Origin: Quadrisphaera granulorum
Lineage (GTDB): Bacteria > Actinomycetota > Actinomycetes > Actinomycetales > Quadrisphaeraceae
Assembly (NCBI RefSeq): GCF_003149145.1
Contig: NZ_QGDQ01000015.1
Location: 1 to 64,000, forward strand
Reading direction: 5' to 3'
DNA length: 64,000 nt
Shown: positions 1 through 64,000 of the stretch, in pieces
How the letters are laid out: every line of letters begins with the position of its first letter
Position numbering within the stretch: position 1 is the first letter of the stretch
Position numbers and translations under genes: made by a program
The notes under the pieces: generated by a model
The model's input: only the letters and a program-made list of their open reading frames with translations
Told to the model about the DNA's origin: nothing
Database searches by the model: none

Positions 1-11
1 CTGATCGTGGG

Positions 12-767
12 GTGCTGGGACCGGTACCGCTGGGAGAACCGGCCTCGCTCCAAGCGCATCCGCGCAGCATGATCACACCTACTGGCGGACGTTCTTACTT
101 CCGGTGGCTGCAGCACGAGGGTCATGCCGGGGCGACGCCGTTGGGCGACGTGCGACCCCCGCGAGCACGTCACGCCCAGCGCCGCGACTACTCGGCCGAG
201 GAAGCCGAAGCGATCTTCGAAGTGGCGCAGGGGCGAGCGCGGTCGGGGGAGTGGCGTGACGTCTTGGACATCACGCTGCTGGCGGTCCTGCGCTTCACGG
301 GTGCTCGCTGCGCTGAGGTGGCCGGACTGCAGGTGGACGAGCTGGATCTGGCGCGTCGTAACGTTTCCGTGCTGGGCAAGGGGAGCAAGCGTCGTTCGGT
401 CCCGCTGCCGCGCCGTCTCGTCGTCGTCCTGGAGCGGTACCTCGCCGAGGTGCGCCCCCTGCTGCCAGCCTCCAGCTTCCTGTTCCCCGCGCTGAGGCAC
501 GGTGGGGCTCCCACGGGGCGGGAGAGGAGCATCTCCACTCACTTCCTGCGCCAGGTCGTGGTGCGCTACGGAGAGGCGGCTGGGGTGGGTGGGCCTCACC
601 ACCCGCATCGGTGGCGGCATACGTACGCGACGCACCTGCTGCGGTCGGGGGTCGACGTCGTCGTCGTGCGTGACCTGATGGGGCACACCAGTGTGGCCAC
701 GACGTCGGTCTACCTGCACCTGCTGCGGGAGGACATGCGCGACGGCGTCGAGAAGGCCTTCCCATGA
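12..767 (+). CDS. Tyrosine recombinase/integrase (XerC/D-like), 5' end uncertain
   Basis: Site-specific DNA strand exchange by a tyrosine recombinase. The catalytic domain fills roughly residues 55-251 and all active-site residues are visible: Arg99 in FTGARCAEV, Lys123/126 in the GKGSKRR hairpin, His199-Arg202 in HRWRH, His225 in GHTS and the nucleophile Tyr234 in SVYLHL. The N-terminal core-binding (SAM-like) domain is missing: the homologous part starts only at RSYFRWLQHEG, which matches HAYYRYLRHHG of the full-length copy at 6782. The frame is open to the window edge, so the gene could be cut by the window, or the N-terminus was lost by rearrangement. The copy at 2741-3103 shares long near-identical DNA blocks with it. 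Confidence 0.75.
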   Translation: MLGPVPLGEPASLQAHPRSMITPTGGRSYFRWLQHEGHAGATPLGDVRPPRARHAQRRDYSAEEAEAIFEVAQGRARSGEWRDVLDITLLAVLRFTGARCAEVAGLQVDELDLARRNVSVLGKGSKRRSVPLPRRLVVVLERYLAEVRPLLPASSFLFPALRHGGAPTGRERSISTHFLRQVVVRYGEAAGVGGPHHPHRWRHTYATHLLRSGVDVVVVRDLMGHTSVATTSVYLHLLREDMRDGVEKAFP

Positions 768-872
768 CGTCCCGTTCCGAGCGGTGCGCCCGCGCGAAGC
801 CGCAGACGCGCCCGGATGCTGGCAGAAGCCGGTCCGCGGTTCCCCTCCCTGTCAGTCTGAAGTGAGACGCGC

Positions 873-1769
873 TCACGAGGAGCGGTCGAGAAGCCTCGCT
901 GCCCGGGCCGCAGCGGTGTCGACATCCAGCTCTACGTGGTGAGCGTCGATGTCCTCGAAGATGGCCAGTGCTTCCTGGTAGACGTCCCTGTTCGCCCCCT
1001 CGTCCGGGGGGATGCACACGACCTGGAGGTCGACGTCCGGAGGCACCGACCACTCACCGGTCGCCAGTCTCAGGACTGCGCCTGACTCTCTCAGCGAGCG
1101 CATGCTCCACGCCCACGCCCGCGTCGAACGAGATACGAGCCGCTGGTCCTCGGACCGGAAGGACCATGTCTGGGTCAGCTGGAGGACCCGCTCGTCGATG
1201 AGAGCCATGTCGGCGACAGCCTCGTATGGATGCCGTCCGTTGGTGGTGAGCTCCGGTCGGACGAGCAGGTGGCTCGCAAGACCGCGTGCTGCGAAAGACC
1301 GTCGAAGATCACTGACCAGGCGCGTCTTCGTCATGCCGCGAGATCTTGGGACATCGGGCTCCACCAGCAGGTTGGAGACCGCGAGCTGCACCGCGGTGCT
1401 GAGGTCTGCAGCGAGAAGCGGCCGGGGAGGCGAGAGCTGGACGACATGCATCATCGAGCGAGCAAGGCTTCGCAGCCACTCCTCACCCACACCTGCGGCC
1501 CTCTCACCTCGAGGGGGCAGGTCGTCCTCCAGTGCGAAGGCGGCGAGGTCGATCTCTGCGCCGACGTGGTTGAGGAAGTCGTGCGCGGCAGTGAGTGCCT
1601 CCGCCCCGCAGAACCTCCGGATGCGCGCCTCGTCGTCAGCCTGGTGCAGCGACCACTCGCCGGTGGTCTCGCTGCCGACGATGACTGCGACGTTCGCGAA
1701 CTCCGCGGCGGCCGGGCGCGGGACGACCCGAACTGCCGAGTAGACGTAACGATGCTTTGTGTCGGTCAT
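873..1769 (-). CDS. DUF3037 family protein
   Basis: About 298 residues. The N-terminus (KHRYVYSAVRVVPRPAAAEFANVAVIVGS) type of sequence fits DUF3037, a family of unknown function often found beside HipA-like kinases, as here. Its ATG shares one base with the TGA of the upstream HipA-like gene (TGATG), so the two are probably translated together from one minus-strand message. The biochemical function is unknown; by association it may be the partner or target-side component of a toxin-antitoxin-like kinase pair. Family recognition is from memory of the domain and its neighbour. Confidence 0.7.
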   Translation of the reverse strand: MTDTKHRYVYSAVRVVPRPAAAEFANVAVIVGSETTGEWSLHQADDEARIRRFCGAEALTAAHDFLNHVGAEIDLAAFALEDDLPPRGERAAGVGEEWLRSLARSMMHVVQLSPPRPLLAADLSTAVQLAVSNLLVEPDVPRSRGMTKTRLVSDLRRSFAARGLASHLLVRPELTTNGRHPYEAVADMALIDERVLQLTQTWSFRSEDQRLVSRSTRAWAWSMRSLRESGAVLRLATGEWSVPPDVDLQVVCIPPDEGANRDVYQEALAIFEDIDAHHVELDVDTAAARAARLLDRSS

Positions 1770-2566
1770 CAGATGGACTCCAGCCTTGCGATGAGGAGTT
1801 CAATCCGCACGGCGACCTCAGCAGCGCGGACCTCCAAGAACTGGCCCGGACGCCTCAGCTCCGAGTCGGTCACGGGCCAAGAGGGCGGAACCTCCAAGAG
1901 CACTTCGTGGATCGTGCGGCGCTCGACAGCCCGGAGGGCATGCGCCAGGCGGTGCAGTTCGTCGATGTCCAAGCCCGTGGGGTCGTCTGCGATCACCACG
2001 GGGGTGTGTACGGCGCTCGACAGCGCGGCCGGGTCCCACCCGGGGCCGAGTGGGAAGTACTGGCCGTGGTCATGGCTGGTGGTCGCGAAGTCCTGGCCAG
2101 CGTCCTGCAGATGCTGGACGTCTCGACCGAAGCACCAGTCGACCAGAGCCAAGAGCCCGGCGTGTCGCCGCCGGTTGTCATCATCGGTTCGGTGAGGGAC
2201 GGGTGGGCGGACCTCCACGAGGGCGTCGCCGAGATGCCGAGAGGCGACGCAGGTGCCCGCTCGTACTAGCTCGCCGGAGCGCAGCTCGTAGGGGAGCAGA
2301 TTGCTGGCCAGATCGATCAAGGCCACGTCGCAGACGGGGGCACCAATCAGCTTCCCGAGACGGCCGACCACCAGCTCGTTGACCAACGACTTGCCCGACG
2401 TCCGCGTCTCGTGCTTGACCCACCACTGCTGCTCGTCGTCTGCGAGCACGAGCAGTGGACTGCTTGAGGTCGGTCCTTCGTTGAGGATCGCGGCGACTGA
2501 GATCGCAGGGGACGTGTGCGGGCGGTGCATGGAGAGCTCTGCCCACGGCGGCGCCACGCCCGTCAT
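1769..2566 (-). CDS. HipA-like kinase domain protein (HipA_2 type)
   Basis: Predicted stand-alone HipA-like Ser/Thr kinase fold. An ATP-binding Lys is visible in WWVKHE (residue about 51), followed by a conserved NE (LVNELVVGRLGKLIGAP, Glu64) and a later DHGQYF segment that fits the catalytic/metal region of this family. At 265 residues it is shorter than canonical HipA (about 440), as expected for the HipA_2 subfamily that travels with DUF3037. It is the first gene of a two-gene minus-strand unit and overlaps the DUF3037 gene by one base. An alternative start is Met13. The substrate is not known. Confidence 0.65.
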   Translation of the reverse strand: MTGVAPPWAELSMHRPHTSPAISVAAILNEGPTSSSPLLVLADDEQQWWVKHETRTSGKSLVNELVVGRLGKLIGAPVCDVALIDLASNLLPYELRSGELVRAGTCVASRHLGDALVEVRPPVPHRTDDDNRRRHAGLLALVDWCFGRDVQHLQDAGQDFATTSHDHGQYFPLGPGWDPAALSSAVHTPVVIADDPTGLDIDELHRLAHALRAVERRTIHEVLLEVPPSWPVTDSELRRPGQFLEVRAAEVAVRIELLIARLESI

Positions 2567-2740
2567 GTGGGATCCTTCACGTGCACGGAGTCACCATGGC
2601 ATCCACCTCGGACGCTGCAGCACAGTGTGCGGTAAGCGAGCGACACGCTGGACACAGCGGCGGACCTTGACGACTCACCGCTGTCCGGGTCACCCCCCCG
2701 GGGGTGCTGACGCTGGAGGCCAGCGCCGCCATCTGCGTGG

Positions 2741-3103
2741 ATGGACGTGCCGCGCCGTCCTGCGGAGAGCGCGTCTCACACCCGGCGCAGCGTGTCGGTG
2801 CTGGGCAAGGGGAGCCAGCGGCGCTCGGTTCCGTTGCCGCGCCCCCTCGTCGTCGTCCTGAAGAGGTACCTCACCGACGTGCGGCCGCTGCTGCCTGCGT
2901 CCGGCTTTCTCTTCCCCACGCTGCGGCGCGGCGGGTCCCGGATGGGGCGGGACGCGAGTGTTTCGACGCATCTGCTGCGGTCGGGGGTCGACGTCGTCGT
3001 CGTGCGTGACCTGATGGGTGACGCCAGCGTGGTCACCACGTCGATCTACCTGCAGCTGCTGCGGGAGGACATGCGCGATGGCGTCGACAGGGCCTTTGGC
3101 TAA
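2741..3103 (+). pseudogene. Decayed tyrosine recombinase fragment
   Basis: This 120-codon frame repeats the C-terminal half of the recombinase at 12-767: the hairpin GKGSQRRSVPL, the segment around VVVLKRYL, and THLLRSGVDVVVVRDLMG are nearly the same, in places identical at the DNA level (for example about 2977-3026 against 640-690). The stretch that should carry HRWRH is deleted, so the sequence jumps from DASVS to THLLRSG, and the GHTS His is changed to Asp (GDAS). The catalytic Arg region upstream is unrecognisable. It cannot be an active recombinase and looks like the remnant of a duplication or old integration event. Confidence 0.8.
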
Positions 3104-3156
3104 CTCTGACGCCGTAAGGCTGGGCGGGTGGGGGCCAAGAAGTTACGATTGTGATC

Positions 3157-3405
3157 ATGAGTGGCGCGCGCAGTTGGGACCTGACGGTTCCTGAAGACGA
3201 CGCAGAGCTTGGCGCCGAGCTGCGGCGTCACGGCGTCGTGCCCGGCCAGCGGCTACGCGTCGTGGCGCTGAGCGCAGATGAAGGGTTGGATGGCGTTGGC
3301 CCTGAACAGGGGCGTTTTCGCTTCGCCGGTCTGATCGAGAACGCACCCAGCGACCTGGCCGCCAATGCTGACGGCTACCTGGCAGGGGGCTTCGGGCGTC
3401 CGTGA
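3157..3405 (+). CDS. Putative VapB-type antitoxin
   Basis: Small acidic protein of about 82 residues. The segment LRRHGVVPGQRLRVV and the ending PSDLAANADGYLAGGFGR resemble small antitoxins that precede PIN-domain toxins in actinobacteria. The stop codon overlaps the GTG start of the PIN gene by four bases (GTGA), the usual coupling of VapBC pairs. ATG at 3157 was chosen; an in-frame GTG lies two codons upstream. Its role would be neutralising the downstream RNase and repressing its own promoter, but the toxin partner looks shortened. Confidence 0.6.
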   Translation: MSGARSWDLTVPEDDAELGAELRRHGVVPGQRLRVVALSADEGLDGVGPEQGRFRFAGLIENAPSDLAANADGYLAGGFGRP

Positions 3406-3677
3406 TCCTCGTCGACACGAACGTCCTCGTGGCGATGAGCTCCCGGCGCGACCGCCTGCATGACGCCGCAATGGCGCTCATGATCTCCTTGCCTCCCGGC
3501 CAAGGAGTCTTGCCCACGGTCCTCGCTGAGACTGCCTACTTGATCAACGAGGCCGGCGGCTCCGGTGTCGAGCGTCAGTTCGTGCGAGGCGTTGATCGAG
3601 ATTTCACTCTGGTGACGTGGTTGTCGCAGCTCGTCATGCGCCGCGCTTCGGGAGAGGGGCCTCGAGCACGTCATTGA
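3402..3677 (+). pseudogene. VapC-like PIN-domain toxin, C-terminally truncated
   Basis: The N-terminus MILVDTNVLVAM carries the first PIN acidic residue, and a later AETAYLI fits the second conserved acidic position. PIN toxins of this family are usually around 130 residues and end with further Asp residues (typically in a D-A-x-hydrophobic and a TxD element). Here the frame ends after 91 residues with a basic tail, and no such acidic cluster follows. An incomplete active site is therefore likely and the gene may be a relic, although a shortened product could still be made. GTG start, overlapping the antitoxin stop. Confidence 0.6.
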
Positions 3678-3867
3678 CGCCGAGGCCGGAAGCGAAGCGG
3701 GTGTCAGAGCGAGGGACATACCTGTACTGCGGACTACGTTGTCATCGTTGTGCAGCCACCACTCTGGCCTGAGGAGCAGCTCATACCCGATGAATGCTCA
3801 GCCGATGCAGTGACGGAATGATGGAGCGGTTCGGCGACGCGCGTACCTTGCGAGAGGCGGATGGACG

Positions 3868-4692
3868 GTGGAGGGGTGTGACGTGAGGAGTCTCGTCGAG
3901 CATCACCAGCAGCCGAGCGCCTCCTTCGCGACGCCGCCGGTCATCGAGGTGGTCCTCGCGGTCGAGTTCGTCCCGCTGCCCGTCGGCGTGCTTGGGGCGC
4001 TGCACCTAGCGCGGATCGTCGACCGCTGGGCAGGATCAGAGCCAGATGTGGAGGAGACCGTTGCCGCGCCTCCGAACACGTTGGAGGTCGTAACAGGGGT
4101 GGGGGCTTTGCCCTTCTCCTTCGGCTTCGGATCGCCGGGGGTGCGATTCCTCGTCTACACCGAGCACCGGTCGCTGTTGGTGCAGGTCCAGAACGACCGT
4201 CTCGTGCTCAACTGGCGTCGCGTTCACGAGCACTTGCTGTACCCGCGATTCGACTTCCTTCGGGAGGAGTTCGATCGTCTATGGAACGACCTTTGCAGAG
4301 AAGTTGCGCTCCGTGAGGACGCCCTCCAACCGGTCATCGCCGAAGTGACCTACGTGAACGAGATCCACCACGCCGGACGTTCGGAGCAGCCGTTCGCGCA
4401 CCTCTCTGCTGGCGCAGCCACCGTCGCCACACTGCCCACGCTCCGCTTCCAGTACCAGATGCCCGTGCAGCCAGCGCACATGCACGGGGGCGGGGCTGTC
4501 GTCGTCGACGCTGAACCCAGCGGCGGCGAGGGACACCGGATGACGGTGTCGACGCGTCTCGCGCTGCACAGCACGCCGGGAGCGGATCGGCCGGTCGAGG
4601 CTCTCGTGAGCGCGCACGACGTGTCCGTCGCGGAGTTCGTCCGCGCAACGACGGACGCTTACCACCGCGAGTGGGGTGCCGAGGGGCTGTGA
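3868..4692 (+). CDS. TIGR04255 family protein
   Basis: About 274 residues. The pattern PPVIEVVLAVEF near the N-terminus, QNDRLVLNWRR in the middle, then YPRFDFLREEFDRLW and VTYVNEI fit the sporadically distributed TIGR04255 family, whose function is not established. GTG start at 3868; a second in-frame GTG five codons downstream is also possible. The stop overlaps the next gene's GTG (GTGA), and that gene in turn overlaps a zeta toxin, so this is the first gene of a compact three-gene unit. Sporadic distribution and the toxin neighbour suggest a defence or stress-response role, which is inference. Confidence 0.65.
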   Translation: MEGCDVRSLVEHHQQPSASFATPPVIEVVLAVEFVPLPVGVLGALHLARIVDRWAGSEPDVEETVAAPPNTLEVVTGVGALPFSFGFGSPGVRFLVYTEHRSLLVQVQNDRLVLNWRRVHEHLLYPRFDFLREEFDRLWNDLCREVALREDALQPVIAEVTYVNEIHHAGRSEQPFAHLSAGAATVATLPTLRFQYQMPVQPAHMHGGGAVVVDAEPSGGEGHRMTVSTRLALHSTPGADRPVEALVSAHDVSVAEFVRATTDAYHREWGAEGL

Positions 4693-5453
4693 CCACATCC
4701 GTCTCCTCACACAGCCTCTCCTACGCCACCGGATCGCCCTGGAAGCCGATGGCGAGCGTCTACACCGGCCACGTAGACGCCTCGTGGGTTCGCAACAGGC
4801 CGAGGCGCCTGACTGCCCGAGAGGTCTACGAGCAAGCGGCGTCAGGTCTGCGGAGTCTTCTACGGGCTCCTGGCTCCCGGCCGGAGACGGGCATCACAGG
4901 AACGACGATGCTCGGGTTCGTTGCGCGGATCGCGGTCGACGGTGCGCCGACTCCAACCGTCACGGGCACCCAGACTGGTCAGATCACGCTCATCTTCACC
5001 TGGTCCTCGGATGAGGTGAGAGCGGAATTTGATAGGTCCTCCTGCAGCGTCGCGGCCACAATCGGCCAGACCTCCCACTCCTTCTTCACTGGTCGAGAAG
5101 CGGAGATGCCGACGTGGACGGTTGACGTGGTACGACGGTGTCTGCGTGGCCTGGACGGTGATGCGTCGACGCAGCTCATCACCCGCACGGCGATCAGTGG
5201 TGATGAGCGCTCGCGCCCGGGTGTACCTGATGACCCCATGGACTACGACTCGCTTCGCGAGCTCGTGAACGAGGTCAGAGCGGAGTACGTGGCTCGTAAG
5301 CGCAGCGCTCACGACGACCGGGAACGGCGGCGCTGGTTTGACGCCTCGGTCAAGTTGCAGGACCAGCTGCAGGAGGTCGACCCCTTCGACGCAGCGCAGG
5401 TGTCCGCTCTTCGCGGCGAGCTGGTGGAGACCCTCCGTACGCTTCGCTCGTGA
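4689..5453 (+). CDS. Uncharacterised protein coupled to zeta toxin; possible antitoxin-like C-terminus
   Basis: GTG start overlapping the TIGR04255 stop; about 254 residues. The N-terminal two-thirds show no recognisable domain. The C-terminal part, from about DYDSLRELVNEVRAEY to the end, is predicted helical and charged, and its end (VKLQDQLQEVDPFDAAQVS then a helix) resembles short proteins that precede zeta toxins in other actinobacteria. The stop overlaps the zeta GTG by four bases. A reasonable hypothesis is a fusion of a sensor or effector domain to an epsilon/antitoxin-like helical segment. Function is not established. Confidence 0.5.
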   Translation: MTTSVSSHSLSYATGSPWKPMASVYTGHVDASWVRNRPRRLTAREVYEQAASGLRSLLRAPGSRPETGITGTTMLGFVARIAVDGAPTPTVTGTQTGQITLIFTWSSDEVRAEFDRSSCSVAATIGQTSHSFFTGREAEMPTWTVDVVRRCLRGLDGDASTQLITRTAISGDERSRPGVPDDPMDYDSLRELVNEVRAEYVARKRSAHDDRERRRWFDASVKLQDQLQEVDPFDAAQVSALRGELVETLRTLRS

Positions 5454-6397
5454 GCGGAGGACCCTCGGACGCGAGCGCCCGGGGAGCTCTGTCGGCAGCC
5501 GACATCGCAGCCATTTTCGCTGTTGACGTTCGGCCGGACGTCTTCGCCAAAGGCGTGGGTGCGCCGGCAGGAGCGACGCCTGTGTGCGTGCTCATCGGTG
5601 GACAACCCGGTGCCGGCAAGACGCGGATCGTGGCGCAGACGCATGCAGCCCTGCCAGGGGCCGTGCAGGTGGTCGGGGACGATCTGCGTCCCTTCCATCC
5701 CGACTACACCGACCTCCTGCGTGACGACCCACTGCGCATGCCAGATATGACGGCTGGAGCGTCGGGCGCCTGGGTAGAACTGTGCATCGAGTACGCGATC
5801 GACCAGCGGGTCCCGCTCGTCGTCGAGACGACGCTCCGGTCAGCGGAGACCCTGCAGCGGACCGCGGGCAAGCTGCGAGCAGGTGGGTTCTCCGTCGAGC
5901 TGAAGGTCGTGGCGGTGCCTCCTCCCGTCTCCCTCCTCGGAACGGCTAGCCGTTACGTCCGACAGCTCGAGGACAAGGGGTGGGGGCGTTGGACGCCCTT
6001 CGCCGCTCACCAGGCTGCAGTCGCAGGTTCTGCGGCCACCCTCGCCACGGCTTGCCTGGGCTCAGCGGTCGACGGGGTGACGGTGGTGAATCGCGAGGGA
6101 GCGGTGCTCTACCGAGGCATGGAGCACGACGAGGTGACCGCGGCCGTCACTCGAGGTCGGTCCTGCTCGTCGATCACCCCAAGCGGGGCGGTCGCCTGGG
6201 TGGAGCAGCTTGCAGCCTGCGCCGGTGTTCTCCTCGGAGACGGCGGGCACGACGACGCGCTCCGCGTGCTCGTGGAGCTTGCTCGCGCCGCGCCGGAGGT
6301 CGAGCGCCAGCTCCTCTCCACAGGTGGCGGGAAGCTGACGGGCCTGCTGCACTCCACCTGCCGGAGGATCGGTCGGCACCGTCTCCCTGACACATGA
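5450..6397 (+). CDS. Zeta toxin family protein (predicted UDP-GlcNAc kinase)
   Basis: P-loop kinase of the zeta/PezT family, which phosphorylates UDP-N-acetylglucosamine and blocks peptidoglycan synthesis in studied members. The Walker A motif GGQPGAGKT is at residues 50-58, and the family's substrate-binding element is visible as GDDLRPFHPDY (Asp77/78, Arg80, His83). A second conserved stretch VVETTLRS follows. At 315 residues it is close to family length. GTG start overlapping the upstream stop by four bases, and its own stop overlaps an ATG that opens a HipB-like tail fragment. Expression is probably coupled to the upstream two genes, one of which may be the antidote. Confidence 0.8.
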   Translation: MSGGPSDASARGALSAADIAAIFAVDVRPDVFAKGVGAPAGATPVCVLIGGQPGAGKTRIVAQTHAALPGAVQVVGDDLRPFHPDYTDLLRDDPLRMPDMTAGASGAWVELCIEYAIDQRVPLVVETTLRSAETLQRTAGKLRAGGFSVELKVVAVPPPVSLLGTASRYVRQLEDKGWGRWTPFAAHQAAVAGSAATLATACLGSAVDGVTVVNREGAVLYRGMEHDEVTAAVTRGRSCSSITPSGAVAWVEQLAACAGVLLGDGGHDDALRVLVELARAAPEVERQLLSTGGGKLTGLLHSTCRRIGRHRLPDT

Positions 6398-6582
6398 CGC
6401 CTTCAGGCGCCACGACGGTCACCATCGGCACCGTCTTCGAGGCGGCCACGCTGTTGGGGCTGCCACTCTTCGGGGCAGAAGGACCCCAGCTGGGCGAGCT
6501 GGCGCGGCGGGAGCGGCACATCGTGGCGTTGCTGCCGCAGCGGGTGACGCATTCCGAGCGACCTGTTGATGACGACTTCTGA
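6394..6582 (+). pseudogene. C-terminal fragment of a HipB-like/Xre antitoxin
   Basis: Sixty-two codons beginning at an ATG that overlaps the zeta stop (ATGA). The sequence TIGTVFEAATLLGLPLFG, then a charged stretch, ALLPQRV and the end VDDDF match the C-terminal tail of Xre-type antitoxins that normally precede HipA kinases. The helix-turn-helix domain that should come first is absent, and no hipA follows: the next 200 bp are empty before a recombinase gene. The most likely explanation is a deletion that joined zeta to the tail of a former HipBA locus. Confidence 0.6.
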
Positions 6583-6781
6583 GACGCGGAGCGGCGTCGC
6601 GACCTCTTTCGTTGGGCGTTGTCGGCGGCTCGGAGCGGGACTGTCCACAGGTGAGGTCGGCGTGCCAGCGCGAGTGAGCACGCCTGCGGCAGGGTCGGCG
6701 TCGCAGGGCGCCGGCTGACGTCGTCGTCCTCCGCTCGCCACGCGGCTGCACCCGCACGCCCCGGGAGCCGACAGCACAGGG

Positions 6782-7726
6782 GTGACGATCGTGGACCACG
6801 CCCCGCCCGGTTCCAGCTCCCTCGGCGACCTCGTCGCGGCGTTCGCCGCGCACCTGCGCGACTACGAGCGGCTGCAGCCGACCACCATCCACAACTACAC
6901 GACGTACCTCACGTCGTTCCTCGGCTACCTGTCCGACGTCGCGGCGGCCGCCGCCGGCGACATCACCGCTGCCCAGCTCAGCGGCTACCTCCGCGCCGAG
7001 CGCGATCGCGGCCTGGCGGAGTCGAGCTTGCAGCTGCGCTGGTACGCGGTCCACGCCTACTACCGCTACCTGCGCCATCACGGGTACGCAGGCCCCTCGC
7101 CGCTCGACAGCGTGCGCCCGCCCAAGGCGAGGCCGGTGCAGCGGCGCGACTACGTGCGCGAAGAGGCCGAGGCGATCCTCGCGGCGGCCCGCCGCAACGC
7201 CGAGCAGGGCACCCGCAAGGGCCAGTTCGACTACGCCGTCATGGCCACCCTCCGCTACACCGGCGTGCGACGGGGGGAACTTGTCGACGCCGACCTGCGC
7301 GACCTCGACCTCGCCCGGCGCGAGCTCACCGTGGTCGGCAAGGGGCGCAAGCGGCGGACCATCCCGCTGCCGCACGCCTACGTCGACGTCATGAGCTGGT
7401 ACCTGGAGGAGGTGCGCCCACGGCTGCCGGAGTCGACGGCGCTGTTCGCCAACCCGCGCGCCAACCTCGACGGCCCGTTCCGGGGGCGCACCGACGGGCA
7501 GACGCTCGAGCGCATGGTCGCGCGCTACGGCGACGAGGCCGGCGTCGCCGGGCCGCACCTCCCGCACCGGTGGCGGCACACGTACGCGACGCACCTGCTG
7601 CGGCAGGGCGTCGACGTCGCCGTCGTCCAGAAGCTCCTGGGACACACGAGCATCACGACGACGTCGATCTACCTCCACCTGGTCCGCGGCGACCTGCTCG
7701 CCGGCGTGGACAAGGCCTTCGGCTGA
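6782..7726 (+). CDS. Tyrosine recombinase/integrase, full length (XerC/D-like)
   Basis: 314 residues with an N-terminal SAM-like core-binding domain (about 14-105) and a catalytic domain (about 120-314). Active-site residues are all present: Arg163 in YTGVRRGEL, Lys187/190 in GKGRKRR, His262 and Arg265 in HRWRH, His288 in GHTS and Tyr297 in SIYLHL. GTG start. It is the complete homologue of the recombinase at 12 and the fragment at 2741, and may have served mobile DNA that includes the toxin loci between them. No att core repeats could be assigned by eye. Confidence 0.85.
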   Translation: MTIVDHAPPGSSSLGDLVAAFAAHLRDYERLQPTTIHNYTTYLTSFLGYLSDVAAAAAGDITAAQLSGYLRAERDRGLAESSLQLRWYAVHAYYRYLRHHGYAGPSPLDSVRPPKARPVQRRDYVREEAEAILAAARRNAEQGTRKGQFDYAVMATLRYTGVRRGELVDADLRDLDLARRELTVVGKGRKRRTIPLPHAYVDVMSWYLEEVRPRLPESTALFANPRANLDGPFRGRTDGQTLERMVARYGDEAGVAGPHLPHRWRHTYATHLLRQGVDVAVVQKLLGHTSITTTSIYLHLVRGDLLAGVDKAFG

Positions 7727-7754
7727 CGCTCGCCAGGGGGCGTTCCTCACGCCG

Positions 7755-8972
7755 TCACGTGATCTCGCGGCGACCGGCACGCTCGGCGAAAGCGTCGATG
7801 GCCGCCAGCACCTCGTCGCTGCGCCAGAACGGTCCGATGCGGTGCTCCCGCTTCGACTTCAGGATGCCCGCGTCGACCAGCGTCCTCAGTGGCGGGTAGA
7901 TGTTGGGCGTCTGCACGCCCACCTCCTGAGCGGCGGCAGCAGCGCTGATCACCGGCTGTCGTGCGATGACGTCGAGCAGGGCCCAGGCATTGCTGTCCCT
8001 GCGGGCCGTCAGGGTCGAGGACCAGGCGGCCTTGATGCGGTCGATGTCGTCGACCAGGTGGCGCGCATTGCTGACCGCCCTCAAGGAGGCTTCCGCGACC
8101 GCGACAACGATCGGGTCGAGGTCACCCTCTCGGTAAGCGGTGAGTGCTGCGTGGTAGCCGTTGACGTCGGCAAGAAGCCCGGCGGACACCGGAACCGCGA
8201 CGTTCCTCGTCACCCCGCGGTGGCGGAGCATCGACTGGACGAGGGCTCGGCCCGTCCGCCCGTTGCCGTCGGTGAAGGGGTGGATGGTCTCGAACTGCGC
8301 ATGGGTCACGGCGGCTGAGACGAGCGCCGGCACCTCCCCGCGAGAAGCGAAGGTGACAAGGTCCTCCATGAGGTCACGGATTCGGCTGTGGTGGGGGGCG
8401 ATGAACGTGGCGCCCTGCGGGCTATCCGATCGTGTGCCGATCCACACCGCTTCCTGGCGCCACGAGCCCGGAGTGTGTCGAGGTTGGCTTGCCATGAGGA
8501 CGGCGTGCATCTGCAGGATGGACGCCGTCGAGATGCTCTCTGCCAGCTCGAGCGCGGCCCGCAGTGCACGGGTGTTTGCTGCGACGAGCTCGGCGTTCTG
8601 CCCCGTCGCGATGCCCAGCTCGGCGCTGAAGATGGCTCGTGCCGAGGCGGTCAGGTCTTCGATCTGCGATGACGATGCTGCCTCCGAGCGCAACAGGACC
8701 GGGGCGAAGCCCGACACCCGCGCGCCCAGTTCAGCGTCGAAACGGCTGAGCTCGTTCGCGGCCTCGGCGGCGAGTTCGGTGACGCGCGGGGACGGGCGCG
8801 GGAGGCGATCATGAATGAACGGCGGCACCGCCGACCGGTAGCTCGTCGGTGGCGTTCTGGCCCCGGGTCTCAGCGCTCGATCGGAGCTGGGGATCCACGT
8901 CTGCTCCTCCCACGTCAGAGCCGGCCACGGCGCTGGCTCACCCTGCGGATCCATGCGCGATGGTGACGTCAT
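7755..8972 (-). CDS. Fic/DOC family protein with C-terminal winged helix
   Basis: Predicted AMP-transferase (or related nucleotidyl transferase). The Fic active-site motif HPFTDGNGR is at residues 231-239, complete with the catalytic His. An N-terminal SSQIEDL element fits the inhibitory/Fic_N region. The C-terminus (about 330-405) reads as a winged-helix DNA-binding domain (VISAAAAAQEVGVQTPN and following), suggesting autoregulation. The start at 8972 is favoured over an ATG 12 codons upstream because GGAG lies seven bases before it. An AT-rich inverted repeat sits just upstream. The target protein is unknown. Confidence 0.85.
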   Translation of the reverse strand: MTSPSRMDPQGEPAPWPALTWEEQTWIPSSDRALRPGARTPPTSYRSAVPPFIHDRLPRPSPRVTELAAEAANELSRFDAELGARVSGFAPVLLRSEAASSSQIEDLTASARAIFSAELGIATGQNAELVAANTRALRAALELAESISTASILQMHAVLMASQPRHTPGSWRQEAVWIGTRSDSPQGATFIAPHHSRIRDLMEDLVTFASRGEVPALVSAAVTHAQFETIHPFTDGNGRTGRALVQSMLRHRGVTRNVAVPVSAGLLADVNGYHAALTAYREGDLDPIVVAVAEASLRAVSNARHLVDDIDRIKAAWSSTLTARRDSNAWALLDVIARQPVISAAAAAQEVGVQTPNIYPPLRTLVDAGILKSKREHRIGPFWRSDEVLAAIDAFAERAGRREIT

Positions 8973-8986
8973 AAGACTGCTCCACG

Positions 8987-9017
8987 TTTTTATGAGATCG
9001 AGGCACAAAGCATAAAA
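8987..9017. promoter_or_regulatory. AT-rich inverted repeat upstream of fic gene
   Basis: TTTTATG and CATAAAA face each other across about 17 bases (8988-8994 and 9011-9017), directly upstream of the chosen Fic start. Such an AT-rich patch is unusual in this GC-rich window. It could be the operator for the Fic protein's own winged-helix domain, or part of the promoter, or mark the left border of the neighbouring tnpB element. Confidence 0.4.
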
Positions 9018-9160
9018 TCATCGGTGGGCGCTATGTGGCCGTGCCCCTTGTGGTGGTGGACTCTCGGCCTGCTGAAGTCGGGCTGTCAGACCCCACCCCT
9101 ACCGTCTCGAACAGCCGTCCCGCCCATAGGGGCCGGCCCGGGAAATCGAGGAGGGGTGAG

Positions 9161-10741
9161 ATGTCCGCACAGCACGACGACGACGGTCAGCCCCTCGCCG
9201 CGACGCCCTCACCAGCGCCAGCGCCGACGCTTGCACCGACGGCTGTGCCGTTGCCAGTGCCGACGCCGGGGCCGGGGCCGGTGGTGCGCGCCTACCGCCT
9301 CGCCCTAGACCCCACCCCCACCCAGGCGACCGCCTTCGCCCGGCATGCGGGTGCCAGCCGGTGGGCGTTCAACTATGCCCTCGCCGCCAAGAAAGCCGCC
9401 CATGCTGCGTGCCGTGAGCAGGTCGACGCACTGACCGCCGCCGGTGTCCCCGAAGCCGAAGCCCGCAAGGCAGTGAAGGTTGAGGTGCCGGGGGCGTTCA
9501 CCGTGCAGAAGACCTGGCAGCACGAACGCACCGAAGTGTGCCCGTGGTGGGGTGAGGTCTCCTCCAAAGCGTTCGTGCAGGCCTTCCGCGACGCCGACAA
9601 AGCCTGGACCAACTGGCTAGCCTCCCTCAAAGGGCAACGGGCCGGGCACCGAGTGGGTTACCCCCGATTCAAGAAGCGCGGCCGATGCCGGGACTCCTTC
9701 CGCCTCGAAGGGGCCATCCGCCCTGAGGGCTACCGCCACCTCCTGCTGCCCCGCATCGGGCCGGTGCGCACCCACCAGACCTGCAAACCCCTCGCCCGCG
9801 CCCTGGAGCGTCAGGGCGGGCGGATCACTTCGGTGACCGTCTCCCGCGGGGCGCACCGTTGGTACGCCTCCGTCGTCGTCACCTTCCCCTCAGGGACTCT
9901 CCCGACTCCGCAGCGCGCCGCGCCGACACGGGCGCAGCAGCGCGCCGGAGTCGTCGGGGTGGACCTGGGCGTCAAGCACCTCGCTGCCCTGTCCGCCCTT
10001 GGCGCTGACGGGACGCTCGCTGAGTCGCTGGTGGCGAACCCTCGCCACGGCGCCCGAGGAGCTCGACGCCTGGCCAAAGCCCAACGTGCCCTGTCGCGTA
10101 CTCAGCGTGGCTCGCACCGGCGAGCCAAGGCTGCTGCCATCGTCGCTCGTCGTCACGCCGATCTCGCCGCTCAGCGAGCGACATCCATTCACGTGTTGAC
10201 CAAGCATCTGGCGACCACCTACGCCGGGGTCGCGATCGAGGACCTGCACGTGTCGGGGATGACCCGCTCCGCGAAGGGATCTCTCGCAAAGCCGGGACGC
10301 AACGTCCGCGCCAAGGCCGGACTCAACCGGTCCCTGGCGGATGTCTCCTTCGGGGAGATTCGCCGGCAGCTGGCCTACAAGACCCGCTGGTACGGCTCCA
10401 CGTTGCGTGTGGTGGGGCGGTTCGAGCCGACGAGCAAGACGTGTTCGGCGTGTGGCAGGCAAGACCCACACCTGTCGCTGGCCGAGCGGATCTACGAGTG
10501 CCCGTGCGGTCTGAGGTTGGACCGTGACCTGAACGCTGCGCGCAACATCCGCGTCGCGGGGTTCGAGCCTGCGGCGTGGGCTGCTGCCGTCGCCCGGGGT
10601 AGCCGGGAGACGTCAAACGCTCGCCGAGGACCTGCAAGTCCTCACACCCGCCCGGGTGTGGGGCTGGGACCGTTGACGCGAGAAGACCATCCCGACACGG
10701 CCGCTGCAGTGGCGGTCGGGGTGGTCACCTCGGGCAGGTAA
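9161..10741 (+). CDS. tnpB: TnpB-family RNA-guided nuclease (OrfB, IS605 type)
   Basis: The RuvC-like catalytic triad is intact: Asp in GVDLGVKHLAALS, Glu in IEDLHVSGM and Asp in DRDLNAARNI. A four-Cys zinc ribbon (CSACG...CPCG) sits between the last two. Family members use an omega RNA from the element's 3' end to cut DNA and promote element retention. The start at 9161 has a strong GAGGAGGGG Shine-Dalgarno; the frame is open further upstream but that would add a Pro-rich leader. After the catalytic end, about 60 more residues (poor in recognisable sequence) overlap the hairpin region likely to be the omega RNA. 526 residues. Confidence 0.85.
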   Translation: MSAQHDDDGQPLAATPSPAPAPTLAPTAVPLPVPTPGPGPVVRAYRLALDPTPTQATAFARHAGASRWAFNYALAAKKAAHAACREQVDALTAAGVPEAEARKAVKVEVPGAFTVQKTWQHERTEVCPWWGEVSSKAFVQAFRDADKAWTNWLASLKGQRAGHRVGYPRFKKRGRCRDSFRLEGAIRPEGYRHLLLPRIGPVRTHQTCKPLARALERQGGRITSVTVSRGAHRWYASVVVTFPSGTLPTPQRAAPTRAQQRAGVVGVDLGVKHLAALSALGADGTLAESLVANPRHGARGARRLAKAQRALSRTQRGSHRRAKAAAIVARRHADLAAQRATSIHVLTKHLATTYAGVAIEDLHVSGMTRSAKGSLAKPGRNVRAKAGLNRSLADVSFGEIRRQLAYKTRWYGSTLRVVGRFEPTSKTCSACGRQDPHLSLAERIYECPCGLRLDRDLNAARNIRVAGFEPAAWAAAVARGSRETSNARRGPASPHTRPGVGLGPLTREDHPDTAAAVAVGVVTSGR

Positions 10742-10770
10742 CTCCCCGACGCGTCCCGGCGTGAAGTGGA
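10560..10770 (+). ncRNA. Candidate omega RNA / right-end structure of the tnpB element
   Basis: Overlapping and following the tnpB 3' end are two adjacent perfect hairpins: GAGGAC/GTCCTC (10626-10643, six-base loop) and CACACCC/GGGTGTG (10643-10660, four-base loop). This is where omega RNAs of related elements lie. The exact ends and the guide boundary cannot be read from the sequence alone. Confidence 0.35.
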
Positions 10771-10808
10771 AGTCCACCACTCCACGGGACGTGACCCTGA
10801 CCACGGCA

Positions 10809-10845
10809 CCCTCCGACGCTAGTGGCACGGCGAGCCGTCGGAGGG
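10809..10845 (-). terminator. Hairpin overlapping the end of the first TOPRIM gene
   Basis: CCCTCCGACG pairs perfectly with CGTCGGAGGG around a 17-base loop. On the minus strand the 5' arm lies in the last codons of the TOPRIM gene and the TAG stop is in the loop. No T run follows, as is common in GC-rich genomes. It could end transcription of the ATPase/TOPRIM unit. Confidence 0.45.
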
Positions 10846-11535
10846 GCGTTCCGGCTGCCGGACCTCACCCGATCTCGTGCCGAGATCGGCGACGAACTGT
10901 CGGAGCGGTGCGAGGGCATCTCCACGGATGTCGAACGCCCCGTGAGCGATACCCATCCCGACGTTCTTGGGCGTCTTCGGGAAGGTAGCGAGGTAGGCCT
11001 GGAGAGCTCCTTTGAGGAGCCGTGATCGGGGTGCGCTGGCGAGAGTTGACGCTCGAACGAATGCCATCGCCTCCTTGAAGGCGGACGGGTGAGCCGGTAC
11101 CTCGGCGAGCAGCTGTTCAAGAGCGCCTTGGGCTCCACCTCCAGGGAGGACGAAGACACCCGCGGCAAGGGTGTCCGACGCAGCCCATCCCCCGGGCTGC
11201 TCGGGGAGCGGCAGATCCGCCCGCCGCAGTGCCCCCGTGCAGGAGGCGAACGCACCCTCCGGGTTCGCGTCAGCGTCGCGCAGGAGCGCAATGGCCCGCA
11301 CGTTGGTCGCGAACTCGGGGGCACGCGCCATGGCGCGCAGTGCGCTGCCCCAGTCCGTGTCTTTGCCGGTCATGTCGATGATGAGGAGGCTCGGTACGCC
11401 TACCTCTTCTGCCACCGCCGCCGTCAGGTACAGGTCGTCGGCGCCCTCCACCAGCGCGAGTGCCGCGGTGTCGAACCGGGTGGGCTCAGGGGCAGGGAAC
11501 GGCGTGTAGCGAGCGGTGAAGATGCCGAGTCGCAT
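10819..11535 (-). CDS. TOPRIM-fold protein (DUF3226-like), partner of OLD-like ATPase, copy 1
   Basis: Predicted nuclease or regulatory TOPRIM protein, 238 residues. The TOPRIM signature is visible: the Glu motif ALVEGADDLYL (Glu30) and the Asp pair in LLRDADANP (Asp87, Asp89). The start is the ATG at 11535, which shares one base with the TGA of the upstream ATPase (TGATG), so the two are co-translated. Proteins of this type pair with AAA/ABC-type ATPases in OLD, Gabija and PARIS (AriB) defence systems; the exact family here (DUF3226 or DUF4435-like) is inferred from motifs. A paralogous pair lies at 17074-18827. Confidence 0.7.
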   Translation of the reverse strand: MRLGIFTARYTPFPAPEPTRFDTAALALVEGADDLYLTAAVAEEVGVPSLLIIDMTGKDTDWGSALRAMARAPEFATNVRAIALLRDADANPEGAFASCTGALRRADLPLPEQPGGWAASDTLAAGVFVLPGGGAQGALEQLLAEVPAHPSAFKEAMAFVRASTLASAPRSRLLKGALQAYLATFPKTPKNVGMGIAHGAFDIRGDALAPLRQFVADLGTRSGEVRQPERPSDGSPCH

Positions 11536-12626
11536 CAGCGCAGATCCACGTTCAGGCTGAGCCCAGCGACGATGTCGGGCTGCTCGTAGACCGCGACACC
11601 GGTGAGTCCGGCCTGGCCCCGGGTGAGGCGGTACAGGCGCAGGTCGTCCGGCTGCTCGCTGAACGCTGACGCCGCAGCTGTCAGGCACTCATCGCTGTGT
11701 GTCGTGGCGAAGACCTGCACGTCCAGCCTGGTGGCGGCACGGTGCAGCACCTTCCACAGGTGCTCCATGACGCTCCAGTGCATCCCCTTCTCGACCTCGT
11801 CGAGCAAGAGCACTCCGCCTCGGGCCTCTTCCATCGCCAGGAGGTGGTACGTGAGCATGAGGGGACCGTCCCCGAGGAGCGACAGCGGGAGGACGACGCC
11901 GCCGTCGAGCTCGGCGTGGAGCTCTGACCGTGAGGGACCGACCAGGACCTCCAGCCCCCTGATGCGGGGATCGAGCCCCTGCAAGGCTTCCACCAGGGTG
12001 CGGTCGCGTCGCGTCCGCCGGAGCTCGGAGTAGGCAGCCTCGATGCTGAACGAGACACCGGTCTTGACGAAGTACGACTTGACCAGCTCGTCGAGGGACG
12101 CCGGCGGTTCGAGCGGCATCGACACGCTCATCTGCTGCACCGCGGAGGCGAGCCCCCCGACCGCATGGACCTCGACGCGCTGGGTGCGCTCGACCGGCGG
12201 CGATCCCTCGTGCTCGACGGTGACCTTGACCGAGGCGCTCGCGGTCTGGGTACTCAGATCGGCAGCCACGGAAGCGCCTGCCTGGGGCGCTGCGGGATCA
12301 CCGGTGATCGTGATGGTCGAGCGCCGGCCTGCTCGGACACCCGACAGGACGATCGGGCGGCTGGAGTCCAACTCGTGGAAGAACGAGCTCCAGGGGCTGT
12401 CGCGATCGGACCAGGGGAACTCCACTGGCGGGCGGTTACGCAGCGGCCGCAGGACTTGCAGCGCATTCGACGCGGCGAACGGACCACACGCCAGGAGGAG
12501 GATCGCCTCGAGGATCGTCGTCTTGCCGGTGTCGTTGCGTCCGGCGATGACGTTGACTCGCGCCAGGTCGTCCAGCTCTAGCGCGACGAGCCCGCGGTAC
12601 CCGTCAAACCGCACGCTCCGATACAT
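11535..12626 (-). CDS. OLD-like ABC-type ATPase (AAA_15/AAA_21 type), copy 1
   Basis: 363 residues. The N-terminus MYRSVRFDGYRGL is the usual first strand of SMC/OLD-like ATPases. Walker A GRNDTGKT is at 29-36, an ABC-signature-like PLSLLGDG at about 247-254, Walker B GGVLLLDEVEKG at 270-281 and the H-loop His in FATTHSDE at 310. There is no fused nuclease domain; instead the next gene encodes a TOPRIM protein with overlapping start. This is a two-gene OLD-like arrangement, as in PARIS (AriA/AriB). The hypothetical gene 87 bp upstream on the same strand may belong to the unit. Confidence 0.8.
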   Translation of the reverse strand: MYRSVRFDGYRGLVALELDDLARVNVIAGRNDTGKTTILEAILLLACGPFAASNALQVLRPLRNRPPVEFPWSDRDSPWSSFFHELDSSRPIVLSGVRAGRRSTITITGDPAAPQAGASVAADLSTQTASASVKVTVEHEGSPPVERTQRVEVHAVGGLASAVQQMSVSMPLEPPASLDELVKSYFVKTGVSFSIEAAYSELRRTRRDRTLVEALQGLDPRIRGLEVLVGPSRSELHAELDGGVVLPLSLLGDGPLMLTYHLLAMEEARGGVLLLDEVEKGMHWSVMEHLWKVLHRAATRLDVQVFATTHSDECLTAAASAFSEQPDDLRLYRLTRGQAGLTGVAVYEQPDIVAGLSLNVDLR

Positions 12627-12713
12627 GCCCGAGACCCTACTGACCGGCCAAGCCCGACGACGTCGCGAAGCCAGCGGGCCACGGAGGGTGGTTGACCGAC
12701 CGCGGGCTGGACC

Positions 12714-13655
12714 TCATGGTGCGGGAGTGACTTCTGCGGTGGCCTCCGTGAGCCACGCCGCGCGCGAGCGGAGCAGGGGCAAGAAGCGGACGACGTCCTC
12801 GGCCTGGTCGGGCTGCTCCGGGCATGGCGGGTGCTCGAGGGCCCGCTGCAGACGGGCTGCAGCCTCGGCCGGACCGAGGTCGAGCACCTCGGTGATCGGT
12901 TCGGTGGCGGAGGCTGAGGCGTAGTCCGAGCGCAGCCGGGCGACGTCCCGTCCCTCCGTGAACCAGACGTCCTTGACGCCGCCGCCGAGCTCGTGGTCGA
13001 TGAGCACGGACATCGCGTGCTGCCGGTGGCCGTAGGCGAACTCGACGACGATCGACTCCTGGACGCCCAGCGTGTCGCGATAGCACCAGACGCGTTCCAC
13101 TGCCGGGCGTCCGGCCGGTGCCGCCCAGCGGGGCAGCGACACCCCCGCGGCGACGAGCCGCTCGGCCGCCGCCTTCGCCGTGTCCGCACCCCGCCCTCCC
13201 AGGAGGGTGGACAGCACCCGCAACAGGCCAGCGTCGTCGGGGGAGCCCTCCTGTTCCGCCGCACTGAGGAGGAGCGCGACCAACGCGTTGACCTGCTGTT
13301 GGATGGGCCTCTCGACGACGTCGTCGGTGCTGGGGCCGTCGTCGTCGCCCTCCACATCGGCCGTCAGCTCCTCCACGAGCGACGCGAGCAGGAGGCAGCC
13401 TTCGAGCTCTGCCTCGAAGGGATGGCGTGATGCGCGCATGTCGGCCAGCGCAGCCGCGAGCAGGTCGTCGACGAGGCGCCCCTCGCCAGCTTCGGCGAGC
13501 GCCTGCTGGAGAGCGGCAAGAGGCACATCGGCCTCGTTCTCACGCTGCGCATCGCGCGGCGGAGCAGGCGGGGGCGTCTTCGGTGGTGCGCTCGCGGGAC
13601 CGACCTGGCGGGGACGAGTCGCGTTGCGGCGAGGGGGTCGCTGCTGTCGAGCCAT
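12714..13655 (-). CDS. Conserved hypothetical protein, possible first gene of ATPase/TOPRIM unit
   Basis: 313 residues; not recognised. The first 45 residues are Pro/Arg/Gln-rich and probably disordered. The middle is helical and acidic (around VEELTADVEGDDDG). The last third has a mixed alpha/beta look, with YRDTLGVQESIVVEFAYGH and then HELGGGVKDVWF. No signal peptide or membrane segment. It is transcribed toward the ATPase with an 87-bp gap, so co-transcription is possible. The Asp-rich run is encoded by a GTCGTC tract of the type seen across this window. Confidence 0.6.
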   Translation of the reverse strand: MARQQRPPRRNATRPRQVGPASAPPKTPPPAPPRDAQRENEADVPLAALQQALAEAGEGRLVDDLLAAALADMRASRHPFEAELEGCLLLASLVEELTADVEGDDDGPSTDDVVERPIQQQVNALVALLLSAAEQEGSPDDAGLLRVLSTLLGGRGADTAKAAAERLVAAGVSLPRWAAPAGRPAVERVWCYRDTLGVQESIVVEFAYGHRQHAMSVLIDHELGGGVKDVWFTEGRDVARLRSDYASASATEPITEVLDLGPAEAAARLQRALEHPPCPEQPDQAEDVVRFLPLLRSRAAWLTEATAEVTPAP

Positions 13656-13753
13656 GGTCCCAGGTTCCCAAACCGAGCCTCCGACGCCGCCTGCGGGGCA
13701 AAGTCGTCCCAGGCCCCGCTACACCTGGAGCGCCGTTACGCCGATGGAGTGAC

Positions 13754-14281
13754 ATGGACTTTGTCACGGTGGAAGCCCTCGTCAAGCGGGCCGTGTTCTC
13801 GCTCGTGCACGACGGCAACCCGGCGGGCGACGAGCCTGCCGACGTCCCCGGCTCGGTGGGGCAGCGGCACCTGGTGCAGGAGCTGGCCTGTCGCGTCGCG
13901 CCGCTGCTGCCGCAGGGGTGGACCCTCGAGTACGGCGACGGCCGGGTCGAACCTGACCTCGTCGTGCGCCGTACCAACACCCCCGGGGACGACGACAGCG
14001 GCGGCCTGCTGGCCATCGGCGTGCGGACTGCGTCCCCCGCTCGCCGCGCGAGCGTGGCGGACGAGGCATGGCGGACCCTCGCCGGCTTCGCCGCGCGCGG
14101 GCACCAGCACGCGGTGGTCGTGATGCTCGGGCTCGACCTCGCCCGCGGCGTGCAGCCGACCTGGCAGTGGGCCGCCTGCGGCGCCGCGGCCTCCGACCCC
14201 CGCCCGGTGCCCATCTTCACCGACGTCGAGCTCCGCAGCCTGGCCGTCGCGCGCCTCCAGCGGGAGCTGCAGCGCTCCTGA
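13754..14281 (+). CDS. Hypothetical protein
   Basis: 175 residues, start at ATG 13754, transcribed away from the 12714 gene. A segment GDGRVEPDLVVRR followed by GGLLAIGVRT is reminiscent of restriction-nuclease-like folds (E/D-x(n)-D then a beta strand), but no family can be named. No membrane segments. The gene is divergently placed between a possible defence unit and the PIG-L gene. Confidence 0.55.
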   Translation: MDFVTVEALVKRAVFSLVHDGNPAGDEPADVPGSVGQRHLVQELACRVAPLLPQGWTLEYGDGRVEPDLVVRRTNTPGDDDSGGLLAIGVRTASPARRASVADEAWRTLAGFAARGHQHAVVVMLGLDLARGVQPTWQWAACGAAASDPRPVPIFTDVELRSLAVARLQRELQRS

Positions 14282-14360
14282 CCGTCCCGTGAGCTCTCGT
14301 GAGCTCAGACCCCCGGCGCGCCTCCCCGGATCCGCACGGCGTGCCGATCACGATCGAGGG

Positions 14361-15479
14361 GTGCGTGTCGCCCAGCTCCGGAGCCCGCGCGCCGTCGTCG
14401 TGACGGCTGCGGCCGCCGTCGTCGTTGTCCTCGGAGTCCTCCAGAGTGCCGCCCCCGCGCTCGCGGCCAGCGAGCGATCCTTCGCCGGTACCACCACGGT
14501 GACCACCCCACCAGAAGGCACCGAGGTCCCCGAGCAGTGGCGCCCGACGACGGCGCCCGGCGTCACCGGTGTGCTCTACGCGGTGCTGCCGCACCCTGAC
14601 GACGAGTTCGAGGTTTGGTCGCAGGTACAGAACACCCCCGACCTCTTCAAGGTGTTCGTGCTTCTCACCCGCGGTGAGCAGACCGCCAACTGCGCGCCCG
14701 ACACCCCCGGCTACGAGCCCGCCGTCGAACCGGCGCCGGTGCCGATGCCCCGCGGCCGCTGGACGGCCTCGTGCGAGCAGGCCCGCCTCGACTCCTGGCG
14801 CGGCTTCTTCACCGACATGGCCGTGACCGACCCCTCCGTGCCCGCCACCTTCACCGACCGCGGTGCGGTGACCCGTCTCGCCGGCTCGCGCAGCACCCGG
14901 GTCTGCCGCGTGGACGGCGAGGAGGACCAGTGCGCCAGCCGCGACCGCACCGCTCGCGTCTGGACCGACGACGGCGGGCACGGCGCCCTCGTGGTCTTCG
15001 ACCTCGGCGACGGCGACCTCACCCCCTCCGAGGTGGCATGGGCGATGCAGGCGGTGCGCGACAACCGCAGCCGGCTCGGCATCGACCCGACGCTGCCCAG
15101 CCGCGGCGTCGTCGGGTCGTACTACGACGAGGTCACCGCCGCCGGGTTCCAGTACCGGCACCCCGATCACCGGGCCGTGGCCAAGGTGCTGTGGTCCACC
15201 AACTTCGGCCTCGGCCCACAGATGGGCGCTGCGGGCGCCGACGACCTGCGCGCCACCGTCAAGGGGACGGTCAGCGAGACGGCGCTGGACACCGCCTTCG
15301 GGCCCGAGGGCGCCGAGTGGCGCGGCGCCCACGCCCGGCGCTACGGCTGGCTGTGGCGCGACGACACCGACGCCGTCACCGGCGGCGTCGTGCACTCCTA
15401 TCAGGTGGACCGCACCGGCCAGCGCCGCCTGTTCCACCGCGCGCAGCTGTTTTGGAAGACCTTCGACGACGCCAGCTAG
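14361..15479 (+). CDS. Exported PIG-L/LmbE family deacetylase
   Basis: Zinc-dependent N-acetylglucosaminyl deacetylase fold. The metal motif HPDDE follows a first beta strand (VLYAVLPHPDDEFEVW) and the second motif HPDH is in YRHPDHRAVAK. The N-terminus from the GTG at 14361 (RVAQLRSPRAVVV, hydrophobic stretch, ending APALA) looks like a signal peptide; an earlier in-frame GTG at 14289 would add 24 residues. Exported members may act on cell-envelope sugars rather than on mycothiol or GPI precursors; the substrate is not known. The threonine/serine exporter gene follows after 11 bp. Confidence 0.75.
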   Translation: MRVAQLRSPRAVVVTAAAAVVVVLGVLQSAAPALAASERSFAGTTTVTTPPEGTEVPEQWRPTTAPGVTGVLYAVLPHPDDEFEVWSQVQNTPDLFKVFVLLTRGEQTANCAPDTPGYEPAVEPAPVPMPRGRWTASCEQARLDSWRGFFTDMAVTDPSVPATFTDRGAVTRLAGSRSTRVCRVDGEEDQCASRDRTARVWTDDGGHGALVVFDLGDGDLTPSEVAWAMQAVRDNRSRLGIDPTLPSRGVVGSYYDEVTAAGFQYRHPDHRAVAKVLWSTNFGLGPQMGAAGADDLRATVKGTVSETALDTAFGPEGAEWRGAHARRYGWLWRDDTDAVTGGVVHSYQVDRTGQRRLFHRAQLFWKTFDDAS

Positions 15480-15490
15480 CGTCATCTCCG

Positions 15491-17029
15491 ATGACTGAAG
15501 CGGACACGCCCCGCGGGGGCGCGCACGCTGCTCGCGCTCGCCGGCAGCTGCTGGCCCGCCTCGGCGAGAGCATGAGCGGCAAGGTGCCCACCAGCCCCGT
15601 CGGCCGTCGGGCCGTTCGCGCCCGTCTCGCCGAGCGGCAGGTGCGCGAGGTCATCGAGGTGGCGGTGCGGTTCGGGGAGGCGATGCTCTCCCTCGGCGCC
15701 ACGGCGTCCGTCTGCACCGACGTGATCCGCCGCCTCTGCGCCACCTTCGGGGTGCCCTGCCAGGTGGACCTCACGTTCACCGTCATCCTCGTGGCGCACG
15801 ACGGCGGCGAGGCCAGCAGCGTCAGCGTGCTGCGCGTGGTCCAGTCCCGCGCGGCCGACTACCACCGCCTCAGTCGTCTCACCACCCTCGCGTACGACGT
15901 GCAGCTCGACCCCGGCGTCCCCGACGTCACTCGCGCCCTGGAAGACCCGGCCGCCCGCGAGGCGGTGCAGCAGCGGTTGGAGCAGGTGCACGCGAGCCTC
16001 GACCAGGTGCTCGGTGCGCCCCACCGCTACCGGCCCGCGCTCGTCACGGCAGCGCTGGCCACGATGGCGGCCGCGGTGGCCGTGCTGCTCGGCGGGGGAC
16101 TGCCCGTGATGCTGCTGTCCGCGACCACCACCGCCGCCATCGACCTCGTGCTGCGCCGCCTCGGCCGCTGGGGACTGCCGGCGTTCTTCCTGCAGGCCGC
16201 GGGATCGGCGATGGCCACCACCGTGGCGGTGGCGCTGCTCGCGGTGCCCGGTCTGCCGGTGTCGCTGACGGCGCTGCCGCCGTCGCTGGTGGTGGCCTCG
16301 GGGATCATCGCGCTGCTCGCGGGGCTCTCGCTGGTGGGCGCCGCGGACGACGCGATCAACGGCTTCCCCGTCACCGCCAGCGGCCGCCTCCTGGAGGTGC
16401 TGCTGCTGACGCTCGGCCTGGTGGTGGGTATCGGGGGCGTGCTCGACATCGCCTCACGGCTCGGCGTGGAGCTGGCCCTGTCCGCCAGCGCCGACGCTTT
16501 CTGGCCGTGGCCCGTCCAGCTGGCCGCCGCCGCGGTGGCCTCCGGCGCGTGGGCGGCGTCGTCCTTCGCCGGGCCGCGTGCCTCCCTGCAGGCGGCCGCG
16601 TGGGGGGCGCTGGCGTTCAGCGTCTCCAGCCTTGTGACCACGGCGGGCGCCTCGGCCGCCGTTGCTGGCGCGCTTGCCGCCCTGGTGGTCGGCTACGGCG
16701 CCGAGAGACTCTCCCGTCGCACGCGCGTGCCGGCCGCCGTCACCGCGACCTGCGCCATCGTGCCGCTGTTGCCAGGTCTGACGATCTTCAACGGGCTGTT
16801 CGCCCTGGTCAGCGGCGCCCCCACCGGCACGGGCGGCGGGCTGCTGCTGGAGGCGGCGACGATCGGCATCGGCCTCGCGGCAGGCACCACGCTGGGCACC
16901 ACCCTGGCCACCCGGATGCGGGAAGCGCGGGCACCGAAAGCGACGGTGATGGGGACGACGACGGCAGCGCCCGAGCCTCCCCGCCACGGCGAACCAACCC
17001 CTCCTCCGACACCGAGATCAAGGACCTGA
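15491..17029 (+). CDS. Threonine/serine exporter (ThrE) family membrane protein
   Basis: 512 residues. An N-terminal soluble region of about 180 residues (EVIEVAVRFGEAMLSLGAT and later SRLTTLAYDVQ) is the DUF1212/ThrE domain start, followed by about ten hydrophobic segments. Family members export threonine and serine in Corynebacterium. The conserved TIFNGLFAL segment and the last helices are present, and the C-terminus is a Pro/Thr-rich cytoplasmic tail. The ATG lies 11 bp after the PIG-L stop, so the two genes probably share a message. Confidence 0.8.
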   Translation: MTEADTPRGGAHAARARRQLLARLGESMSGKVPTSPVGRRAVRARLAERQVREVIEVAVRFGEAMLSLGATASVCTDVIRRLCATFGVPCQVDLTFTVILVAHDGGEASSVSVLRVVQSRAADYHRLSRLTTLAYDVQLDPGVPDVTRALEDPAAREAVQQRLEQVHASLDQVLGAPHRYRPALVTAALATMAAAVAVLLGGGLPVMLLSATTTAAIDLVLRRLGRWGLPAFFLQAAGSAMATTVAVALLAVPGLPVSLTALPPSLVVASGIIALLAGLSLVGAADDAINGFPVTASGRLLEVLLLTLGLVVGIGGVLDIASRLGVELALSASADAFWPWPVQLAAAAVASGAWAASSFAGPRASLQAAAWGALAFSVSSLVTTAGASAAVAGALAALVVGYGAERLSRRTRVPAAVTATCAIVPLLPGLTIFNGLFALVSGAPTGTGGGLLLEAATIGIGLAAGTTLGTTLATRMREARAPKATVMGTTTAAPEPPRHGEPTPPPTPRSRT

Positions 17030-17049
17030 GCGCTGCATTCCACGCTGTC

Positions 17050-17065
17050 CGTCAGCGCGCTGACG
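17050..17065. terminator. Perfect 16-bp palindrome between convergent genes
   Basis: CGTCAGCGCGCTGACG is its own reverse complement and sits in the 44 bp between the stop of the exporter gene and the stop of the second TOPRIM gene. A bidirectional terminator is the simplest reading, although a loopless palindrome could also be a protein-binding site. Confidence 0.4.
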
Positions 17066-17073
17066 ATCCTCGG

Positions 17074-17730
17074 TCAGCTGGCTGCCAGGAGGCGGAGCCA
17101 CTCGATGAGCGGACTGAAGCCGGCAGCATCGTGGATCAGCCGCTTGTTGGTCTGCAGCGCGTCGCCCGGACTGCGGGGGCTCAGGGGGAGGCCCGCGAGG
17201 ACGGCCTGAAGCTCGGCCTTCTGGCGATGTTTGACAGGCTCGAGTGCTTGCTCGACGTCGTCGATGTACGTCGACGCGAGACGGCGTCGCTCCGGAGACG
17301 CGACGGCCAGATAGAGACCTTCCACAGCCCCTCGCTGCCCCCGGCCCGGGCTCGCGAACAGGCCGGTGCGCTTACCCGCGACCGTGTGGACTTCTCCGGG
17401 ATGTGGCAGGCGGGTGCCCGCGTGCGTGTCGAGTACCGGGGCGATCTGTGCGAGAGCGCGCTCGAGGGTGTCCTCATCCGTCACGATGCCCAGCGTTCCT
17501 GGTCTCGACTGGAAGAGGTCGGATGTCGCGACGGTGATCACCAGCTTGTGGATGTTGTCGACGCCGTCGCAATTGATGACCTGGACCTTGCCGTCGAGGT
17601 CCGGTAGGTCGGTGGAGTGCTTCTTCAGGAGGTACTGGACGAGTTCGGCGTCGTCCTTCCCCTCCGCCAGCACCACCGTCGGGCAGACGATCTCGAGGTC
17701 GCCGACGCTGACCTCCCGAGGAAAGATCAC
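17074..17730 (-). CDS. TOPRIM-fold protein (DUF3226-like), partner of OLD-like ATPase, copy 2
   Basis: 218 residues from the GTG at 17730, which overlaps the ATPase stop by four bases (GTGA). The TOPRIM Glu motif is VVLAEGKDDAELVQ (Glu23) and the acidic pair is in GIVTDEDT (Asp85, Asp87), followed by a conserved region and helical C-terminus. It resembles DUF3226 proteins that accompany ABC-type ATPases. Compared with copy 1 at 10819 the order, overlap and motif spacing are similar, but the sequence has diverged strongly. A nuclease or RNase role is inferred from the fold. Confidence 0.7.
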   Translation of the reverse strand: MIFPREVSVGDLEIVCPTVVLAEGKDDAELVQYLLKKHSTDLPDLDGKVQVINCDGVDNIHKLVITVATSDLFQSRPGTLGIVTDEDTLERALAQIAPVLDTHAGTRLPHPGEVHTVAGKRTGLFASPGRGQRGAVEGLYLAVASPERRRLASTYIDDVEQALEPVKHRQKAELQAVLAGLPLSPRSPGDALQTNKRLIHDAAGFSPLIEWLRLLAAS

Positions 17731-18827
17731 CGGACCTCCGCCGATACGGAGAGCACCTGCTCCACGGCGGCCCCCGACAGCACGACCGGCCGCACCCGAC
17801 CGGCGGCAGCGCCAGCCCAGCCACCGTTGTCGAAGCGGGCATCTCTCAACCTGACGAGACTCAGCTCGTCGAGGTGTCCGTCGCGCAGGGCCAGGACCGC
17901 GGCCTGGATGGCTTCGTCGCTGTGAGTGGTGACGACGAGTTGGGTGCCTGTTGCCCGGGTGGCCTCGACGAGGTGCGACCACATGCTGACGAGGACGCTG
18001 TGGTGAAGACCATCCTCGATCTCGTCGATGAGGAGCAGGCCTCCTGGCGCTGTCGAGGCTGCCAGCAGGTAGGTCAGGGCCCGGTGGATTCCTGTGCCGA
18101 GCGAGGTGAAGGGGATCGGCGGGCCTTCCTCGAACACAGCGTGCAGGGCGGTCGGTCCTTCAGAGGCCAAGAGCTCCAGGCTGACCAGCCGAGGCTCGAT
18201 GGAGCGGAGCGCTGTGACCAGCGCCGAAGTGCCCCCGGAGAGGCGCAGCGCTGTGTAGGCGTCGACGACGTCGACAGCACCCACGTCCTTGATGATCCGC
18301 ACCTTTTCGAAGCCATCTTCATTCACCGGTGGCTCGGCGGTGAAGCTCATGCGGGTGCCCGTGATGTCGAGAGCGACCAGCACGCGGTGATCGCGGTGCT
18401 CTGCTCCTTCCTCGCCCAGCACCCGCACCTCGAGTCCTACCGCAGTGCGGGGGCTCCCCTCGACGTCCATGAGGACAGTGCCGGATGAAGCGGCGGCTGC
18501 CGGTCGCAGCTCGATACCGCGTTGCTTCCCGTCCACGCTGGCGACGAGCCTGATGGGACCCGAGGGGGCAGACGCGGGGAAGAACGTCCGCCACGGATCG
18601 ACGGACTCACCTGACTGGCTCCGCGACAGCGGAAGCAGGTGGCGCATGGGCCGCAGCACCTGCAGTGCGTTCATGGGCGCGTGTGCACCGCACGCGTGCA
18701 GGAACAGCGCCTCGAGCAGAGCAGACTTGCCGACGCCGTTCCGTCCGGTGACCACCGTGACACGGCTCAGGGGCACCTCGAGGTGATCCAGGCCGCGGAA
18801 TCCGTCGACGGTGAAGCTCGAGTACAC
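17727..18827 (-). CDS. OLD-like ABC-type ATPase, copy 2
   Basis: 366 residues. Walker A GRNGVGKS at 28-35, a signature-like FTSLGTGIHRAL, Walker B GGLLLIDEIEDGLHHSV, and H-loop VVTTHSDE. It shares the segment NALQVLRP after Walker A with copy 1, which is not a generic ATPase motif, so the two are paralogues. The frame stays open far upstream across the antisense of the chemoreceptor gene; the GTG at 18827 was chosen because it places Walker A at the normal distance and the first strand YSSFTVDGFRGL at the N-terminus. Confidence 0.8.
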   Translation of the reverse strand: MYSSFTVDGFRGLDHLEVPLSRVTVVTGRNGVGKSALLEALFLHACGAHAPMNALQVLRPMRHLLPLSRSQSGESVDPWRTFFPASAPSGPIRLVASVDGKQRGIELRPAAAASSGTVLMDVEGSPRTAVGLEVRVLGEEGAEHRDHRVLVALDITGTRMSFTAEPPVNEDGFEKVRIIKDVGAVDVVDAYTALRLSGGTSALVTALRSIEPRLVSLELLASEGPTALHAVFEEGPPIPFTSLGTGIHRALTYLLAASTAPGGLLLIDEIEDGLHHSVLVSMWSHLVEATRATGTQLVVTTHSDEAIQAAVLALRDGHLDELSLVRLRDARFDNGGWAGAAAGRVRPVVLSGAAVEQVLSVSAEVR

Positions 18828-18894
18828 GTCCAGCAGCGTAGGGCGAAGCTCCTGCCGCGATCGCCGTCCGTCGTCGTCGTCCTTCCGGTCCTGG

Positions 18895-18972
18895 CCCCTC
18901 TCGCACTTGCCGCGGAAAGTGCGGCTCTGACGGGCCGCATGGCGCACTTGCCGCGGAAAGTGCGAGAAGGGG
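18895..18972. repeat. GCACTT-CCGCGG-AAGTGC doublet element, copy 1
   Basis: Two direct copies of the 20-mer GCACTTGCCGCGGAAAGTGC (18903-18922 and 18944-18963), each a near-palindrome around CCGCGG with one mismatched pair. Flanking C-rich and G-rich arms (CCCCTCTCGCAC and GTGCGAGAAGGGG) make the whole unit a larger inverted repeat. It lies upstream of the second ATPase gene and of the divergent chemoreceptor gene. The same structure recurs at 53532. Confidence 0.8.
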
Positions 18973-19100
18973 ACGGGGCGGGGCGGAAGGCACCGAGGGG
19001 GGAGCCCCGGGGGAGGGACGGCGGTTCGTGTCAACTTCTCGGGCTTGACGTCCGATGAAGGGGGGACATCGGCACGTTTCCGAGGCCCTGGGGGGGCACT

Positions 19101-20687
19101 GTGTTCCGTCGTCTGGCAGACCTGCGCATCGGCGCGAAGCTCTACCTGGGGTTCGGGGCCGTACTGGCGCTGCTGCTCGTGGTGGCGGGCATCGGTGTCG
19201 TCCGCCTCGGGGAGTCGCAGAAGCACCTCGATGACCTGGCCAGCAGCGGCCTGGTCTCCGTGGAGACCGCCGACCAGGTCATGACGGCGCTCGTGCAGGC
19301 CCGGCTCGACCTCGCCAATGCCGCGCTGACCCCCGACGCGGCCGGTACGGAGAAGGCGATCGCGGCCCTCGACGCCGACCAGAAGACCATCGACGAGCAC
19401 TGGAAGGACTACCTGGCCACCAGCCCGGCGTCCAGCGCCGCACAGCAGAAAGCGTTCACGGACGGCCTCGCTGCGTGGCGCGCCACGCTGCCCCCGTTGC
19501 TGGCGTTGGCCAAGGCCAACGACCTGGACGGCTTCGTCGACCAGCGCACCAAGGTCGCCACGCCGGCCGCTCAGGTCATGACGACGGCGCTCCAGGAGAT
19601 CGTCAAGGTCGAGGCAGCGGCTGCCACGGCGATGAGCGACGACGGCGCCGCTGCTTACCGCGCCGCCGTCGTCATGCTGGTGGTGTGCGCGCTGTTCGCT
19701 GCGGCGCTCGCCGTCGCCATCGCCGTCGCCGTCGCCCGGTCCACCGCCCGCCCGCTCGCCCGGGTGCTGGCCGTGGTGGAGGGCATGGCTGCAGGGCGCC
19801 TCGACGCGCGCGTCAAGCTCGACCGTCAGGACGAGGTGGGCCGCCTCGCAGCCGCCACCGACACCTCCCTGGATGCCCTTTCCGCCGCGATGCGCGAGAT
19901 CCGCGACGAGGCGACCGCGCTCAACGCCTCGTCCAGCTCCCTGAGCAGCGTGTCGGTGCAGCTCTCCTCCGGTGCGCAGGAGGCGGCGGCCCAGACGCAG
20001 GTCGTCTCCGCAGCCTCCGAGGAGGTCACCGTCTCCATCTCCACGGTCGCTGCCGCTGGCGAGGAGATGACCGCCGCCATCGCCCAGATCGCGACCGCCA
20101 CGAGCGAGGCCTCCCAGATGGCCTCCTCCGCGGTGGCTGCCGCCGGTGCCGCGGGTGGGGCGATCGAGCGGCTCGGGGTCTCCAGCAAGGAGATCGGCGA
20201 CGTCGTCAAGCTCATCACCTCCATCGCCGAGCAGACCAACCTGCTCGCACTCAACGCCACGATCGAGGCCGCCCGCGCCGGCGAGCTCGGCAAGGGCTTC
20301 GCCGTCGTCGCCGGTGAGGTCAAGGAGCTGGCCCGTCAGACCGCCCAGGCCACGGACGAGATCATCGGCAAGGTTTCCGCGACCCAGGGAGACGCGGCCT
20401 CGGCGGCGTCGGCGGTGACGCAGATCGGTGACGTCATCGCGCGCATCGACGAGGTGCAGGCCACCATCGCCGCCGCGGTGGAGGAGCAGTCGGCCACGAC
20501 GTCCGAGATGGTCCGCAACGTCACGGAGATCTCCACCGGCTCGGAGCAGATCTCGGCCAACATCTCCAGCATCGCCGAGGGCACCGAGCAGAACCGCGCC
20601 AGCGCGGGGATGACCGCTTCCGCAGCCACCGACGTAACGGCATCCGCCGCGAAGCTGACCGAGCTCACGGGGCGCTTCGTCCTCTGA
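19101..20687 (+). CDS. Methyl-accepting chemotaxis protein
   Basis: 528 residues. Membrane segment 1 near 12-32 ([19 protein letters not shown]), a periplasmic-type four-helix ligand region, membrane segment 2 near 190-212, a HAMP domain, then the signalling domain whose hairpin tip is clear ([20 protein letters not shown]). It should bind CheA/CheW at the inner face of the membrane. No che or flagellar genes are in the window. GTG start preceded by a G-rich Shine-Dalgarno region. A strong hairpin follows the stop. Confidence 0.9.
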
Positions 20688-20702
20688 CACCCCCGTTGAG
20701 GA

Positions 20703-20743
20703 TCCGCGGCGCCTCGCTACCCCCCTCGGCGTGGCGCCGCGGA
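20703..20743 (+). terminator. Hairpin downstream of chemoreceptor gene
   Basis: TCCGCGGCGCC (20703-20713) pairs perfectly with GGCGCCGCGGA (20733-20743) around a 19-base loop, 15 bases after the chemoreceptor stop. No T run follows. Its position between two plus-strand genes suggests it separates their transcripts. Confidence 0.6.
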
Positions 20744-20801
20744 GCTCGCCTCCCTGCGTGTCACGGTGTCAGGGACACCGATCACGTTTGGGGGACCCGC
20801 T

Positions 20802-21872
20802 GTGCGCACCACCGGGTGGAGGGCCGCGGCGCTGAGCGCCGCACTGATTGCCACCACCGTGCTGGGGACCGCGGCGAGCGCCAGTGCGTACACCACCGGG
20901 GCGACGGCCACGACGGCTGCCACCGCGCCGCCGCAGGTCCAGCGCATCGCCGGTGACGACAGGATCGGCACCGCCGTCGCGGTGAGCCAGGCCGTGTTCA
21001 CCGACGACGACGGCGCCTACGCGGCCTTCATCGCCTCGGCCGCCAGCTGGCCCGATGCGCTCGCCGCCAGTGCCCTGGCTGCGCAGTACCGCGCACCGCT
21101 GCTGCTGGTGCCCGCCGACGGGCAGCTGCCCGAACAGGTCCGCGCCGAGCTGCACCGGCTCAAGGTGGAGCAGGTGTACGTGCTGGGCGGCGGCAAGTCC
21201 GTCAGTGACAGGATCAGCGCCCAGCTCGGCGACCTCGCGCTGGTGAAGCGCTTCGACGGTAACGACAGGTACGACACCGCCGGCTACGCCGCCAGCGTCC
21301 TCGCCGACCCGGGCAAGCCGCTGTACATCGCCTCGGGCGCTGGATTCGCCGATGCTCTCGGCGGAGGCGCCGCCGCCGGCGCCGTCGGGGGAGCCCTCGT
21401 GCTGACCGACCCCGCGCGCCTGCCGATGTCGCTGTCCGACGACATCAAGACCCTCGCGCCGAGCAGCGTCGTGGTGCTCGGCGGACCGGGCACCGTCTCC
21501 GACGCCGTGGTCGGCCAGCTCAAGACCCTGCTGCCCGGCACCCCCGTCACCCGTACCTACGGTGCCGACCGCTACGAGACCGCGGCCCGGACCAGCGCAC
21601 AGATCAACGGCCAGGGCAGCCCGTCCTCCAAGGCCGCGGACGGCGTGCAGAACCTCTCCGCGGTAATGCTGGCCAGTGGCACGAGCTTCCCCGACGGGCT
21701 TGCGGGAGCTGCCGTCTCAGGTCCCAGCGGCGTGCCGCTGCTGCTGACCGGCAAGGACTGCGTGCCCGCCTCCACGCTCGCCGAGGTCCGCAGGCTCGGG
21801 GCGCAGCGCGTCGTCGTCCTCGGTGGGCCCACCGTGGTGAGCCCTGCCGCGGCGGCTCTCAACCCTTGCTGA
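20802..21872 (+). CDS. Secreted cell-wall-binding repeat 2 (CWB2) protein
   Basis: 356 residues from the GTG at 20802 (GGGGGA precedes it; an earlier in-frame GTG is at 20766). A signal peptide (RAAALSAALIATTVLGTAASAS) is followed by three CWB2 units that start RIAGDDRIGTA, RFDGNDRYDTA and RTYGADRYETA, each with the usual later FADAL/LVVLGG-type elements. In Firmicutes such triplets bind anionic cell-wall polymers and anchor surface proteins. Here there is no additional effector domain, so the protein is only the binding module. Its last 14 bases overlap the convergent GGDEF gene. Confidence 0.8.
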   Translation: MRTTGWRAAALSAALIATTVLGTAASASAYTTGATATTAATAPPQVQRIAGDDRIGTAVAVSQAVFTDDDGAYAAFIASAASWPDALAASALAAQYRAPLLLVPADGQLPEQVRAELHRLKVEQVYVLGGGKSVSDRISAQLGDLALVKRFDGNDRYDTAGYAASVLADPGKPLYIASGAGFADALGGGAAAGAVGGALVLTDPARLPMSLSDDIKTLAPSSVVVLGGPGTVSDAVVGQLKTLLPGTPVTRTYGADRYETAARTSAQINGQGSPSSKAADGVQNLSAVMLASGTSFPDGLAGAAVSGPSGVPLLLTGKDCVPASTLAEVRRLGAQRVVVLGGPTVVSPAAAALNPC

Positions 21873-23018
21873 CGAGGGTGGGCGCCGCGTCGGCCCCAGG
21901 CTCGGGCGTGATCTCGACGCGGTTCCTGCCGGAGGCTTTTGCGCGGTAGAGGGCGCCGTCGGCGGCGCTGAGGAGCTGGCTGAGCACGCCGGCGTCAGCG
22001 GCGGCCCGAGCCGTGGTGAGCTCTCGGTAGGACACCGGCTCGTCAGACGCCAGCGGCGCCGGCACGGTACTGGCGACACCGACGCTGACGGTGAACCGCA
22101 GCGCAGCCACGACCTGGAGCTGCGAGGCACTGGAGCGCAGCCGCTCCGCCAGCAGCCGCGCGCTGTCGGGATGGTCGTGGAGGCCGATCACGGCGAACTC
22201 CTCGCCGCCCAGGCGCACGGCGAGGTCGCCCTCGTTGACCCACGAGACCAGGCCCGTGCCGAGGGAGGCCAGGACGACGTCGCCGGCGTCGTGGCCGTAG
22301 CTGTCGTTGATGTTCTTGAAGTGGTCGACGTCGAGCACGAGCACGCCCATGTGCCGCCCTTCGGCACGAGCCCGCTTGATCAGCGCCGGCGTCTTGAGGG
22401 CTATGCCGTGGCGGTTGAGCAGCCCTGTCAGCTGGTCGTGCTCGGCCATGTGCTGGGCCGTGAGGCGCAGCTGTTCCGAGCGCCGCAGGAGCACCGCCGT
22501 GTAGCCCACGAAGACCGGCAGGCAGATCAGCACGACGGCTACCTCGGTGACGAGCGTCCGCACCGTCGGGTTGCTGCTGGCGATGATCGCGATCTGTGCA
22601 GCACTGCCCCGGCGGTGACGATGGCCGTGCCCCTGCGCCGCGTCAGCATCAGCGCGACCATCGGCACGCCCGCCAGGCCGTAGATGCTCACCCACCGCGA
22701 CTGGTCCGCAGGCGTAGACATCGTCTGCAGCGTGGCTGCTGTCACGAGGAGCAGCAGGCACACGGTGGCGGCACAGTCTCCGAGCCGACCGCGCCAGACC
22801 CCCATCGCGACCGCGGTGGACGACAGCAGGCCGCCTGCGGCGAGCAGCAGCAGGGGCGTGCCGCCCTCGGCCCAGCGCTGGGACACGCCGTTGACCGCGC
22901 CGAGGGCAACGGCCAGGCACACGGCGATGATGACGAGGGTGCGGTCGTCGTAGCGGGCGAGCTGCTCGCGCCTCACCCACGCCCACGCCGCTGCCGCCCG
23001 GAGCCAGAACGCCTTCAT
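21859..23018 (-). pseudogene. Membrane-anchored GGDEF diguanylate cyclase, frameshifted
   Basis: The 5' part (from ATG 23018, MKAFWLRAAAAWAWVRR) encodes about five membrane helices in one frame up to GTAIVTAGAVL; the continuation AQIAIIASSNP and the GGDEF domain are in another. The switch is near 22598: one extra G in the minus-strand run GTGCTG-CACAG would restore GAVLAQIAII. The cyclase part is otherwise complete: HDQLTGLLNRHG, the LDVDHFKNIND metal site, the active site RLGGEEFAV and the YRAKASGRN ending. Either a recent inactivating deletion or a sequencing error. The soluble half could also be made from an internal start. Confidence 0.75.
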
Positions 23019-23036
23019 CGCTGCCTCACAGGACGC

Positions 23037-25652
23037 TCACGCGGTGCCCACGCTGCGCGGGTTTGTTTGCGAGGTGTTGTCGGTGGTGTGCCAGCGGAAC
23101 ATCGAGCTGTCGAGGTGGTCGGCGGGCATGGGGCGGCTGATGACGTATCCCTGGATGAGGTCGACGCCCAGGTCGCGTAGTTGCTCCAGTACGTGGTGGT
23201 CTTCGACGCCTTCGGCGACCACGCGTAGTCCCAGGGCGTCCTTGAGGGCGGTGATGCTGCGGATGAGCGCCGCGCTGACGGCGACGTTCTCGGGGGAGTG
23301 GGTGGCTTCCAGTCCTCGCACGAAGCTCCTGTCGATCTTCAGTTCGCGGACTGGGAGCCGTTGCAGGTAGGACAGGCTGGAGTAGCCGGTGCCGAAGTCG
23401 TCCAGGGAGATGGTCACGCCGATGGCGGCGAGGCGTTCCAGCACTTCGATCGTGCGCCGTGGGTCTTCCACCATGGAGCTCTCGGTCATCTCCAGCGTCA
23501 AGCGTGATGCGGGGACACCGGCGACGGCGAGGGCGGCGGCCACCTTCTCGGGTAGCTCCGGGTCGACGACGTTGCGCGCTGAGAGGTTGACCGCCACCGA
23601 CAGGTCGATGCCTTGGTCTTGCCAGCGCCGGGCCTGGTGCAGTGCTTTGCCGAGGAGGTGGTGGGTGAACGGCTCGATGAGTGCGGTTGATTCCGCCAGT
23701 GGCACGAAGGTGTCCGGGGAGAGGCGGCCGAGGCGGGGGTGGTCCCAGCGGACGAGGGATTCCACGGAGGTGACGAGGCCGAAGGCGAGGTCGAGTTTGG
23801 GCTGGTAGTGCAGGGCGAGTTCTTCGTCTTCCAGGGCGCGGTGCAGGTCGGCGAGGAGCCCGACGCGTTCGGCGCGTCCTTCGTCCATGGAGGCGGTGTA
23901 GGCGACCGGTCCGCGGGAGCCGGGTGGGGCGGCGGTGCGTGCGGTGTCGGCGCGGCGTAGCACGTCGCCCAGACCCTCGCCTGGTTCGGCGACGGCGACG
24001 CCGATGCCGGCGCTGGTCGAGACCGTCGCCGAGGTCAGCTGTACGGGCTCTGCGACGACCTGTTCCAGGAGGGATGCGGCGGCCAGGGCGTGTACGAGCG
24101 GTGGCTGGTCGGTGGGTGGGGTGAGCAGTACGGCGAATTCCTCGCCGCCGACGCGGGCGATGGTGGCTTCGGGCAGGGTGTGTTCCAGGCGTCGTGCGAC
24201 GCGGACGAGGAGTTCCTCGCCGGCGTGGTGGCCCAGGACGGTGTTGACCTCACCGGCGCGCTCGAGGGTGATCGCCAACACTGCGGTGGCGGTGGCCGGC
24301 GCACCGCCGCCGTCGTCGTCGTCCTCCTTCTCCACGCTTCCAGCGAGCTCCTCGGCGCGGGCCCGCAGGCCGGCGAGGTTGGCCAGACCTGTCAGCGGGT
24401 CGTGCGTGGCGTCGTGGCGGAGCTTCTCCAGCAGCCACGCGCTGCGCAGGGCGACAGCGAGGTGCCCGGTGAGGGTCTCCAGCAGCGCCAGGTCGTGCTT
24501 GCTGAACGTGGAGGTCTCCCCGAGGCGGTCGGCCACGATGACGATGCCGCGGCGCTCGCCGAGGTCGATCGGGCAGACCATGGCCTCGCGCAGGTCGTGC
24601 CCGGCCAGGAAGGCGGCGTCGGCGCGGTCAGGGGAGTTGCGTCGAATCAGCCGAGGGGTGGTGGTCAGTGCGGCTTCGGCGAGCACGGCGTCCTGTGCAC
24701 GCCGGCCGATGCGATGGGCCACGGGCTCTGTGCCGTCCTCCTGGACCCTGTTCTGGACGGCCCACCCGCCGCCGTCCGCCTCGTCCACGGGCAGGAGGAT
24801 GGCTGCGCGCTCTCCCCGGACCACCTGGCGCATCTTTCCCAGGAGCACCTGCCCCAGGTCGCCGGACTCGGCGGCGGTCTGCGCGCCGAGCTCGACGAAG
24901 GCCTTGACCACCTCCATCGACGCCTGGCGACGGCGTGCCGCCGCCTGCATCCGGTAGCTGGCAAACGCCAGGGAGCCGAGCAGCGCGAGCAGCGCCCAGC
25001 CGAGCACACCCCGCTCGAGGAGCAGCGCCGCGCTGAGCGCCCCTGCCGCGCAGACGACGACGAAGACCGCCGACGTGATCAGCGCCTCGGCCAGGTCAGC
25101 CGCGCTCAGGGGGCCGGTGTGGATGCGGATCACCAGCAGGACCAGGCAGGCAGCCACGATCTCGCAGATCGTCATGGCTGCGTAGACGACGAGTGCCAGG
25201 AGACCGTCGAGCACGGGCGCAGGGCCCGAGAGGAGGTGAGCCAGCAAGACCAGGAGGCACACGTCGAGGAAGTAGCCGGCGAGGTTGAACGCCACCTTGG
25301 TGGGACGCATCCGCTGCAGGGCGAAGGCCACCGCCGCGGCTGTGAGCCTCACCGCCACGAGGACATCGGGCGAGCAGTAGAGCAGGCCCACGGCCAGAGG
25401 CGCGCTGGTGAGCGAGAAGCTGTGAGCGTGGCGGCGCACCTCGATGTGCACCTGGCGCATCTCGGTGGCCAGCAGCACCGCGAACAGCACCACGAGGCCC
25501 GGCCAGCCGACCGGGGAGGGAAGCAGCGAGCCCGAGGGCAGCGACGTGAATGCCGCGAGGCCCGCGGCCGCGATGAGAACGGTCAGGAGAAGCGTCTGGC
25601 CACCTGGACCGAGGGTCCGTGCCGCCCACGACGTCGCGCGCTCGACGGCCAT
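23037..25652 (-). CDS. Membrane-bound GAF-GGDEF-EAL protein
   Basis: 871 residues. About seven hydrophobic segments fill roughly 15-235; a GAF-like region (around 250-410) precedes a GGDEF domain with active site GGEEF and an EAL domain. In the EAL domain the motif reads ESL (SVESLVRW) rather than EAL, but Asn in AVNLSARN, Glu in LEMTES, DDFGTGYSS and KIDRSF are all present, so c-di-GMP phosphodiesterase activity is plausible. The GGDEF region holds an in-frame KEDDDDGGG insert encoded by a GTC repeat tract. Start at 25652 chosen for its GGAGGGG Shine-Dalgarno. Confidence 0.85.
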   Translation of the reverse strand: MAVERATSWAARTLGPGGQTLLLTVLIAAAGLAAFTSLPSGSLLPSPVGWPGLVVLFAVLLATEMRQVHIEVRRHAHSFSLTSAPLAVGLLYCSPDVLVAVRLTAAAVAFALQRMRPTKVAFNLAGYFLDVCLLVLLAHLLSGPAPVLDGLLALVVYAAMTICEIVAACLVLLVIRIHTGPLSAADLAEALITSAVFVVVCAAGALSAALLLERGVLGWALLALLGSLAFASYRMQAAARRRQASMEVVKAFVELGAQTAAESGDLGQVLLGKMRQVVRGERAAILLPVDEADGGGWAVQNRVQEDGTEPVAHRIGRRAQDAVLAEAALTTTPRLIRRNSPDRADAAFLAGHDLREAMVCPIDLGERRGIVIVADRLGETSTFSKHDLALLETLTGHLAVALRSAWLLEKLRHDATHDPLTGLANLAGLRARAEELAGSVEKEDDDDGGGAPATATAVLAITLERAGEVNTVLGHHAGEELLVRVARRLEHTLPEATIARVGGEEFAVLLTPPTDQPPLVHALAAASLLEQVVAEPVQLTSATVSTSAGIGVAVAEPGEGLGDVLRRADTARTAAPPGSRGPVAYTASMDEGRAERVGLLADLHRALEDEELALHYQPKLDLAFGLVTSVESLVRWDHPRLGRLSPDTFVPLAESTALIEPFTHHLLGKALHQARRWQDQGIDLSVAVNLSARNVVDPELPEKVAAALAVAGVPASRLTLEMTESSMVEDPRRTIEVLERLAAIGVTISLDDFGTGYSSLSYLQRLPVRELKIDRSFVRGLEATHSPENVAVSAALIRSITALKDALGLRVVAEGVEDHHVLEQLRDLGVDLIQGYVISRPMPADHLDSSMFRWHTTDNTSQTNPRSVGTA

Positions 25653-25685
25653 ACCTTTCCCCTCCTCGGTCCGCTCGTGAACGGG

Positions 25686-25725
25686 CAAGTCCCCGTGACC
25701 TTCGGACGAAGGTCACGGGGACTTG
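25686..25725 (-). terminator. Perfect 18-bp hairpin between protease and c-di-GMP genes
   Basis: CAAGTCCCCGTGACCTTC pairs without mismatch with the arm at 25708-25725 around a GGAC loop. It lies 37 bases beyond the protease stop on the minus strand and just before the start of the next gene. This is the strongest simple hairpin in the window and a likely intrinsic terminator for the protease gene. Confidence 0.7.
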
Positions 25726-25762
25726 AGAGGGGGACACGGGTGAGGCGAGCCTCAGCCCCGGA

Positions 25763-27478
25763 TCAGGACCAGTTGTTGCCGCTCCAGCGCGAGCCCGACC
25801 AGCGGGAGCCCGACCAGCGGGACCCGTCCCACTGCACGGAGGACCAGCGCGAACCGGACCAGCGGGAGCCCGACCAGCGCGAACCCTGCCACTGTGTGCC
25901 GGAGCTCCAGCGGTCACCCGTCCAGCGGTTGTTCATGTAGATGCCGCCGGACCACGTGGCGTCACGGGAGGCGAGGTAGTTCCAGGTCCGGCCGTCCCAC
26001 CGCTGCCCCTGGACATCGATCTCGCCCTGGAGGACCGCGCCGTTGTCGGGGTCGACGAGGTTGGCGCCGCCACGGGCGGCCTCCAGGCTGCCCAGCCCGT
26101 TGGAGGTCTGCCAGGTCTGGCGCTTGGAGATCTGGTTCTGCGCGCTCCAGTTGCCGCGGGCGGCGTTCTGCACCACCGACAGGGCCGACTTGACGTTGAC
26201 CTGACCAGCGCCGACGTCCCGCTGGTCTGCTCCGTAGACCGGAGTGGCGGTGGAGGTCAGGGCAGCCTTGACGGCGTCGGGGGTGAGGTTGGGGTTGGCC
26301 TGCAGCAGCAACGCCGCAGCTCCGCTGACCACCGCTGCGGCCTGCGAGGTGCCGCTGCCGCGGAAGAGGCGGCCGGTGGCGTCCTGGTAGACGCGCCCTT
26401 CGGGGTGCTGGCGGTCGATCTGCGAGTTGTAGTCGCGCAGACCTGCGACGGACTTGCCCGGGGCGGCGATGTCGACGGTGCGCGACCAGGTGCCGCGGGA
26501 GGAGAAGTCGGAGCTGCTCGGCTGCTGCCACGCCTTCCAGGCGAGCGGCGTGAAGGTGTTCACCAGCTGGGTGAGGGTGGAGTTGTTCGGGGACGTCGAC
26601 CCGACGGCGATGGCGTAGGGGTCGTAGGCCGGGTCGTTGATGCCGCCTGAGTTCTTGCCCTCGTTGCCGGCGGACGCGACGACGACGATGCCGCGCTGCC
26701 AGGCGCGCTCGATGGCGGCGGCCAGTGGGTCGCTCTGGTACGCCTGGGTCGAGTCAGTGCCGTAGGAGAGGTTGATGACGCGCACGTTCATGCCGTTGTC
26801 GCGGCGGTGCTCGACCACCCAGTCGATGCCCGCGATGACCTGGCTGACGTCCGTGGTGCCGTCGGTGTTGCCGAGCTTGAGCGCCAGCAGCTGGGCACCG
26901 GGGGCGACGCCCAGCTGGGCCCGCCCGTCGGAGCTCTGAGGCGTGCCGGTCCACGACGTCCACGTGGGGTCGTTCGCGCCGATGATGCTCGCCATGTGCG
27001 TGCCGTGACCGAAGGTGTCGGTGGAGAACCGCTGCGGGCTGTTGCCCTCGATGGACAGGTCCGGCCCCTGCACGACATTGTTCAGTCCGGGAATCTGGGC
27101 GACGCCGCTGTCGAGGACGGCGACGGTCACGCCCTTGCCGGTGATGGCCTGGCCGCGGGAGTCGGTCTGACCCCAGACGTCGCGAGCGCCGATGGCCGTG
27201 GTGATCGAGTACAGCGACCCCGGGTCACGCAGCGGGTCGTAGACCCTCGAGCTGGGGCTGAAAGAGAGCAGGTCGCAGTTGTGGTCGCCCCACATCGTGC
27301 CGTCGTCCATGCTGCCGGAGGTGGTGGCGCGGAGGTCGGGGCTGCCGGGGGTACTGGCCAGTGCGGGAGCGGCCGTGGCGAGGCCCGCGGCGGCGACGAG
27401 AGTCGAGACGACGACGGGAAGCCCGACGGCGCGGCGGAGCGCGGCGCGGCGGCTTCGGCGGTTCTGGGAAGTGGTCAC
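25763..27478 (-). CDS. Secreted subtilisin-like serine protease (S8) with Trp/Ser/Arg repeat tail
   Basis: 571 residues. A signal peptide with paired arginines (SRRAALRRA then a hydrophobic stretch ending APALA) may use Tat or Sec. The catalytic triad is visible: Asp in VAVLDSGVA, His in FGHGTHMAS and Ser in GSGTSQAAA, plus the oxyanion Asn in ASAGNEGKN. After about residue 480 a Trp-rich region begins, ending in eight or so SRWSG-type units. This tail may bind a surface polymer or hold the protease at the wall, but that is inference. A TetR gene is divergent. Confidence 0.85.
   Translation of the reverse strand: MTTSQNRRSRRAALRRAVGLPVVVSTLVAAAGLATAAPALASTPGSPDLRATTSGSMDDGTMWGDHNCDLLSFSPSSRVYDPLRDPGSLYSITTAIGARDVWGQTDSRGQAITGKGVTVAVLDSGVAQIPGLNNVVQGPDLSIEGNSPQRFSTDTFGHGTHMASIIGANDPTWTSWTGTPQSSDGRAQLGVAPGAQLLALKLGNTDGTTDVSQVIAGIDWVVEHRRDNGMNVRVINLSYGTDSTQAYQSDPLAAAIERAWQRGIVVVASAGNEGKNSGGINDPAYDPYAIAVGSTSPNNSTLTQLVNTFTPLAWKAWQQPSSSDFSSRGTWSRTVDIAAPGKSVAGLRDYNSQIDRQHPEGRVYQDATGRLFRGSGTSQAAAVVSGAAALLLQANPNLTPDAVKAALTSTATPVYGADQRDVGAGQVNVKSALSVVQNAARGNWSAQNQISKRQTWQTSNGLGSLEAARGGANLVDPDNGAVLQGEIDVQGQRWDGRTWNYLASRDATWSGGIYMNNRWTGDRWSSGTQWQGSRWSGSRWSGSRWSSVQWDGSRWSGSRWSGSRWSGNNWS
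25772..25900 (-). repeat. Short tandem coding repeat (SRWSG units)
   Basis: Eighteen-base-type units encoding (G)SRWS run through the last codons of the protease gene, with occasional variants such as SVQWDG. The DNA repeats almost exactly, so slippage could change the copy number. Confidence 0.6.
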
Positions 27479-27599
27479 GGAGAGAGACTGCTCGGCAACT
27501 TTGAGTAATCGCTAGCACTTCCGGTGGAGATCATCCTGCTGGCGCAATGGCTGTGTCGTGACCAGGGACACGTCTCCGTTGCGACGCTGATGCGCGTGG

Positions 27600-27629
27600 T
27601 GCACTGCGTGCAGCGTTGCACTGGGTGCA
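27600..27629. promoter_or_regulatory. Probable double operator for the TetR regulator
   Basis: TGCACTGCGTGCA (27600-27612) and TGCACTGGGTGCA (27617-27629) are two copies of one palindromic 13-mer whose starts are 17 bp apart, ending 10 bp before the TetR GTG. Two dimers bound side by side is a known TetR-family arrangement (for example QacR), and the position suits autorepression of the TetR-MMPL unit and perhaps of the divergent protease gene. Confidence 0.6.
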
Positions 27630-27639
27630 AGATTGACCC

Positions 27640-28374
27640 GTGCGATTGCTGGCTCAGGGAGCGACTGAACCGCCCGAACCGGGGGATCCCGCCGATCCCA
27701 GCGACCGCCGGGCGGCGCTCAAGGCGCGTCACCGCGCGGCGTTGGTGGCCGCGGCTCGCGCCCTGGTCGACGAGCGAGGCCCCTCCGGCTTCACCACCGA
27801 TGACCTCGCCGCCCGCGCCGACGTCTCGCGCCGCACCGTCTTCAACCACTTCTCCCACCTGGAAGACGTGGTGGTCGCCGCTGTCGAGGCCCAACTGGCG
27901 AGCGCCATCACTGCCGTCCAAGCAGACCTCGCCGCCTCCCAGGCACGCTCCGGACCCCTGGACGACCTTGAAGCCATCCTCTCCACGCCGGAACTGGCGA
28001 CCACGCTCAGCTGGCTCGGGCGGGCCCTGTCGGGGCCTGGCTGCGAGCCGGCCGCGGAGCGCGTGCGCGAGCAGGCCATGCGGCAGTTCGGCGCCGGGAC
28101 CGCTCTCCGCCTGCGGGAGCGGTACCCGGACGTCGCCCCCCTCGAGCTCGAGCTCCTGACCACTGTCGTCGCGAACGGCATGGCCGTGGTGGCCACCGCG
28201 TGGCTCGACGAGACGGAGGGCGCTCTCGACGACGCGAGCCGCCGCCGGTGGTCCGAGCTGCTCGCCGTCCTGTTCTCCGCAGTGCGAGACGGCTTCGGCC
28301 GCCGCGTTGGCGCTGCGGTGACCGCTTCTCACGCTCCCGCTTCCACCCTCGCCCGCTCGACGGAAGGCGCCTGA
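27640..28374 (+). CDS. TetR family transcriptional regulator
   Basis: 244 residues. The helix-turn-helix is near residues 30-75 (AARALVDERGPSGFTTDDL, then ARADVSRRTVFNHF), with a long helical ligand-binding region after it. GTG start; a leader of about 25 residues rich in Pro/Asp precedes the domain. One base separates its stop from the MMPL gene, so it most likely controls that exporter and itself through the paired palindromes just upstream. Confidence 0.85.
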   Translation: MRLLAQGATEPPEPGDPADPSDRRAALKARHRAALVAAARALVDERGPSGFTTDDLAARADVSRRTVFNHFSHLEDVVVAAVEAQLASAITAVQADLAASQARSGPLDDLEAILSTPELATTLSWLGRALSGPGCEPAAERVREQAMRQFGAGTALRLRERYPDVAPLELELLTTVVANGMAVVATAWLDETEGALDDASRRRWSELLAVLFSAVRDGFGRRVGAAVTASHAPASTLARSTEGA

Positions 28375-28375
28375 C

Positions 28376-30868
28376 GTGGCCCGCTGGCTCTTCGCGCTCG
28401 GACTCCGGTCCGCACGCCGCCCCCGCACCGTGCTCGGCACCTGGGGCGTGCTGCTCGCCCTCGGCGTGGCCGGCTACCTCGCCTTCGGGGGTGCGCTCAG
28501 TTCTCAGGTCAGCCTTCCGGGGACGCCGACGGCGAAGGTCGTCGACCAGCTCCAGCGCGAGTTCCCCGACGCCAGCGGCGGCAGCGCCACGGTGGTCTTC
28601 CACTCCGACGACGACGCCGCGCTGACCGACGCCCAGCGCTCCGCCATCGCCGCGGTGCTGCAGCGCGTGGCCACCACGCCCGGCGTCAAGGGCGCCATCG
28701 ACCCGTTCGCCAGCACGGCGCAGCGCGAGCAGCAGGTCCAGCAGCTGACCGATGGCCAGCAGAAGGTCCAGGCGGCGCGTGCGCAGCTCGACGACTCCCA
28801 GGCCCAGCTCGACGCCGGCAGGGCGCAGCTGGAGGGGGTGCTGTCCAGCATGCCCGGCGGTTTCCCCGGGCAGGCGCGCGTGCGCGCGCAGCTCGCCGCG
28901 CTCGACCAGCAGCAGGCGCAGCTCGACGCGGGCAAGGCCCAGCTGGACGAGCAGGCACGCCAGGTCGACCTCGGCTCCCGGCTGGTCACGGCCGCCGACG
29001 GCGTGCGGCAGGTGTCGGCCGACGGCAGCACCGCGCTCGGCGTCGTGCAGTTCAGCATCCCGCTGCAGGAGGTCACCCCCGAGACCAAGAAGGCCGTGGC
29101 CGACGCGCTCACCGGCGAGAACCAGCCCGCGGGCGTGCAGGTGGCCCTCAGCCAGGACCTCGTCCAGGAGGTGCCGGAAGTTTTCGGGCCGGGGGAGGCC
29201 CTCGGCCTGGTCGTGGCAGCGATCACCCTGTTCGTCGTCCTGACGACGGCCATCGCCGCCGCCGTCCCGATCGTCTCCGCCGTGGTGGGCGTGGGCGTCG
29301 GGGTCACCGCCGCGCTGTCGCTGTCCGGCGTCGTCGACATGATCTCCGTGACCCCCATGCTGGGCGTGATGCTGGGCCTGGCCGTCGGCATCGACTACTC
29401 GCTGTTCCTGCTCAACCGGCACCGCCGCCAGCTGCTCCACGGCATGCCGCTGCGCGAGTCGATCGCCCTGGCCACCGGAACGGCCGGCAACGCCGTCGTC
29501 TTCGCCGGGCTCACCGTGGTCATCGCGCTCGCCGCGCTCAACGTCACCGGCATCGGCTTCCTCGGGCTCATGGGCACCGTCGGGGCGTTCTGCGTGCTCG
29601 TGGCCGTGGCGATGGCCGTGACGTTCACACCTGCCGTCCTGTCCCTGCTCGGCGCGCGGGTGCTGCGTCGGCGCGAGCGCACGTTCTACGGTCGGCACGA
29701 CGCCGCCGCCGAGGAGCAGCGCCGCGCCGCCGCCGAGGCCGAGACCGCCCGGCAGGCAGCGCTCCGGCCCATGGGCACCGTGCGCGCTGCGCTGACCGTG
29801 GTGCTGGGTGTCGCCGTCCTCGGGGTGCTCGCCATCCCCGCGGCCTCGCTGCGGCTGGGCCTGCCCGACGGCTCCTCGGAGTCCGTCGACTCCACCCAGT
29901 ACCAGGCCTTCATGCTCACCGAGAAGTACTTCGGCGCCGGCGCCAACGGGCCGCTGCTCGTCGTCGCCGATCTGCCGCAGCCCCTGACGGGCACCGACCA
30001 GCTGGCTGAGCAGGTGCGCGTGGCCGAGGAGATCAGGGGTCTGGCCGACGTCGCCGCCGTCGCCCCGATCGGCGCGTCCGCCGACCAGCGCCTGCTCGCC
30101 TTCCAGGTGGTCCCCGACAGTGGACCCACTGCCGTGGCCACCGAGCAGCTCGTGAAGGACATCCGCGCCCTGCCCGAGGGCTACGGGGTGGCCGGCAGCG
30201 CCAGCGGCAACATCGACGTCTCCGAGCAGCTCGCGGGCGCGCTCCCGGGGTACCTCGGCCTCGTGGTCGGGCTGTCGTTGCTGATCCTCGTCGTCGTCTT
30301 CAGGTCGCTGCTCGTGCCGGTCACCGCCACGCTCGGCTTCGTCCTGTCGCTGTTCGCCACGCTCGGCGCGATCACCGCGGTCTACCAGTGGGGCTGGCTC
30401 GGATCCGTGTTCGGTGTGAGCACGCCCGGGCCGGTGCTGAGCTTCCTGCCGACCATCGTCATCGGGATCATGTTCGGGCTGGCGATGGACTACCAGCTGT
30501 TCCTCGTGTCCGGGATGCGCGAGGCGTACGCCCACGGCATGGACCCCCGCACCGCCGTCACCGCGGGTGTCCGAGCCGGACGCCGCGTGGTCATCGCCGC
30601 GGCGATCATCATGATCTCCGTCTTCGGCGGGTTCAGCGGCTCCGACTCGGTGATCATCCGCGCGTTCGGCTTCGGGTTGGCCTTCGGCGTCCTCGCCGAC
30701 GCCTTCCTCGTGAGGCTGCTCATCATCCCCGCGGTGATGCACCTGCTGGGCAGGAGCGCCTGGTGGATCCCGCGCTGGCTCGCACGGATCATCCCCGACG
30801 TCGACGTCGAGGGCGCTTCGCTCGAACGTCACGGTGCTGCGGTGGTGCCCGAGCCTTCAAGGAGTTGA
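28376..30868 (+). CDS. MMPL/RND family transporter
   Basis: 830 residues in the MmpL-like layout: one membrane helix at the N-terminus, an extracytoplasmic loop with a long Gln/Ala-rich coiled coil (QAQLDAGRAQLEG and QAQLDAGKAQLDE repeats), helices 2-6, a second loop and helices 8-12. The paired Asp-Tyr proton-relay motifs are VGIDYSLFLLNR and GLAMDYQLFLVSG. Such proteins export lipids, glycolipids or drugs using the proton gradient. It is the second gene after tetR (1-bp gap), which suggests an inducible efflux role. Confidence 0.9.
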   Translation: MARWLFALGLRSARRPRTVLGTWGVLLALGVAGYLAFGGALSSQVSLPGTPTAKVVDQLQREFPDASGGSATVVFHSDDDAALTDAQRSAIAAVLQRVATTPGVKGAIDPFASTAQREQQVQQLTDGQQKVQAARAQLDDSQAQLDAGRAQLEGVLSSMPGGFPGQARVRAQLAALDQQQAQLDAGKAQLDEQARQVDLGSRLVTAADGVRQVSADGSTALGVVQFSIPLQEVTPETKKAVADALTGENQPAGVQVALSQDLVQEVPEVFGPGEALGLVVAAITLFVVLTTAIAAAVPIVSAVVGVGVGVTAALSLSGVVDMISVTPMLGVMLGLAVGIDYSLFLLNRHRRQLLHGMPLRESIALATGTAGNAVVFAGLTVVIALAALNVTGIGFLGLMGTVGAFCVLVAVAMAVTFTPAVLSLLGARVLRRRERTFYGRHDAAAEEQRRAAAEAETARQAALRPMGTVRAALTVVLGVAVLGVLAIPAASLRLGLPDGSSESVDSTQYQAFMLTEKYFGAGANGPLLVVADLPQPLTGTDQLAEQVRVAEEIRGLADVAAVAPIGASADQRLLAFQVVPDSGPTAVATEQLVKDIRALPEGYGVAGSASGNIDVSEQLAGALPGYLGLVVGLSLLILVVVFRSLLVPVTATLGFVLSLFATLGAITAVYQWGWLGSVFGVSTPGPVLSFLPTIVIGIMFGLAMDYQLFLVSGMREAYAHGMDPRTAVTAGVRAGRRVVIAAAIIMISVFGGFSGSDSVIIRAFGFGLAFGVLADAFLVRLLIIPAVMHLLGRSAWWIPRWLARIIPDVDVEGASLERHGAAVVPEPSRS

Positions 30869-30915
30869 TCGCATCTGCCGACCTCTCAAGGGTGACACCC
30901 GCCGCTCGCCGCCGA

Positions 30916-31851
30916 ATGACCGCTCCGGCTGTCCCGGCAGCGAGGGCGCCCCGGGAAGGGAACCCGGCGGGGGAGCAGACGGCCGTGGAGGCTGCGCTCC
31001 GTGCGCTTCTGGCGGGCAGTCGCGCGGCGGGGGAGCTGCTCGTGCGCTACCAGCCGGTGGTGAAGGCCACCGACGGCGAGCCGCTTGCGGTCGAAGCGCT
31101 GGTGCGCTGGCGCCGACCCGACGGGTCGATGGTGCCCCCGGACCTGTTCATCGGGACGGTGGAGCGGCTCGGGCTGGGCGGTGAGCTCGACGAGCTCGTA
31201 CTCACCGAGGCGCTGCGCCAGATGACCCGGTGGGACGCCGCGGGCATCCGCGTGCACCGCGTCGGCGTGAACCTTGGCCGCACGAGCGTGCTGCGCGACG
31301 ACCTTGCCGACGTCGTCGCCCGCGCCTGCGCCACTGCCGGGTCCACTCCCGACCGCCTCGTGCTCGAGGTCCTCGAGCACGAGCGGCTCCACCTGGACGA
31401 CGGCGCCCTGATGCGCCTGCAGGGGCTTGTCGACGCCGGCGTCACCCTCGGTGTCGACGACTTCGGCGTCGGTTACAGCGGCGTCGGCAGGCTCGCCCAG
31501 CTGCCCGTCGGCCTGGTCAAGCTCGACCGCAGCCTGCTGCCCGGCGCCGGCACGTCCCGTGCCCGCAGCGCACCCGACGCGGAGCTGCTGATCACCGCGG
31601 TGACCGCGATGGCGAGACAGACGGGCGCCGACGTCACTGCCGAGGGCGTCGAGACCCCCGAGCAGCGCGCGGTGTGCCTGCGGGCGGGTGTCGGCACCAT
31701 CCAGGGATGGCTGTTCGCTCCCGCGATCGACGGCGACGCGGTGCTCGACTACTGGCGGGCGTGGTCCCCTGCCAGCGGGAGGTGCCCCCAGTCCGCCCCG
31801 GTGTCGGCGCAGCCTGCCGACGGCTCGCCTCTCGCGTCGTCGTCGTCCTGA
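30916..31851 (+). CDS. EAL domain c-di-GMP phosphodiesterase
   Basis: 311 residues, a stand-alone EAL domain after about 30 linker residues. Catalytic residues are all visible: Glu in VEALVRW, Asn in GVNLGRTS, Glu in LEVLEHE, the Asp pair in VDDFGVGYS, Lys in LVKLDRS, Glu in TAEGVET and Gln in IQGWLF. It should hydrolyse c-di-GMP to pGpG in the cytoplasm. ATG at 30916, 47 bp after the MMPL stop. The last codons (SSSS and TGA) are made by a CGTCGTCGTCGTCCTGATCC unit that recurs elsewhere in the window. Confidence 0.85.
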   Translation: MTAPAVPAARAPREGNPAGEQTAVEAALRALLAGSRAAGELLVRYQPVVKATDGEPLAVEALVRWRRPDGSMVPPDLFIGTVERLGLGGELDELVLTEALRQMTRWDAAGIRVHRVGVNLGRTSVLRDDLADVVARACATAGSTPDRLVLEVLEHERLHLDDGALMRLQGLVDAGVTLGVDDFGVGYSGVGRLAQLPVGLVKLDRSLLPGAGTSRARSAPDAELLITAVTAMARQTGADVTAEGVETPEQRAVCLRAGVGTIQGWLFAPAIDGDAVLDYWRAWSPASGRCPQSAPVSAQPADGSPLASSSS

Positions 31852-31879
31852 TCCTGCTGGTGATCTGGTCTTTCCAGCC

Positions 31880-31993
31880 TCAGCGGATGCGAAGGGCAAG
31901 CCGCAGCAGGCTGCCCACCACGCGCGCGAACTGCAGCGTGACGGAGAACGGGTTGCTGGCGGAGTGGCTGGTGCGGGCGGCGATCTGCGACAC
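31880..31993 (-). CDS. Possible small protein
   Basis: A 37-codon frame from a GTG: MSQIAARTSHSASNPFSVTL, then FARVVGSLLRLALRIR. Third-position GC is high and the end is amphipathic with basic residues, like a small membrane-associated peptide. The Shine-Dalgarno is weak (GAGGAG lies a few bases upstream). Reading is only suggestive; it could be chance. Confidence 0.25.
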   Translation of the reverse strand: MSQIAARTSHSASNPFSVTLQFARVVGSLLRLALRIR

Positions 31994-32214
31994 GGGAAGC
32001 TCCTCGTCGAGCGGGATGTCTGACGGGGCATGAGGTTAGGGACGGCTCCGCGGCGCCGCGGCTGATCAGCGAATCGTCCCGATTCGGCACGGCGCGGCGG
32101 CGAGGACACGCCTGCGCCTGGTCGCTGATCCACCGGGGTGACGCGAAGCGGCCGGTCGAGTGTCCCCCGCTCGTGGGCCGGAACCCGAACGGCTAACGGG
32201 CCGATGTACCGGGT

Positions 32215-32598
32215 GTGACCAGACGCAGCGATGCTCTGAAGGGCGTGGAGCAACAGCTCCTCGCTCTCGTGGCCGTGCCCGGCCGTCCCGTCGACCTCGC
32301 ATCGATGGCCGGACCGCGGCACCTCTTCCGCGCCGTGGCGTTCATCCAGCGCGACGGCGACCCCCAGCCGCAGGTCGGCATCGACTCCGACGGCGACCTG
32401 CAGTGCCGCTGGGCGGCCGACGGCCTCGAGCTCGTCGTGACCGTCGAAGAGCGGGGCGCCGGATACGTCTGGGCCCTCGACTCCGCCGGTGACGAGCTCA
32501 TGTACGCCGAGTGGAAGCCCACCGAGCAGCCGCACGGGCTGTGGGACAGCGCCGGTCAGCTGCTGCGGACGCCCCAGGAGCTGGCAGACGCCTGCTGA
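32215..32598 (+). CDS. Hypothetical protein
   Basis: 127 residues from GTG 32215; no recognised family. It has a helical start (SDALKGVEQQLLALV), then a strand-rich middle (HLFRAVAFIQRDG, VGIDSDGDLQCRW, GLELVVTVEERGAGYVWAL), suggesting a small soluble alpha/beta fold, possibly an immunity-type or SMI1-like protein, which is speculation. The stop is followed by a direct repeat of CTGATCGTGTG. The convergent CWB2 gene ends 26 bp away. Confidence 0.5.
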   Translation: MTRRSDALKGVEQQLLALVAVPGRPVDLASMAGPRHLFRAVAFIQRDGDPQPQVGIDSDGDLQCRWAADGLELVVTVEERGAGYVWALDSAGDELMYAEWKPTEQPHGLWDSAGQLLRTPQELADAC

Positions 32599-32624
32599 TC
32601 GTGTGCTGATCGTGTGCTGAGGGG

Positions 32625-35279
32625 TCAGCTGGTCGCGTTCTTCGAGAACGACGACGCCGTGCTGGAGGAGACCACGCCCGACCCGCCGAAGACGAGGGCC
32701 GAGCTGGCCTTGCCCTTCTTGGCCAGCGACGTGATCGCCGTCGACGCAGACGACGAGAGCGAGTCCGGCGGGGTGAGCAGCAGCGGACCGTCGAGGTTGC
32801 CCATCGCCGCGGCTCCCGCCAGCGCGTCAGGCCAGTTCGTGCCCGTCGCCAGGCCGACCGACCGCACCGAGGAGGAGCCGGTCGGGGAGGTGAACAGCTC
32901 GGCGACCTTGCGGGCGGTGTCGTACCTGTCGGTGCCGATGACGGCGCGCTCCGCGCCGTGGCCGCTCGTCGCCGTGGCGGCGGGGCCGCCGATGGCCACG
33001 AGGAGCTCGCTGTTCGGGTCGTACGTCTGCAGGTACTTCAGCGTGGCGTCCGGCATCTTGGCGCCGTCGGTGAGCAGCACGACGCCGCCCGTGCGGGCGG
33101 CAAGCGCCGCCACGGCCAGGCCGTCGGGGTAGTTCGCGCCGCTGGCCACGTAGATGGGGGCGCTGGAGCCGCCGTCGTCCACGGCTGTCTGAGCCGCGAT
33201 CTTGACGGCGGTGTCGAACCTGTCCGTGCCCGAGATGCGGTTGATCGTGTACTTGGCGTTCACGGCCTTCAGCGAGGTCTCCACGGCGGCGGAGACCGCT
33301 GACGTGCCACCCAGTAGGTACACGGTGCCGACGGCGGTCTGCTTCGGAGCGGTGCTCTCGGCAGCGGCGAGGCCCTGGAACGACGTCGTACTGGCGGCTG
33401 CGGTGGAGGGGACCGCCAGCACGCGCGCCACCTCCGTGGCCACTTCGATGTTGAGGGCCAGCGGGTCGGTCAGCAGCAGCGGACCACCGACGGCCGAGGC
33501 GAGACGTGCGCCGGCGAGGGAGTCGGCGTAGTTGGTGGAGGAGGCGATGACGACGGCGCGGCTGCTCCCCGCGCCCGGGAACAGCTGCTGCGACACCGAG
33601 ACGGCGGTCTGGATGCGGGTGGTGCCCTCGTAGCGGGTCAGGCCCGCGGACGGCTGGACGACGCCGCCGAACGGGGTGACGGCGTTGGAGGCGTCGGAGT
33701 CGACGCCGTCGCCGAACGCGTTGACTGCGGCGATCTTGAACTTGTACGAGGTACCGGATGAGAGCCCGGTGACCACCGTGCTGGTCGCGGTGGCGGACGC
33801 GGTGACCGAGGTGCCGGCGACGTCGTTCACGTATGGCGTGATCTTGTAGCCGGTGATGGCATCTGACAGGCCCGCCGAGGCGCTCGGACTCGAGCTGGGG
33901 CTAGCGCTGGCGCTCGGCGTGGGAGCTGCCCACGTCACGGTTGCGCTGCCCTGGCCTGGAGTGGCCTTGGGTGCCGTGGCGGGCTTGGCGGGGGTTACTC
34001 CGACGTTCAGCGTCAGCAGCGTGAAGGACCTACCTAGCGCGTTGGCCGCCTGCACCTTGTAGATGAAGGAGCCTGCAGTCGATGGCGTTCCAGTGAGCAG
34101 ACCTGTCTGGGCATCGATGACCAATGTTGGGGCCCCGACTGGCGTCTCGAGGATTGACCACGTAGCCGAAGGGTTGGCGGGGGCGCTGAGTGCCCTCGAG
34201 AGGGCATCGCCGGTCTTCATCGTGATGGTCATGGATGACGCGAGAACCGGTGCAGACGAAGCGCCAGCTGACACGGGAATCCTGATAGCTCGAGATAAGT
34301 TTCCAGCGGGCTCCACGGCGGTGATGTCGCCGGTGCTGGTCATCGCGATTCCGGAAATCGACGACAGGGGCGGACTCAGTGGGGTGCTCACCGTTGCGGG
34401 GGAGCCGCCAGCTGTCGCCAGCACCTGAACGGCTCCGCCGCTCGCGACAGCAAGAGCATCTCCGCCGACAGCGATTGACCCCGGCAATGTCACCGAGCCG
34501 ACGGTGGTGAGGCCTCCGCTTCCGACCTTGACCACGCGGTTGTACCCGGTGTCGGAAATGTACAGAACTCCGGAGCCATCGATCGCTATGTCTTTGGGAG
34601 AGCTGAGGCTCGTTGCATTTGCGGTCGTCGGCGGTGGCGTCTGACCATTACCGGCCACGATGCTCAAAGGGTGCGCGGCTGCCGCAGTAAATTTGATCAC
34701 TTGATGATGGCCGGTGTCGGCGATGTAAAGGTTTCCGCTCCCATCGACAGCCACTCCCTGAGGGGCGCTCAAGTTCGAGCCACTCACGGTTCCGTCGAAA
34801 AGGCCGCCGGAATTTCCCGTGCCTGCGACCAGCGTCAGGGCGACCGGGGACGCTATGGACAATGACACGACGCGGTTATTGCCGGTGTCCGCGATGTAGA
34901 GAGTGTTGTTGTAGATAGCGATATCGGAGGCGGTGCTGGAGACTGCGACTGCCGGTAAGGCGCCCCCCGACGAGACGGTGAGCGAGGCCAAGTCGATCAG
35001 GCCCCACGTTGCGGTGGCTGCCGTCCAGGTGCGGATCTTTTGGGCTGCGCCGTCAAGGACGTAGGTGACTCCGTTACTCACTGCCACCGCATCCGCGTCG
35101 GTGAGTGTTGAGCCAGCGATGGTGGTGGGCGCGTCGTAAGGACCCACCGCGGCTTGTGCTGGCGACGAGCCGGCGATCCCAAAGATGGTGCCGACGGCCA
35201 GGGTCGCCGTCACCGTAACGGCGGCAGCACCGAGGGCCGCTCGGTGGCGGGCAGGGCGCGGCAGTCGGCAGTCCACCAT
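32625..35279 (-). CDS. Secreted NHL-repeat / fibronectin III / CWB2 surface protein
   Basis: 884 residues from ATG 35279. A signal peptide (RPARHRAALGAAAV, hydrophobic core, ending SSPAQA) is followed by NHL-type beta-propeller repeats (NTLYIADTGNNRVV, GNLYIADTGHHQVI, GVLYISDTGYNRVV), an Ig-like putative domain (LSRALSAPANPSATW), a Ser/Pro linker and one Fn3 domain, then three CWB2 units (RYEGTTRIQTA, RISGTDRFDTA, VIGTDRYDTAR). It is probably a wall-attached adhesin or polymer-binding protein. The propeller-coding DNA (about 34.0-35.1 kb) looks less GC-rich than its surroundings, which suggests that domain was acquired separately. Confidence 0.8.
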   Translation of the reverse strand: MVDCRLPRPARHRAALGAAAVTVTATLAVGTIFGIAGSSPAQAAVGPYDAPTTIAGSTLTDADAVAVSNGVTYVLDGAAQKIRTWTAATATWGLIDLASLTVSSGGALPAVAVSSTASDIAIYNNTLYIADTGNNRVVSLSIASPVALTLVAGTGNSGGLFDGTVSGSNLSAPQGVAVDGSGNLYIADTGHHQVIKFTAAAAHPLSIVAGNGQTPPPTTANATSLSSPKDIAIDGSGVLYISDTGYNRVVKVGSGGLTTVGSVTLPGSIAVGGDALAVASGGAVQVLATAGGSPATVSTPLSPPLSSISGIAMTSTGDITAVEPAGNLSRAIRIPVSAGASSAPVLASSMTITMKTGDALSRALSAPANPSATWSILETPVGAPTLVIDAQTGLLTGTPSTAGSFIYKVQAANALGRSFTLLTLNVGVTPAKPATAPKATPGQGSATVTWAAPTPSASASPSSSPSASAGLSDAITGYKITPYVNDVAGTSVTASATATSTVVTGLSSGTSYKFKIAAVNAFGDGVDSDASNAVTPFGGVVQPSAGLTRYEGTTRIQTAVSVSQQLFPGAGSSRAVVIASSTNYADSLAGARLASAVGGPLLLTDPLALNIEVATEVARVLAVPSTAAASTTSFQGLAAAESTAPKQTAVGTVYLLGGTSAVSAAVETSLKAVNAKYTINRISGTDRFDTAVKIAAQTAVDDGGSSAPIYVASGANYPDGLAVAALAARTGGVVLLTDGAKMPDATLKYLQTYDPNSELLVAIGGPAATATSGHGAERAVIGTDRYDTARKVAELFTSPTGSSSVRSVGLATGTNWPDALAGAAAMGNLDGPLLLTPPDSLSSSASTAITSLAKKGKASSALVFGGSGVVSSSTASSFSKNATS

Positions 35280-35343
35280 TTGATGGTCGCGCCCCGCGTC
35301 TCGCAGAGCTGGGAGCGACACGCCTCTACGCGTGAGCGGCCGC

Positions 35344-35396
35344 GTGCACAACTCCCATGATCACGATGAGTTCTGTGCACAGCGCCCATGATCACG
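35344..35396. repeat. CCCATGATCACG tandem doublet, copy 1
   Basis: Two direct copies of GTGCACARCKCCCATGATCACG (35344-35365 and 35375-35396), spaced 31 bp. The second overlaps the end of the ADP-ribosylglycohydrolase gene and supplies its TGA stop. Related doublets occur near 36890 and 43640. Confidence 0.7.
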
Positions 35397-36780
35397 GTTG
35401 GTGGAGGGCGAGGCGGGTGGTGCGCGCGGCGAGCTCGCTGATGCGCGAACCGTCGAAGCCGAACAGCGCGGAGCGCACGGTGTCGCGCAGCGGGTCGACC
35501 AGGTGACCGGGCAGTCCCGCCGTCCCCGACAGCACACCGGCCACCGAGCCCGCGGTCGCGCCGTTGGAGTCCGTGTCCCACCCGCCCATGACCGTGTACC
35601 CGATGCTCGCGGCGACGTCGCCGTCGCCTTGCAGCAGCCCGAGGGCCACGAGTGCCGCGTTGTTCACCGTGTGGATCCACGAGTAACGGCCCGTCAGCCG
35701 CTGGACGGCGGCGAGCCCGTCTTCCCAGGTTTCCCCCGCGGCGTGGGAGTCCAGCACGAGGCGCAGCGCCTCGGCCAGACGCGAGCGCGGGGGCACATGC
35801 TCCAGTGACGCCTCCAGCGCCTCGCGCGCGTCAGTCGCGGTGAAAGCGCACGCCATGAGCGCAGCCGCCCACGCCTCCCCATAGACGCCGTTGCCCGTGT
35901 GGGACAGGACGGCGTCCTGCAGCGCGAGTCGCACGGCGGCTCGCGGGCGGCCGGGGTGGGTCCAGCCGAACGCGTCGGCGCGGATCTGCGCGCCGATCCA
36001 CTCCCGGTACGGGTTGCGACGGCGGGCCGTCTGCTGCACCGGAACGCCCTCGACGAGGTTGCGGTACGCGGCCCGCTCGGCCGTGTAGACCTGGTGGAAG
36101 GGCAGCAGCTCCAGCCACGCGCGGGCGACGTCGATCGTCCTCAGCTCTGGCCCGTGGCGCTCGAGCAGGTGCAGGTTGAGCAGCGCGTAGTCGATGTCGT
36201 CGTCGCGAGCTGAACCATCGACGTGACCCAGCGTCGTCTGCCGCCAGCAGTCCTCGCGGAGCCTCGCCCACGCCTGCATCGGGTCGAGCACCGGGACGTA
36301 CGAGGTGAGCGGCCACGCGCCGGCGGTACGCAGGTAGCGCTGGAGCACGTCGGAGGTCCAGACGTCGCCGTCCTCCACCGGCTTGCCGACCATGCAGCCC
36401 GCCACCCGGCCCAGCCATCCGGCGAGGATGCGGTCGTGGACGACGTCGTCCGCCAGCGCCAGCCGTTCCTCAGTGCCGCTGCTCGCCGCAGGCAGGGCAT
36501 CGAGCACCTGCGCGATCCCCTCGGGCTCCTCGTAGCGCCAGTCGGGGGAGCGGGGGACCTCCGCGAGCTCGTCGACGAGGGCCCACCAGCTCGCACGGTC
36601 CAGCGGGTCGGTTGCCTCGGCGCGATGGGTCAGGACGACGACGGCGTCGGCGTCGTGCCCTGACTCCAGCAGCTGCGTCACCTCCGCGCGGAACACGGTG
36701 CGGGGGTCGGTGGGGTCGAACGCCGCGTCGAGGTCGGGGGTGACGGAGTCGCCGCTGTCGGGGGAGGCCACGGGCGACAC
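35392..36780 (-). CDS. ADP-ribosylglycohydrolase family protein
   Basis: 462 residues from a GTG. The catalytic family fold starts about residue 110 with RILAGWLGRVAGCMVGKPVE. Metal-binding acidic motifs are ARDDDIDYALL and, near the C-terminus, GGWDTDSNGATAGSVAG. Family members remove ADP-ribose from Arg or other acceptors, or act on related nucleosides. The N-terminal 110 residues are an additional helical domain not in short members. No transferase gene is nearby. The stop codon lies inside a dispersed CCCATGATCACG repeat. Confidence 0.8.
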   Translation of the reverse strand: MSPVASPDSGDSVTPDLDAAFDPTDPRTVFRAEVTQLLESGHDADAVVVLTHRAEATDPLDRASWWALVDELAEVPRSPDWRYEEPEGIAQVLDALPAASSGTEERLALADDVVHDRILAGWLGRVAGCMVGKPVEDGDVWTSDVLQRYLRTAGAWPLTSYVPVLDPMQAWARLREDCWRQTTLGHVDGSARDDDIDYALLNLHLLERHGPELRTIDVARAWLELLPFHQVYTAERAAYRNLVEGVPVQQTARRRNPYREWIGAQIRADAFGWTHPGRPRAAVRLALQDAVLSHTGNGVYGEAWAAALMACAFTATDAREALEASLEHVPPRSRLAEALRLVLDSHAAGETWEDGLAAVQRLTGRYSWIHTVNNAALVALGLLQGDGDVAASIGYTVMGGWDTDSNGATAGSVAGVLSGTAGLPGHLVDPLRDTVRSALFGFDGSRISELAARTTRLALHQP

Positions 36781-36793
36781 GCTGCCACGGGCG

Positions 36794-36877
36794 GGCGTGA
36801 CGACCGACGTGCAGAAGTCGGGTGCGGGCCTGTCTGGAGGGGGCGTGGCGGGACTTCTGCATGTTGGGCGTCACGCC
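36794..36877. repeat. CGTGCAGAA inverted-repeat element, copy 1
   Basis: Two 25-base arms, 36794-36818 and 36853-36877, match at 22 positions when one is reverse-complemented (pattern GGCGTGACG, CC, then ACRTGCAGAAGT). The 34-base centre is unrelated to other copies. It lies just upstream of the ADP-ribosylglycohydrolase start. Other copies: 45115, 45209 and 57749. Confidence 0.8.
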
Positions 36878-36881
36878 GCAG

Positions 36882-36937
36882 GGTGGCGGAAGCCCATGAT
36901 CACGGACGGAGGGGGTGGCGGAAGCCCATGATCACGG
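36882..36937. repeat. CCCATGATCACG tandem doublet, copy 2
   Basis: GGTGGCGGAAGCCCATGATCACGG occurs at 36882-36905 and again at 36914-36937 (32-bp period), ending three bases before the TAA of the TSUP gene on the minus strand. It follows directly on the inverted-repeat element at 36794. Confidence 0.75.
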
Positions 36938-36939
36938 GG

Positions 36940-37743
36940 TTAGAGGAGGAGCAGGGCGACGGCGGAGGCCGCCGTCAGCACCAGGGTGAGCCTGGTGAAC
37001 AGCTGCTGCGGCACCCGGCGCAGCACCTTCACACCGATGAAGGCGCCCAGCAGCAGCGCCGGCGCGAGCATGAGATCGAGCTTCAAGGACTCGGCGTTGA
37101 TGAAGCCGAGCTGCACGCTGAACGGCACCTTGGTCACGTTGACGATGGCGTACAGCCAGGCCGCGGTGCCGACGAACGCCATCTTGTTCACGCGCATGAC
37201 CAGCAGGTACATCGAGGAGATCGGCCCCGCGGCGTTGGCGACCATGGTCGCGAAGCCGGCGCCGCCGCCGGCCAGCGCCGCCGTCACGCGACGCCGCACC
37301 GGCCCCCACGACGCCGGACCCGCACCGCTCACCTGAGGCGGCTCGGACGCGTCGGGTGGTGACGCCGGCCTCAGCAGCGAGCGCACCTGCAGCGCCGCGA
37401 GCACGAGCAGCAGCACGCCGAGGAAGCGGCGCAGGGCGACGTCGTCGACCGTGTCGAGGAACACCACGCCCAGCAGCAGCCCGCCGAGCAGGTACGGCAG
37501 CAGCCGGACCAGCAGCTTCCAGTCCGCGTGCCGGCGGTACAGCGACACGGCGATGACGTCGCCGAGGATCAGCAGCGGCACGATCGCGCCGGTGGACGCC
37601 CGGGTCGGCAGCACCAGAGCGAAGATCACCGCGACGAGTGTGCCCAGCCCGGAGAACGCCGTCTTGGAGAACCCGATGACCATGCCGCCGAGGGCCAGCA
37701 GTGCCCAGTCGAACGGGGTGAGGACGGAGAGGTCGACGCTCAT
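36940..37743 (-). CDS. TSUP family (TauE/SafE-type) membrane transporter
   Basis: 267 residues with about eight hydrophobic segments in two repeats. The N-terminal element ALLALGGMVIGFSKTAFSGLG is the family's first conserved motif, and a second copy (AGGGAGFATMVANAAGPISS) opens the other half. Family members carry sulfite, sulfoacetate or other organosulfur anions and sometimes other carboxylates across the inner membrane. The substrate cannot be told from the neighbours. ATG at 37743. Confidence 0.85.
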   Translation of the reverse strand: MSVDLSVLTPFDWALLALGGMVIGFSKTAFSGLGTLVAVIFALVLPTRASTGAIVPLLILGDVIAVSLYRRHADWKLLVRLLPYLLGGLLLGVVFLDTVDDVALRRFLGVLLLVLAALQVRSLLRPASPPDASEPPQVSGAGPASWGPVRRRVTAALAGGGAGFATMVANAAGPISSMYLLVMRVNKMAFVGTAAWLYAIVNVTKVPFSVQLGFINAESLKLDLMLAPALLLGAFIGVKVLRRVPQQLFTRLTLVLTAASAVALLLL

Positions 37744-37853
37744 CCCGCGCTCACGGTGCCACCACGGGCCACGACCCTACGCGCCACTCCGGTTGCCCCA
37801 GGTCAGCAGCTGACCCGGCGGCGCGAATCAGCGGCAGCCCTGAGCAGCGAGGT

Positions 37854-40442
37854 TCAGCAGCGGGTCAGGGACGCCGCGGCGTCCGACAGCGACCGCGTGC
37901 CGCCGAGCGCCGTCGTCGTCGTCGCCTTGAGACCTGCCACCTGGTCGACCACGGCACCCGGCGCGCACGAGGGCTGCACGAGCAGCAGCGGCGCCCGTAG
38001 CGAGGCGGCCAGCGGCCCGCCGGCGAGTGCGTCGGGGAAGTCGGCGCCGGTGGCGAGCACCACCGTGCCCGCCCCCTGGGCGTGGGAGACCTTTGAGACC
38101 TCCACCGCGGTGCCGTAGCGGTCGTCACCGGCCAGGCGCTGCACGGCGGCACCGGGGACGGCGGCGCTCACCTGCGAGAGCACCCCCGCTGACACCTGGC
38201 CGCCGAGGACGTACACGCGGCTCGGCTGCATCGCTGCCAGCGCGCTCTGCGCGGGCGCCGAAAGGTTCTGCGGGTCCGTGAGCAGCAGCGATCCACCCAT
38301 CTGCGCAGCGGCCGCCGCGCCGGACAGTGCATCGGGGAAGTCCAGACCCGTGGCCAGGAACACCGGTCCGGTGCTGCCCCCGGCATCCGCGGCGGCGTTG
38401 CGCGCGACGGTGGCGCTCGTGGCGTACCGGTCGTCACCCTGCACCCGCTCGACCGTCCCGGAGAACGCGCGCAGCTGGTCGACCACGCCGTCGTCCACGG
38501 CCTTCGAGCCGCCAACCACAGTGATCCGCGAGGGCGCCACGCGGCGCAGCTCGGCGGTCACCGAGGCCGGCAGGGCGCCGCTGGCGGGGACGAGGACGAC
38601 GGGGGTCGGCGAGCTGGCCAGCCCGGCCGCTGCGCCCGCCGCGAGGGCATCGGGGAAGGTCGAGCCAGAGGCGACGAACACTCGCTGCCCGCTGGTCGGG
38701 GTCTTTACCAGTGCCCCGGAGACAGCGGTGGCGGTGCCGTACCTGTCATCGCCCTGCAGGCGCCCGGCCACTGTGGTGGCCACAGCGGAGGGCGCCCAGT
38801 GGTCCTTGCCCGCGGGAGCCACGGACACCTGCGCCGTCACCGACCCGTCGGGGTTGTTCGTGGTGCGCACCGCCACACCGCCCGCGGCGCTGGTGAACGT
38901 GGTGCCCGGTGCCACGACGACGTTGGTGTCCGTGCCCGAGGTCGGGGTCGGGTCGAGGAGCAGGCTGCCGCCGTCGTCGTTGGCCTTGAGCACCCTCAGG
39001 CCGTACGTGACGCGGGTGGAACCGCCCCAGCCGAACGTGTCGCGGCCGGAGTTCGCGCGGACCTCGAGGTCGTAGACGTCGTCGCTGCGCGGATCGGTGA
39101 CCACCACCGAGCGCAGGCCCGACAGGGACGACAGCGGCTGGATGGTCCACGTCGACGTCCCGGCGCCGGTGACCGTCGTACGGCCGCCGCTGGCCAGCAA
39201 TCCCAGGCGCGCCAGCGCGAACGCGGACGCACTGCCCGTCGCCTGGATCGGGGTGCCGTCGGAGCGTGCCGCGGCGCTGGACATGACGTCGGTGCGGTCT
39301 CCGTAGTCGAGCACCGTGCACGAGCGGTAGCCGCCGGTGCGGCCGACCGCCTCGTCCACGGCCGACCCGCACTGCAGGCGGTCGGCGTGCAGCAGCGACA
39401 TGTTGTGGCCGAGCTCGTGGGCGATGGCGGGCCAGCTCGCGTCGCTGACGTACGTCACCCCGCCCGCCCCGGGGGAGGCGCCCACCGAACCCAGCCCGTA
39501 GGAGCAGCCCGCGGCATACGCTTGCGGCGGCAGGAGCAGCAGCAGGTGGCGTCCGGCGCCCTGAATGAACCCGGACCGCTGGGCCGCCTCGCTCCACAGG
39601 GCGTTCGGGTCGGAGCAGCTCAGCGAGCTCGCGTAGCGGGTGACGGCGCCGTCGCGGCGGAAGCCGACAGCACCGCCGGTCTGCTCGCCCCAGTAGTCGC
39701 TCACCGACGCCAGCAGCGAGTCGACCGTGGAATCGGCGTAGTACGAGTCCGACCCGCCGAGCATCGAGACCGCCACCACGGTCACCGACTGCGACGACGT
39801 CACCACGGCCGCCGCGGGTGCGGTCGCCGTGACGACCTGCGCGGCCACCGGCTCCGCCGTCGTCGCCGCCGACACGGCACTGGCTCGCGCCAGCGCTGAG
39901 CTGGCGGGCGCCGGGGCGTCGGCCGCAGCGTCGAGGGTGCCCTCGGGGATGGTCGTCGTGGCGGCCGAGCGGGAGTCCGGGGTGGCGTCCACCCGCTCGC
40001 CGTCCTCGACCGCCTGCACCACCGGCTCGGGCACCTCGACGCGCACCGTGACCGCGCTCCCGGGCGCCACGTCGCCGACAGCTGCGGAGCGCAGCGGCAC
40101 CCACACGCCTCCGACCTGCAGGTACGAGGAGACGGGATCCAGGCTGCGGGCCGGGCCGCTGGCGGGGCCGAGCGATCCGGCGAGGGAGACCGCGGCGGCG
40201 CGGCGTGCGGCCTCGAGGCTGCCTGCGCGCGTGTGGTCGACATCGGCGAGCACACGCAGCGTGCCCGTCAGCAGCGCGGTCGGCGCGTCAGGGTCGATCT
40301 TCGTGGCAGCGCTGGCGCCGGCGGCATCGCCGGTCGTCGGGATCTCAGCGGCCCAGGCGGGCACCACGAAAACGCCCGCCCCCAGGAGGCCGGCGACCGC
40401 CGCGACAGCGGCGTTGGCCAGACCGGGCACGGGGCAGCGCAT
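37854..40442 (-). CDS. Secreted zinc metalloprotease with C-terminal CWB2 triplet
   Basis: 862 residues. Signal peptide (ANAAVAAVAGLLGAGVFVV, ending PAWAA), an approximately 250-residue prosegment, and a metzincin-like zinc site IAHELGHNMSLLHAD in the order HExxHxxxxxH (the usual Gly of metzincins is Ser here). A beta-rich region follows, then three CWB2 units (RLQGDDRYGTA, RVQGDDRYATS, RLAGDDRYGTA). It is probably exported and kept on the wall by the CWB2 units. This fusion shows that CWB2 serves as an anchor in this organism. ATG at 40442. Confidence 0.85.
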   Translation of the reverse strand: MRCPVPGLANAAVAAVAGLLGAGVFVVPAWAAEIPTTGDAAGASAATKIDPDAPTALLTGTLRVLADVDHTRAGSLEAARRAAAVSLAGSLGPASGPARSLDPVSSYLQVGGVWVPLRSAAVGDVAPGSAVTVRVEVPEPVVQAVEDGERVDATPDSRSAATTTIPEGTLDAAADAPAPASSALARASAVSAATTAEPVAAQVVTATAPAAAVVTSSQSVTVVAVSMLGGSDSYYADSTVDSLLASVSDYWGEQTGGAVGFRRDGAVTRYASSLSCSDPNALWSEAAQRSGFIQGAGRHLLLLLPPQAYAAGCSYGLGSVGASPGAGGVTYVSDASWPAIAHELGHNMSLLHADRLQCGSAVDEAVGRTGGYRSCTVLDYGDRTDVMSSAAARSDGTPIQATGSASAFALARLGLLASGGRTTVTGAGTSTWTIQPLSSLSGLRSVVVTDPRSDDVYDLEVRANSGRDTFGWGGSTRVTYGLRVLKANDDGGSLLLDPTPTSGTDTNVVVAPGTTFTSAAGGVAVRTTNNPDGSVTAQVSVAPAGKDHWAPSAVATTVAGRLQGDDRYGTATAVSGALVKTPTSGQRVFVASGSTFPDALAAGAAAGLASSPTPVVLVPASGALPASVTAELRRVAPSRITVVGGSKAVDDGVVDQLRAFSGTVERVQGDDRYATSATVARNAAADAGGSTGPVFLATGLDFPDALSGAAAAAQMGGSLLLTDPQNLSAPAQSALAAMQPSRVYVLGGQVSAGVLSQVSAAVPGAAVQRLAGDDRYGTAVEVSKVSHAQGAGTVVLATGADFPDALAGGPLAASLRAPLLLVQPSCAPGAVVDQVAGLKATTTTALGGTRSLSDAAASLTRC

Positions 40443-40596
40443 CGAGACCTCCGGGAAGGGTGGACCTTCACCGTAGGTAGCGGCATGCGTGCAATGCGGG
40501 AGAACACGCGGAGATCCCCGGCCTCAGGAGAGTCTCAGGAACACCCGAGGCGAGGCCGGTGAGCGCCGCGCGGCGCCCTGGAGTGGGCCGGGAGCG

Positions 40597-41070
40597 TCAG
40601 GCGCTGATGATGTGGCAGGAGCTGGCGCGCGGACTTGTCTCGCCGTTGACGAAGAGCCTCACGCACGTCTTGCCGGGATCGACGTCGGCCGGCAATTCTT
40701 CGTTCGACAGCTTGATCCCCAGGGTGCGGCAGCCGGAGAGTCGCTGGGTGTCAAGGGTCTTCGTGCGGCCTTGCGCGGAGGTGAACGTAAAGACGATCTT
40801 CACGTCACAGAAGAGCCCGGAGCGCATCGCTGCCAGGCCCGCGCAGTCGACGCTGGCGGTCTGCGCGGTGATGTTGATGCCCTCACCGATGACGCTGTGG
40901 ATGAGCGCGCAGCCGTACGGGATCGACTTCGTGGCGCCAGAGTCGTCCTGGTAGCTGAACGGGCTGATGGGTGACGCTCCGTACGCCGAGGCCTGAGCCG
41001 CGCCAGCGCCGGCAACACCCAGGGCCCCCGCGACGGCAAGCGTCATGAGGGTGCGCAGGGCACGACGCAT
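40597..41070 (-). CDS. Small secreted six-cysteine protein
   Basis: 157 residues with a signal peptide (RALRTLMTLAVAGALGVAG, ending AAQASA). The mature part has six cysteines (in YGCAL, VDCAG, LFCDV, SGCRT, KTCVR and SSCHI), enough for three disulfides, and many beta-like stretches. No family is recognised. ATG at 41070 was preferred to a start 20 codons upstream because it begins directly at the signal peptide. It may be a small enzyme inhibitor or surface protein, which is speculative. Confidence 0.6.
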   Translation of the reverse strand: MRRALRTLMTLAVAGALGVAGAGAAQASAYGASPISPFSYQDDSGATKSIPYGCALIHSVIGEGINITAQTASVDCAGLAAMRSGLFCDVKIVFTFTSAQGRTKTLDTQRLSGCRTLGIKLSNEELPADVDPGKTCVRLFVNGETSPRASSCHIISA

Positions 41071-41308
41071 GAGGGGCCTCTCGTCAAAACGGTTGAGCAC
41101 TTGATAGTCGAGATCACCCGTCCAGGGCAAGTGGGCGAGGCGAGCCGCGTGCGGCTCGCCGCCGTGTGGCCTCTCACCAGGACGTTCTCGGCTACCCCGA
41201 AGCGCAACCGACGGTCATTTCGAGGTGACGTGCCGTGCCGATATGCCGCGTTTGAGCCTGGAGCCCATGCGCGCGGTTCGGGCCTCAGCGGGTGCGTACG
41301 GTGCGGGG

Positions 41309-42571
41309 GTGCACACGGTCGTCGTCACCCGGGCCTTCGCCCCCGAGCCCGCGGCGGCCGCCTGGCGCCAGGCGGCGCTGGCGCGTGCGCTCGCCAGCGC
41401 CGGTCATCGGGTCGAGGTGCTCACCTCCCGACCCCCCTCCGGCGCGACCGAACAGCCGACGCAGCAGCCCCATCAGCAGCCAGAACATCAGGACGACGAC
41501 GGTCTGCTCGTCCGACGCTGGCCCGTGCTCCGCGATGCCAGCGGCAACGTCCGCGGCTACGTCCAGTACGCGAGCTTCGATGTCCCTGCCGGGCTACGGC
41601 TCGCGCGGCGCGTGCTGGGGCCGCGCGGGGGGAGGCCCGACGTCGTCGTCGTCGAACCCCCACCCACCACGGGCCTCGTCGTGCGGCTGGTGTGCGGGCT
41701 GCGGCGCGTCCCGTACGTCTACTACGCGGCCGACCTGCTCTCCCTGGCCGCCGCCGAGGCCGGCTTGCCGGGCCCGGCGCTGTGGCTGCTCACCGCACTG
41801 GAGGGGTGGGTACTGCGCGGCGCGGCGCGTGTCATGACCGTGGACGAGGGGTACGCCGCGCGGGTGCGGGCGCTCGGGGTGCCCGCGGAGCGTGTGGTGG
41901 TGGTCGGTACCGGCGTCGACACCGACCAGCTGCGCCCGCCGGACCCGGGGGATCTGGAGGATCGGGCTGCGGGGGACGACGACGGCGACGGCGCTGGCCA
42001 AGCACCGCCGGCCTTCGTCTACGCGGGCACGATGTCGGAAGTACAGGGCGCCGGCGTGCTCGTGGACGCCCTGGCCCGCGTGCTGCCGGAGCACCCCGGC
42101 GCGCGGGCCGTGTTCTACGGGGGCGGGGTGCAGGCTGCGGAGCTGTCGGCGCGCGCCGAGCGGCTGGCGCCCGGGCGCATCGACTTCCCGGGGCTGGTGC
42201 CGCCGTCGGTGATCGCGCGGGCCACCGCCACCGCGCGTGCGGGCCTGGCCAGTCAGCGACCCGACACCGCCTACGCCTTCGCGTTCCTCGTCAAGCCGCT
42301 GGCCGCCACTGCGTGCGGGGCGCCCGTCGTGTACGCCGGCGCGGGCCCGTTCGCGCAGCTCGTGGGGGAGCACCGGCTCGGGTGGGCGGTGCCGTGGGAC
42401 GTCGACGCCGTCGCGGGGGCGCTGCGTGAAGCGCTCGAACGGCCTGCGCCGACAGCGGCCGAGCGGGCGCGGCTGGTGGCGTGGACCCGCGAGCACCACT
42501 CGCTGCGCGCTGTCGCCGCGCGGGCCACCGCGGCCGTCGAGGCCGCCGCCGCCCCCCCTCCCCGGCCGTGA
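41309..42571 (+). CDS. Glycosyltransferase family 4
   Basis: About 420 residues in GT-B form. The N-terminal Rossmann half starts HTVVVTRAFAPEPAAAAWRQ; the C-terminal half has FVYAGTMSEVQGAGVLVDAL and the donor-binding region GLASQRPDTAYAFAFLVKPL. It should add a sugar from a nucleotide donor at the inner face of the membrane, for a surface glycan. The GTG at 41309 is the shortest good start; ATG/GTG codons up to 28 codons upstream are alternatives. Two Asp-rich inserts (EHQDDDG and GDDDGDG) come from GAC tracts. The stop overlaps the next gene's start region. Confidence 0.8.
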   Translation: MHTVVVTRAFAPEPAAAAWRQAALARALASAGHRVEVLTSRPPSGATEQPTQQPHQQPEHQDDDGLLVRRWPVLRDASGNVRGYVQYASFDVPAGLRLARRVLGPRGGRPDVVVVEPPPTTGLVVRLVCGLRRVPYVYYAADLLSLAAAEAGLPGPALWLLTALEGWVLRGAARVMTVDEGYAARVRALGVPAERVVVVGTGVDTDQLRPPDPGDLEDRAAGDDDGDGAGQAPPAFVYAGTMSEVQGAGVLVDALARVLPEHPGARAVFYGGGVQAAELSARAERLAPGRIDFPGLVPPSVIARATATARAGLASQRPDTAYAFAFLVKPLAATACGAPVVYAGAGPFAQLVGEHRLGWAVPWDVDAVAGALREALERPAPTAAERARLVAWTREHHSLRAVAARATAAVEAAAAPPPRP

Positions 42572-42573
42572 TC

Positions 42574-43614
42574 ATGGGCAGTCGGCCACCTGCTGCGGTC
42601 TTCGTGCTCTCCCAGGCCACGCCGCTGCGGGGCATGGAGCGGGCGGCGGCGGACGTCGTCGAGACTCTGCGGGCGGAGGGCTTCGAGGTCTCGCTGCACG
42701 CGCTCGTCGCTGACCCGCGCCCGGGTCGCGCGGGCAGGCTGCGCGACCTCGCGGCGGCGTTCCTCGCAGCGCGCCGGCTGGTGCGTCAACCCGGTCCGCC
42801 GCTCGTGCTCGTGGGGATCTGGGTGGGGCTGCGGGTGCTGCCGTTCCGGCGCCCGCGCGACCGCCAGGTCATCGCCTGGGAGCACTCCCTCACGCGGGAG
42901 CGGCGCGCGGCGTTGCGGTCGTTCGACGTGGTCGCGCGCCTCGTGCTGCCGATGTACGCGCGGCGCGCCCGCGCGGTGGTGGCCGTCAGCGCGGCGGTGG
43001 AGGCGGCGCTGGCGGAGCAGCCGGGGGTGGCGGCGCGCGTCGTCGTCGTCCCCAACCCGGTGGAGGCGGGGGGCGTGGTGCGGCGGGAGCCGCAGCCGCG
43101 GGGTGACGGCGGCCGGCTGCTGTACGTGGGCGGGCTGGAGCCGCTGAAGAACCCCGAGCTGGCGCTCGAGGCGCTGGCGCTGCTGCCCGGCGTGCGGCTC
43201 GACGTGGCCGGCGGGGGACCGCGGTTGCCGGCGATGCGCGTGCTGGCCGCGCGGCTCGGCGTCGCCGACAGGGTCACCTGGCACGGGCACACCGACCGCG
43301 TGCCGGAGCTGCTGGCGGAGTGCGATGTGGTGGTGCACACCTCGCGGTCGGAGACCTTCGGGTACGCGCTGCTGGAGGCGGCTGCGGCGCACCGGCCGGT
43401 GGTGGCAGCGGCCACGGAGCAGGCCCGCCACCTCGTGCCGAACCTCGTGCCTGGGACGACGACGACGGCGGCCGCGCCCGTGCTCGCCGCCGCCGTGCGG
43501 GCCATGCTCGCCGCGCCGCCGACGCCGGAGGCCTTCGCGGCGGCGGACGCCGCGCGGGCGCGGGCCTACGGGCGGTCGGCCCTGGTGGATGGCTGGCGTT
43601 CCGTCCTCACCTGA
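42574..43614 (+). CDS. Glycosyltransferase family 4
   Basis: 346 residues, GT-B fold. The acceptor half starts FVLSQATPLRGMERAAADVV; the donor half has LLYVGGLEPLKNPELALEAL, GGGPRLPAMR and the donor Glu motif HTSRSETFGYALLEAAAAHRP. It works with the upstream GT4 and the flippase on a surface glycan. The preceding gene's TGA and this ATG are both inside the 13-mer CCGTGATCATGGG, a copy of a dispersed repeat; a GTG two codons earlier would give a classical GTGA overlap. Confidence 0.85.
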   Translation: MGSRPPAAVFVLSQATPLRGMERAAADVVETLRAEGFEVSLHALVADPRPGRAGRLRDLAAAFLAARRLVRQPGPPLVLVGIWVGLRVLPFRRPRDRQVIAWEHSLTRERRAALRSFDVVARLVLPMYARRARAVVAVSAAVEAALAEQPGVAARVVVVPNPVEAGGVVRREPQPRGDGGRLLYVGGLEPLKNPELALEALALLPGVRLDVAGGGPRLPAMRVLAARLGVADRVTWHGHTDRVPELLAECDVVVHTSRSETFGYALLEAAAAHRPVVAAATEQARHLVPNLVPGTTTTAAAPVLAAAVRAMLAAPPTPEAFAAADAARARAYGRSALVDGWRSVLT

Positions 43615-43623
43615 CCGCCCCCT

Positions 43624-43730
43624 CCATGATCATGGGCGTCACGCACAACACCGAGCGTGATCATGGGTGGTCGCGGAGACCGTGCCATCCGCCCGGCATG
43701 CCGATGTGTGCGCAGAGTCCATGATCACGG
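43624..43730. repeat. CCATGATCATGG cluster, copy 3
   Basis: CCATGATCATGG (43624-43635, itself a palindrome), CGTGATCATGGG (43656-43667, 32 bp later) and TGTGCGCAGAGTCCATGATCACGG (43707-43730) lie in the 165 bp between the GT4 and flippase genes. The last matches 21 of 24 bases of the repeat at 35373-35397. Confidence 0.65.
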
Positions 43731-43778
43731 GGGCAAAGTGGACATGCGGAGGTGGCGCGCGCCGTAGCGTCGTGAGGC

Positions 43779-45101
43779 GTGGCAGCAGCAGACGTCGAGG
43801 CGCCCGCGGCGGACGGCCGCGCCGTCGACGGCACCACCACCGGCCTGCGGCGCAGCAGCGCCAGCATGCTGCTCGGCCACGGCGGGCGGGCCGCGTTCGC
43901 CGGGTTGACGTTCCTGCTGGTGGCGCGCGAGCTGGAGCCCGCCGGCCTCGGCGCCGTCAGTGCGGTCACCGCAGCCGCCACGCTGGCCCTGCCGTTCGCG
44001 TCGCTCGGCGCCGTGCACCTGCTCGTGCGCTCCGCGGTGCGAACGCCCGAACGCCTGGCCGCCGGCTTCGCCGGCGCGACCGTTGTCACCACGGTCGGTG
44101 GCCTCCTCGCGACGGTGCTGGCAGCCCTCGTCTGCGCGCTAGTGGTGCCGTCGTTGCCGCTCGGTGTTGTGGTGGCGCTGCTCGTCGCCGACCTCGTCGG
44201 ATCCGCCCTGCTCGAGCTGGCAGCCGGCGTGCAGGTTGCCCGAGGGCGCGCGATGGCTGCAGCGCAGGCGCAGCTGCTCTTCCACGGCCTGCGGCTTGCC
44301 GCGGCTGTGGCGCTGGTGCTCACGCCGGTCGGGCTCACCGTGGCCGGCTGGGCGGGCGCGTATCTGGCGACGTCGCTGGTGGGGGCGGCGGTCGCCGTCG
44401 TCGTCGTGAGGATCCAGGTGGGACGCGGTGCCTCCGGCCTCGCGGGCCTGGCTGACGAGGTGCGTGCCGTGCTGGAGCAGTGGCGCGACGGCTTCCACTT
44501 CTCCGTGGGGCTCGGCGCGCAGGCGCTCTACAACGACCTCGACAAGCTCATGCTCACCCGCCTCGGCTCCGAAGCCGCGAACGGCGCGTACACCGTGGCG
44601 TACCGCCTGGTGGACATGGCGCTCGTGCCGCTGCGTGCCGTGCTGGCGGCGGCCTACCCGCGGTTCTTCGCGGCGGGGGCGGCAGGCGGGACAGCCGGGC
44701 TGCGGTCAGCGGTCGGGCTCGCGCGGAGCATCGCGCCGACCACGGTCGCCTGGTGCGCCCTCGCGTCCGTGGCGCTGCTCGCGGGGGCAGGCCTGGTACC
44801 GGTGCTGCTCGGGGCGGAGTACGAGCCCGCGGTCGGAGCGCTGCGGTGGCTGGCGCTGCTGCCGCTGCTCAAAGTGGCGCACTACCTCGCCGCTGACGCC
44901 CTCACCGGCGCCGGCCAGCAGCGCGTCCGTAGCGCCTGGCAGCTGGGCGTGGCGGTGGGCAACGGAGTGCTCAACCTGTGGCTGATCCCGGCGTACGGGC
45001 TGGCCGGAGCGGTGGCGGCCAGCCTGATCTGCGACGGCGTGCTCGCCATCGCGCTGTGGGGCGTGGTGTGGGGCCGGCTGCGGCGCGTCCCCGCCGCCTG
45101 A
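43779..45101 (+). CDS. Polysaccharide flippase (MOP/Wzx-like)
   Basis: 440 residues with about 12-14 hydrophobic segments. The N-terminal helices (ASMLLGHGGRAAFAGLTFLL) and the central cytoplasmic LYNDLDKLMLTRLGSEAANG motif are typical of the MOP exporter superfamily (Wzx/RfbX). It would turn a lipid-linked glycan to the outer face of the membrane. It follows two GT4 genes on the same strand and fits a surface-glycan unit. GTG start. Confidence 0.85.
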   Translation: MAAADVEAPAADGRAVDGTTTGLRRSSASMLLGHGGRAAFAGLTFLLVARELEPAGLGAVSAVTAAATLALPFASLGAVHLLVRSAVRTPERLAAGFAGATVVTTVGGLLATVLAALVCALVVPSLPLGVVVALLVADLVGSALLELAAGVQVARGRAMAAAQAQLLFHGLRLAAAVALVLTPVGLTVAGWAGAYLATSLVGAAVAVVVVRIQVGRGASGLAGLADEVRAVLEQWRDGFHFSVGLGAQALYNDLDKLMLTRLGSEAANGAYTVAYRLVDMALVPLRAVLAAAYPRFFAAGAAGGTAGLRSAVGLARSIAPTTVAWCALASVALLAGAGLVPVLLGAEYEPAVGALRWLALLPLLKVAHYLAADALTGAGQQRVRSAWQLGVAVGNGVLNLWLIPAYGLAGAVAASLICDGVLAIALWGVVWGRLRRVPAA

Positions 45102-45114
45102 CCCGTCCGTCCTG

Positions 45115-45193
45115 CGTCCCGTCGGACATGCAGAAGTGCTTCACATGGCCTCTGCCGATCCTCGACGGCGACTTCTGCATGCCCGACGGGACG
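45115..45193. repeat. CGTGCAGAA inverted-repeat element, copy 2
   Basis: Arms 45115-45137 and 45171-45193 (23 bases, 22 matching) with the shared core ACATGCAGAAGT/ACTTCTGCATG. It lies between the convergent ends of the flippase and the PRC-barrel gene, so it may also act as a terminator. Confidence 0.8.
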
Positions 45194-45208
45194 CTCGGGC
45201 GTGCACTC

Positions 45209-45269
45209 GGACGTGCAGAACCCCGCCGAAGGCGGCTCTGGAGCCTACCCGGCGGGGTTCTGCACGTTC
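45209..45269. repeat. CGTGCAGAA inverted-repeat element, copy 3
   Basis: ACGTGCAGAACCCCGCC (45211-45227) and its exact reverse complement (45251-45267), only 17 bases after copy 2. Here the core is followed by CCCCGCC rather than GT; copy 4 at 57749 has the same CCCCGCC extension in one arm. Confidence 0.8.
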
Positions 45270-45326
45270 GGCGCCATGCGTCCGGGCGGGCCCGGACGGC
45301 TCAGCGGGTGAGAACGGTCGGAACGG

Positions 45327-46457
45327 TCAGCGCAGCGTGCTGCCGTCCTTCTGGGCCGCGAGGCGCTCGGCCTCCTCGGCGGGCACCTCGATGATGTCCT
45401 CCCGCTTCACCAGCACCCACTGGCTGAGCCGCGGCTTGCGGTGGGTGTCGGTTGATCGGTCGGTGTCGGTCGACGACGACGAGCGGCCCGCCGCGTAGCC
45501 GCCTGCGGCGCCCGCGGCCGCACCCGCGCCCGCGGCCAGCGGGGTGGACCCGAGGCCGGAGGGGGAGCGGTCGTCGCGGCGGCCGATGTCCTCGCCGTCG
45601 GCGAAGCGGTCGTCGCGAGCGGTGGTGGTGTCCGTCCCCGCGCGGTGGTCGTTGCGGACGTCCTCCCGGTGGTCACCGCGGTATCCGTCGCGCACGTCGT
45701 CGCGCCGCTCGTCACGGTGGCTCGCGGCCGCAGCGGCGAGGCCGCCGAGACCCGCACCGGCGGCGCCGCCGGCGACGGCTGTGCCTGCGCCGTGCCCCCG
45801 GTCGTCGCGGAAGTCGTCGCGGCGGGCGTCGTCCCTGAAGCCTTCGCGGCGGGCGTCGTCGCCGTCGAGCTTGTCCTTGATCTTGTCGACGAAGCCGCGG
45901 TCGTCGTCGCGGCGGTCGTTCCGCGGGTCGTCGGCGTAGCCGGCCGGGCGGTCGTCGGCGTAGCCGGCCGGGCGGTCGTCGCGGAAGTCGTCGCGGCCTT
46001 CCTCGTGGCGCCCGGCCGCAGTGCCCAGCCCTGCACCAGCGCCCGCTGCTGCCACTCCGGGGTGGTCGCGGTCGCGGTCACGGTCGAAGCCCTGGGCGTT
46101 CCTGTCGTCGCGGGCGTCGTACGCGGCAGAGTCGGCCGGCCCGGTGTTGTTCACGCCGTAGTACTCGAAGAGGCGGTCTTCCTCGGAGATGTCGAGGTGG
46201 CCCTCGCTGTCCACGCGGGGCGCGTCCTTGACCTTCGCCTTGTCGAAGGGGACCTGCAGGTCGTCTCCGTGGAACTCCGCCTGCGCCAGCGGCACGAACG
46301 ACTCCGATGTCCCGAACAGGCCCGTCTGCACGGTGACCCACTCCGGGCGTCCGGTCTGGTCGTCGCGGTAGACCGCGCCTGCCTTGCCGATCTTCTCTCC
46401 GTCAGCGCCGTAGACGGCGGCTCCCGGAATGCGCTCCACTTCCGCATCGGTGATCAT
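45327..46457 (-). CDS. PRC-barrel domain protein with Asp/Arg-rich low-complexity middle
   Basis: 376 residues. The N-terminal 110 residues form a PRC-barrel-like domain (AAVYGADGEKIGKAGAVYRD, PEWVTVQTGLFGTSESFVPL, FEYYG at the end). Then comes a long disordered stretch rich in Asp-Arg pairs with short Gly/Ala-rich patches, and a conserved C-terminal end (LSQWVLVKREDIIEVPAEEAERL). Family proteins in actinobacteria are associated with stress. The ATG has an excellent AAGGAG site. The DR-rich part contains the tandem repeat DRPAGYAD twice. Confidence 0.75.
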   Translation of the reverse strand: MITDAEVERIPGAAVYGADGEKIGKAGAVYRDDQTGRPEWVTVQTGLFGTSESFVPLAQAEFHGDDLQVPFDKAKVKDAPRVDSEGHLDISEEDRLFEYYGVNNTGPADSAAYDARDDRNAQGFDRDRDRDHPGVAAAGAGAGLGTAAGRHEEGRDDFRDDRPAGYADDRPAGYADDPRNDRRDDDRGFVDKIKDKLDGDDARREGFRDDARRDDFRDDRGHGAGTAVAGGAAGAGLGGLAAAAASHRDERRDDVRDGYRGDHREDVRNDHRAGTDTTTARDDRFADGEDIGRRDDRSPSGLGSTPLAAGAGAAAGAAGGYAAGRSSSSTDTDRSTDTHRKPRLSQWVLVKREDIIEVPAEEAERLAAQKDGSTLR

Positions 46458-46592
46458 GGTCGCTCCTTGTGATCGACGACAGCGCGCCCCAGTGCGCGCC
46501 GGCGCTCGATTACCCCGTCGTGCCCGTCTCACACACTGCGTGGCCAACTGCTCGGCGCGGCGCCCGCGCGTCGGCGGGTAGCGTCGCGGTCG

Positions 46593-47846
46593 ATGGCACG
46601 AGCGACTCCCGTCCGCCGCTCCCGCGTCGCTTCGGTCCTGCCGCCGCTCGCGGCGCTTCTCGTACTTCTGACCCTTGGTGGTTGCTCCGCGCCGTCCAGC
46701 GCCCAGCCCGGCGGAGGGGGCGAAGCACCGGCGGCAGCTACGGACGCGGCCACGGGGACGACGAAGGCCAGCCCGTCGCCGTCGCCGTCCCCGGTCGACC
46801 CCGACGTCGCCGCCGCCGAGCGGGCACTGGCGCGCCTCGACGCGCGGGCGCGCGCCGCGCAGCTGCTCGTCGTGGGCGTCCCTCTGGACGACCTCGCCCG
46901 CGGCGACGCGCTGCTCACCGAAACCCCGTACGGCGGCGTGTTCCTCGCCGGTCGCTCGCAGGCGGCCGCCGCCGACGTGGGCGCGGTCACCACCCGCTGG
47001 ACCGACGCCGCGCGCCAGGCCGGCCAACCGGCGCCGTGGGTGGCCGCCGACCAGGAGGGCGGCGCCGTCCAGACCTTCACCGGCCCCGGCTTCGCCGACC
47101 TGCCGACCGCTCGCAGCCAGGGCCAACAGGACCCGGCTGCCGTACGCGAGCTGGCCCGCGGCATCGGGGCGTCGCTGAGGACGGCGGGCGTCACGCTCGA
47201 CCTGGCGCCTGTGGCCGACGTCGTCCCCGCCGGCACGGCGCGCTCCAACGAGCCGATCGGCAGGCACGGCCGCCAGTACGGCGCGACCGCTGCCGAGGTC
47301 AACGACGACGCGGCCGCCGTCATCGCGGGTCTGGGAGAGGCGGGTGTCGTCGCGACGGTGAAGCACTTCCCCGGGCTGGGCAGGGTCACCGGCAACACCG
47401 ATACCTCCGCTGACGTCCGCGACACGACGACCACCGCCGACGACGCCGACGTCGCCCTCTTCGGCGAGCTGGCGGCGTTGCCGCAGCGGCCGTTCGTCAT
47501 GACGTCGTCGGCGGTGTACGAGCAGATCGACCCCAGCGCGCCCGCGGTGTTCTCGCCCGCCGTGGTCACCGACCTGCTGCGCGACCGGCTGGGTGTCGAT
47601 GGCGTGGTCATCTCCGACGACCTGGGCCGCGCCAAGGCCGTCACCGCGGTGCCTGTCGCGGAGCGCGCCACGCGCTTCGTCGAGGCCGGCGGCACGCTCG
47701 TGCTGACCGTCGACGCCGCGGTCGCGCCGACCATGCTGAGCGCCCTGACCGACCGGGCCGCCGCCGACCCGGCGTTCGCCGCGCGCGTCGACGAGGCCGC
47801 CCTCGTGGCACTCGTGGCGAAATCGCGCGCCGGCCTTCTCCCCTGA
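46593..47846 (+). CDS. Lipoprotein glycoside hydrolase family 3 (NagZ-like)
   Basis: 417 residues. The signal ends with a lipobox (LTLGGCSAP), so the mature protein is lipid-anchored outside the membrane. The GH3 barrel shows VAADQEGGAVQTFTG, the conserved KHFPGLGRVTGNTD loop and the nucleophile Asp in VVISDDLGRAKAV. It most likely releases N-acetylglucosamine from peptidoglycan fragments. Asp-rich surface segments are usual here. ATG at 46593. Confidence 0.8.
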   Translation: MARATPVRRSRVASVLPPLAALLVLLTLGGCSAPSSAQPGGGGEAPAAATDAATGTTKASPSPSPSPVDPDVAAAERALARLDARARAAQLLVVGVPLDDLARGDALLTETPYGGVFLAGRSQAAAADVGAVTTRWTDAARQAGQPAPWVAADQEGGAVQTFTGPGFADLPTARSQGQQDPAAVRELARGIGASLRTAGVTLDLAPVADVVPAGTARSNEPIGRHGRQYGATAAEVNDDAAAVIAGLGEAGVVATVKHFPGLGRVTGNTDTSADVRDTTTTADDADVALFGELAALPQRPFVMTSSAVYEQIDPSAPAVFSPAVVTDLLRDRLGVDGVVISDDLGRAKAVTAVPVAERATRFVEAGGTLVLTVDAAVAPTMLSALTDRAAADPAFAARVDEAALVALVAKSRAGLLP

Positions 47847-47888
47847 CACGGTCAGCGGTGCTGCGGAATCCGACCGTGCTGGATCAGC

Positions 47889-50033
47889 GTGCTCGATGAG
47901 CTCGGCCCCGCTGGTGCGCCGGGCGTGCTCCTGCTGGCCGCCGCGGTGCTGTGGGCGCCGGGTGCGCTGCTCGGCCGGGCGCTCGGCCTGCGACGCCGAT
48001 GGGCGCTCGCGGGCGCGCCGGCGCTGACGTGGGGCGTGGTGGCCATCGGAGCGGTGGCCGTGCCGCGCGCCGGACTGCGGTGGGGGCCGACGACGGCGCT
48101 CGGCGTGCTGGCGATGGCCGTGGTGGTCGCGCTGCTGCTCCGGCGGCTCCCCTTGCGGCGCGCAGCCGCAGTGTCAGGCCGTCGAGGCCGAAGACGGCCT
48201 CCTGAACCTGACACTGCCCGACAACCTGACACTGCGGGTGGACCTGCGCTGTTCGTCCCGGCGCTGGGCTGCGTCCTGGCAGCGGTCGTCGTGGTGGGTG
48301 TCGCGTGGCGTGCGGGGCACCGCCTCGGCTCGATCGCGCAGACCTGGGACGCCGTCTACCACGCCAACCTCACGACCTTCATCGCCACCACCGGCGACAG
48401 CGACCCCGTGAGCGCGCCCAGCGCCCTGGCCAGCGCCGGGTGGCGCGACGTGCACACCTACTACCCCGACGCCCTCCACGCGGCGGCCGCCCTCGTGGTG
48501 CGGCTCACGGGCGCCGGCTCGGCGGCGGTGCTCGACGTCGTCGCGGCGCTCGTGGCGGGCGCGGTGCTGCCCGTCGCCGTCGGTGCGCTGGCGGGGGCGC
48601 TCGCCCCCACCCGCCGCAGCGTCGCCGCGGGGGTCGGGGCCGCGGTTTCGGTGCTGCCGGTGGCGGCGCCGTGGGACCAGTGGTGGCGCGGCGTGTGGAG
48701 CTACGGCGCGGCGCTGGCCACGGGGGTGCTCGTCGTGGCACTGGCCGTCAGGGCGCTGGAGGGCCGCCTGGTGCCGCACCGGCCGGTGTCCGCGGCGGTT
48801 GCGGTGGTGGTGGCGACGGCGGGGGTCGCCGGGCTGCAGCCGGCCGGTGTCGTCCTCGCCGGGGTCCTCGTGCTCGGGTGGGCGCTCGCACGGCTTGCCC
48901 TCGCACCGCTCCCGCCTGCCCATCGGCGGACGGCTCTGGGGACGGCGGTGGCGGGCACGCTGCTGCTGCCGCCCCTGGTGCTCGCGCTCGCGCGCTGGTC
49001 ACCGGCGCTCGGGAGCCTGGCCGCCTACGACTACACGAGCCGTCCGGCCACGGCCGACGGCCTGCGCGACACCCTGGAGTCTGTGCTCGGCGGCGTGCGG
49101 CGCGTCAGCCCCGGCTACGGCTTCGGGCTGCCGCCGCAGGGCGGGCAGTGGCTGCTCGCGGCCGTGGTGCTGGTCGCCGTCGTCGTCCTCCTGACCTCCC
49201 GCGCCGCCGCCTGGTTGGCCATCGTGTGGGTGTTGGCGCTGGCCGCCGCCGTCGCGACCGTCGTCCCGGTCGCGCCCCTCATCGGAGGCCTGCTCGGGGG
49301 ATCGGTCGGGGGAGCTGTCGGGACGGCGGCCGCCGACGCCCTGCGCTCGGTGACGTTGTTCTTCTACAACGCGCCGTTCCGCCTCATGGCCGTGCTCGGG
49401 GTGGTCGGCGCGGTGGTCGTGGGGGTCGCCGCGGCTCGATGCACCGATCTCGTGGCTCGTGTGCTCGCCCGGTGGCCACTGCCCGGCACCGGGCCCGCGC
49501 GGCTCGTCGCCGTCCTGCTCTCCGGGGTTCTCGCCCTCGTCGTCGCGGCCGCTGCCGTCTCCAGCACCGCGGGGCTCGCCGCACCGCGTCTGGCCGCCGG
49601 GTACGCCCCGCGCGTCACCGGGCCCGACCAGCTCGCCGTCATGGACCAGCTTGCGCGCCAGCTGCGCGACGACCCGCTGCCCGCGGGAGCCACGGTGGCC
49701 GCTGACCCCGTCGACGGGTCCGCGTGGTTGTACGCCCGCCACGACGTGCCGGTGCTGTTCCGCCACTACAGCGCCGGCCCCCTCACGCCGCCCGCGCAGC
49801 TCCTGCTCCAGAGCCTGCGCGACGTCGACACCGACGCGGACGTCCGCCAGGCCCTGCGCGACCTTCGGGTCTGCTACGTCTACTCCAGCGGGGTGTCCGT
49901 CTACGACTCCTCGGCACCCGCCCCCGGCTTCACCGACCTCGACGGGGTCGCAGCGCTGGAGCCGGTGGCGCGCGCGGGCAGCGCCGCGGCCTACCGGGTG
50001 CTCGTGCCGGGCACGCCCTGCGCCCCGTCCTGA
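47889..50033 (+). CDS. DUF6541 polytopic membrane protein, copy A
   Basis: 714 residues with about 14 hydrophobic segments and a globular C-terminal part. A conserved extracytoplasmic-type loop reads QTWDAVYHANLTTFIATTGD, then TYYPDALHAAAAL, features shared with the 51328 gene. Similar proteins are thought to be membrane glycosyltransferases or their partners in wall-polymer synthesis, although no reaction is established. GTG start. An inverted-repeat segment (48166-48237) has been inserted in frame between hydrophobic segments, encoding PEPDTARQPDTAGG. Confidence 0.7.
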   Translation: MLDELGPAGAPGVLLLAAAVLWAPGALLGRALGLRRRWALAGAPALTWGVVAIGAVAVPRAGLRWGPTTALGVLAMAVVVALLLRRLPLRRAAAVSGRRGRRRPPEPDTARQPDTAGGPALFVPALGCVLAAVVVVGVAWRAGHRLGSIAQTWDAVYHANLTTFIATTGDSDPVSAPSALASAGWRDVHTYYPDALHAAAALVVRLTGAGSAAVLDVVAALVAGAVLPVAVGALAGALAPTRRSVAAGVGAAVSVLPVAAPWDQWWRGVWSYGAALATGVLVVALAVRALEGRLVPHRPVSAAVAVVVATAGVAGLQPAGVVLAGVLVLGWALARLALAPLPPAHRRTALGTAVAGTLLLPPLVLALARWSPALGSLAAYDYTSRPATADGLRDTLESVLGGVRRVSPGYGFGLPPQGGQWLLAAVVLVAVVVLLTSRAAAWLAIVWVLALAAAVATVVPVAPLIGGLLGGSVGGAVGTAAADALRSVTLFFYNAPFRLMAVLGVVGAVVVGVAAARCTDLVARVLARWPLPGTGPARLVAVLLSGVLALVVAAAAVSSTAGLAAPRLAAGYAPRVTGPDQLAVMDQLARQLRDDPLPAGATVAADPVDGSAWLYARHDVPVLFRHYSAGPLTPPAQLLLQSLRDVDTDADVRQALRDLRVCYVYSSGVSVYDSSAPAPGFTDLDGVAALEPVARAGSAAAYRVLVPGTPCAPS
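48166..48237. repeat. In-frame inverted repeat with CCTGACACTG motif
   Basis: CCGCAGTGTCAGG (48166-48178) and its perfect reverse complement (48225-48237) bracket a segment that also contains another CCTGACACTG at 48207. The reading frame of the DUF6541 gene passes through without a stop. Confidence 0.65.
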
Positions 50034-50068
50034 GGTCGGTGTTCACCTGAGGGCCCTACAGTCCGGCC

Positions 50069-51223
50069 ATGGCGCCCGGGCAGCGCGGCGACGCAGCCGG
50101 CGACGCCGAACCGCTCGACCTGGACGATCCCCTCGACGACCTCGACTCCCTTGACGACCTCGACGACGAACCTCGGCCGCCGCGGGCCCGGCGGGCCTCC
50201 GGAGTGCGGGGTTTGGGGTGGTCGCGCTGGCCGGAGGCCTTCCCGGCGTGGGCGCGTGGGCCTGCCGCCGTCGTCGTCATGGTGCTCACCGCCGGTGCCG
50301 TCGGTGCGGTGGCGGGCAGCTCCCACCGCGTCGCCCTCGACCAGCGCACGGCCCTGGAACAGGCGCTGACCGTCGGCTACGCCTTCGCGTCGACCGGCGA
50401 GCCGCACGCCGGGACCATCGCCGGTGACGTGCATCTCGCGCTGGTCAACCACAGCGCGGATCAGCTGGCCGTGCGCTTGCAGGGCCTGTCGCTCCCGCAT
50501 CAGGGCACATCGGAACCGCCGGAGGAGGTGCGGATCGACCCGGGCGCGCTCGTGGCGGCCCCGCTGCCGGTGCGGGTCGACTGCGACGGTGTCCGCAGCG
50601 ACCCTCACCTGCGCGACGACGGCCTCGACGATCAGGACGACGACGGGAGCGTGATCACGGTCGACCCCGAGACCGGCCTCGTCGTCGGCGCAGCAACGTC
50701 AGCGACTTCGACGACCTCGACCGCAGCGCCGTCAGGCCCTACGGTGCTGCTCGCCTCGGTGCGCCCCAGCGCCGGAGGGTCCGCTGTCGACGTCCAGGTG
50801 CCTCTCCTCGACTCCGTCGCCGCCCGCATCGAGCAGGAGCTCAACGCCGCGTGCCAGGCGTCGCGTACCAAGGACCTGCAGACCGGTTGGCTGTGGCTCG
50901 ACGACGGGGCTCTGCGCGTGACCATCGCGGCCAAGGGCACCGGCGGGTCCGTGCGGCTCCAGCTCGACAGCACGGCCGGGCTTGACCCGACGTCCGACCC
51001 GCCGCTGCCGCGCGAGCTGAATCCGGGCGAGACCGTCGTCGTCGACATCCGGGTTCGCCCCCGCTGCGTCGTGGTCGGCGACGGTTCGATCAGCCGACTG
51101 GACCTGCAGGCGGTGGACTCCGACGGCTCCACCGTGTCGCTGGGGCGGCCGTTCTCCACCACGATCCCCCCGGCGGGGACGGCCCCGTGGCTCGCCCGGC
51201 AGGTGGCCCTCGCCTGCGGCTGA
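50069..51223 (+). CDS. Membrane-anchored hypothetical protein between DUF6541 genes
   Basis: 384 residues. The first 50 residues are strongly acidic with (D/L)DDL-type repeats, then a single membrane segment near 68-86 (GPAAVVVMVLTAGAVGAVAG), then an extracytoplasmic beta-rich part with a repeated pattern (GDVHLALVNHSADQL and later LRVTIAAKGTGGSVRL), suggesting two Ig-like modules. Cysteines occur once per module region. No family is recognised. It contains an in-frame DDQDDDG insert from the dispersed GATCAGGACGACGACG motif. The context suggests a wall-polymer-related role. Confidence 0.6.
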   Translation: MAPGQRGDAAGDAEPLDLDDPLDDLDSLDDLDDEPRPPRARRASGVRGLGWSRWPEAFPAWARGPAAVVVMVLTAGAVGAVAGSSHRVALDQRTALEQALTVGYAFASTGEPHAGTIAGDVHLALVNHSADQLAVRLQGLSLPHQGTSEPPEEVRIDPGALVAAPLPVRVDCDGVRSDPHLRDDGLDDQDDDGSVITVDPETGLVVGAATSATSTTSTAAPSGPTVLLASVRPSAGGSAVDVQVPLLDSVAARIEQELNAACQASRTKDLQTGWLWLDDGALRVTIAAKGTGGSVRLQLDSTAGLDPTSDPPLPRELNPGETVVVDIRVRPRCVVVGDGSISRLDLQAVDSDGSTVSLGRPFSTTIPPAGTAPWLARQVALACG

Positions 51224-51327
51224 GGTACTTCTCGCGCCCTGCTGGCCGACTGCTGGCCAACTGCCGCTCAACTGTGGGCCTGGGCGTTCGGCCTCGCCGA
51301 GGGCTGTCGCGTGGCTACGGTCGGTAG

Positions 51328-53520
51328 GTGGTGGGCTGGTCGGCTGCGGTCGCGCCCGCCGCTGTCGCCGCCGCCGTCCTGGTGGTGCCGGGCCTGCTGG
51401 TGGGGCGCGCCGCCGGCCTGCGCGGACTCGTATGGACGGGGGTCGCGCCCGCGCTGTCCACCGGGGTGGTCGCGCTCGGGGCGATCGGCGCTTCGCTGGC
51501 GGGATTCCGGTGGGGTCTGCTGGCGCTGGCGCTGGCCACCGCGCTCGCCGTCGCCGTCGCCCTGCCCGTGGGGGTGCTCAGCGGTGCGTTCACGACGCGA
51601 CGGCCGTCGCCCGGTGCTCGACGGCTGAGCAGCCGCGACGCGGCGGTCGCGCTGTCGGCGCTCGGCGGGCTGGCCGGCGGAGGCCTGCTTGCCGGCCGCC
51701 GGCTCATGTCCGCGCTGTGGGATCCGACCGCCGTGTCCCAGAGCTATGACGCGGTGTTCCACCTCAACGCTGTCCGCTGGGTCATCGACACCGGCGACGG
51801 CTCCTCGCTGCACCTGGGCCGCCTCACCAACCCGGGCGCCGCGACGTCCTTCTACCCCGCGGCCTGGCACGACGTCGTCTCGCTGGCCGCCATGACCAGT
51901 GGAGCCGCCGTCGACGTCTCCACCAACGCCACCGCCCTCGTCGTCGCCTTGGTGGTCTGGCCGTTGGGGTCGGTGGGTCTGGTCCGCGCGGTGCTCGGTC
52001 GACGGCCGGTGGCCCTCGCGGCCGCCGGGGCGCTCACTGCAGCGTTCACCAGCCAGCCGATCGCCCCCCTGGAGTGGGGCGTGCTCTACCCGACGTTGCT
52101 CACCAACAGCCTGCTGCCCGCACCGCTGGCACTGCTGGTGCTCACCGCCGACCGCACCCGCCCGCTGCGCCGCCGCCTGACGCTGCTGATCGTGGTGGCG
52201 GGGACCCTGCCGGGGCTGGCGCTCGCCCAGCCCAGCGGCGGGTTCGCGCTCGTGGCGCTGGCCCTGCCGCTCGGCGCGGCGGTCCTGCTGAGGACGACGA
52301 CGGCGTGGTGGCGCTCCGGTCAGCGGATCTTCGCGGTGGTGATGCCGGTGCTGGTGCTGGTCGTGGCGGTGCTCGCGTGGCGCGTCGTCGACGGGTCGGC
52401 GTCCGTGGTGAGCGCCCGGGCGACCCACTGGGAGCCCAAGGCCACCCTGCCCCAGGCCGTCGAGCAGGCTGTGCTGTTCAGCCACCTGAGCATCCCGAAC
52501 CCCATCCGGTGGGAGGTGACCCGTCCGCCGCTGTGGATGGCCGCCGCACTGGTGCTCTTCGGGCTGGCGCTGGCGGTGCGGCGGCGGCAGCTGCGGTGGG
52601 TCGCCGGGTCACACCTGGTGGCATCCCTGCTGTACGTGTGCGCGTGGGCCGTGCAGTCTCCGCTCACCCAGCGCCTCACCGGCTACTGGTTCAACGATGC
52701 GTACCGCGTGGCCGGGCTCACGGTCATCACCGGGTTGGTGCTGGCCAGTGCAGCGCTCTCGCTGGGACCCGCCGCGTTGCGCAGGTCTGTGCGGCGCCTG
52801 CAGCAGCTGGTCGAGGGGGCGCGCCGTCCGGCCCGCGACTCCGGACGCCGGGCGGGACCCGCGCCAGGACGAGGGACTGGGCGGCGGGCGGCTTCCGGCC
52901 GGCGGCGCGCGGCGCCGAGCCTGCAGCTGATCCCCGCGGACCGCTGGGCAGCCCTCACCACGATGAGCTCTGCGCTCGCGGTGCTCGTGGTGCTGGCCGG
53001 GGCGCGCGGCCCCGGGTACGCGGTGACGTACGGCTCCTTGTTCGCCAACTCCGTGGCGAGCGATGACACGCAGTACTCGGACGTGCTCGACGCCCCCGAG
53101 CGGGCGATGCTGAACCGGGTGCCTTCCGAGGTGCCGGCCGGGGTGATGGTGGCGGGCAACCCGTGGAACGGGTCCGGGTTCGTCTATGCCATCGCCGACC
53201 GGTTGACGCCGTTCCCGCACATGACGTCGACGTTCGACGCGGACCGGGCCCTGGTGGCCCTGCACCTGCGTGACGCCGCCACCGACCCGGAGGTCTGCGC
53301 CGCCGTGCAGCGGCTGCACCTGGGGTATGTCCTCGATTTCGGCACCTACTACCTGTGGGGCGGCGACGACCCGGAGGCCGGGCGAGACCGAAAGTACCCG
53401 GGCCTGCTCGACCTGGCGACGGCGCCGGGCTTCACGCTGGTCGACGCCCAGGGCCCCGACGTCAAGCTCTACAAGATCGACGCGTGCGGTGCGATCACGC
53501 CCGCGCCGTCGTCGTCGTGA
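51328..53520 (+). CDS. DUF6541 polytopic membrane protein, copy B
   Basis: 730 residues, about 14 hydrophobic segments, with the family loop SYDAVFHLNAVRWVIDTGD and FYPAAWHDVVSLAA, and a soluble end resembling copy A (VPAGVMVAGNPWNGSGFVYA). GTG start. A basic insert (about residues 490-530, Arg/Pro-rich) interrupts the membrane part. It ends with Ser-Ser-Ser and TGA in a GTCGTCGTCGTGATCC unit. With copy A and the membrane-anchored gene between them it forms an apparent three-gene set. Confidence 0.7.
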   Translation: MVGWSAAVAPAAVAAAVLVVPGLLVGRAAGLRGLVWTGVAPALSTGVVALGAIGASLAGFRWGLLALALATALAVAVALPVGVLSGAFTTRRPSPGARRLSSRDAAVALSALGGLAGGGLLAGRRLMSALWDPTAVSQSYDAVFHLNAVRWVIDTGDGSSLHLGRLTNPGAATSFYPAAWHDVVSLAAMTSGAAVDVSTNATALVVALVVWPLGSVGLVRAVLGRRPVALAAAGALTAAFTSQPIAPLEWGVLYPTLLTNSLLPAPLALLVLTADRTRPLRRRLTLLIVVAGTLPGLALAQPSGGFALVALALPLGAAVLLRTTTAWWRSGQRIFAVVMPVLVLVVAVLAWRVVDGSASVVSARATHWEPKATLPQAVEQAVLFSHLSIPNPIRWEVTRPPLWMAAALVLFGLALAVRRRQLRWVAGSHLVASLLYVCAWAVQSPLTQRLTGYWFNDAYRVAGLTVITGLVLASAALSLGPAALRRSVRRLQQLVEGARRPARDSGRRAGPAPGRGTGRRAASGRRRAAPSLQLIPADRWAALTTMSSALAVLVVLAGARGPGYAVTYGSLFANSVASDDTQYSDVLDAPERAMLNRVPSEVPAGVMVAGNPWNGSGFVYAIADRLTPFPHMTSTFDADRALVALHLRDAATDPEVCAAVQRLHLGYVLDFGTYYLWGGDDPEAGRDRKYPGLLDLATAPGFTLVDAQGPDVKLYKIDACGAITPAPSSS

Positions 53521-53531
53521 TCCCCCCCACC

Positions 53532-53615
53532 CCCTCCTTCCCGCACTTGCCGCGGAAAGTGCGCCATGGGAGCCCTGGGTACCGCACTTGCCGCGGAAAG
53601 TGCGGGAAGGGAGGG
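53532..53615. repeat. GCACTT-CCGCGG-AAGTGC doublet element, copy 2
   Basis: Two direct copies of GCACTTGCCGCGGAAAGTGC at 53543-53562 and 53584-53603, start-to-start 41 bp exactly as at 18903/18944. The outer arms CTCCTTCCCGCAC and GTGCGGGAAGGGAG make an overall inverted repeat. It lies between the convergent stops of the DUF6541 copy B and DUF1501 genes. The 21-base centre resembles the reverse complement of the other copy's centre. Confidence 0.85.
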
Positions 53616-53643
53616 AGGGGAGGGGTGAGGGAGGACGACGACG

Positions 53644-55014
53644 TCAGCGAGCGCGGACCAGGCCGAGCGCGCCCGCCGACGAGAAGCCTGGGAACACCTC
53701 CGCCAGCGACCCCGCGCCGCACCGCTTCTGCAGCACCTCGCCGATGACGTCGCGGTAGTCGGTGACGCTGGCGACGGCGCCGTCGTCCAGCGCCGACGCC
53801 GCCAGCCCGGGCCACTTCCCGTGCACCCGTCCGCCGACCACCCCGCCGCCGAGGGCGAGCATGAGGTTGCCGTGCCCGTGGTCGAGGCCGCCGGAGCCGT
53901 TCTCGCCGGCGCGCCGCCCGAACTCGCTGATGGTCAGCACCGTCACGCCGGACATGCGTGCGCCGAGGTCGGTGTCGAACGCCGCCAGCGCCGTCGACAG
54001 CTCGGCGAGCTTGTCCTTCATCCACCCGCCGCCGCCCGTGCCGAGGCCGGCGTGCATGTCCCAGTCGCCGGAGTCGACGGCGGCCACCTGCACGCCGATC
54101 CCCGCTTTGATCATCCGCGCGATGTCGCGGAGCGACGCGCCGAGGTCGCTGTCGGGGTAGCCGGACCCGGCGGATGTCGTCGCCAGCGTCCCCGAGAGCG
54201 TCGCGGCCGCCGCGAGCGCCGCTCGCCCCGACTCGGCGACCGTGGGCGGCCCCTCGGCGTGCAGCGCGGTGTAGGCCTTGGTCCAGCGGGCGCGCTCGAC
54301 GTCGTTGTTCGGCCCCTTCAACTCGAACCCTTCGAGCTTCTTGAGGGTGAGCTCCGGGGCGGGGCCGGCGAGCAGCGTCGGCGTCTGCGACCCGGTCAAC
54401 GACACCGCCTGGAACGTGCCCGCCGCGCCGCCGTTGACCGTGCGGGTGCCGAGCGTCCTGTCGAGCCAGCCCGTGCGCAGCGACGTGCCCGGCGCGGCCT
54501 TCTCCATGTCCTCCATGGCGGCGAAGTGGCTACGGCTCGCGCCGGGGAGCCCCACGCCGTGCACGGCGCCGAGCCGTCCGGCCTTCCACAGCGGCAACAG
54601 CGGCGCCATCGCCGGGTGCAACCCGAACGTGCCGTCCAGCCCCAGCAGCGACGACTGCGGGACGGCGATGCTCGGCCGCAGCCGGTAGTAGTCGGGGTCG
54701 CCACCGGGGACGACGGCGGACAGCCCGTCCATGCCGCCGCGCAGGCTGAGCACCACGAGCACGTCACCGGTGTAGCCGGGTGCGGCGAACGCCACCTGCG
54801 TGTGCACGTTCTCGGTGGCCACGAGGGTCATCGCGCCGATGCCGAGCGCCTTGAGCAGCGAGCGGCGCGAGAAGCTCCCGGCGTCGCGGCTGGCCGGTCC
54901 GTCGGGGCAACCGCAGCCGTCCACCGCGGTGGACGACGACGGTGACGACGACGGCGACGGCAATGACGACGGCGACGGCGCCGCGGCGCGCGGGCGGGGC
55001 AGGACGGGGTCCAT
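53644..55014 (-). CDS. DUF1501 family protein (Tat-exported)
   Basis: 456 residues. The N-terminal 45 residues are Pro/Ser-rich and contain CGC; then a twin-arginine signal SFSRRSLLKALGIGAMTLVA. The rest has an alkaline-phosphatase/sulfatase-like fold: LVVLSLRGGMDGLSAVVPG at the start, DSGDWDMHAG, and TISEFGRRAGENGSGGLDHG near the end, which fit the metal-binding positions of this family. Enzymatic function is unproven. ATG at 55014 shares one base with the DUF1800 stop, the usual arrangement of this pair. Confidence 0.85.
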   Translation of the reverse strand: MDPVLPRPRAAAPSPSSLPSPSSSPSSSTAVDGCGCPDGPASRDAGSFSRRSLLKALGIGAMTLVATENVHTQVAFAAPGYTGDVLVVLSLRGGMDGLSAVVPGGDPDYYRLRPSIAVPQSSLLGLDGTFGLHPAMAPLLPLWKAGRLGAVHGVGLPGASRSHFAAMEDMEKAAPGTSLRTGWLDRTLGTRTVNGGAAGTFQAVSLTGSQTPTLLAGPAPELTLKKLEGFELKGPNNDVERARWTKAYTALHAEGPPTVAESGRAALAAAATLSGTLATTSAGSGYPDSDLGASLRDIARMIKAGIGVQVAAVDSGDWDMHAGLGTGGGGWMKDKLAELSTALAAFDTDLGARMSGVTVLTISEFGRRAGENGSGGLDHGHGNLMLALGGGVVGGRVHGKWPGLAASALDDGAVASVTDYRDVIGEVLQKRCGAGSLAEVFPGFSSAGALGLVRAR

Positions 55015-56498
55015 CAGCGCTCCATGTGGCCGGGCGAGTTGAGGATGGTCGCGACGACGCTGTTCAGCCGCCATCCGACCCACTGGTCGTTGGCTTTCAG
55101 CGCGTCACCGGCGCCGTGCTCGGTGAACGCCAGCAGCGCGGCGCGCTCGGTGGTGGTGGGCGCGCGGCCCAGCAGCCGCTGCACCAGCGCGTCGATGAGC
55201 CCGCCGAACGTCGTCGGCAGCGGGGAGGGCAGCACGCTGGTGGCGGCGGGGCGGACGAACGTGTTGGGCCACCACCCGTGGGCGATGGCCGTGGTGGCGT
55301 TCCAGCGGTTCATCGTCGAGCCCGCCGAGCGCCAGGCCGCGGCCACGTCGGGGTAGCCGTTGGGCGGCGCCCAGGCCAGCGGCCAGTGGCCGACCTCGCG
55401 GGTCTGCCAGTACAGGTCGTCGATGCCGCCCCACCCGTCCGGTCCGGGCATCGCGCCGGTCGTCCGCACGGCCGCGAGGAAGCCCTCCAGCGGCCGGCGG
55501 GTCTTCTGGCCCGTGGAGGTCCAGAACTCGTCGGAGGTGAACAGCGCCCTCAGCACCGGGACGATCTGCGTGCCGCTGCTGCGGTAGACGCCGGCGAGCC
55601 GGGTGACCAGGGACGACGGCGGGGTGTCCGCCACGAAGCGGATCGCGAGCTTGCGCGCGATCGCCGTCGCCGTCGCCGGGTGCCGGGCGAGGTGGCGCAG
55701 CAGGTCCGTGGCCACGGCTTCGCCCTCGGCGGCGGAGTGCGCGGGGGTCGACCAGTCGAGCACGGTCGCGGCGGAGGTGTCGTGGCGGTTCGCGTCGTAC
55801 GTGTAGGTGCCGGTCTTGCTGTCGACCGTCAGACCGGTGAAGACCCGGGCGGCCGCGCGCACCCCGGCTTCGCCGTAGCCCGCGTCGACGCCCACGGTGT
55901 GCAGCTCCATGACCTCGCGCGCGTAGTTCTCGTTGGGGGCCTTCTTCGTGGAGGAGGCGTTGTCGAGGTAGCGCAGCATCGCCGGGTGCTTGGCCGAGGC
56001 CACGAGCATATCCTCGAAGGAGCCGAGAGCGTGCTGGCGGATGACGGCGGCGTCGTAGTGGTGCCGGTTGTCCCACACGTCGGAGCTGGGGCAGGTGACG
56101 TTGAGGTGGTTGGACCAGAAGTCGCAGACCACCTCCAGCAGCTGGCGGCGGCTCCACGTGTACCGCGCGACCGTGAGCATTCCGAGCTCGAACATCGTGT
56201 CCCAGTTGCCGAACGTGCCGCTGGAGCGGACCTCGGTGATCGGGCGGCGCACCTTGGTGAAGCGGGCCGCGTAGCCGTCACAGGCGGCGTCGTCGAGACG
56301 CGCGGGGTCGAGCTGAGCCTCGAACCACGCCTGCGGGTCGCGTCGCACCTCCTCGACCAGGCCCGGTGCCTCGCCCCAGGTGAGGCGGCGGACGAGGTGA
56401 CGCACGCCCGCCTCGCCCAGCGGCGTCGGCAGGTGCGCGCCCGGCACGTGGCGCGCCAGGCGCGCGTGGAGCGCGGCGAGCTGAGGGCTGAGCGCCAC
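55014..56498 (-). CDS. DUF1800 family protein
   Basis: 494 residues. Conserved features are HLVRRLTWG near the start, LLEVVCDFWSNHLNV, NYAREVMELHTVGVDAGY, then ARVFTGLTVD and RRPLEGFLAAVRTTG. The family always travels with DUF1501 and its function is unknown; the pair may act on surface polymers or proteins. The GTG at 56498 was chosen over an ATG 13 codons upstream because AAGGAGG lies at good distance. No clear signal peptide, so it may be exported with its Tat partner, which is inference. Confidence 0.85.
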   Translation of the reverse strand: MALSPQLAALHARLARHVPGAHLPTPLGEAGVRHLVRRLTWGEAPGLVEEVRRDPQAWFEAQLDPARLDDAACDGYAARFTKVRRPITEVRSSGTFGNWDTMFELGMLTVARYTWSRRQLLEVVCDFWSNHLNVTCPSSDVWDNRHHYDAAVIRQHALGSFEDMLVASAKHPAMLRYLDNASSTKKAPNENYAREVMELHTVGVDAGYGEAGVRAAARVFTGLTVDSKTGTYTYDANRHDTSAATVLDWSTPAHSAAEGEAVATDLLRHLARHPATATAIARKLAIRFVADTPPSSLVTRLAGVYRSSGTQIVPVLRALFTSDEFWTSTGQKTRRPLEGFLAAVRTTGAMPGPDGWGGIDDLYWQTREVGHWPLAWAPPNGYPDVAAAWRSAGSTMNRWNATTAIAHGWWPNTFVRPAATSVLPSPLPTTFGGLIDALVQRLLGRAPTTTERAALLAFTEHGAGDALKANDQWVGWRLNSVVATILNSPGHMER

Positions 56499-56616
56499 CG
56501 TGCCTCCTTGCCGCGTGCATCGTCCGAGCGTGTTCACCGGCGACGCTAGGTGAGGACATGTGACGATCGGTGCACTTCCGGACGATCCGCGCGCCGCGTC
56601 GCCCGTCCGGCCCCGC

Positions 56617-56642
56617 GACGATCGTCATCAGAGACGATCGTC
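56617..56642. promoter_or_regulatory. Paired GACGATCGTC palindromes before leaderless CWB2 gene
   Basis: The perfect palindrome GACGATCGTC occurs at 56617-56626 and 56633-56642 within a 16-bp direct repeat (GACGATCGTCATCAGA). The second copy ends 16 bases before the chosen GTG start of the CWB2 gene. It looks like a two-site operator, though a longer coding start at 56560 would put it inside the gene. Confidence 0.4.
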
Positions 56643-56658
56643 ATCAGAGAGGACGGCT

Positions 56659-57711
56659 GTGGCTGACCGGATCGGTGGCGACGACCGCTACGCCACCGCC
56701 GCGCTCATCGCGACCGAGGTCGTGTCCGTGCTGCGCGCTGCGGGGCAGACCCCCGGCGGCGTGCTGCTCGCCAGCGGGGAGGACGCCTCCGGCGGCATCG
56801 ACGCCCTCGCCGCCTCCTTCCTCGCGGGGCACCTGCGGGCGCCGCTGCTGCTCACCGCCCGCGGAGCGCTGCCCGCTCCCACGGCGACGGCGCTGCGCGA
56901 CCTGCTGCCCCGGATCGCTCCCACGCAGGGACCGCCTGCCGTGCACGTCATGGGCGGCACCGCTGTGGTCACTGCCGACGTCGAGCGCGCCGTCGCGGCC
57001 CTCGGCGCTCGCGTGGTGCGCGTGGCCGGTGACGACCGGTACGCCACGGCCGCAGCCGCCGCGCGCCTCGGCGCCTCGACGGCCCAGACCTACGCGCTGC
57101 TCGGCGGTGGCAGCGGGGGAGCGAAGCGCACCGCGATCCTCGCCAGCGGCACCAACCCCGCCGACGCGCTCTCCGCCGGCCCGCTCGCCTGCGCCGCCGG
57201 GGTGCCGCTGCTCCTCACCCAGCGCGACGCGCTGCCCGACGCGACCCGTTCCGCGCTTGCGGAGCTCCAGGTGCGCCAGGTCGTGACCCTCGGCGGACCG
57301 GCCGCCATCGCGACGTCGGTGCTCGACGCGCTCGTCGGGCTCGGCCTGTCCGTCCTGCCCGTGCGGGGAGACGACAGGTTCGACACGGCCGCGGTGCTCC
57401 TGGCCCTGGCCTGCGCCCCGCAGCTCGACGGCACTGCGAAGGACGACGACGTCGGCGGCTTCGGCATCCCCTTCGACGGCGCCACCACCGGCTACCTGGC
57501 CAACGGCGTCCGCTTCCCGGACGCGCTGGCCTGCGGCCCGCTCGCTGGCCTGGCGCGCCGGCCGCTGTTCGTCACGAGCCCGACCGCCCTGGCCGAGGCG
57601 ACGCGCTCGGTGCTGCCGGGCACGGGCGTGCGGTCGCTGATCGGTGTCGGCCGCTCGGGCGCGCTGCCTGACGCGGTGCTCGACGCCGCCGTCGCCGTCC
57701 TGCCCCGGTAG
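56659..57711 (+). CDS. CWB2 repeat protein without recognisable signal peptide
   Basis: 350 residues from GTG 56659 (GAGAGGA precedes it). The sequence starts directly in the first CWB2 unit (RIGGDDRYATA), followed by RVAGDDRYATA and PVRGDDRFDTA units. No signal peptide or membrane helix is seen, even if translation starts at the GTG at 56560, which only adds an Arg/Pro-rich leader. CWB2 domains normally act outside the cell, so the protein is either exported by another route, has lost its leader, or has a different role. A KDDDVGG insert is of the GAC type. Confidence 0.7.
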   Translation: MADRIGGDDRYATAALIATEVVSVLRAAGQTPGGVLLASGEDASGGIDALAASFLAGHLRAPLLLTARGALPAPTATALRDLLPRIAPTQGPPAVHVMGGTAVVTADVERAVAALGARVVRVAGDDRYATAAAAARLGASTAQTYALLGGGSGGAKRTAILASGTNPADALSAGPLACAAGVPLLLTQRDALPDATRSALAELQVRQVVTLGGPAAIATSVLDALVGLGLSVLPVRGDDRFDTAAVLLALACAPQLDGTAKDDDVGGFGIPFDGATTGYLANGVRFPDALACGPLAGLARRPLFVTSPTALAEATRSVLPGTGVRSLIGVGRSGALPDAVLDAAVAVLPR

Positions 57712-57748
57712 TCGCCGGGCAGCTGCCGGGCATCTGCTGCCCGTGGGC

Positions 57749-57825
57749 GTGACGCCGGGCGTGCAGAACCCCGCCCGGCACGCTCTCCGGCGCCTCGGTG
57801 AGGACTTCCGCACGTCCGTCGTCAC
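57749..57825. repeat. CGTGCAGAA inverted-repeat element, copy 4
   Basis: GTGACGCCGGGCGTGCAGAA (57749-57768) opposes TTCCGCACGTCCGTCGTCAC (57806-57825); the arms agree at most positions and share the outer GTGACG of copy 1. It follows the CWB2 gene by 37 bp. Confidence 0.65.
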
Positions 57826-57889
57826 AGTCCGATCAGGCTCAGATGCTGCGGAGCAGCTTCGTCGGGCCAGACCGCACCGGCGGGAGAGC

Positions 57890-58340
57890 CGTCGTGTCGC
57901 CGCCCTCGAAGGGGCCGTCGCTGCCGTCGGGCTGGCAGCGACGGAGGCAGCGCCGGCGCCAGCCTCCGCAGCGGTCGGCCCGTCGTCGTCGTCCTCCTCT
58001 GCCGAGGTTTCCCCGGAGAGCAGTTCTGGGCACTGGACGAGCTGCGCCGACAGGTCACCGCGCACGACCAGGGTTGGGGAGCGGTGCTGGGCAGTCCCGT
58101 GCGGCTGCTGCTGGTGCGGGTGCTGCGCAGCGCCACTGGCTCGGCGACCGCCGCCGAGCTGGCCGACGACGAAGCGCTCGGCACGAGCGGGCAGGTCTAC
58201 CACCACGTGCGTCAGCTCGTGGCTGCCGGCTGGTTGAGGACGGCGGCGCGCGGCCGCTACGCCGTGCCTGCGGAGCGCGTCGTCCCGCTCCTGGTCGCGC
58301 TGGCGCTGGCCGGCGCACACCGCTACCGGTCGTGCGCGCC
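57890..58340 (+). pseudogene. ArsR-like winged-helix regulator, frameshifted
   Basis: A winged-helix domain is readable as GAVLGSPVRLLLVRVLRSA, then GTSGQVYHHVRQLVAAGWL and GRYAVPAERVVPLLVAL. Just upstream in the same frame is EQFWALDELRRQV, which fits this family, but the expected N-terminal helix (VAALEGAVAAVGLAA) is in another frame. The shift falls in or next to a GTCGTCGTCGTC tract near 57981-57993. No good start codon exists for the joined product. It lies directly before the hipB-like remnant. Confidence 0.5.
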
Positions 58341-58623
58341 ATGGCAGCGGTCGGCGAGCACCTGGCGCACTGGCGCAAGCTCCACCGACTCACGGTCGAG
58401 GAGGTCGCGGACCGAAGCGGGCGTCAGCGGCCGCACGGTGCTGCGACTCGAGGGCGGCTCGGGAGCAACGCTGGAGAACGTCTTGCGGGTGGCTCGTGCA
58501 CTGGGAGTCCTGGACGAGATCGTCCGTTCGCTGGACCCGTACTCCACGGACGTCGGGCGGGCCCGCGCCGACGAGCAGCTTCCGCGACGCGTGCGCCACC
58601 CCCGCAGGCGGGCCGACACGTGA
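58341..58623 (+). pseudogene. HipB-like Xre antitoxin with frameshift
   Basis: ATG 58341 opens MAAVGEHLAHWRKLHRLTVE, then EVADRSG, the first half of an Xre helix-turn-helix. After about 58423 the frame changes: VSGRTVLRLEGGSG, ATLENVLRVARALGVL and LDPYSTDVGRARADEQLPRR continue in another frame. One extra G in GAAGCGGGCGTC explains it. The tail matches HipB-like antitoxins. The TGA overlaps the GTG of the hipA remnant. Confidence 0.65.
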
Positions 58624-58983
58624 GGGGCGCAGTGGGAGGTGCCCCAGCTGTCGGCGTCGTCGAGTCGATCGGTGGGCGTGACGTCGCCGTCGGAACGCTC
58701 TTGCCCCACCGCACTCGCGGGCGAGACTCGGCCAGCTTCGCCTACCGCGCGGAGTTCCTGGCAGACGCAGAGGCTCACGCCCTCGACCCGGCACTGCCGC
58801 TGCGCGGTGGCAGACGCCTTCAGGGTCACCAGCGCTGAGGCAGAACGCGTGGCGGGCCAGGTGGCTGAGGCGGTTGCGCAGTGGCGCCTCGTCGCCGCCC
58901 GTCACGGGCTGAGTCGGCCTGCGGTGGAGAGCATGGCGCCTGCCTTCTCTGCCCTCGCCGAGGTGCCTCACGCTGACGTCTGA
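58620..58983 (+). pseudogene. HipA kinase remnant with internal deletion
   Basis: GTG 58620 begins a HipA N-terminal piece (DVAVGTLLPHRTRGRDSASF, then AYRAEFLADAEAHALDPALPL). About 60 codons in, the sequence jumps in another frame to a HipA C-terminal piece (AFRVTSAEAERVAGQVAEAV, then AARHGLSRPAVESM). The entire kinase core of about 300 residues is missing, so no toxin can be made. It overlaps the hipB remnant as an intact operon would. Strong sign of a decayed toxin-antitoxin locus. Confidence 0.65.
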
Positions 58984-59193
58984 AGCGGAGCCTTCCCCCG
59001 TTGCGTCGGTAGGTGTGAGCGCGTCGGTCTGCTTGCCGACGGGCTGAGCAGCGGCTGGTGGCGCTTCTTGACCCTTGGTGAGCGCTCCGGGCTGGACAGG
59101 ACGGTGGCGGTACGGGCCGCCATTGGACTCGCGAAGTCCGCCGGTGTGATTACTCCGAACGGGTGAACCTCAGATTGCCCGACACGCCGCCCC

Positions 59194-61401
59194 ATGCAGC
59201 CACTTCGAACGCCCATCGGACTGTCGGTGGTGCCCCCTAACGTCTCTTCCATGACCTGGACCGGCACCGAAGCGCCCCACGGTGGCGCCGACGACGCCGG
59301 CCTGCCCACCAGCGCCCCCACCTCTTCCCCACCTTGGGAAGGGTGGGAGCCCCTGGCCCCCGGCGCCCTGGGCGCCCCCACTGCTCCTGCGAGGCAGGCA
59401 GGCGCGGACCCCACCTCACAGTCCGGCCTGTTCGCTGACCTGCCCCCACTGCCCCTGACCGGGCCCCTCGCCGATGCCCTGCACACCACCCGTACCGCCC
59501 TGGACGACGCGACCACCGCCGCCTGCTACCTGTCCACCACCGGCGCCCACCAGCGCGTCGAAGCGATTCAGCGGATCGCTGAGGCCCGCGACCTCACCGA
59601 CGCCGTCCTGCTGCGCCTGCTGGCGACCTTCACGCCCGACGACCTGCGCACCGTCGGCGCCACCAACCTCGTCGACCTGGTGCTGACCCACACCGGCTCC
59701 AGCCCCCAACGCGCCAACACCGAAGTCAAACTCGCCGCCGCTCTGACCGCCCCACCCCAGCACCCGCTCACCGAAGCGAATGAGGGTGATCAGGACGACG
59801 ACGGCGACGCGACCGCCGACTCCGATGCTGACGCTGATCCCGACACGGCCGCTGACAGCGCCGAGGATGCCGCCGGACCCGCAGCAGGACCAGCCGCTGG
59901 ACTCCCAACTGGGCCGGCGGCGGGCCCGGCAGCGGGGTCCTCCGCCGTCGCCCTCGGACTGCTCGGCGAAGCCCACGCCGCGGGGCGCCTGTCCACCGAT
60001 GTGGCCTCCCTGGCCCAGCGCACCATCGCCAGCCTTCCCGCCCGCATCCGCCGCGAACACGGCGCCACCGCCGACGCCACCCTCGCCCGATCCCTACCGG
60101 GCTTGACTCATGCTCAGGCCGCGATCGTGTGCACCACGTTGGCGCACACGTTGGACCCTGATCGCGCCGACCGCGGTTTCGACCCCGAAGACCTGGACCG
60201 GCAGTACTTGAACGTCACCGTCCACGCCGACGGCACCGTGGAGTTCCGCGGCCGGTTGGACCCCGTGGCCGGGGCGGAGTTCAAAGCCGCCATCGACGCC
60301 GCCTCCAAACCACTGCCCACGGTCCACGCGCCGGTCGCCCCAATCCAGAGCCCCGACCAGAGCCTCGACCAGATGCCGGGCCAGGAACCTCTCGACGGCC
60401 TCGACGCTGACGGCGACCGCGACGGCCGCGCAGGCGGCGGCTTCTCCGGCGACTCGACCAGCACTTCTACCGCCAACGCTGGTGCTACTGGTGGTGGCGC
60501 TGGTGCTCCTGCTGGTGGTGCTCCTGCTGGCGGTGCCGGTGCTGCTGCTGGTGGTGCTGCGGGCGCGGGCAGTGTGCCGGTGCGTGACCTGCGCCCGGCG
60601 CCGCTGCGCCGCGCGCACGCCTTCGCTGAACTGGTCCGCCTGGCCCGCGGCAGCGACGGCACCATCGGTGGGGAAGGTGCCCGCGTCATCGTCACCACCA
60701 GCGAGCAGGCTCTGGCGGGGACCCCGGGTGCGGAACCGGGGCACTGCGAGACCACCAACCGGTCGTTGTCGACGGCAGCGCTGCGGATGGTGGCGTGCAC
60801 CGGGTCCCTGCAGGCGGTGGTGCTCTCCTGTGAAGGCGCCGACGCCAAGGTGCTGGCGTTGGGGCGGGCGGTGCGACTGTTCACCGCCGGTCAGCGCCGG
60901 GCGATGCTGGCCCGTGACGGCGGGTGCGCTATCCCAGGCTGCACCGCCCCACCGGGGATGTTAGAGGCCCACCACGTGTGGGAGTGGGCCGCCGGAGGCC
61001 TGACCGACGTCGACAGTGGGGTGCTGCTGTGCATCCGCCACCACATCCTGGTCACGTTGGGGGTGTGGGGGGTGCGGATGGTCGACGGCGTGCCGCAGAT
61101 CCGGCCGCCGCGGGCGGTGGACCCGCTGCAACGGTGGGTGATCAACCCGCGACGGTCCTTACGAGAACAGACGGTGCGGCAGCTCGAGCTGGCGATCCCC
61201 GCCCAGGGCAGACGTGCCGGTAGCGGAGCGCGACGGGCAGGTGCTGGTGGTGACCCACCAGGGCCATCGGGACCGCCTCCGCCTTCGCCCCCACAACATC
61301 AACATCAACATCGTGATCCGTCCGACATCGCCGACCCTGATGTCGGGGTCGACGCGGGATGCCCGGACATCTCCTCTCGCCACGGCACGTGTGAGTGCTG
61401 A
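59194..61401 (+). CDS. DUF222 / HNH endonuclease (13E12 family)
   Basis: 735 residues. The DUF222 region is split in two by a low-complexity insert (DQDDDGDATADSDADADPDT, then Ala/Gly/Pro repeats) at about 195-250, and again by a Gly/Ala-rich stretch near 430-465. The HNH motif at about 570-615 reads GCAIPGCTAPPGMLEAHHVW, then GLTDVDSGVLLCIRHH, with zinc-binding Cys and catalytic His. Numerous in actinobacteria and thought to be mobile. ATG 59194 is the longest start; ATG 59251 is an alternative. Confidence 0.8.
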   Translation: MQPLRTPIGLSVVPPNVSSMTWTGTEAPHGGADDAGLPTSAPTSSPPWEGWEPLAPGALGAPTAPARQAGADPTSQSGLFADLPPLPLTGPLADALHTTRTALDDATTAACYLSTTGAHQRVEAIQRIAEARDLTDAVLLRLLATFTPDDLRTVGATNLVDLVLTHTGSSPQRANTEVKLAAALTAPPQHPLTEANEGDQDDDGDATADSDADADPDTAADSAEDAAGPAAGPAAGLPTGPAAGPAAGSSAVALGLLGEAHAAGRLSTDVASLAQRTIASLPARIRREHGATADATLARSLPGLTHAQAAIVCTTLAHTLDPDRADRGFDPEDLDRQYLNVTVHADGTVEFRGRLDPVAGAEFKAAIDAASKPLPTVHAPVAPIQSPDQSLDQMPGQEPLDGLDADGDRDGRAGGGFSGDSTSTSTANAGATGGGAGAPAGGAPAGGAGAAAGGAAGAGSVPVRDLRPAPLRRAHAFAELVRLARGSDGTIGGEGARVIVTTSEQALAGTPGAEPGHCETTNRSLSTAALRMVACTGSLQAVVLSCEGADAKVLALGRAVRLFTAGQRRAMLARDGGCAIPGCTAPPGMLEAHHVWEWAAGGLTDVDSGVLLCIRHHILVTLGVWGVRMVDGVPQIRPPRAVDPLQRWVINPRRSLREQTVRQLELAIPAQGRRAGSGARRAGAGGDPPGPSGPPPPSPPQHQHQHRDPSDIADPDVGVDAGCPDISSRHGTCEC

Positions 61402-61709
61402 GGTGCGCTGCGACCTGCTGCTCAGCCGGCCGCCGGTCAGCGCTGCCCAGCGGCGCCTCCGTCCGAGAGCGGGCCGGCCCGCGTCATGCCGAGTCACGGG
61501 CTACCTGGTGCAGACAGCTCGCTCGCTCGCGATGAGAGCTCAAGGTCGACAGGAATCGACGGTCCCTCGCGTCCGTCCGGATCTCGACCGGTCACGTCTC
61601 GACCGTTCCGAGAGGATCTGCCCGTCGGCGCCGTCAGAAGGCCCCGGTGATCCGGCGCGGGAGATCGAGTGTCCGTGCCGCTCCGCGGGGCGCCGTCTAC
61701 GGTGGGCTC
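61402..61709. other. 308-bp intergenic region with no gene seen
   Basis: Between the HNH gene and the GT2 pair. The short direct repeat TCTCGACCG occurs twice near 61581-61605. No hairpin with long arms or promoter-like AT-rich block could be found; the promoter of the GT2 pair should lie in its right part. Confidence 0.5.
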
Positions 61710-62687
61710 GTGTCAGCTCAGCTCCGCGTCGTCGCCGTCGTGGTCGCGCACAACAGGCGCGAACTGCTCCTGGCCTGCCTGAGGGCGCTGGCGACGCAGA
61801 AGCGCCCGGTCGACCTCGTCGTCGTCGTCGACAACGCCTCTCACGACGGGTCCGCTGATGCTGCGGTGCGTCTCGCGCACGAGCTCGACCTGCCGCTCGA
61901 CGCGGTCCGGCTTGCCCGCAACACCGGCGGGGCCGGTGGCTTCGCTGCTGGCCTCGCGCGCGCTGTGGCCGGTCACGCGGCCGACCGCGTGTGGCTCATG
62001 GACGACGACACCATCCCCTCGCCCACGGCCCTGGGGGAGCTGCTCGCCGTCGACGAGCGCTACCAGTGGCTCGGCGGCGCCCGCCCGGCTGTCACCGCGA
62101 GTCGCGTCGTGTGGACCGACGGCCGCGACCACCCCATGAACACCCCCCGGCCCCGGCCGCTGGCCCGCACGGTGGACAAGCGGCTGTCCGCGCGGGCCGG
62201 TGCGGTGCCGGTGCGGTCGTCGTCGTTCGTGTCGATGCTCGTCGACGCGTCCGCCGTCCGCCGTCACGGCCTGCCCGTGGCCGACTACTTCCTCTGGAAC
62301 GACGACTTCGAGTACTCCACCCGCCTCCTGCGACACGGCGTGGGGCTGTACGTGCCCACCTCCGTGGTGGAGCACCGCACGAAGACCTTCGGCTCCACCG
62401 ACGCCGACCCCGGCGAGCGGTTCCGCTGGGAGGTCCGCAACAAGATCTGGATGTTCACGCGCTCCGGTGGTCTTGCCTGGTGGGAGAAGCTTCTCTACGG
62501 CGGCTCCAGCGTGCGCCGGTGGGTGCGGACGTTCCAGCGGTCGCAGGCGCCGGAGGTGCTGTGGGCGGCGGTGCGTGCCGGTGTCCGTGAGGCGCTGAAG
62601 CCGCCGCGCACCACCGCGCAGGTGCTCTCCGGGCTCGGGCCGGTCAGCGACCAGGCGGCCGGCCTGGAGGCCGGCACCTGGCGATGA
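61710..62687 (+). CDS. Glycosyltransferase family 2 (GlfT/rhamnosyltransferase-like)
   Basis: 325 residues, GT-A fold. The donor-binding start is VVAVVVAHNRRELLLACLRA and VVVDNASHDGS; RNTGGAGGFAAGLARA and the metal site WLMDDDTIPSP are as in galactofuranosyl/rhamnosyl transferases, as is YFLWNDDFEYSTRLLRHG. It probably extends an arabinogalactan-like or other wall galactan. GTG start. Its stop overlaps the following GT2 ATG (ATGA). Confidence 0.85.
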   Translation: MSAQLRVVAVVVAHNRRELLLACLRALATQKRPVDLVVVVDNASHDGSADAAVRLAHELDLPLDAVRLARNTGGAGGFAAGLARAVAGHAADRVWLMDDDTIPSPTALGELLAVDERYQWLGGARPAVTASRVVWTDGRDHPMNTPRPRPLARTVDKRLSARAGAVPVRSSSFVSMLVDASAVRRHGLPVADYFLWNDDFEYSTRLLRHGVGLYVPTSVVEHRTKTFGSTDADPGERFRWEVRNKIWMFTRSGGLAWWEKLLYGGSSVRRWVRTFQRSQAPEVLWAAVRAGVREALKPPRTTAQVLSGLGPVSDQAAGLEAGTWR

Positions 62688-63610
62688 CCTCCCCGTCCCC
62701 CCAGCAGCCACCCCAGCCGTTCTCCCTGCTGCTCCCGGTCTACCGCCGCGACAGCCCCGCCTTCCTGCGCCGCGCGTTCGCGTCGGCCACGCACGAGCAG
62801 ACCCGGCCGCCGGCCGAGGTCGTGCTCGTGCGCGACGGCCCCGTGCCCGACGAGCTGGCCGCCCTCCTCGACGAGCTCACCGCCACCTCGAGCGTGCCGG
62901 TGGTGCGCGTCGACCTGCCCGTCAACCGCGGCCTCGCCGTGGCGCTGGAGGCGGGCCTCGCGCGCTGCACCCACGAGATCGTGGCCCGGATGGACGCCGA
63001 CGACGTCTCCCTCCCGCACCGCTTCGCCGTGCAGCTGCCGCTGCTCGACGGCGAGGTCGACACCTGCGACGTGGTCGGCTCGGCCCTGGAGGAGTTCTCC
63101 GGTGGCCCGTCGGACCAGGACGCTCACGATGATCAGGACGACGACGACGGCGCGTCCGGCGCAGGCGAGACCACGCTCGCGGTGCGCACGCCCCCGGCCG
63201 GACACGACGCCATCGCCGTCCGCGCCCGTTTCCACAGCCCGTTCAACCACCCCACGGTGGTGTACCGCCGCTCCGCGGTGGCGCGCGCCGGCGGCTACCG
63301 CGACCTGCCGCTCCTCGAGGACTACTGGCTCTTCACCCGCATGATCGCCACCGGATCCAAGGCCGCGAACGTGCAGGAGCCGCTGGTCCGCTACCGCGTG
63401 GGCGCCGGGGCGTACGCGCGCCGCGGGGGGCTGCGGCTGCTGCGCAGCGAGCTGGAGCTGCAGCGCCACCTGCTGGCGGAGGGCTTCACGACGCCGGCGC
63501 AGTTCGCGCGGAACGTGGTGGTGCGCGGCGGCTACCGGGCGGTGCCGCAGGGGCTGCGGCGCCTGGCGTACCGCGCGGTGTTCACGCGCCGCCCGCCGTC
63601 GTCGTCCTGA
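62684..63610 (+). CDS. Glycosyltransferase family 2
   Basis: 308 residues, GT-A fold. Donor site FSLLLPVYRRDSPAFLRRAF, VLVRDGPVPDE, then ARMDADDVSLPHRFAVQ (the metal-binding DxD as DADD) and later ARAGGYRDLPLLEDYWLFTR. A DDQDDDDG insert in a surface loop is encoded by a GATCAGGACGACGACGACGG unit, and the last codons are Ser-Ser-Ser-TGA in a CCGTCGTCGTCCTGATCC unit: two copies of one motif in opposite orientation in one gene. Translationally coupled to the upstream GT2. Confidence 0.85.
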   Translation: MTSPSPQQPPQPFSLLLPVYRRDSPAFLRRAFASATHEQTRPPAEVVLVRDGPVPDELAALLDELTATSSVPVVRVDLPVNRGLAVALEAGLARCTHEIVARMDADDVSLPHRFAVQLPLLDGEVDTCDVVGSALEEFSGGPSDQDAHDDQDDDDGASGAGETTLAVRTPPAGHDAIAVRARFHSPFNHPTVVYRRSAVARAGGYRDLPLLEDYWLFTRMIATGSKAANVQEPLVRYRVGAGAYARRGGLRLLRSELELQRHLLAEGFTTPAQFARNVVVRGGYRAVPQGLRRLAYRAVFTRRPPSSS

Positions 63611-63665
63611 TCCACCGGCCTCTCCACGACGATCAAGGAAGCTGCGCACGCGACGGTCGGGGCAG

Positions 63666-63686
63666 GTCCGGGATGATCTCCCGGAC
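63666..63686 (+). terminator. Hairpin after the GT2 pair
   Basis: GTCCGGGA and TCCCGGAC pair perfectly around a five-base loop, 56 bases beyond the GT2 stop. A plausible end to the two-gene transcript. Confidence 0.5.
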
Positions 63687-63782
63687 GTGCCGGGATGCTT
63701 CACCCTGTTCGGCCGGCCCACCCGCCCCTACCGTCGTCAGCGCGGCGGAAAGCGCCCTTGACCTGCGGCGGAAGGCGATGCG

Positions 63783-64000
63783 ATGCGAACGTGGGTACTG
63801 GGTCTATGGCTGTGCATCGTCGGGCCGTTCATCGGCGTGGTCGCCGTCGGAGGGCCGGGCGGTGGCGTCGTCGACCACCTGCTCCAGCACGTGGTGATGA
63901 TCGCGCTCGGTGTGGTCTCCTTGTGGGTGATCTCTCGCCTCCGCAGGGCTACTCCGTCACAGACCGTGACGATGACCGCCGGGGTGCTCTTCGTCGTGCA
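63783..64000 (+). CDS. Partial membrane protein, cut by window end
   Basis: 72 codons from ATG 63783 without a stop before the window edge. Two or three hydrophobic segments are visible (VLGLWLCIVGPFIGVVAVGG and MIALGVVSLWVIS). No family can be named from this fragment. Confidence 0.5.
   Translation, partial: MRTWVLGLWLCIVGPFIGVVAVGGPGGGVVDHLLQHVVMIALGVVSLWVISRLRRATPSQTVTMTAGVLFVV

Follow-up and report, generated by a model that had tools for sequence, protein, structure and literature searches.

Two diverged ATPase-DUF3226 TOPRIM gene pairs in Quadrisphaera granulorum, probable split OLD-type anti-phage modules

Two minus-strand gene pairs lie about 5 kb apart in a 64-kb stretch of the genome of the GC-rich bacterium Quadrisphaera granulorum (contig NZ_QGDQ01000015.1; hereafter the window), each with an ATPase gene followed by a DUF3226 TOPRIM gene. 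What do such pairs do, and what does the second copy add? ORFs were translated, and their boundaries, order, strand and overlaps were confirmed to the base (Table 1), in agreement with the first-pass annotation, which had described two same-order pairs with overlapping stop and start codons. The ATPase stop and the nuclease start share one base in pair 1 (TGATG) and four bases in pair 2 (GTGA). Each pair is most likely an abortive-infection anti-phage system. More specifically, each is probably an OLD-type toxin module of PDC-M38 type, split over two genes, in which the ATPase would restrain a toxic nuclease and free it upon phage sensing.

Table 1. Features of the two gene pairs (window positions)
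Feature	Position	Strand	Description
DUF3226 TOPRIM nuclease (predicted), pair 1	10819-11535	-	238 aa; ATG start; PF11536 match
ATPase, pair 1	11535-12626	-	363 aa; RecF/SMC-type ABC ATPase, PDC-M38A/AbiLi-like; ends ...NVDLR
Tail V-D-L-R of ATPase 1	11538-11549	-	family pattern [E/D]-[VIL]-R at the very end
NALQVLRP in ATPase 1	12444-12467	-	common only to the two window ATPases
DUF3226 TOPRIM nuclease (predicted), pair 2	17074-17730	-	218 aa; GTG start; PF11536 match
ATPase, pair 2	17727-18827	-	366 aa; GTG start; ends ...SAEVR
Tail E-V-R of ATPase 2	17730-17738	-	codons GAG GTC also a plausible Shine-Dalgarno of the nuclease gene
NALQVLRP in ATPase 2	18648-18671	-	common only to the two window ATPases

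The two ATPases are 36% identical across 338 aligned residues (E 6e-52), and their motifs are intact: Walker A GRNDTGKT, signature-like LLGDG, Walker B LLLDEVE and switch TTHSDE in ATPase 1; Walker A GRNGVGKS, Walker B LLIDEIE and switch TTHSDE in ATPase 2. The alignment includes NALQVLRP, which had been picked out earlier as shared non-generic sequence and is special to these two proteins, because the wider-family consensus departs from it at those columns. Against the PADLOC library, ATPase 1 matched AbiLi (7e-45, 152 bits, its best defence-library match) and PDC-M38A (5e-40, 136 bits), and ATPase 2 matched PDC-M38A (1e-31, 109 bits) and AbiLi (2e-27, 95 bits); AriA models reached 71-74 bits at best, under both of these. 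In the tree, the window ATPases clustered together on long branches, as a deep branch separate from the other PDC-M38A-type ATPases.

Both partner proteins matched PF11536 (DUF3226) well above the cut-off of 27 bits (pair 1 nuclease, 53 bits; pair 2 nuclease, 73.5 bits), and the pair 2 nuclease also matched OLD-like_TOPRIM (22.3 bits). No DUF4435 match was listed for either partner even at E 1, and none was found in their own genome, so that the earlier assignment to DUF3226 rather than DUF4435 stood. The two nucleases are about 22% identical, and their direct comparison gave one local match (E 1e-6); with the ATPase divergence, this bears out the earlier description of a split OLD-like ATPase and TOPRIM module in two diverged versions. 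The TOPRIM Glu and Asp-x-Asp are kept in both (EGADD...DAD in pair 1, EGKDD...DED in pair 2), as had been noted, and the site extends to six residues (E-x3-D, DxD, E and K) that all 75 family members have without change, the window nucleases included. In the pair 2 nuclease (P0003) these are E23, D27, D85, D87, E137 and K171, with equivalents in the pair 1 nuclease (P0001). In the trees, the nucleases had diverged faster than the ATPases and stood on long branches, which would suit horizontally acquired relics decaying in this genome; that reading is highly improbable, because none of the four ORFs is interrupted or truncated and no catalytic residue has been lost.

An AF2 model of the pair 2 nuclease (pLDDT 90.5) was searched with Foldseek, and the best matches, with TM-scores of only about 0.5, were the C-terminal regions of Xcc class 2 OLD, then retron Eco2 and Bp OLD; AriB was not within the top 50 matches. 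From the six invariant residues, DUF3226 proteins appear to carry a complete two-metal site matching that of class 2 OLD nucleases. The catalytic set of Bp class 2 OLD (E400/E404, D455/D457, E508, K562), lysine included, serves DNA cleavage (PMC6755086). These closest folds and the identical catalytic set speak for direct DNA restriction of the Gabija or OLD kind, in which an ATPase-gated nuclease would nick or degrade phage or plasmid DNA. This differs from the preferred explanation mainly in the substrate, and we regard it as somewhat unlikely. Related sites act on RNA in retron Eco2, an RNase with the set E374/D378, D460/D462, E515 and K562 (PMC12405507), and in AriB, a tRNase set free by an ATPase (PMC12409363); moreover, the window pairs are without a Gabija-type helicase partner.

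Among known systems, the window pairs agree with the PADLOC candidate PDC-M38 in both genes and in their order, and both its PDC-M38A and PDC-M38B models were matched. The PDC-M38B model matched 75 of 75 DUF3226 members, although the window nucleases matched it weakly (6e-4, 17.5 bits; 7e-7, 27 bits) and the window ATPases differ in their deep separate branch and NALQVLRP. By these sequence matches, the pairs belong to PDC-M38, a known candidate defence system. The suggestion of a distinct new type was therefore given up, since PADLOC already has PDC-M38 and the pair is widespread.

Like the window pairs, PARIS (AriA and AriB, 'class 4 OLD') encodes an ABC ATPase and a TOPRIM nuclease separately. 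The DUF3226 family profile, searched against the PDB, gave AriB as the only matches under E 0.01 (E 0.001), and 14 of the 75 family members matched the PADLOC AriB model. AriB has DUF4435, however, whereas the window partners have DUF3226; the ATPase subfamily differs, and the predicted nuclease fold is closest to class 2 OLD. Membership of PARIS was ruled out by the lack of DUF4435 in the partners, and the ATPases also failed to qualify as AriA-type. AbiL (AbiLi and AbiLii) is likewise a two-gene abortive-infection system, and both window ATPases qualified as AbiLi-type, but AbiLii is RloB-like (PMC10440598) and the window partners are DUF3226 proteins. Membership of AbiL was ruled out by the partner: RloB was not matched in the window TOPRIM proteins, it was found in 1 of the 75 family partner proteins scanned (DUF3226 in all 75), and the comparison of DUF3226 and RloB profiles gave a probability of 0.9%. 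ATPases adjoining RloB genes in related genomes were remote relatives only, and were without the C-terminal tail described below. Class 2 OLD and GajA (Gabija) resemble the window pairs in nuclease fold and in all six catalytic elements, but are single fused proteins, whereas ATPase and nuclease are separate ORFs in the window pairs and in all 74 family pairs; class 2 OLD also has a helicase gene next door, and no UvrD-like helicase was found next to either window pair (ORF list and Pfam scan of neighbours). The retron Eco2 TOPRIM effector likewise has Asp at the ExxxD position and shares the rest of the catalytic set, but it forms one protein with a reverse transcriptase and is under the control of msDNA rather than of an ATPase.

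The last residue of the ATPase was Arg in 83 of 83 family members, mostly as Glu-Val-Arg (pattern [E/D]-[VIL]-R), and the tail was disordered in the AF2 model of the ATPase. Because the tail Glu codon is GAG in 52 of 71 cases (34% background), the tail DNA appears to be under ribosome-binding-site constraint, and part of the conservation is thus attributable to the ribosome-binding site of the nuclease gene. That it is such a site and nothing else was ruled out: the Arg is encoded by all six codons across the family, and the tail persists without GAG and without gene overlap, so it appears to be kept as protein too. The invariant Arg-ending tail is, judging from the aligned family, a new observation at family level.

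Of 83 loci encoding a clear family ATPase, 74 had a full-length DUF3226 gene directly after it, usually in a -1 or -4 overlap; these pairs, chromosomal members included, occur in many phyla. Within its own phylum, DUF3226 was found in this genome only among about 680 sampled genomes (five congeners were among those without it), which ruled out universal core genes. Three congeners retain the flanking genes (PIG-L-like, ThrE-like, cell-wall-binding) without either pair, and other ORFs occupy the slots. Codon use of the pair genes looks foreign, with a GC3 of 0.77-0.87 vs mostly 0.87-0.96 in backbone neighbours. The ORF at 12714-13655, directly upstream of pair 1, was considered as a third component; it had hits in only two other relatives, had no Pfam family in the scan of neighbours and was absent from congeners.

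Rad50 and SMC heads stand early in the Foldseek match list of the ATPase model, which would fit a role outside defence, in DNA repair or chromosome maintenance, for a RecF/Rad50-like ATPase and its TOPRIM nuclease; a cell-cycle role is known for one OLD protein class (PMC12796447). A repair or maintenance role is very unlikely in view of the extreme patchiness, the absence from congeners, the lower GC3 and the mobile carriage. In many Klebsiella isolates and some E. coli, 4-kb ColRNAI plasmids carry the module as their main cargo; it was also found on an Acinetobacter plasmid, in a prophage-like region, on viral contigs and on an archaeal plasmid. A plasmid search with P0003 alone gave no match, viral scans with a two-sequence ATPase alignment or with P0002 alone found little, and no full-length relative was found in the phage collection. 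The proposed defence-gene neighbourhood was not borne out, plasmid and prophage carriage notwithstanding: the surroundings of 11 chromosomal members were no richer in PADLOC matches than 20 random regions of the same genomes, with crude ORF calling and a library that includes generic models.

The same parts could serve as an addiction toxin-antitoxin for plasmid or island maintenance, selected by killing cells that lose the module and not by stopping phages. Addiction pairs usually depend on an unstable antitoxin, of which there is no sign here, and chromosomal members occur in many phyla. The small-plasmid cargo favours this reading, as do two tested pairs of the AAA-TOPRIM_OLD kind (NetFlax D29), in which AAA antitoxins neutralise TOPRIM_OLD toxins (PMC10440598). 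Addiction is nonetheless unlikely; the related pairs PARIS and AbiL were anti-phage when tested elsewhere.

Under the preferred abortive-infection explanation, the first gene would encode a RecF/SMC-type ABC ATPase that assembles ATP-dependently and acts as sensor and restrainer, and the second, translationally coupled, a TOPRIM nuclease that resembles class 2 OLD, stands alone and has a two-metal site. The ATPase would keep this nuclease inactive in the resting cell, plausibly by docking its flexible and conserved -E-[VIL]-R tail on it. A phage signal would change the ATPase state and free the nuclease, whose nucleic-acid target would more likely be RNA, possibly tRNA, than DNA; its cleavage would stop growth. 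The control may be other than plain antitoxin action, since deletion of the PARIS ATPase was not toxic (PMC9122126). The two copies may differ in trigger or in target, because the ATPases cluster on long branches and the nucleases diverged faster. It is possible, though doubtful, that DUF3226 pairs form a separate split OLD immunity class apart from PARIS, in which the class-2-OLD-like nuclease is held off by the invariant -E-V-R tail until a phage trigger withdraws that tail and so frees it, the two anciently diverged copies here having different triggers or targets.

No experiment on any DUF3226 pair, and no paper naming PDC-M38, was found in the literature searched. For DUF3226, a domain of unknown function, the evidence points to a specific role that can be tested, that of a two-metal OLD-type nuclease standing alone under a partner ATPase. 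The ATPase-TOPRIM interface of related pairs was left unresolved by AlphaFold (PMC10440598), and the invariant tail offers a simple mutation handle on how ATPases restrain TOPRIM effectors. Testing the module would explain a widespread candidate that recurs on small Klebsiella plasmids, in prophages and in archaea.

The first-pass annotation described two minus-strand ATPase-TOPRIM gene pairs with overlapping stop and start codons in the window, whose GC content near 70% and other genes point to an actinobacterium. Both pairs were recovered exactly as described; the stop and start codons share a single base in pair 1 (TGATG) and four bases in pair 2 (GTGA). The nuclease partners, P0001 (pair 1) and P0003 (pair 2), both passed the Pfam cut-off for DUF3226, as had been proposed. 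The ATPases retained intact motifs (Walker A, signature-like LGDG/LGTG, Walker B with Glu, and switch His) and were 36% identical over 338 aligned residues, including the NALQVLRP stretch already noted as common to both. P0001 and P0003 were ~22% identical within the family alignment and gave only a short local match when compared directly; the description as two diverged versions was borne out. Because the ATPases grouped together in the tree (SH-aLRT 95), on long branches, and the nuclease tree had long branches without safe placement, common ancestry of the pairs, by duplication or by joint acquisition, is likely but not proven.

Features of the window (positions in nucleotides)
Feature	Coordinates	Strand	Remarks
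Tyrosine recombinase genes or fragments	12-767, 2741-3103, 6782-7726		
HipA_2-like kinase with DUF3037	873-2566		
Zeta-toxin-like protein	5450-6397		
Fic protein	7755-9008		
TnpB/OrfB	9035-10741		
P0001, pair 1	10819-11535	-	ORF, Pfam DUF3226
ATPase 1, pair 1	11535-12626	-	ORF
313-aa protein	12714-13655	as ATPase 1	just upstream of ATPase 1; no Pfam family
P0003, pair 2	17074-17730	-	ORF, Pfam DUF3226
ATPase 2, pair 2	17727-18827	-	ORF
Palindrome, first pair	18903-18922, 18944-18963		just upstream of ATPase 2
Chemotaxis-receptor-like gene	19101-20687		beside pair 2
Palindrome, second pair	53543-53562, 53584-53603		

The best PADLOC matches of the window ATPases were AbiLi and PDC-M38A, and their partners matched PDC-M38B weakly; all 75 DUF3226 proteins scanned, P0001 and P0003 included, matched both the DUF3226 and PDC-M38B models. 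The pairs, which the annotation thought could be a distinct type, are new, deeply branched members of a catalogued, uncharacterised kind, PDC-M38. This cataloguing rests on the PADLOC library itself, since no paper mentioning DUF3226 or PDC-M38 was found in the literature searched; PDC-M38 is a named candidate system for which no experimental test was found.

Seven columns were invariant over 75 sequences (E23, D27, D85, D87, G112, E137 and K171 in P0003), including the Glu and Asp pair reported earlier for both window proteins. Without the glycine, these residues correspond in type and order to E400, E404, D455, D457, E508 and K562 of class 2 OLD, residues that coordinate two magnesium ions or have a supporting role in catalysis (PMC6755086), and to E374/D378, D460/D462, E515 and K562 of retron Eco2, where the second residue is likewise Asp (PMC12405507). 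A Thr/Ser that lies two residues ahead of the helical-domain Glu is not conserved in DUF3226 (Ala in P0001 and P0003). In a Foldseek search with the predicted structure of P0003 (pLDDT 90.5), only three structures, all Xcc class 2 OLD, matched below E 0.001; retron Eco2 and Bp OLD came next, and TM-scores were near 0.5. The P0001 site was read from the alignment. Residues were equated by the order and spacing of the motifs together with predicted secondary structure. On this basis DUF3226 appears to carry a full OLD-type two-metal site, of which no written account was found in the literature searched.

Foldseek neighbours of the ATPase were Rad50/SMC heads, PtuA, retron Eco8 and OLD ATPases. 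Among the matches listed, all 83 family ATPases ended in Arg, and 80 carried Glu at -3; the spacing between this tail and the conserved residues ahead of it is constant, and the last four residues were disordered in a single-chain model. The window ATPases end in VDLR and AEVR. The tail was absent from ten ATPase-like ORFs beside RloB genes, but since these are remote relatives the control is no more than suggestive; no DUF4435 genes were found in 148 genomes. In a control for a DNA-level cause, the tail DNA probably also serves as a ribosome-binding site, because the Glu codon was GAG in 52/71 cases (vs 34% in the rest of these genes) and, where the pair overlaps, GAG-GT preceded the nuclease start by about six bases. 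All six Arg codons were in use, and the tail was also kept without GAG or without overlap. We read the ATPase end as doubly used, the DNA as a coupling signal and the protein as a peptide that would dock. No written account of an invariant tail in DUF3226-partner ATPases was found in the literature searched.

Known members served as seeds for the family survey, so its counts, those of the matches listed, show breadth and not frequency. The genome-contig scan gave at least 80 loci, in Pseudomonadota, Cyanobacteriota, Bacteroidota, Thermodesulfobacteriota, Acidobacteriota, one Myxococcales bin and methanogen/ANME archaea. With four viral loci added, a clear family ATPase was present at 83 of the loci listed, 74 of them with a full-length DUF3226 gene directly behind (overlap -1 in 38 and -4 in 16). 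In ATPase searches the pair also turned up on 4-kb ColRNAI plasmids from Klebsiella and E. coli, on one plasmid each of Acinetobacter, Plesiomonas (beside phage tail genes) and Methanocaldococcus (ATPase annotated in two pieces), and on viral contigs. Some small plasmids carried broken copies, including a Klebsiella plasmid with the DUF3226 gene annotated in two pieces. The E. coli version occurred in 8/5426 complete E. coli genomes, on plasmids only. Carrying two copies is not unusual: 11/35 carrier genomes had more than one DUF3226 match, some being fragments. The 9.7-kb Acinetobacter cumulans plasmid p4_060092 carries the pair together with tet(39); a near-identical ATPase in a Thalassobium MAG may reflect contamination or recent transfer. 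Viral contig L017 (3796-5140) encodes a tandem of two very short ATPases of family type, each of about 185 aa and one with GEIR at its end, and lacks a DUF3226 gene.

DUF3226 was sought in 297 genomes from the order and 396 from the phylum (about 680 distinct genomes, as the samples overlap slightly) and was found in none besides the own genome; at E 1e-12 the 396 phylum genomes likewise gave no other ATPase like window ATPase P0002. Five congeners had neither, and three of these retained the genes flanking pair 2 in the same order, with other ORFs in place of the pair. GC3 of the four pair genes (0.77-0.87, vs mostly 0.87-0.96 in backbone neighbours) resembled that of the nearby Fic, zeta-like and TnpB genes. 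This pattern fits horizontal gain. The 313-aa protein, absent from congeners and matched in only two other relatives, could be part of the same insertion as pair 1.

The recombinase, HipA_2-like kinase, zeta-toxin-like, Fic and TnpB genes form a cluster (12-10741) that adjoins pair 1. The chemotaxis-receptor-like gene is one of a very large set of paralogues in the genus, and each genome gives many matches to it at the DNA level. The 20-base palindrome GCACTTKCCGCGGMAAGTGC has 102 copies in the genome, against 0 for the reversed control; the copies often come in pairs with starts 41-42 bases apart, and the element is a REP/BIME-like dispersed repeat.

The proposed check for defence-island enrichment gave no signal around 11 chromosomal members: their 107 neighbouring ORFs matched 65 PADLOC families at E 1e-15, vs 97 for 110 ORFs in random regions of the same genomes, a weak test that counts families and not genes and includes generic models. 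The case for defence draws instead on mobility, patchiness and kinship. In PARIS, AriB is held by AriA and released as a tRNase (PMC12409363), and deletion of the ATPase was not toxic (PMC9122126); in experiments on two pairs, AAA proteins neutralised their TOPRIM_OLD toxins (PMC10440598); and a Fusobacterium AbiLii proved toxic to E. coli, an effect that its partner did not relieve (PMC3985639). Because of these precedents we favour, with moderate confidence, an ATPase-controlled abortive-infection nuclease. As in the closest studied systems, the ATPase would sense phage and then free the TOPRIM nuclease, for which analogy alone favours RNA over DNA as substrate.

Follow-up and report, generated by a model that had tools for sequence, protein, structure and literature searches.

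Within the window, by which we mean the whole 64,000-nucleotide stretch of Quadrisphaera granulorum DNA that was analysed, one gene encodes three CWB2 units and no signal peptide (Table 1), and its orthologues lead a galactofuran synthesis and export cluster in related genomes. CWB2 is known as an anchor on the outer surface of the cell. The missing signal peptide makes a cytosolic location likely for this protein, and from the gene context we infer galactan as its ligand and GlfT2 or Wzm-Wzt as its partner. Our main reading, which we hold with a probability of about 0.4, is a stand-alone cytosolic CWB2 triplet that would bind the lipid-linked galactan and in this way serve control of the chain or its passage through the ABC exporter.

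Table 1. Positions in the window of the CWB2 gene, its upstream elements and its neighbours.
Feature	Position	Strand	Basis
Signal-less CWB2 triplet protein	56659..57711	+	Open frame, 350 aa, GTG start
CWB2 unit 1, core motif PLLL	56668..56985	+	PF04122 match in genome search; motif scan
CWB2 unit 2, core motif PLLL	57019..57321	+	PF04122 match in genome search; motif scan
CWB2 unit 3, core motif PLFV (deviates from strict P[ILV][ILV][LV])	57364..57678	+	PF04122 match; motif scan
Shine-Dalgarno-like GAGAGG before GTG start	56647..56652	+	Read from sequence
Exact 16-bp tandem repeat, each copy holding palindrome GACGATCGTC	56617..56648		Direct comparison; strain-specific
Divergent-promoter-like block ACGCTAGGTGAnGnCnTGTGACGATC between DUF1800 and CWB2	56543..56568		Orthologue alignment; single genome copy
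GT2 glycosyltransferase, best NCBIfam match GlfT1 (below cut-off)	61704..62687	+	Follows CWB2 directly in G002, G004, G008
Second GT2 glycosyltransferase of galactan cluster	62684..63610	+	Profile matches, relatives' gene order
DUF1800 gene (PF08811), divergent from CWB2, no signal peptide seen	55014..56501	-	Pfam, N-terminus inspection
DUF1501 gene (PF07394), twin-arginine-like N-terminus SRRSLLKALG	53644..55083	-	Pfam, N-terminus inspection

The CWB2 triplet and its missing signal peptide

The protein begins with VADRIGGDDRYATA. Pfam family PF04122 matched it in three stretches, the best of which starts at residue 4, with a whole-protein E-value of 8.4e-40 and a score of 135.6 bits against a curated cut-off of 24.9, the units coming in threes. 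An AlphaFold model built from an 11-row alignment had a mean pLDDT of 87.2 and a pTM of 0.87. Its top 11 Foldseek matches were all CWB2 proteins of C. difficile (E 1.7e-18 to 7.9e-15), with query-normalised TM scores of 0.73-0.79 for these chains, and VIA-align placed the CWB2 regions of Cwp6, Cwp8 and SlpA on the model with Z 34.5-38.2 and about 300 aligned residues spanning model residues 1-350, the next-best fold reaching Z 5.5. Since the CWB2 matches extend over the full model chain, the entire 350-aa chain is, as a predicted fold, a CWB2 triplet without any other domain. Cwp6, Cwp8 and SlpA thus share with it the same three tandem units and the same predicted pseudotrimer fold across the whole chain; however, they are secreted and carry additional domains, and the N-terminal signal peptide that marks secreted, wall-anchored CWB2 proteins is missing from the window protein. 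A P[ILV][ILV][LV] motif in each unit is described as required for anchoring (PMC4973711). Three strict motifs were found in 6 of 48 other sampled triplets, and the window protein is strict in units 1 and 2 only. Its orthologues within the genus contain up to 3 cysteines, compared to 0-1 in 41 of the 48 other triplets, and the orthologue in G008 has none; these sequence counts are a weak hint of a cytosolic location.

We judged the presence of a signal peptide from hydrophobicity and by visual inspection. By this measure the three other CWB2 proteins of the window, at 20766-21872 (+), 32625-35351 (-) and 37854-40442 (-), have signal-like hydrophobic N-termini. Across the genome there are 12 CWB2 proteins, of which 9 have a signal-like N-terminus, 2 are ambiguous (C17:109756 and C54:3312) and the window protein has none. 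The CWB2 protein at G000:C17:109184-109756 (L181) has a first CWB2 unit that apparently starts partway through, owing to a frameshift, a truncation or a join in the draft assembly. Outside the genus, a hydrophobic stretch (12-residue mean >=1.98) was found ahead of the first unit in all 27 CWB2 loci sampled from 396 genomes of the phylum at E <= 1e-30, a sample in which 2 loci extend past the locus boundary and some first units escaped the unit finder.

The sole longer in-frame start of the window gene, a GTG at 56560, would add 33 aa that are polar and pass through the 16-bp repeat; this extension contains nothing hydrophobic, its highest Kyte-Doolittle mean over 12 residues being 0.02. In four orthologues the frame is closed by a stop shortly above the start, at 10 codons in G008, 11 in G010, 16 in G004 and 20 in G001, so that no in-frame signal peptide can fit. 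In G002, G003 and G005 the frame stays open for 26-35 codons, yet no signal-like stretch lies in phase; none was seen in any of the 7 genomes tested. An upstream start or frameshift that supplies a signal peptide was rejected on these grounds. AGGAGG stands at the place matching the Shine-Dalgarno sequence in G001, G002 and G004, and is absent in G003, G005, G008 and G010. The first-pass annotation of this DNA had described three complete CWB2 units close to the start and no signal peptide, set against the other three CWB2 proteins of the window, and had named an upstream frameshift or start as what would overturn it; the description agrees with these results.

Orthologues occur in all 5 other genomes of the genus (6 of 6 including that of the window) with 72-80% identity, and two further genera of the family are represented by an orthologue with 60% identity in G008 and a fragment at a contig end in G010. 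Searched at E <= 1e-50, 396 genomes of the order yielded the orthologue in only 7, all of the same family. Pairwise dN/dS among the orthologues, by the Nei-Gojobori method without GC correction, ranged from 0.14 to 0.66 over 21 pairs, and judged by this comparison the signal-less gene is under purifying selection. When 56 triplets were placed in a tree, a PIG-L-CWB2 fusion of G008 grouped with the 7 signal-less orthologues at an SH-aLRT of 99, separate from all sampled secreted triplets; this tree came from a quick search whose sole support values are SH-aLRT, 11 of its rows carry composition flags, and one of its branches is long. The fusion (C1:584106-585116; L080:8086-9780, - strand) joins a PIG-L deacetylase domain to a CWB2 triplet near GT4 and Wzx homologues, and since it opens directly on the PIG-L domain (Pfam residues 5-127) there is no room for a signal peptide there either. 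One clade of orthologues together with a signal-less fusion suggests a single loss of export, with retention inside the cell thereafter. When the fusion was used as a query against 396 genomes of the phylum, matched query ranges started at residue 115 at the earliest, so that at most the last residues of the PIG-L domain were covered. An Agromyces CWB2 protein (L023) continues into an AHPDDE-like stretch, in which Pfam gave no PIG-L domain.

A search for leaderless CWB2 homologues had also been proposed; the orthologues of the family and the G008 fusion are of this kind, and every one of the 27 loci sampled outside the genus has its hydrophobic stretch. The same annotation expected a cytoplasmic CWB2 role to be new. 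Such a role is plausible because there is no export signal and no upstream signal peptide emerged from the orthologues, and the neighbouring galactan genes suggest what it might consist in. Phage endolysins of C. difficile, however, are already known to contain remote CWB2-like domains that are leaderless (PMC9045149), and a missing signal peptide alone is, by that analogy, not unprecedented. The binding domain of one such endolysin, CD16/50L, is likewise a remote CWB2 relative without a secretory signal, but it is shorter, forms homodimers, is fused to a hydrolase and is released by a holin (PMC9045149). Apart from this endolysin, a partial literature search returned neither a signal-less or cytosolic CWB2 protein nor a link between CWB2 and galactan.

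The galactofuran synthesis and export cluster

The two glycosyltransferase genes near the end of the window are followed beyond it by Glf, GlfT2, Wzm and Wzt (C15:67190-72184). In G001-G004 the co-directional order is CWB2, a hydrolase in some genomes, GlfT1-like, GT2, Glf, GlfT2, Wzm and Wzt, with CWB2 as the first gene of the cluster in these relatives. In G002 all seven genes are consecutive on one strand, and the aligned parts of CWB2 and the next glycosyltransferase lie 46 nt apart. In G008 only the two glycosyltransferases directly follow CWB2, and Glf and GlfT2 are found about 14 kb further on. The Glf match was above the TIGR00031 cut-off and the GlfT2 match above those of PF19320 and PF17994, while the names GlfT1, Wzm and Wzt were below NCBIfam cut-offs, the best names for Wzm and Wzt being galactan or teichoic export. 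Glf, GlfT2, Wzm and Wzt are thus found together, as in a GlfT2-type galactofuran biosynthesis and ABC-export cluster. Wzt is 255 aa long and consists of the ABC domain only, with no fused carbohydrate-binding domain. The mycobacterial galactan pathway has the same gene set (Glf, GlfT1, GlfT2, Wzm-Wzt; PMC10951656); the available text of that source names no CWB2 protein, whereas here CWB2 heads the cluster in relatives.

Among 13 genomes of the family, the CWB2 orthologue was present in 8 of the 9 with GlfT2 and in none of the 4 without it (one-sided Fisher ~0.007, a value that ignores relatedness; the assemblies G012, G010 and G007 are fragmented). GlfT2 itself was found in 29 of 59 relatives overall and the signal-less CWB2 protein is limited to this family, so galactan export needs no such protein in general.

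The spacing in the window strain speaks against the galactan reading, as CWB2 and the GlfT1-like gene are separated there by about 4 kb that contain a large ORF and the remnants of regulators. Within this interval, 58084-58840 (+) begins as an HTH_20-like regulator, the first part of which is kept between CWB2 and the glycosyltransferase in G001 and G003; what comes after it we take to be a broken XRE/HipA-type pair split over frames. The 735-aa ORF at 59194-61401 (+), presumably HNH/DUF222-like, was not matched by anything in the equivalent intervals of the relatives that were compared. The place between CWB2 and the first glycosyltransferase is taken in G001 and G003 by a secreted beta-lactamase-family hydrolase; a secreted PF00144 protein of this family (L077:10004-11176, with matches in G003 and G005) directly follows CWB2 in 3 of 6 genomes of the genus. 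A histidine kinase and a LuxR-type response regulator (C15:64262-66948) lie between the second GT2 gene and Glf in the window strain, and response-regulator-like matches were also seen near the galactan cluster of G008.

Possible roles of the protein

Under the main reading, a CWB2 triplet that is no longer exported would remain in the cytosol and bind the polysaccharide of its own cluster, most likely the lipid-linked galactofuran chain that GlfT1 and GlfT2 would make from UDP-Galf, the product assigned to Glf. It would then act in chain-length control or in passing the chain on to Wzm-Wzt for export, and would thereby do in trans the job of the carbohydrate-binding domain that is fused to some O-antigen Wzt proteins. 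This role fits because a cytosolic CWB2 triplet would be encoded together with GlfT2 and with a Wzt that lacks such a domain. Galactan is assembled on the cytoplasmic side of the membrane, and Wzm-Wzt carries it out (PMC10951656). In some Wzt proteins the completed chain is recognised by a fused domain, which also works in trans as a separate protein (PMC9445017). The likeness to that C-terminal domain lies in the proposed role only, that of a cytosolic polysaccharide recogniser for Wzm-Wzt; the known domain is a jelly-roll fused to Wzt, whereas here a CWB2 fold is encoded by a separate gene and Wzt has only its ABC domain. Regulation of galactan size through GlfT2 and Wzm-Wzt is itself a hypothesis under study (PMC10951656). 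A wider version, which we regard as rather doubtful, would have the whole clade act inside the cell as a stand-alone subunit that recognises the polymer during galactofuran assembly and its export by Wzm-Wzt, and that supplies in trans the carbohydrate-binding function missing from the short Wzt, in which case secreted and intracellular CWB2 proteins may recognise the same wall polymer from both sides of the membrane.

We know of no established CWB2 ligand in Actinobacteria. A conserved signal-less CWB2 protein within a galactan synthesis and export cluster offers a candidate ligand for the actinobacterial family, and it suggests a way of probing how a galactan exporter that has no fused carbohydrate-binding domain selects and gauges its polymer. 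The ligand known from C. difficile counts, by analogy, against the galactan reading: CWB2 triplets bind a secondary wall polymer, which in that species is PSII rather than galactan, an anionic phosphate polymer bound weakly with millimolar affinity (PMC4973711).

The head-to-head pairing of CWB2 with DUF1800-DUF1501 also counts against galactan, and the strongest rival builds on it. Here the signal-less CWB2 protein, along with the signal-less DUF1800 protein, would fold in the cytosol, be exported in complex with DUF1501 as a Tat substrate, and then bind the wall. In each of the 8 genomes that have CWB2 as well as DUF1800, the two genes are divergent; a twin-arginine-like N-terminus was seen on DUF1501 in 6 of 6 genomes examined and a signal-less start on DUF1800 in 7 of 7, and DUF1501 is predicted to be Tat-exported elsewhere (PMC5122149). 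We consider such hitchhiking, through a putative complex, unlikely, since G006, G011 and G012 have DUF1800-DUF1501 but no orthologue of CWB2, and since the CWB2 paralogues of this genome that are secreted carry signal peptides of the ordinary kind. A cytosolic protein that serves something other than galactan is improbable to a similar degree: it might bind a small sugar, a nucleotide-sugar or another envelope precursor, or scaffold glycosyltransferases. The PIG-L fusion, as closest relative of the clade and with GT4 and Wzx homologues nearby, hints at an amino-sugar substrate, and the millimolar affinity for PSII is in keeping with this alternative, but the direct downstream neighbours in relatives are galactofuran genes.

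Export without a leader by a route other than Tat, through cell lysis or holin-like release followed by action on the wall, has its precedent in CD16/50L, which leaves the cell through a holin (PMC9045149). We give it little weight, as no gene for a holin or for lysis was found next to the CWB2 gene and the protein has no enzymatic domain; searches of PHROGs, phage and plasmid sequences returned distant CWB2 relatives only, and among 50,697 phage records 7 matched the protein, all below 60% identity. That the gene is a decayed or misread secreted CWB2 gene, with a wrong start or a lost signal peptide, would suit a family that is otherwise secreted and a window gene that can be extended in frame; given the upstream stops in four orthologues, the lack of signal-like stretches in phase, the AGGAGG in three relatives and the purifying selection, it is very improbable.

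The upstream region and divergent neighbours

Ahead of the gene, two copies of a 16-bp sequence (56617-56632 and 56633-56648) match exactly, and the direct repeat with GACGATCGTC palindromes noticed in the first pass is therefore real. The motif is not rare, since the window has 12 sites at <=1 mismatch (5.3 +/- 2.3 expected) and the 4.88-Mb genome has 30 exact sites; the tandem pairing is the unusual feature. In a check for coding location, loci were available for 15 of these 30 sites, and all 15 scored inside an open frame, even both window sites upstream of the CWB2 gene, so that the check set no site apart. The specific regulation proposed for the palindrome pair found no support: the pair is missing upstream of all 7 orthologues and of the PIG-L fusion gene, the 8 other regions compared, so we rejected it as a conserved regulatory element, and a different block, ACGCTAGGTGAnGnCnTGTGACGATC, is the conserved one. 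The repeat is probably a recent local tandem duplication in a divergent promoter region, as far as the compared sequences tell, and a regulatory role in this strain alone is conceivable.

The ACGCTAGGTGAnGnCnTGTGACGATC block has a close form in G000, G001, G002, G004 and G008, is diverged in G003 and G005, was not seen in G010, and is unique in the window's genome at <=3 mismatches. Because it sits between the divergent pair, it may serve DUF1800, CWB2 or both. On the far side of DUF1501, 47889-53520 (+) encodes two DUF6541 membrane proteins around a 384-aa protein, an arrangement that is kept beside DUF1501 in the genus.
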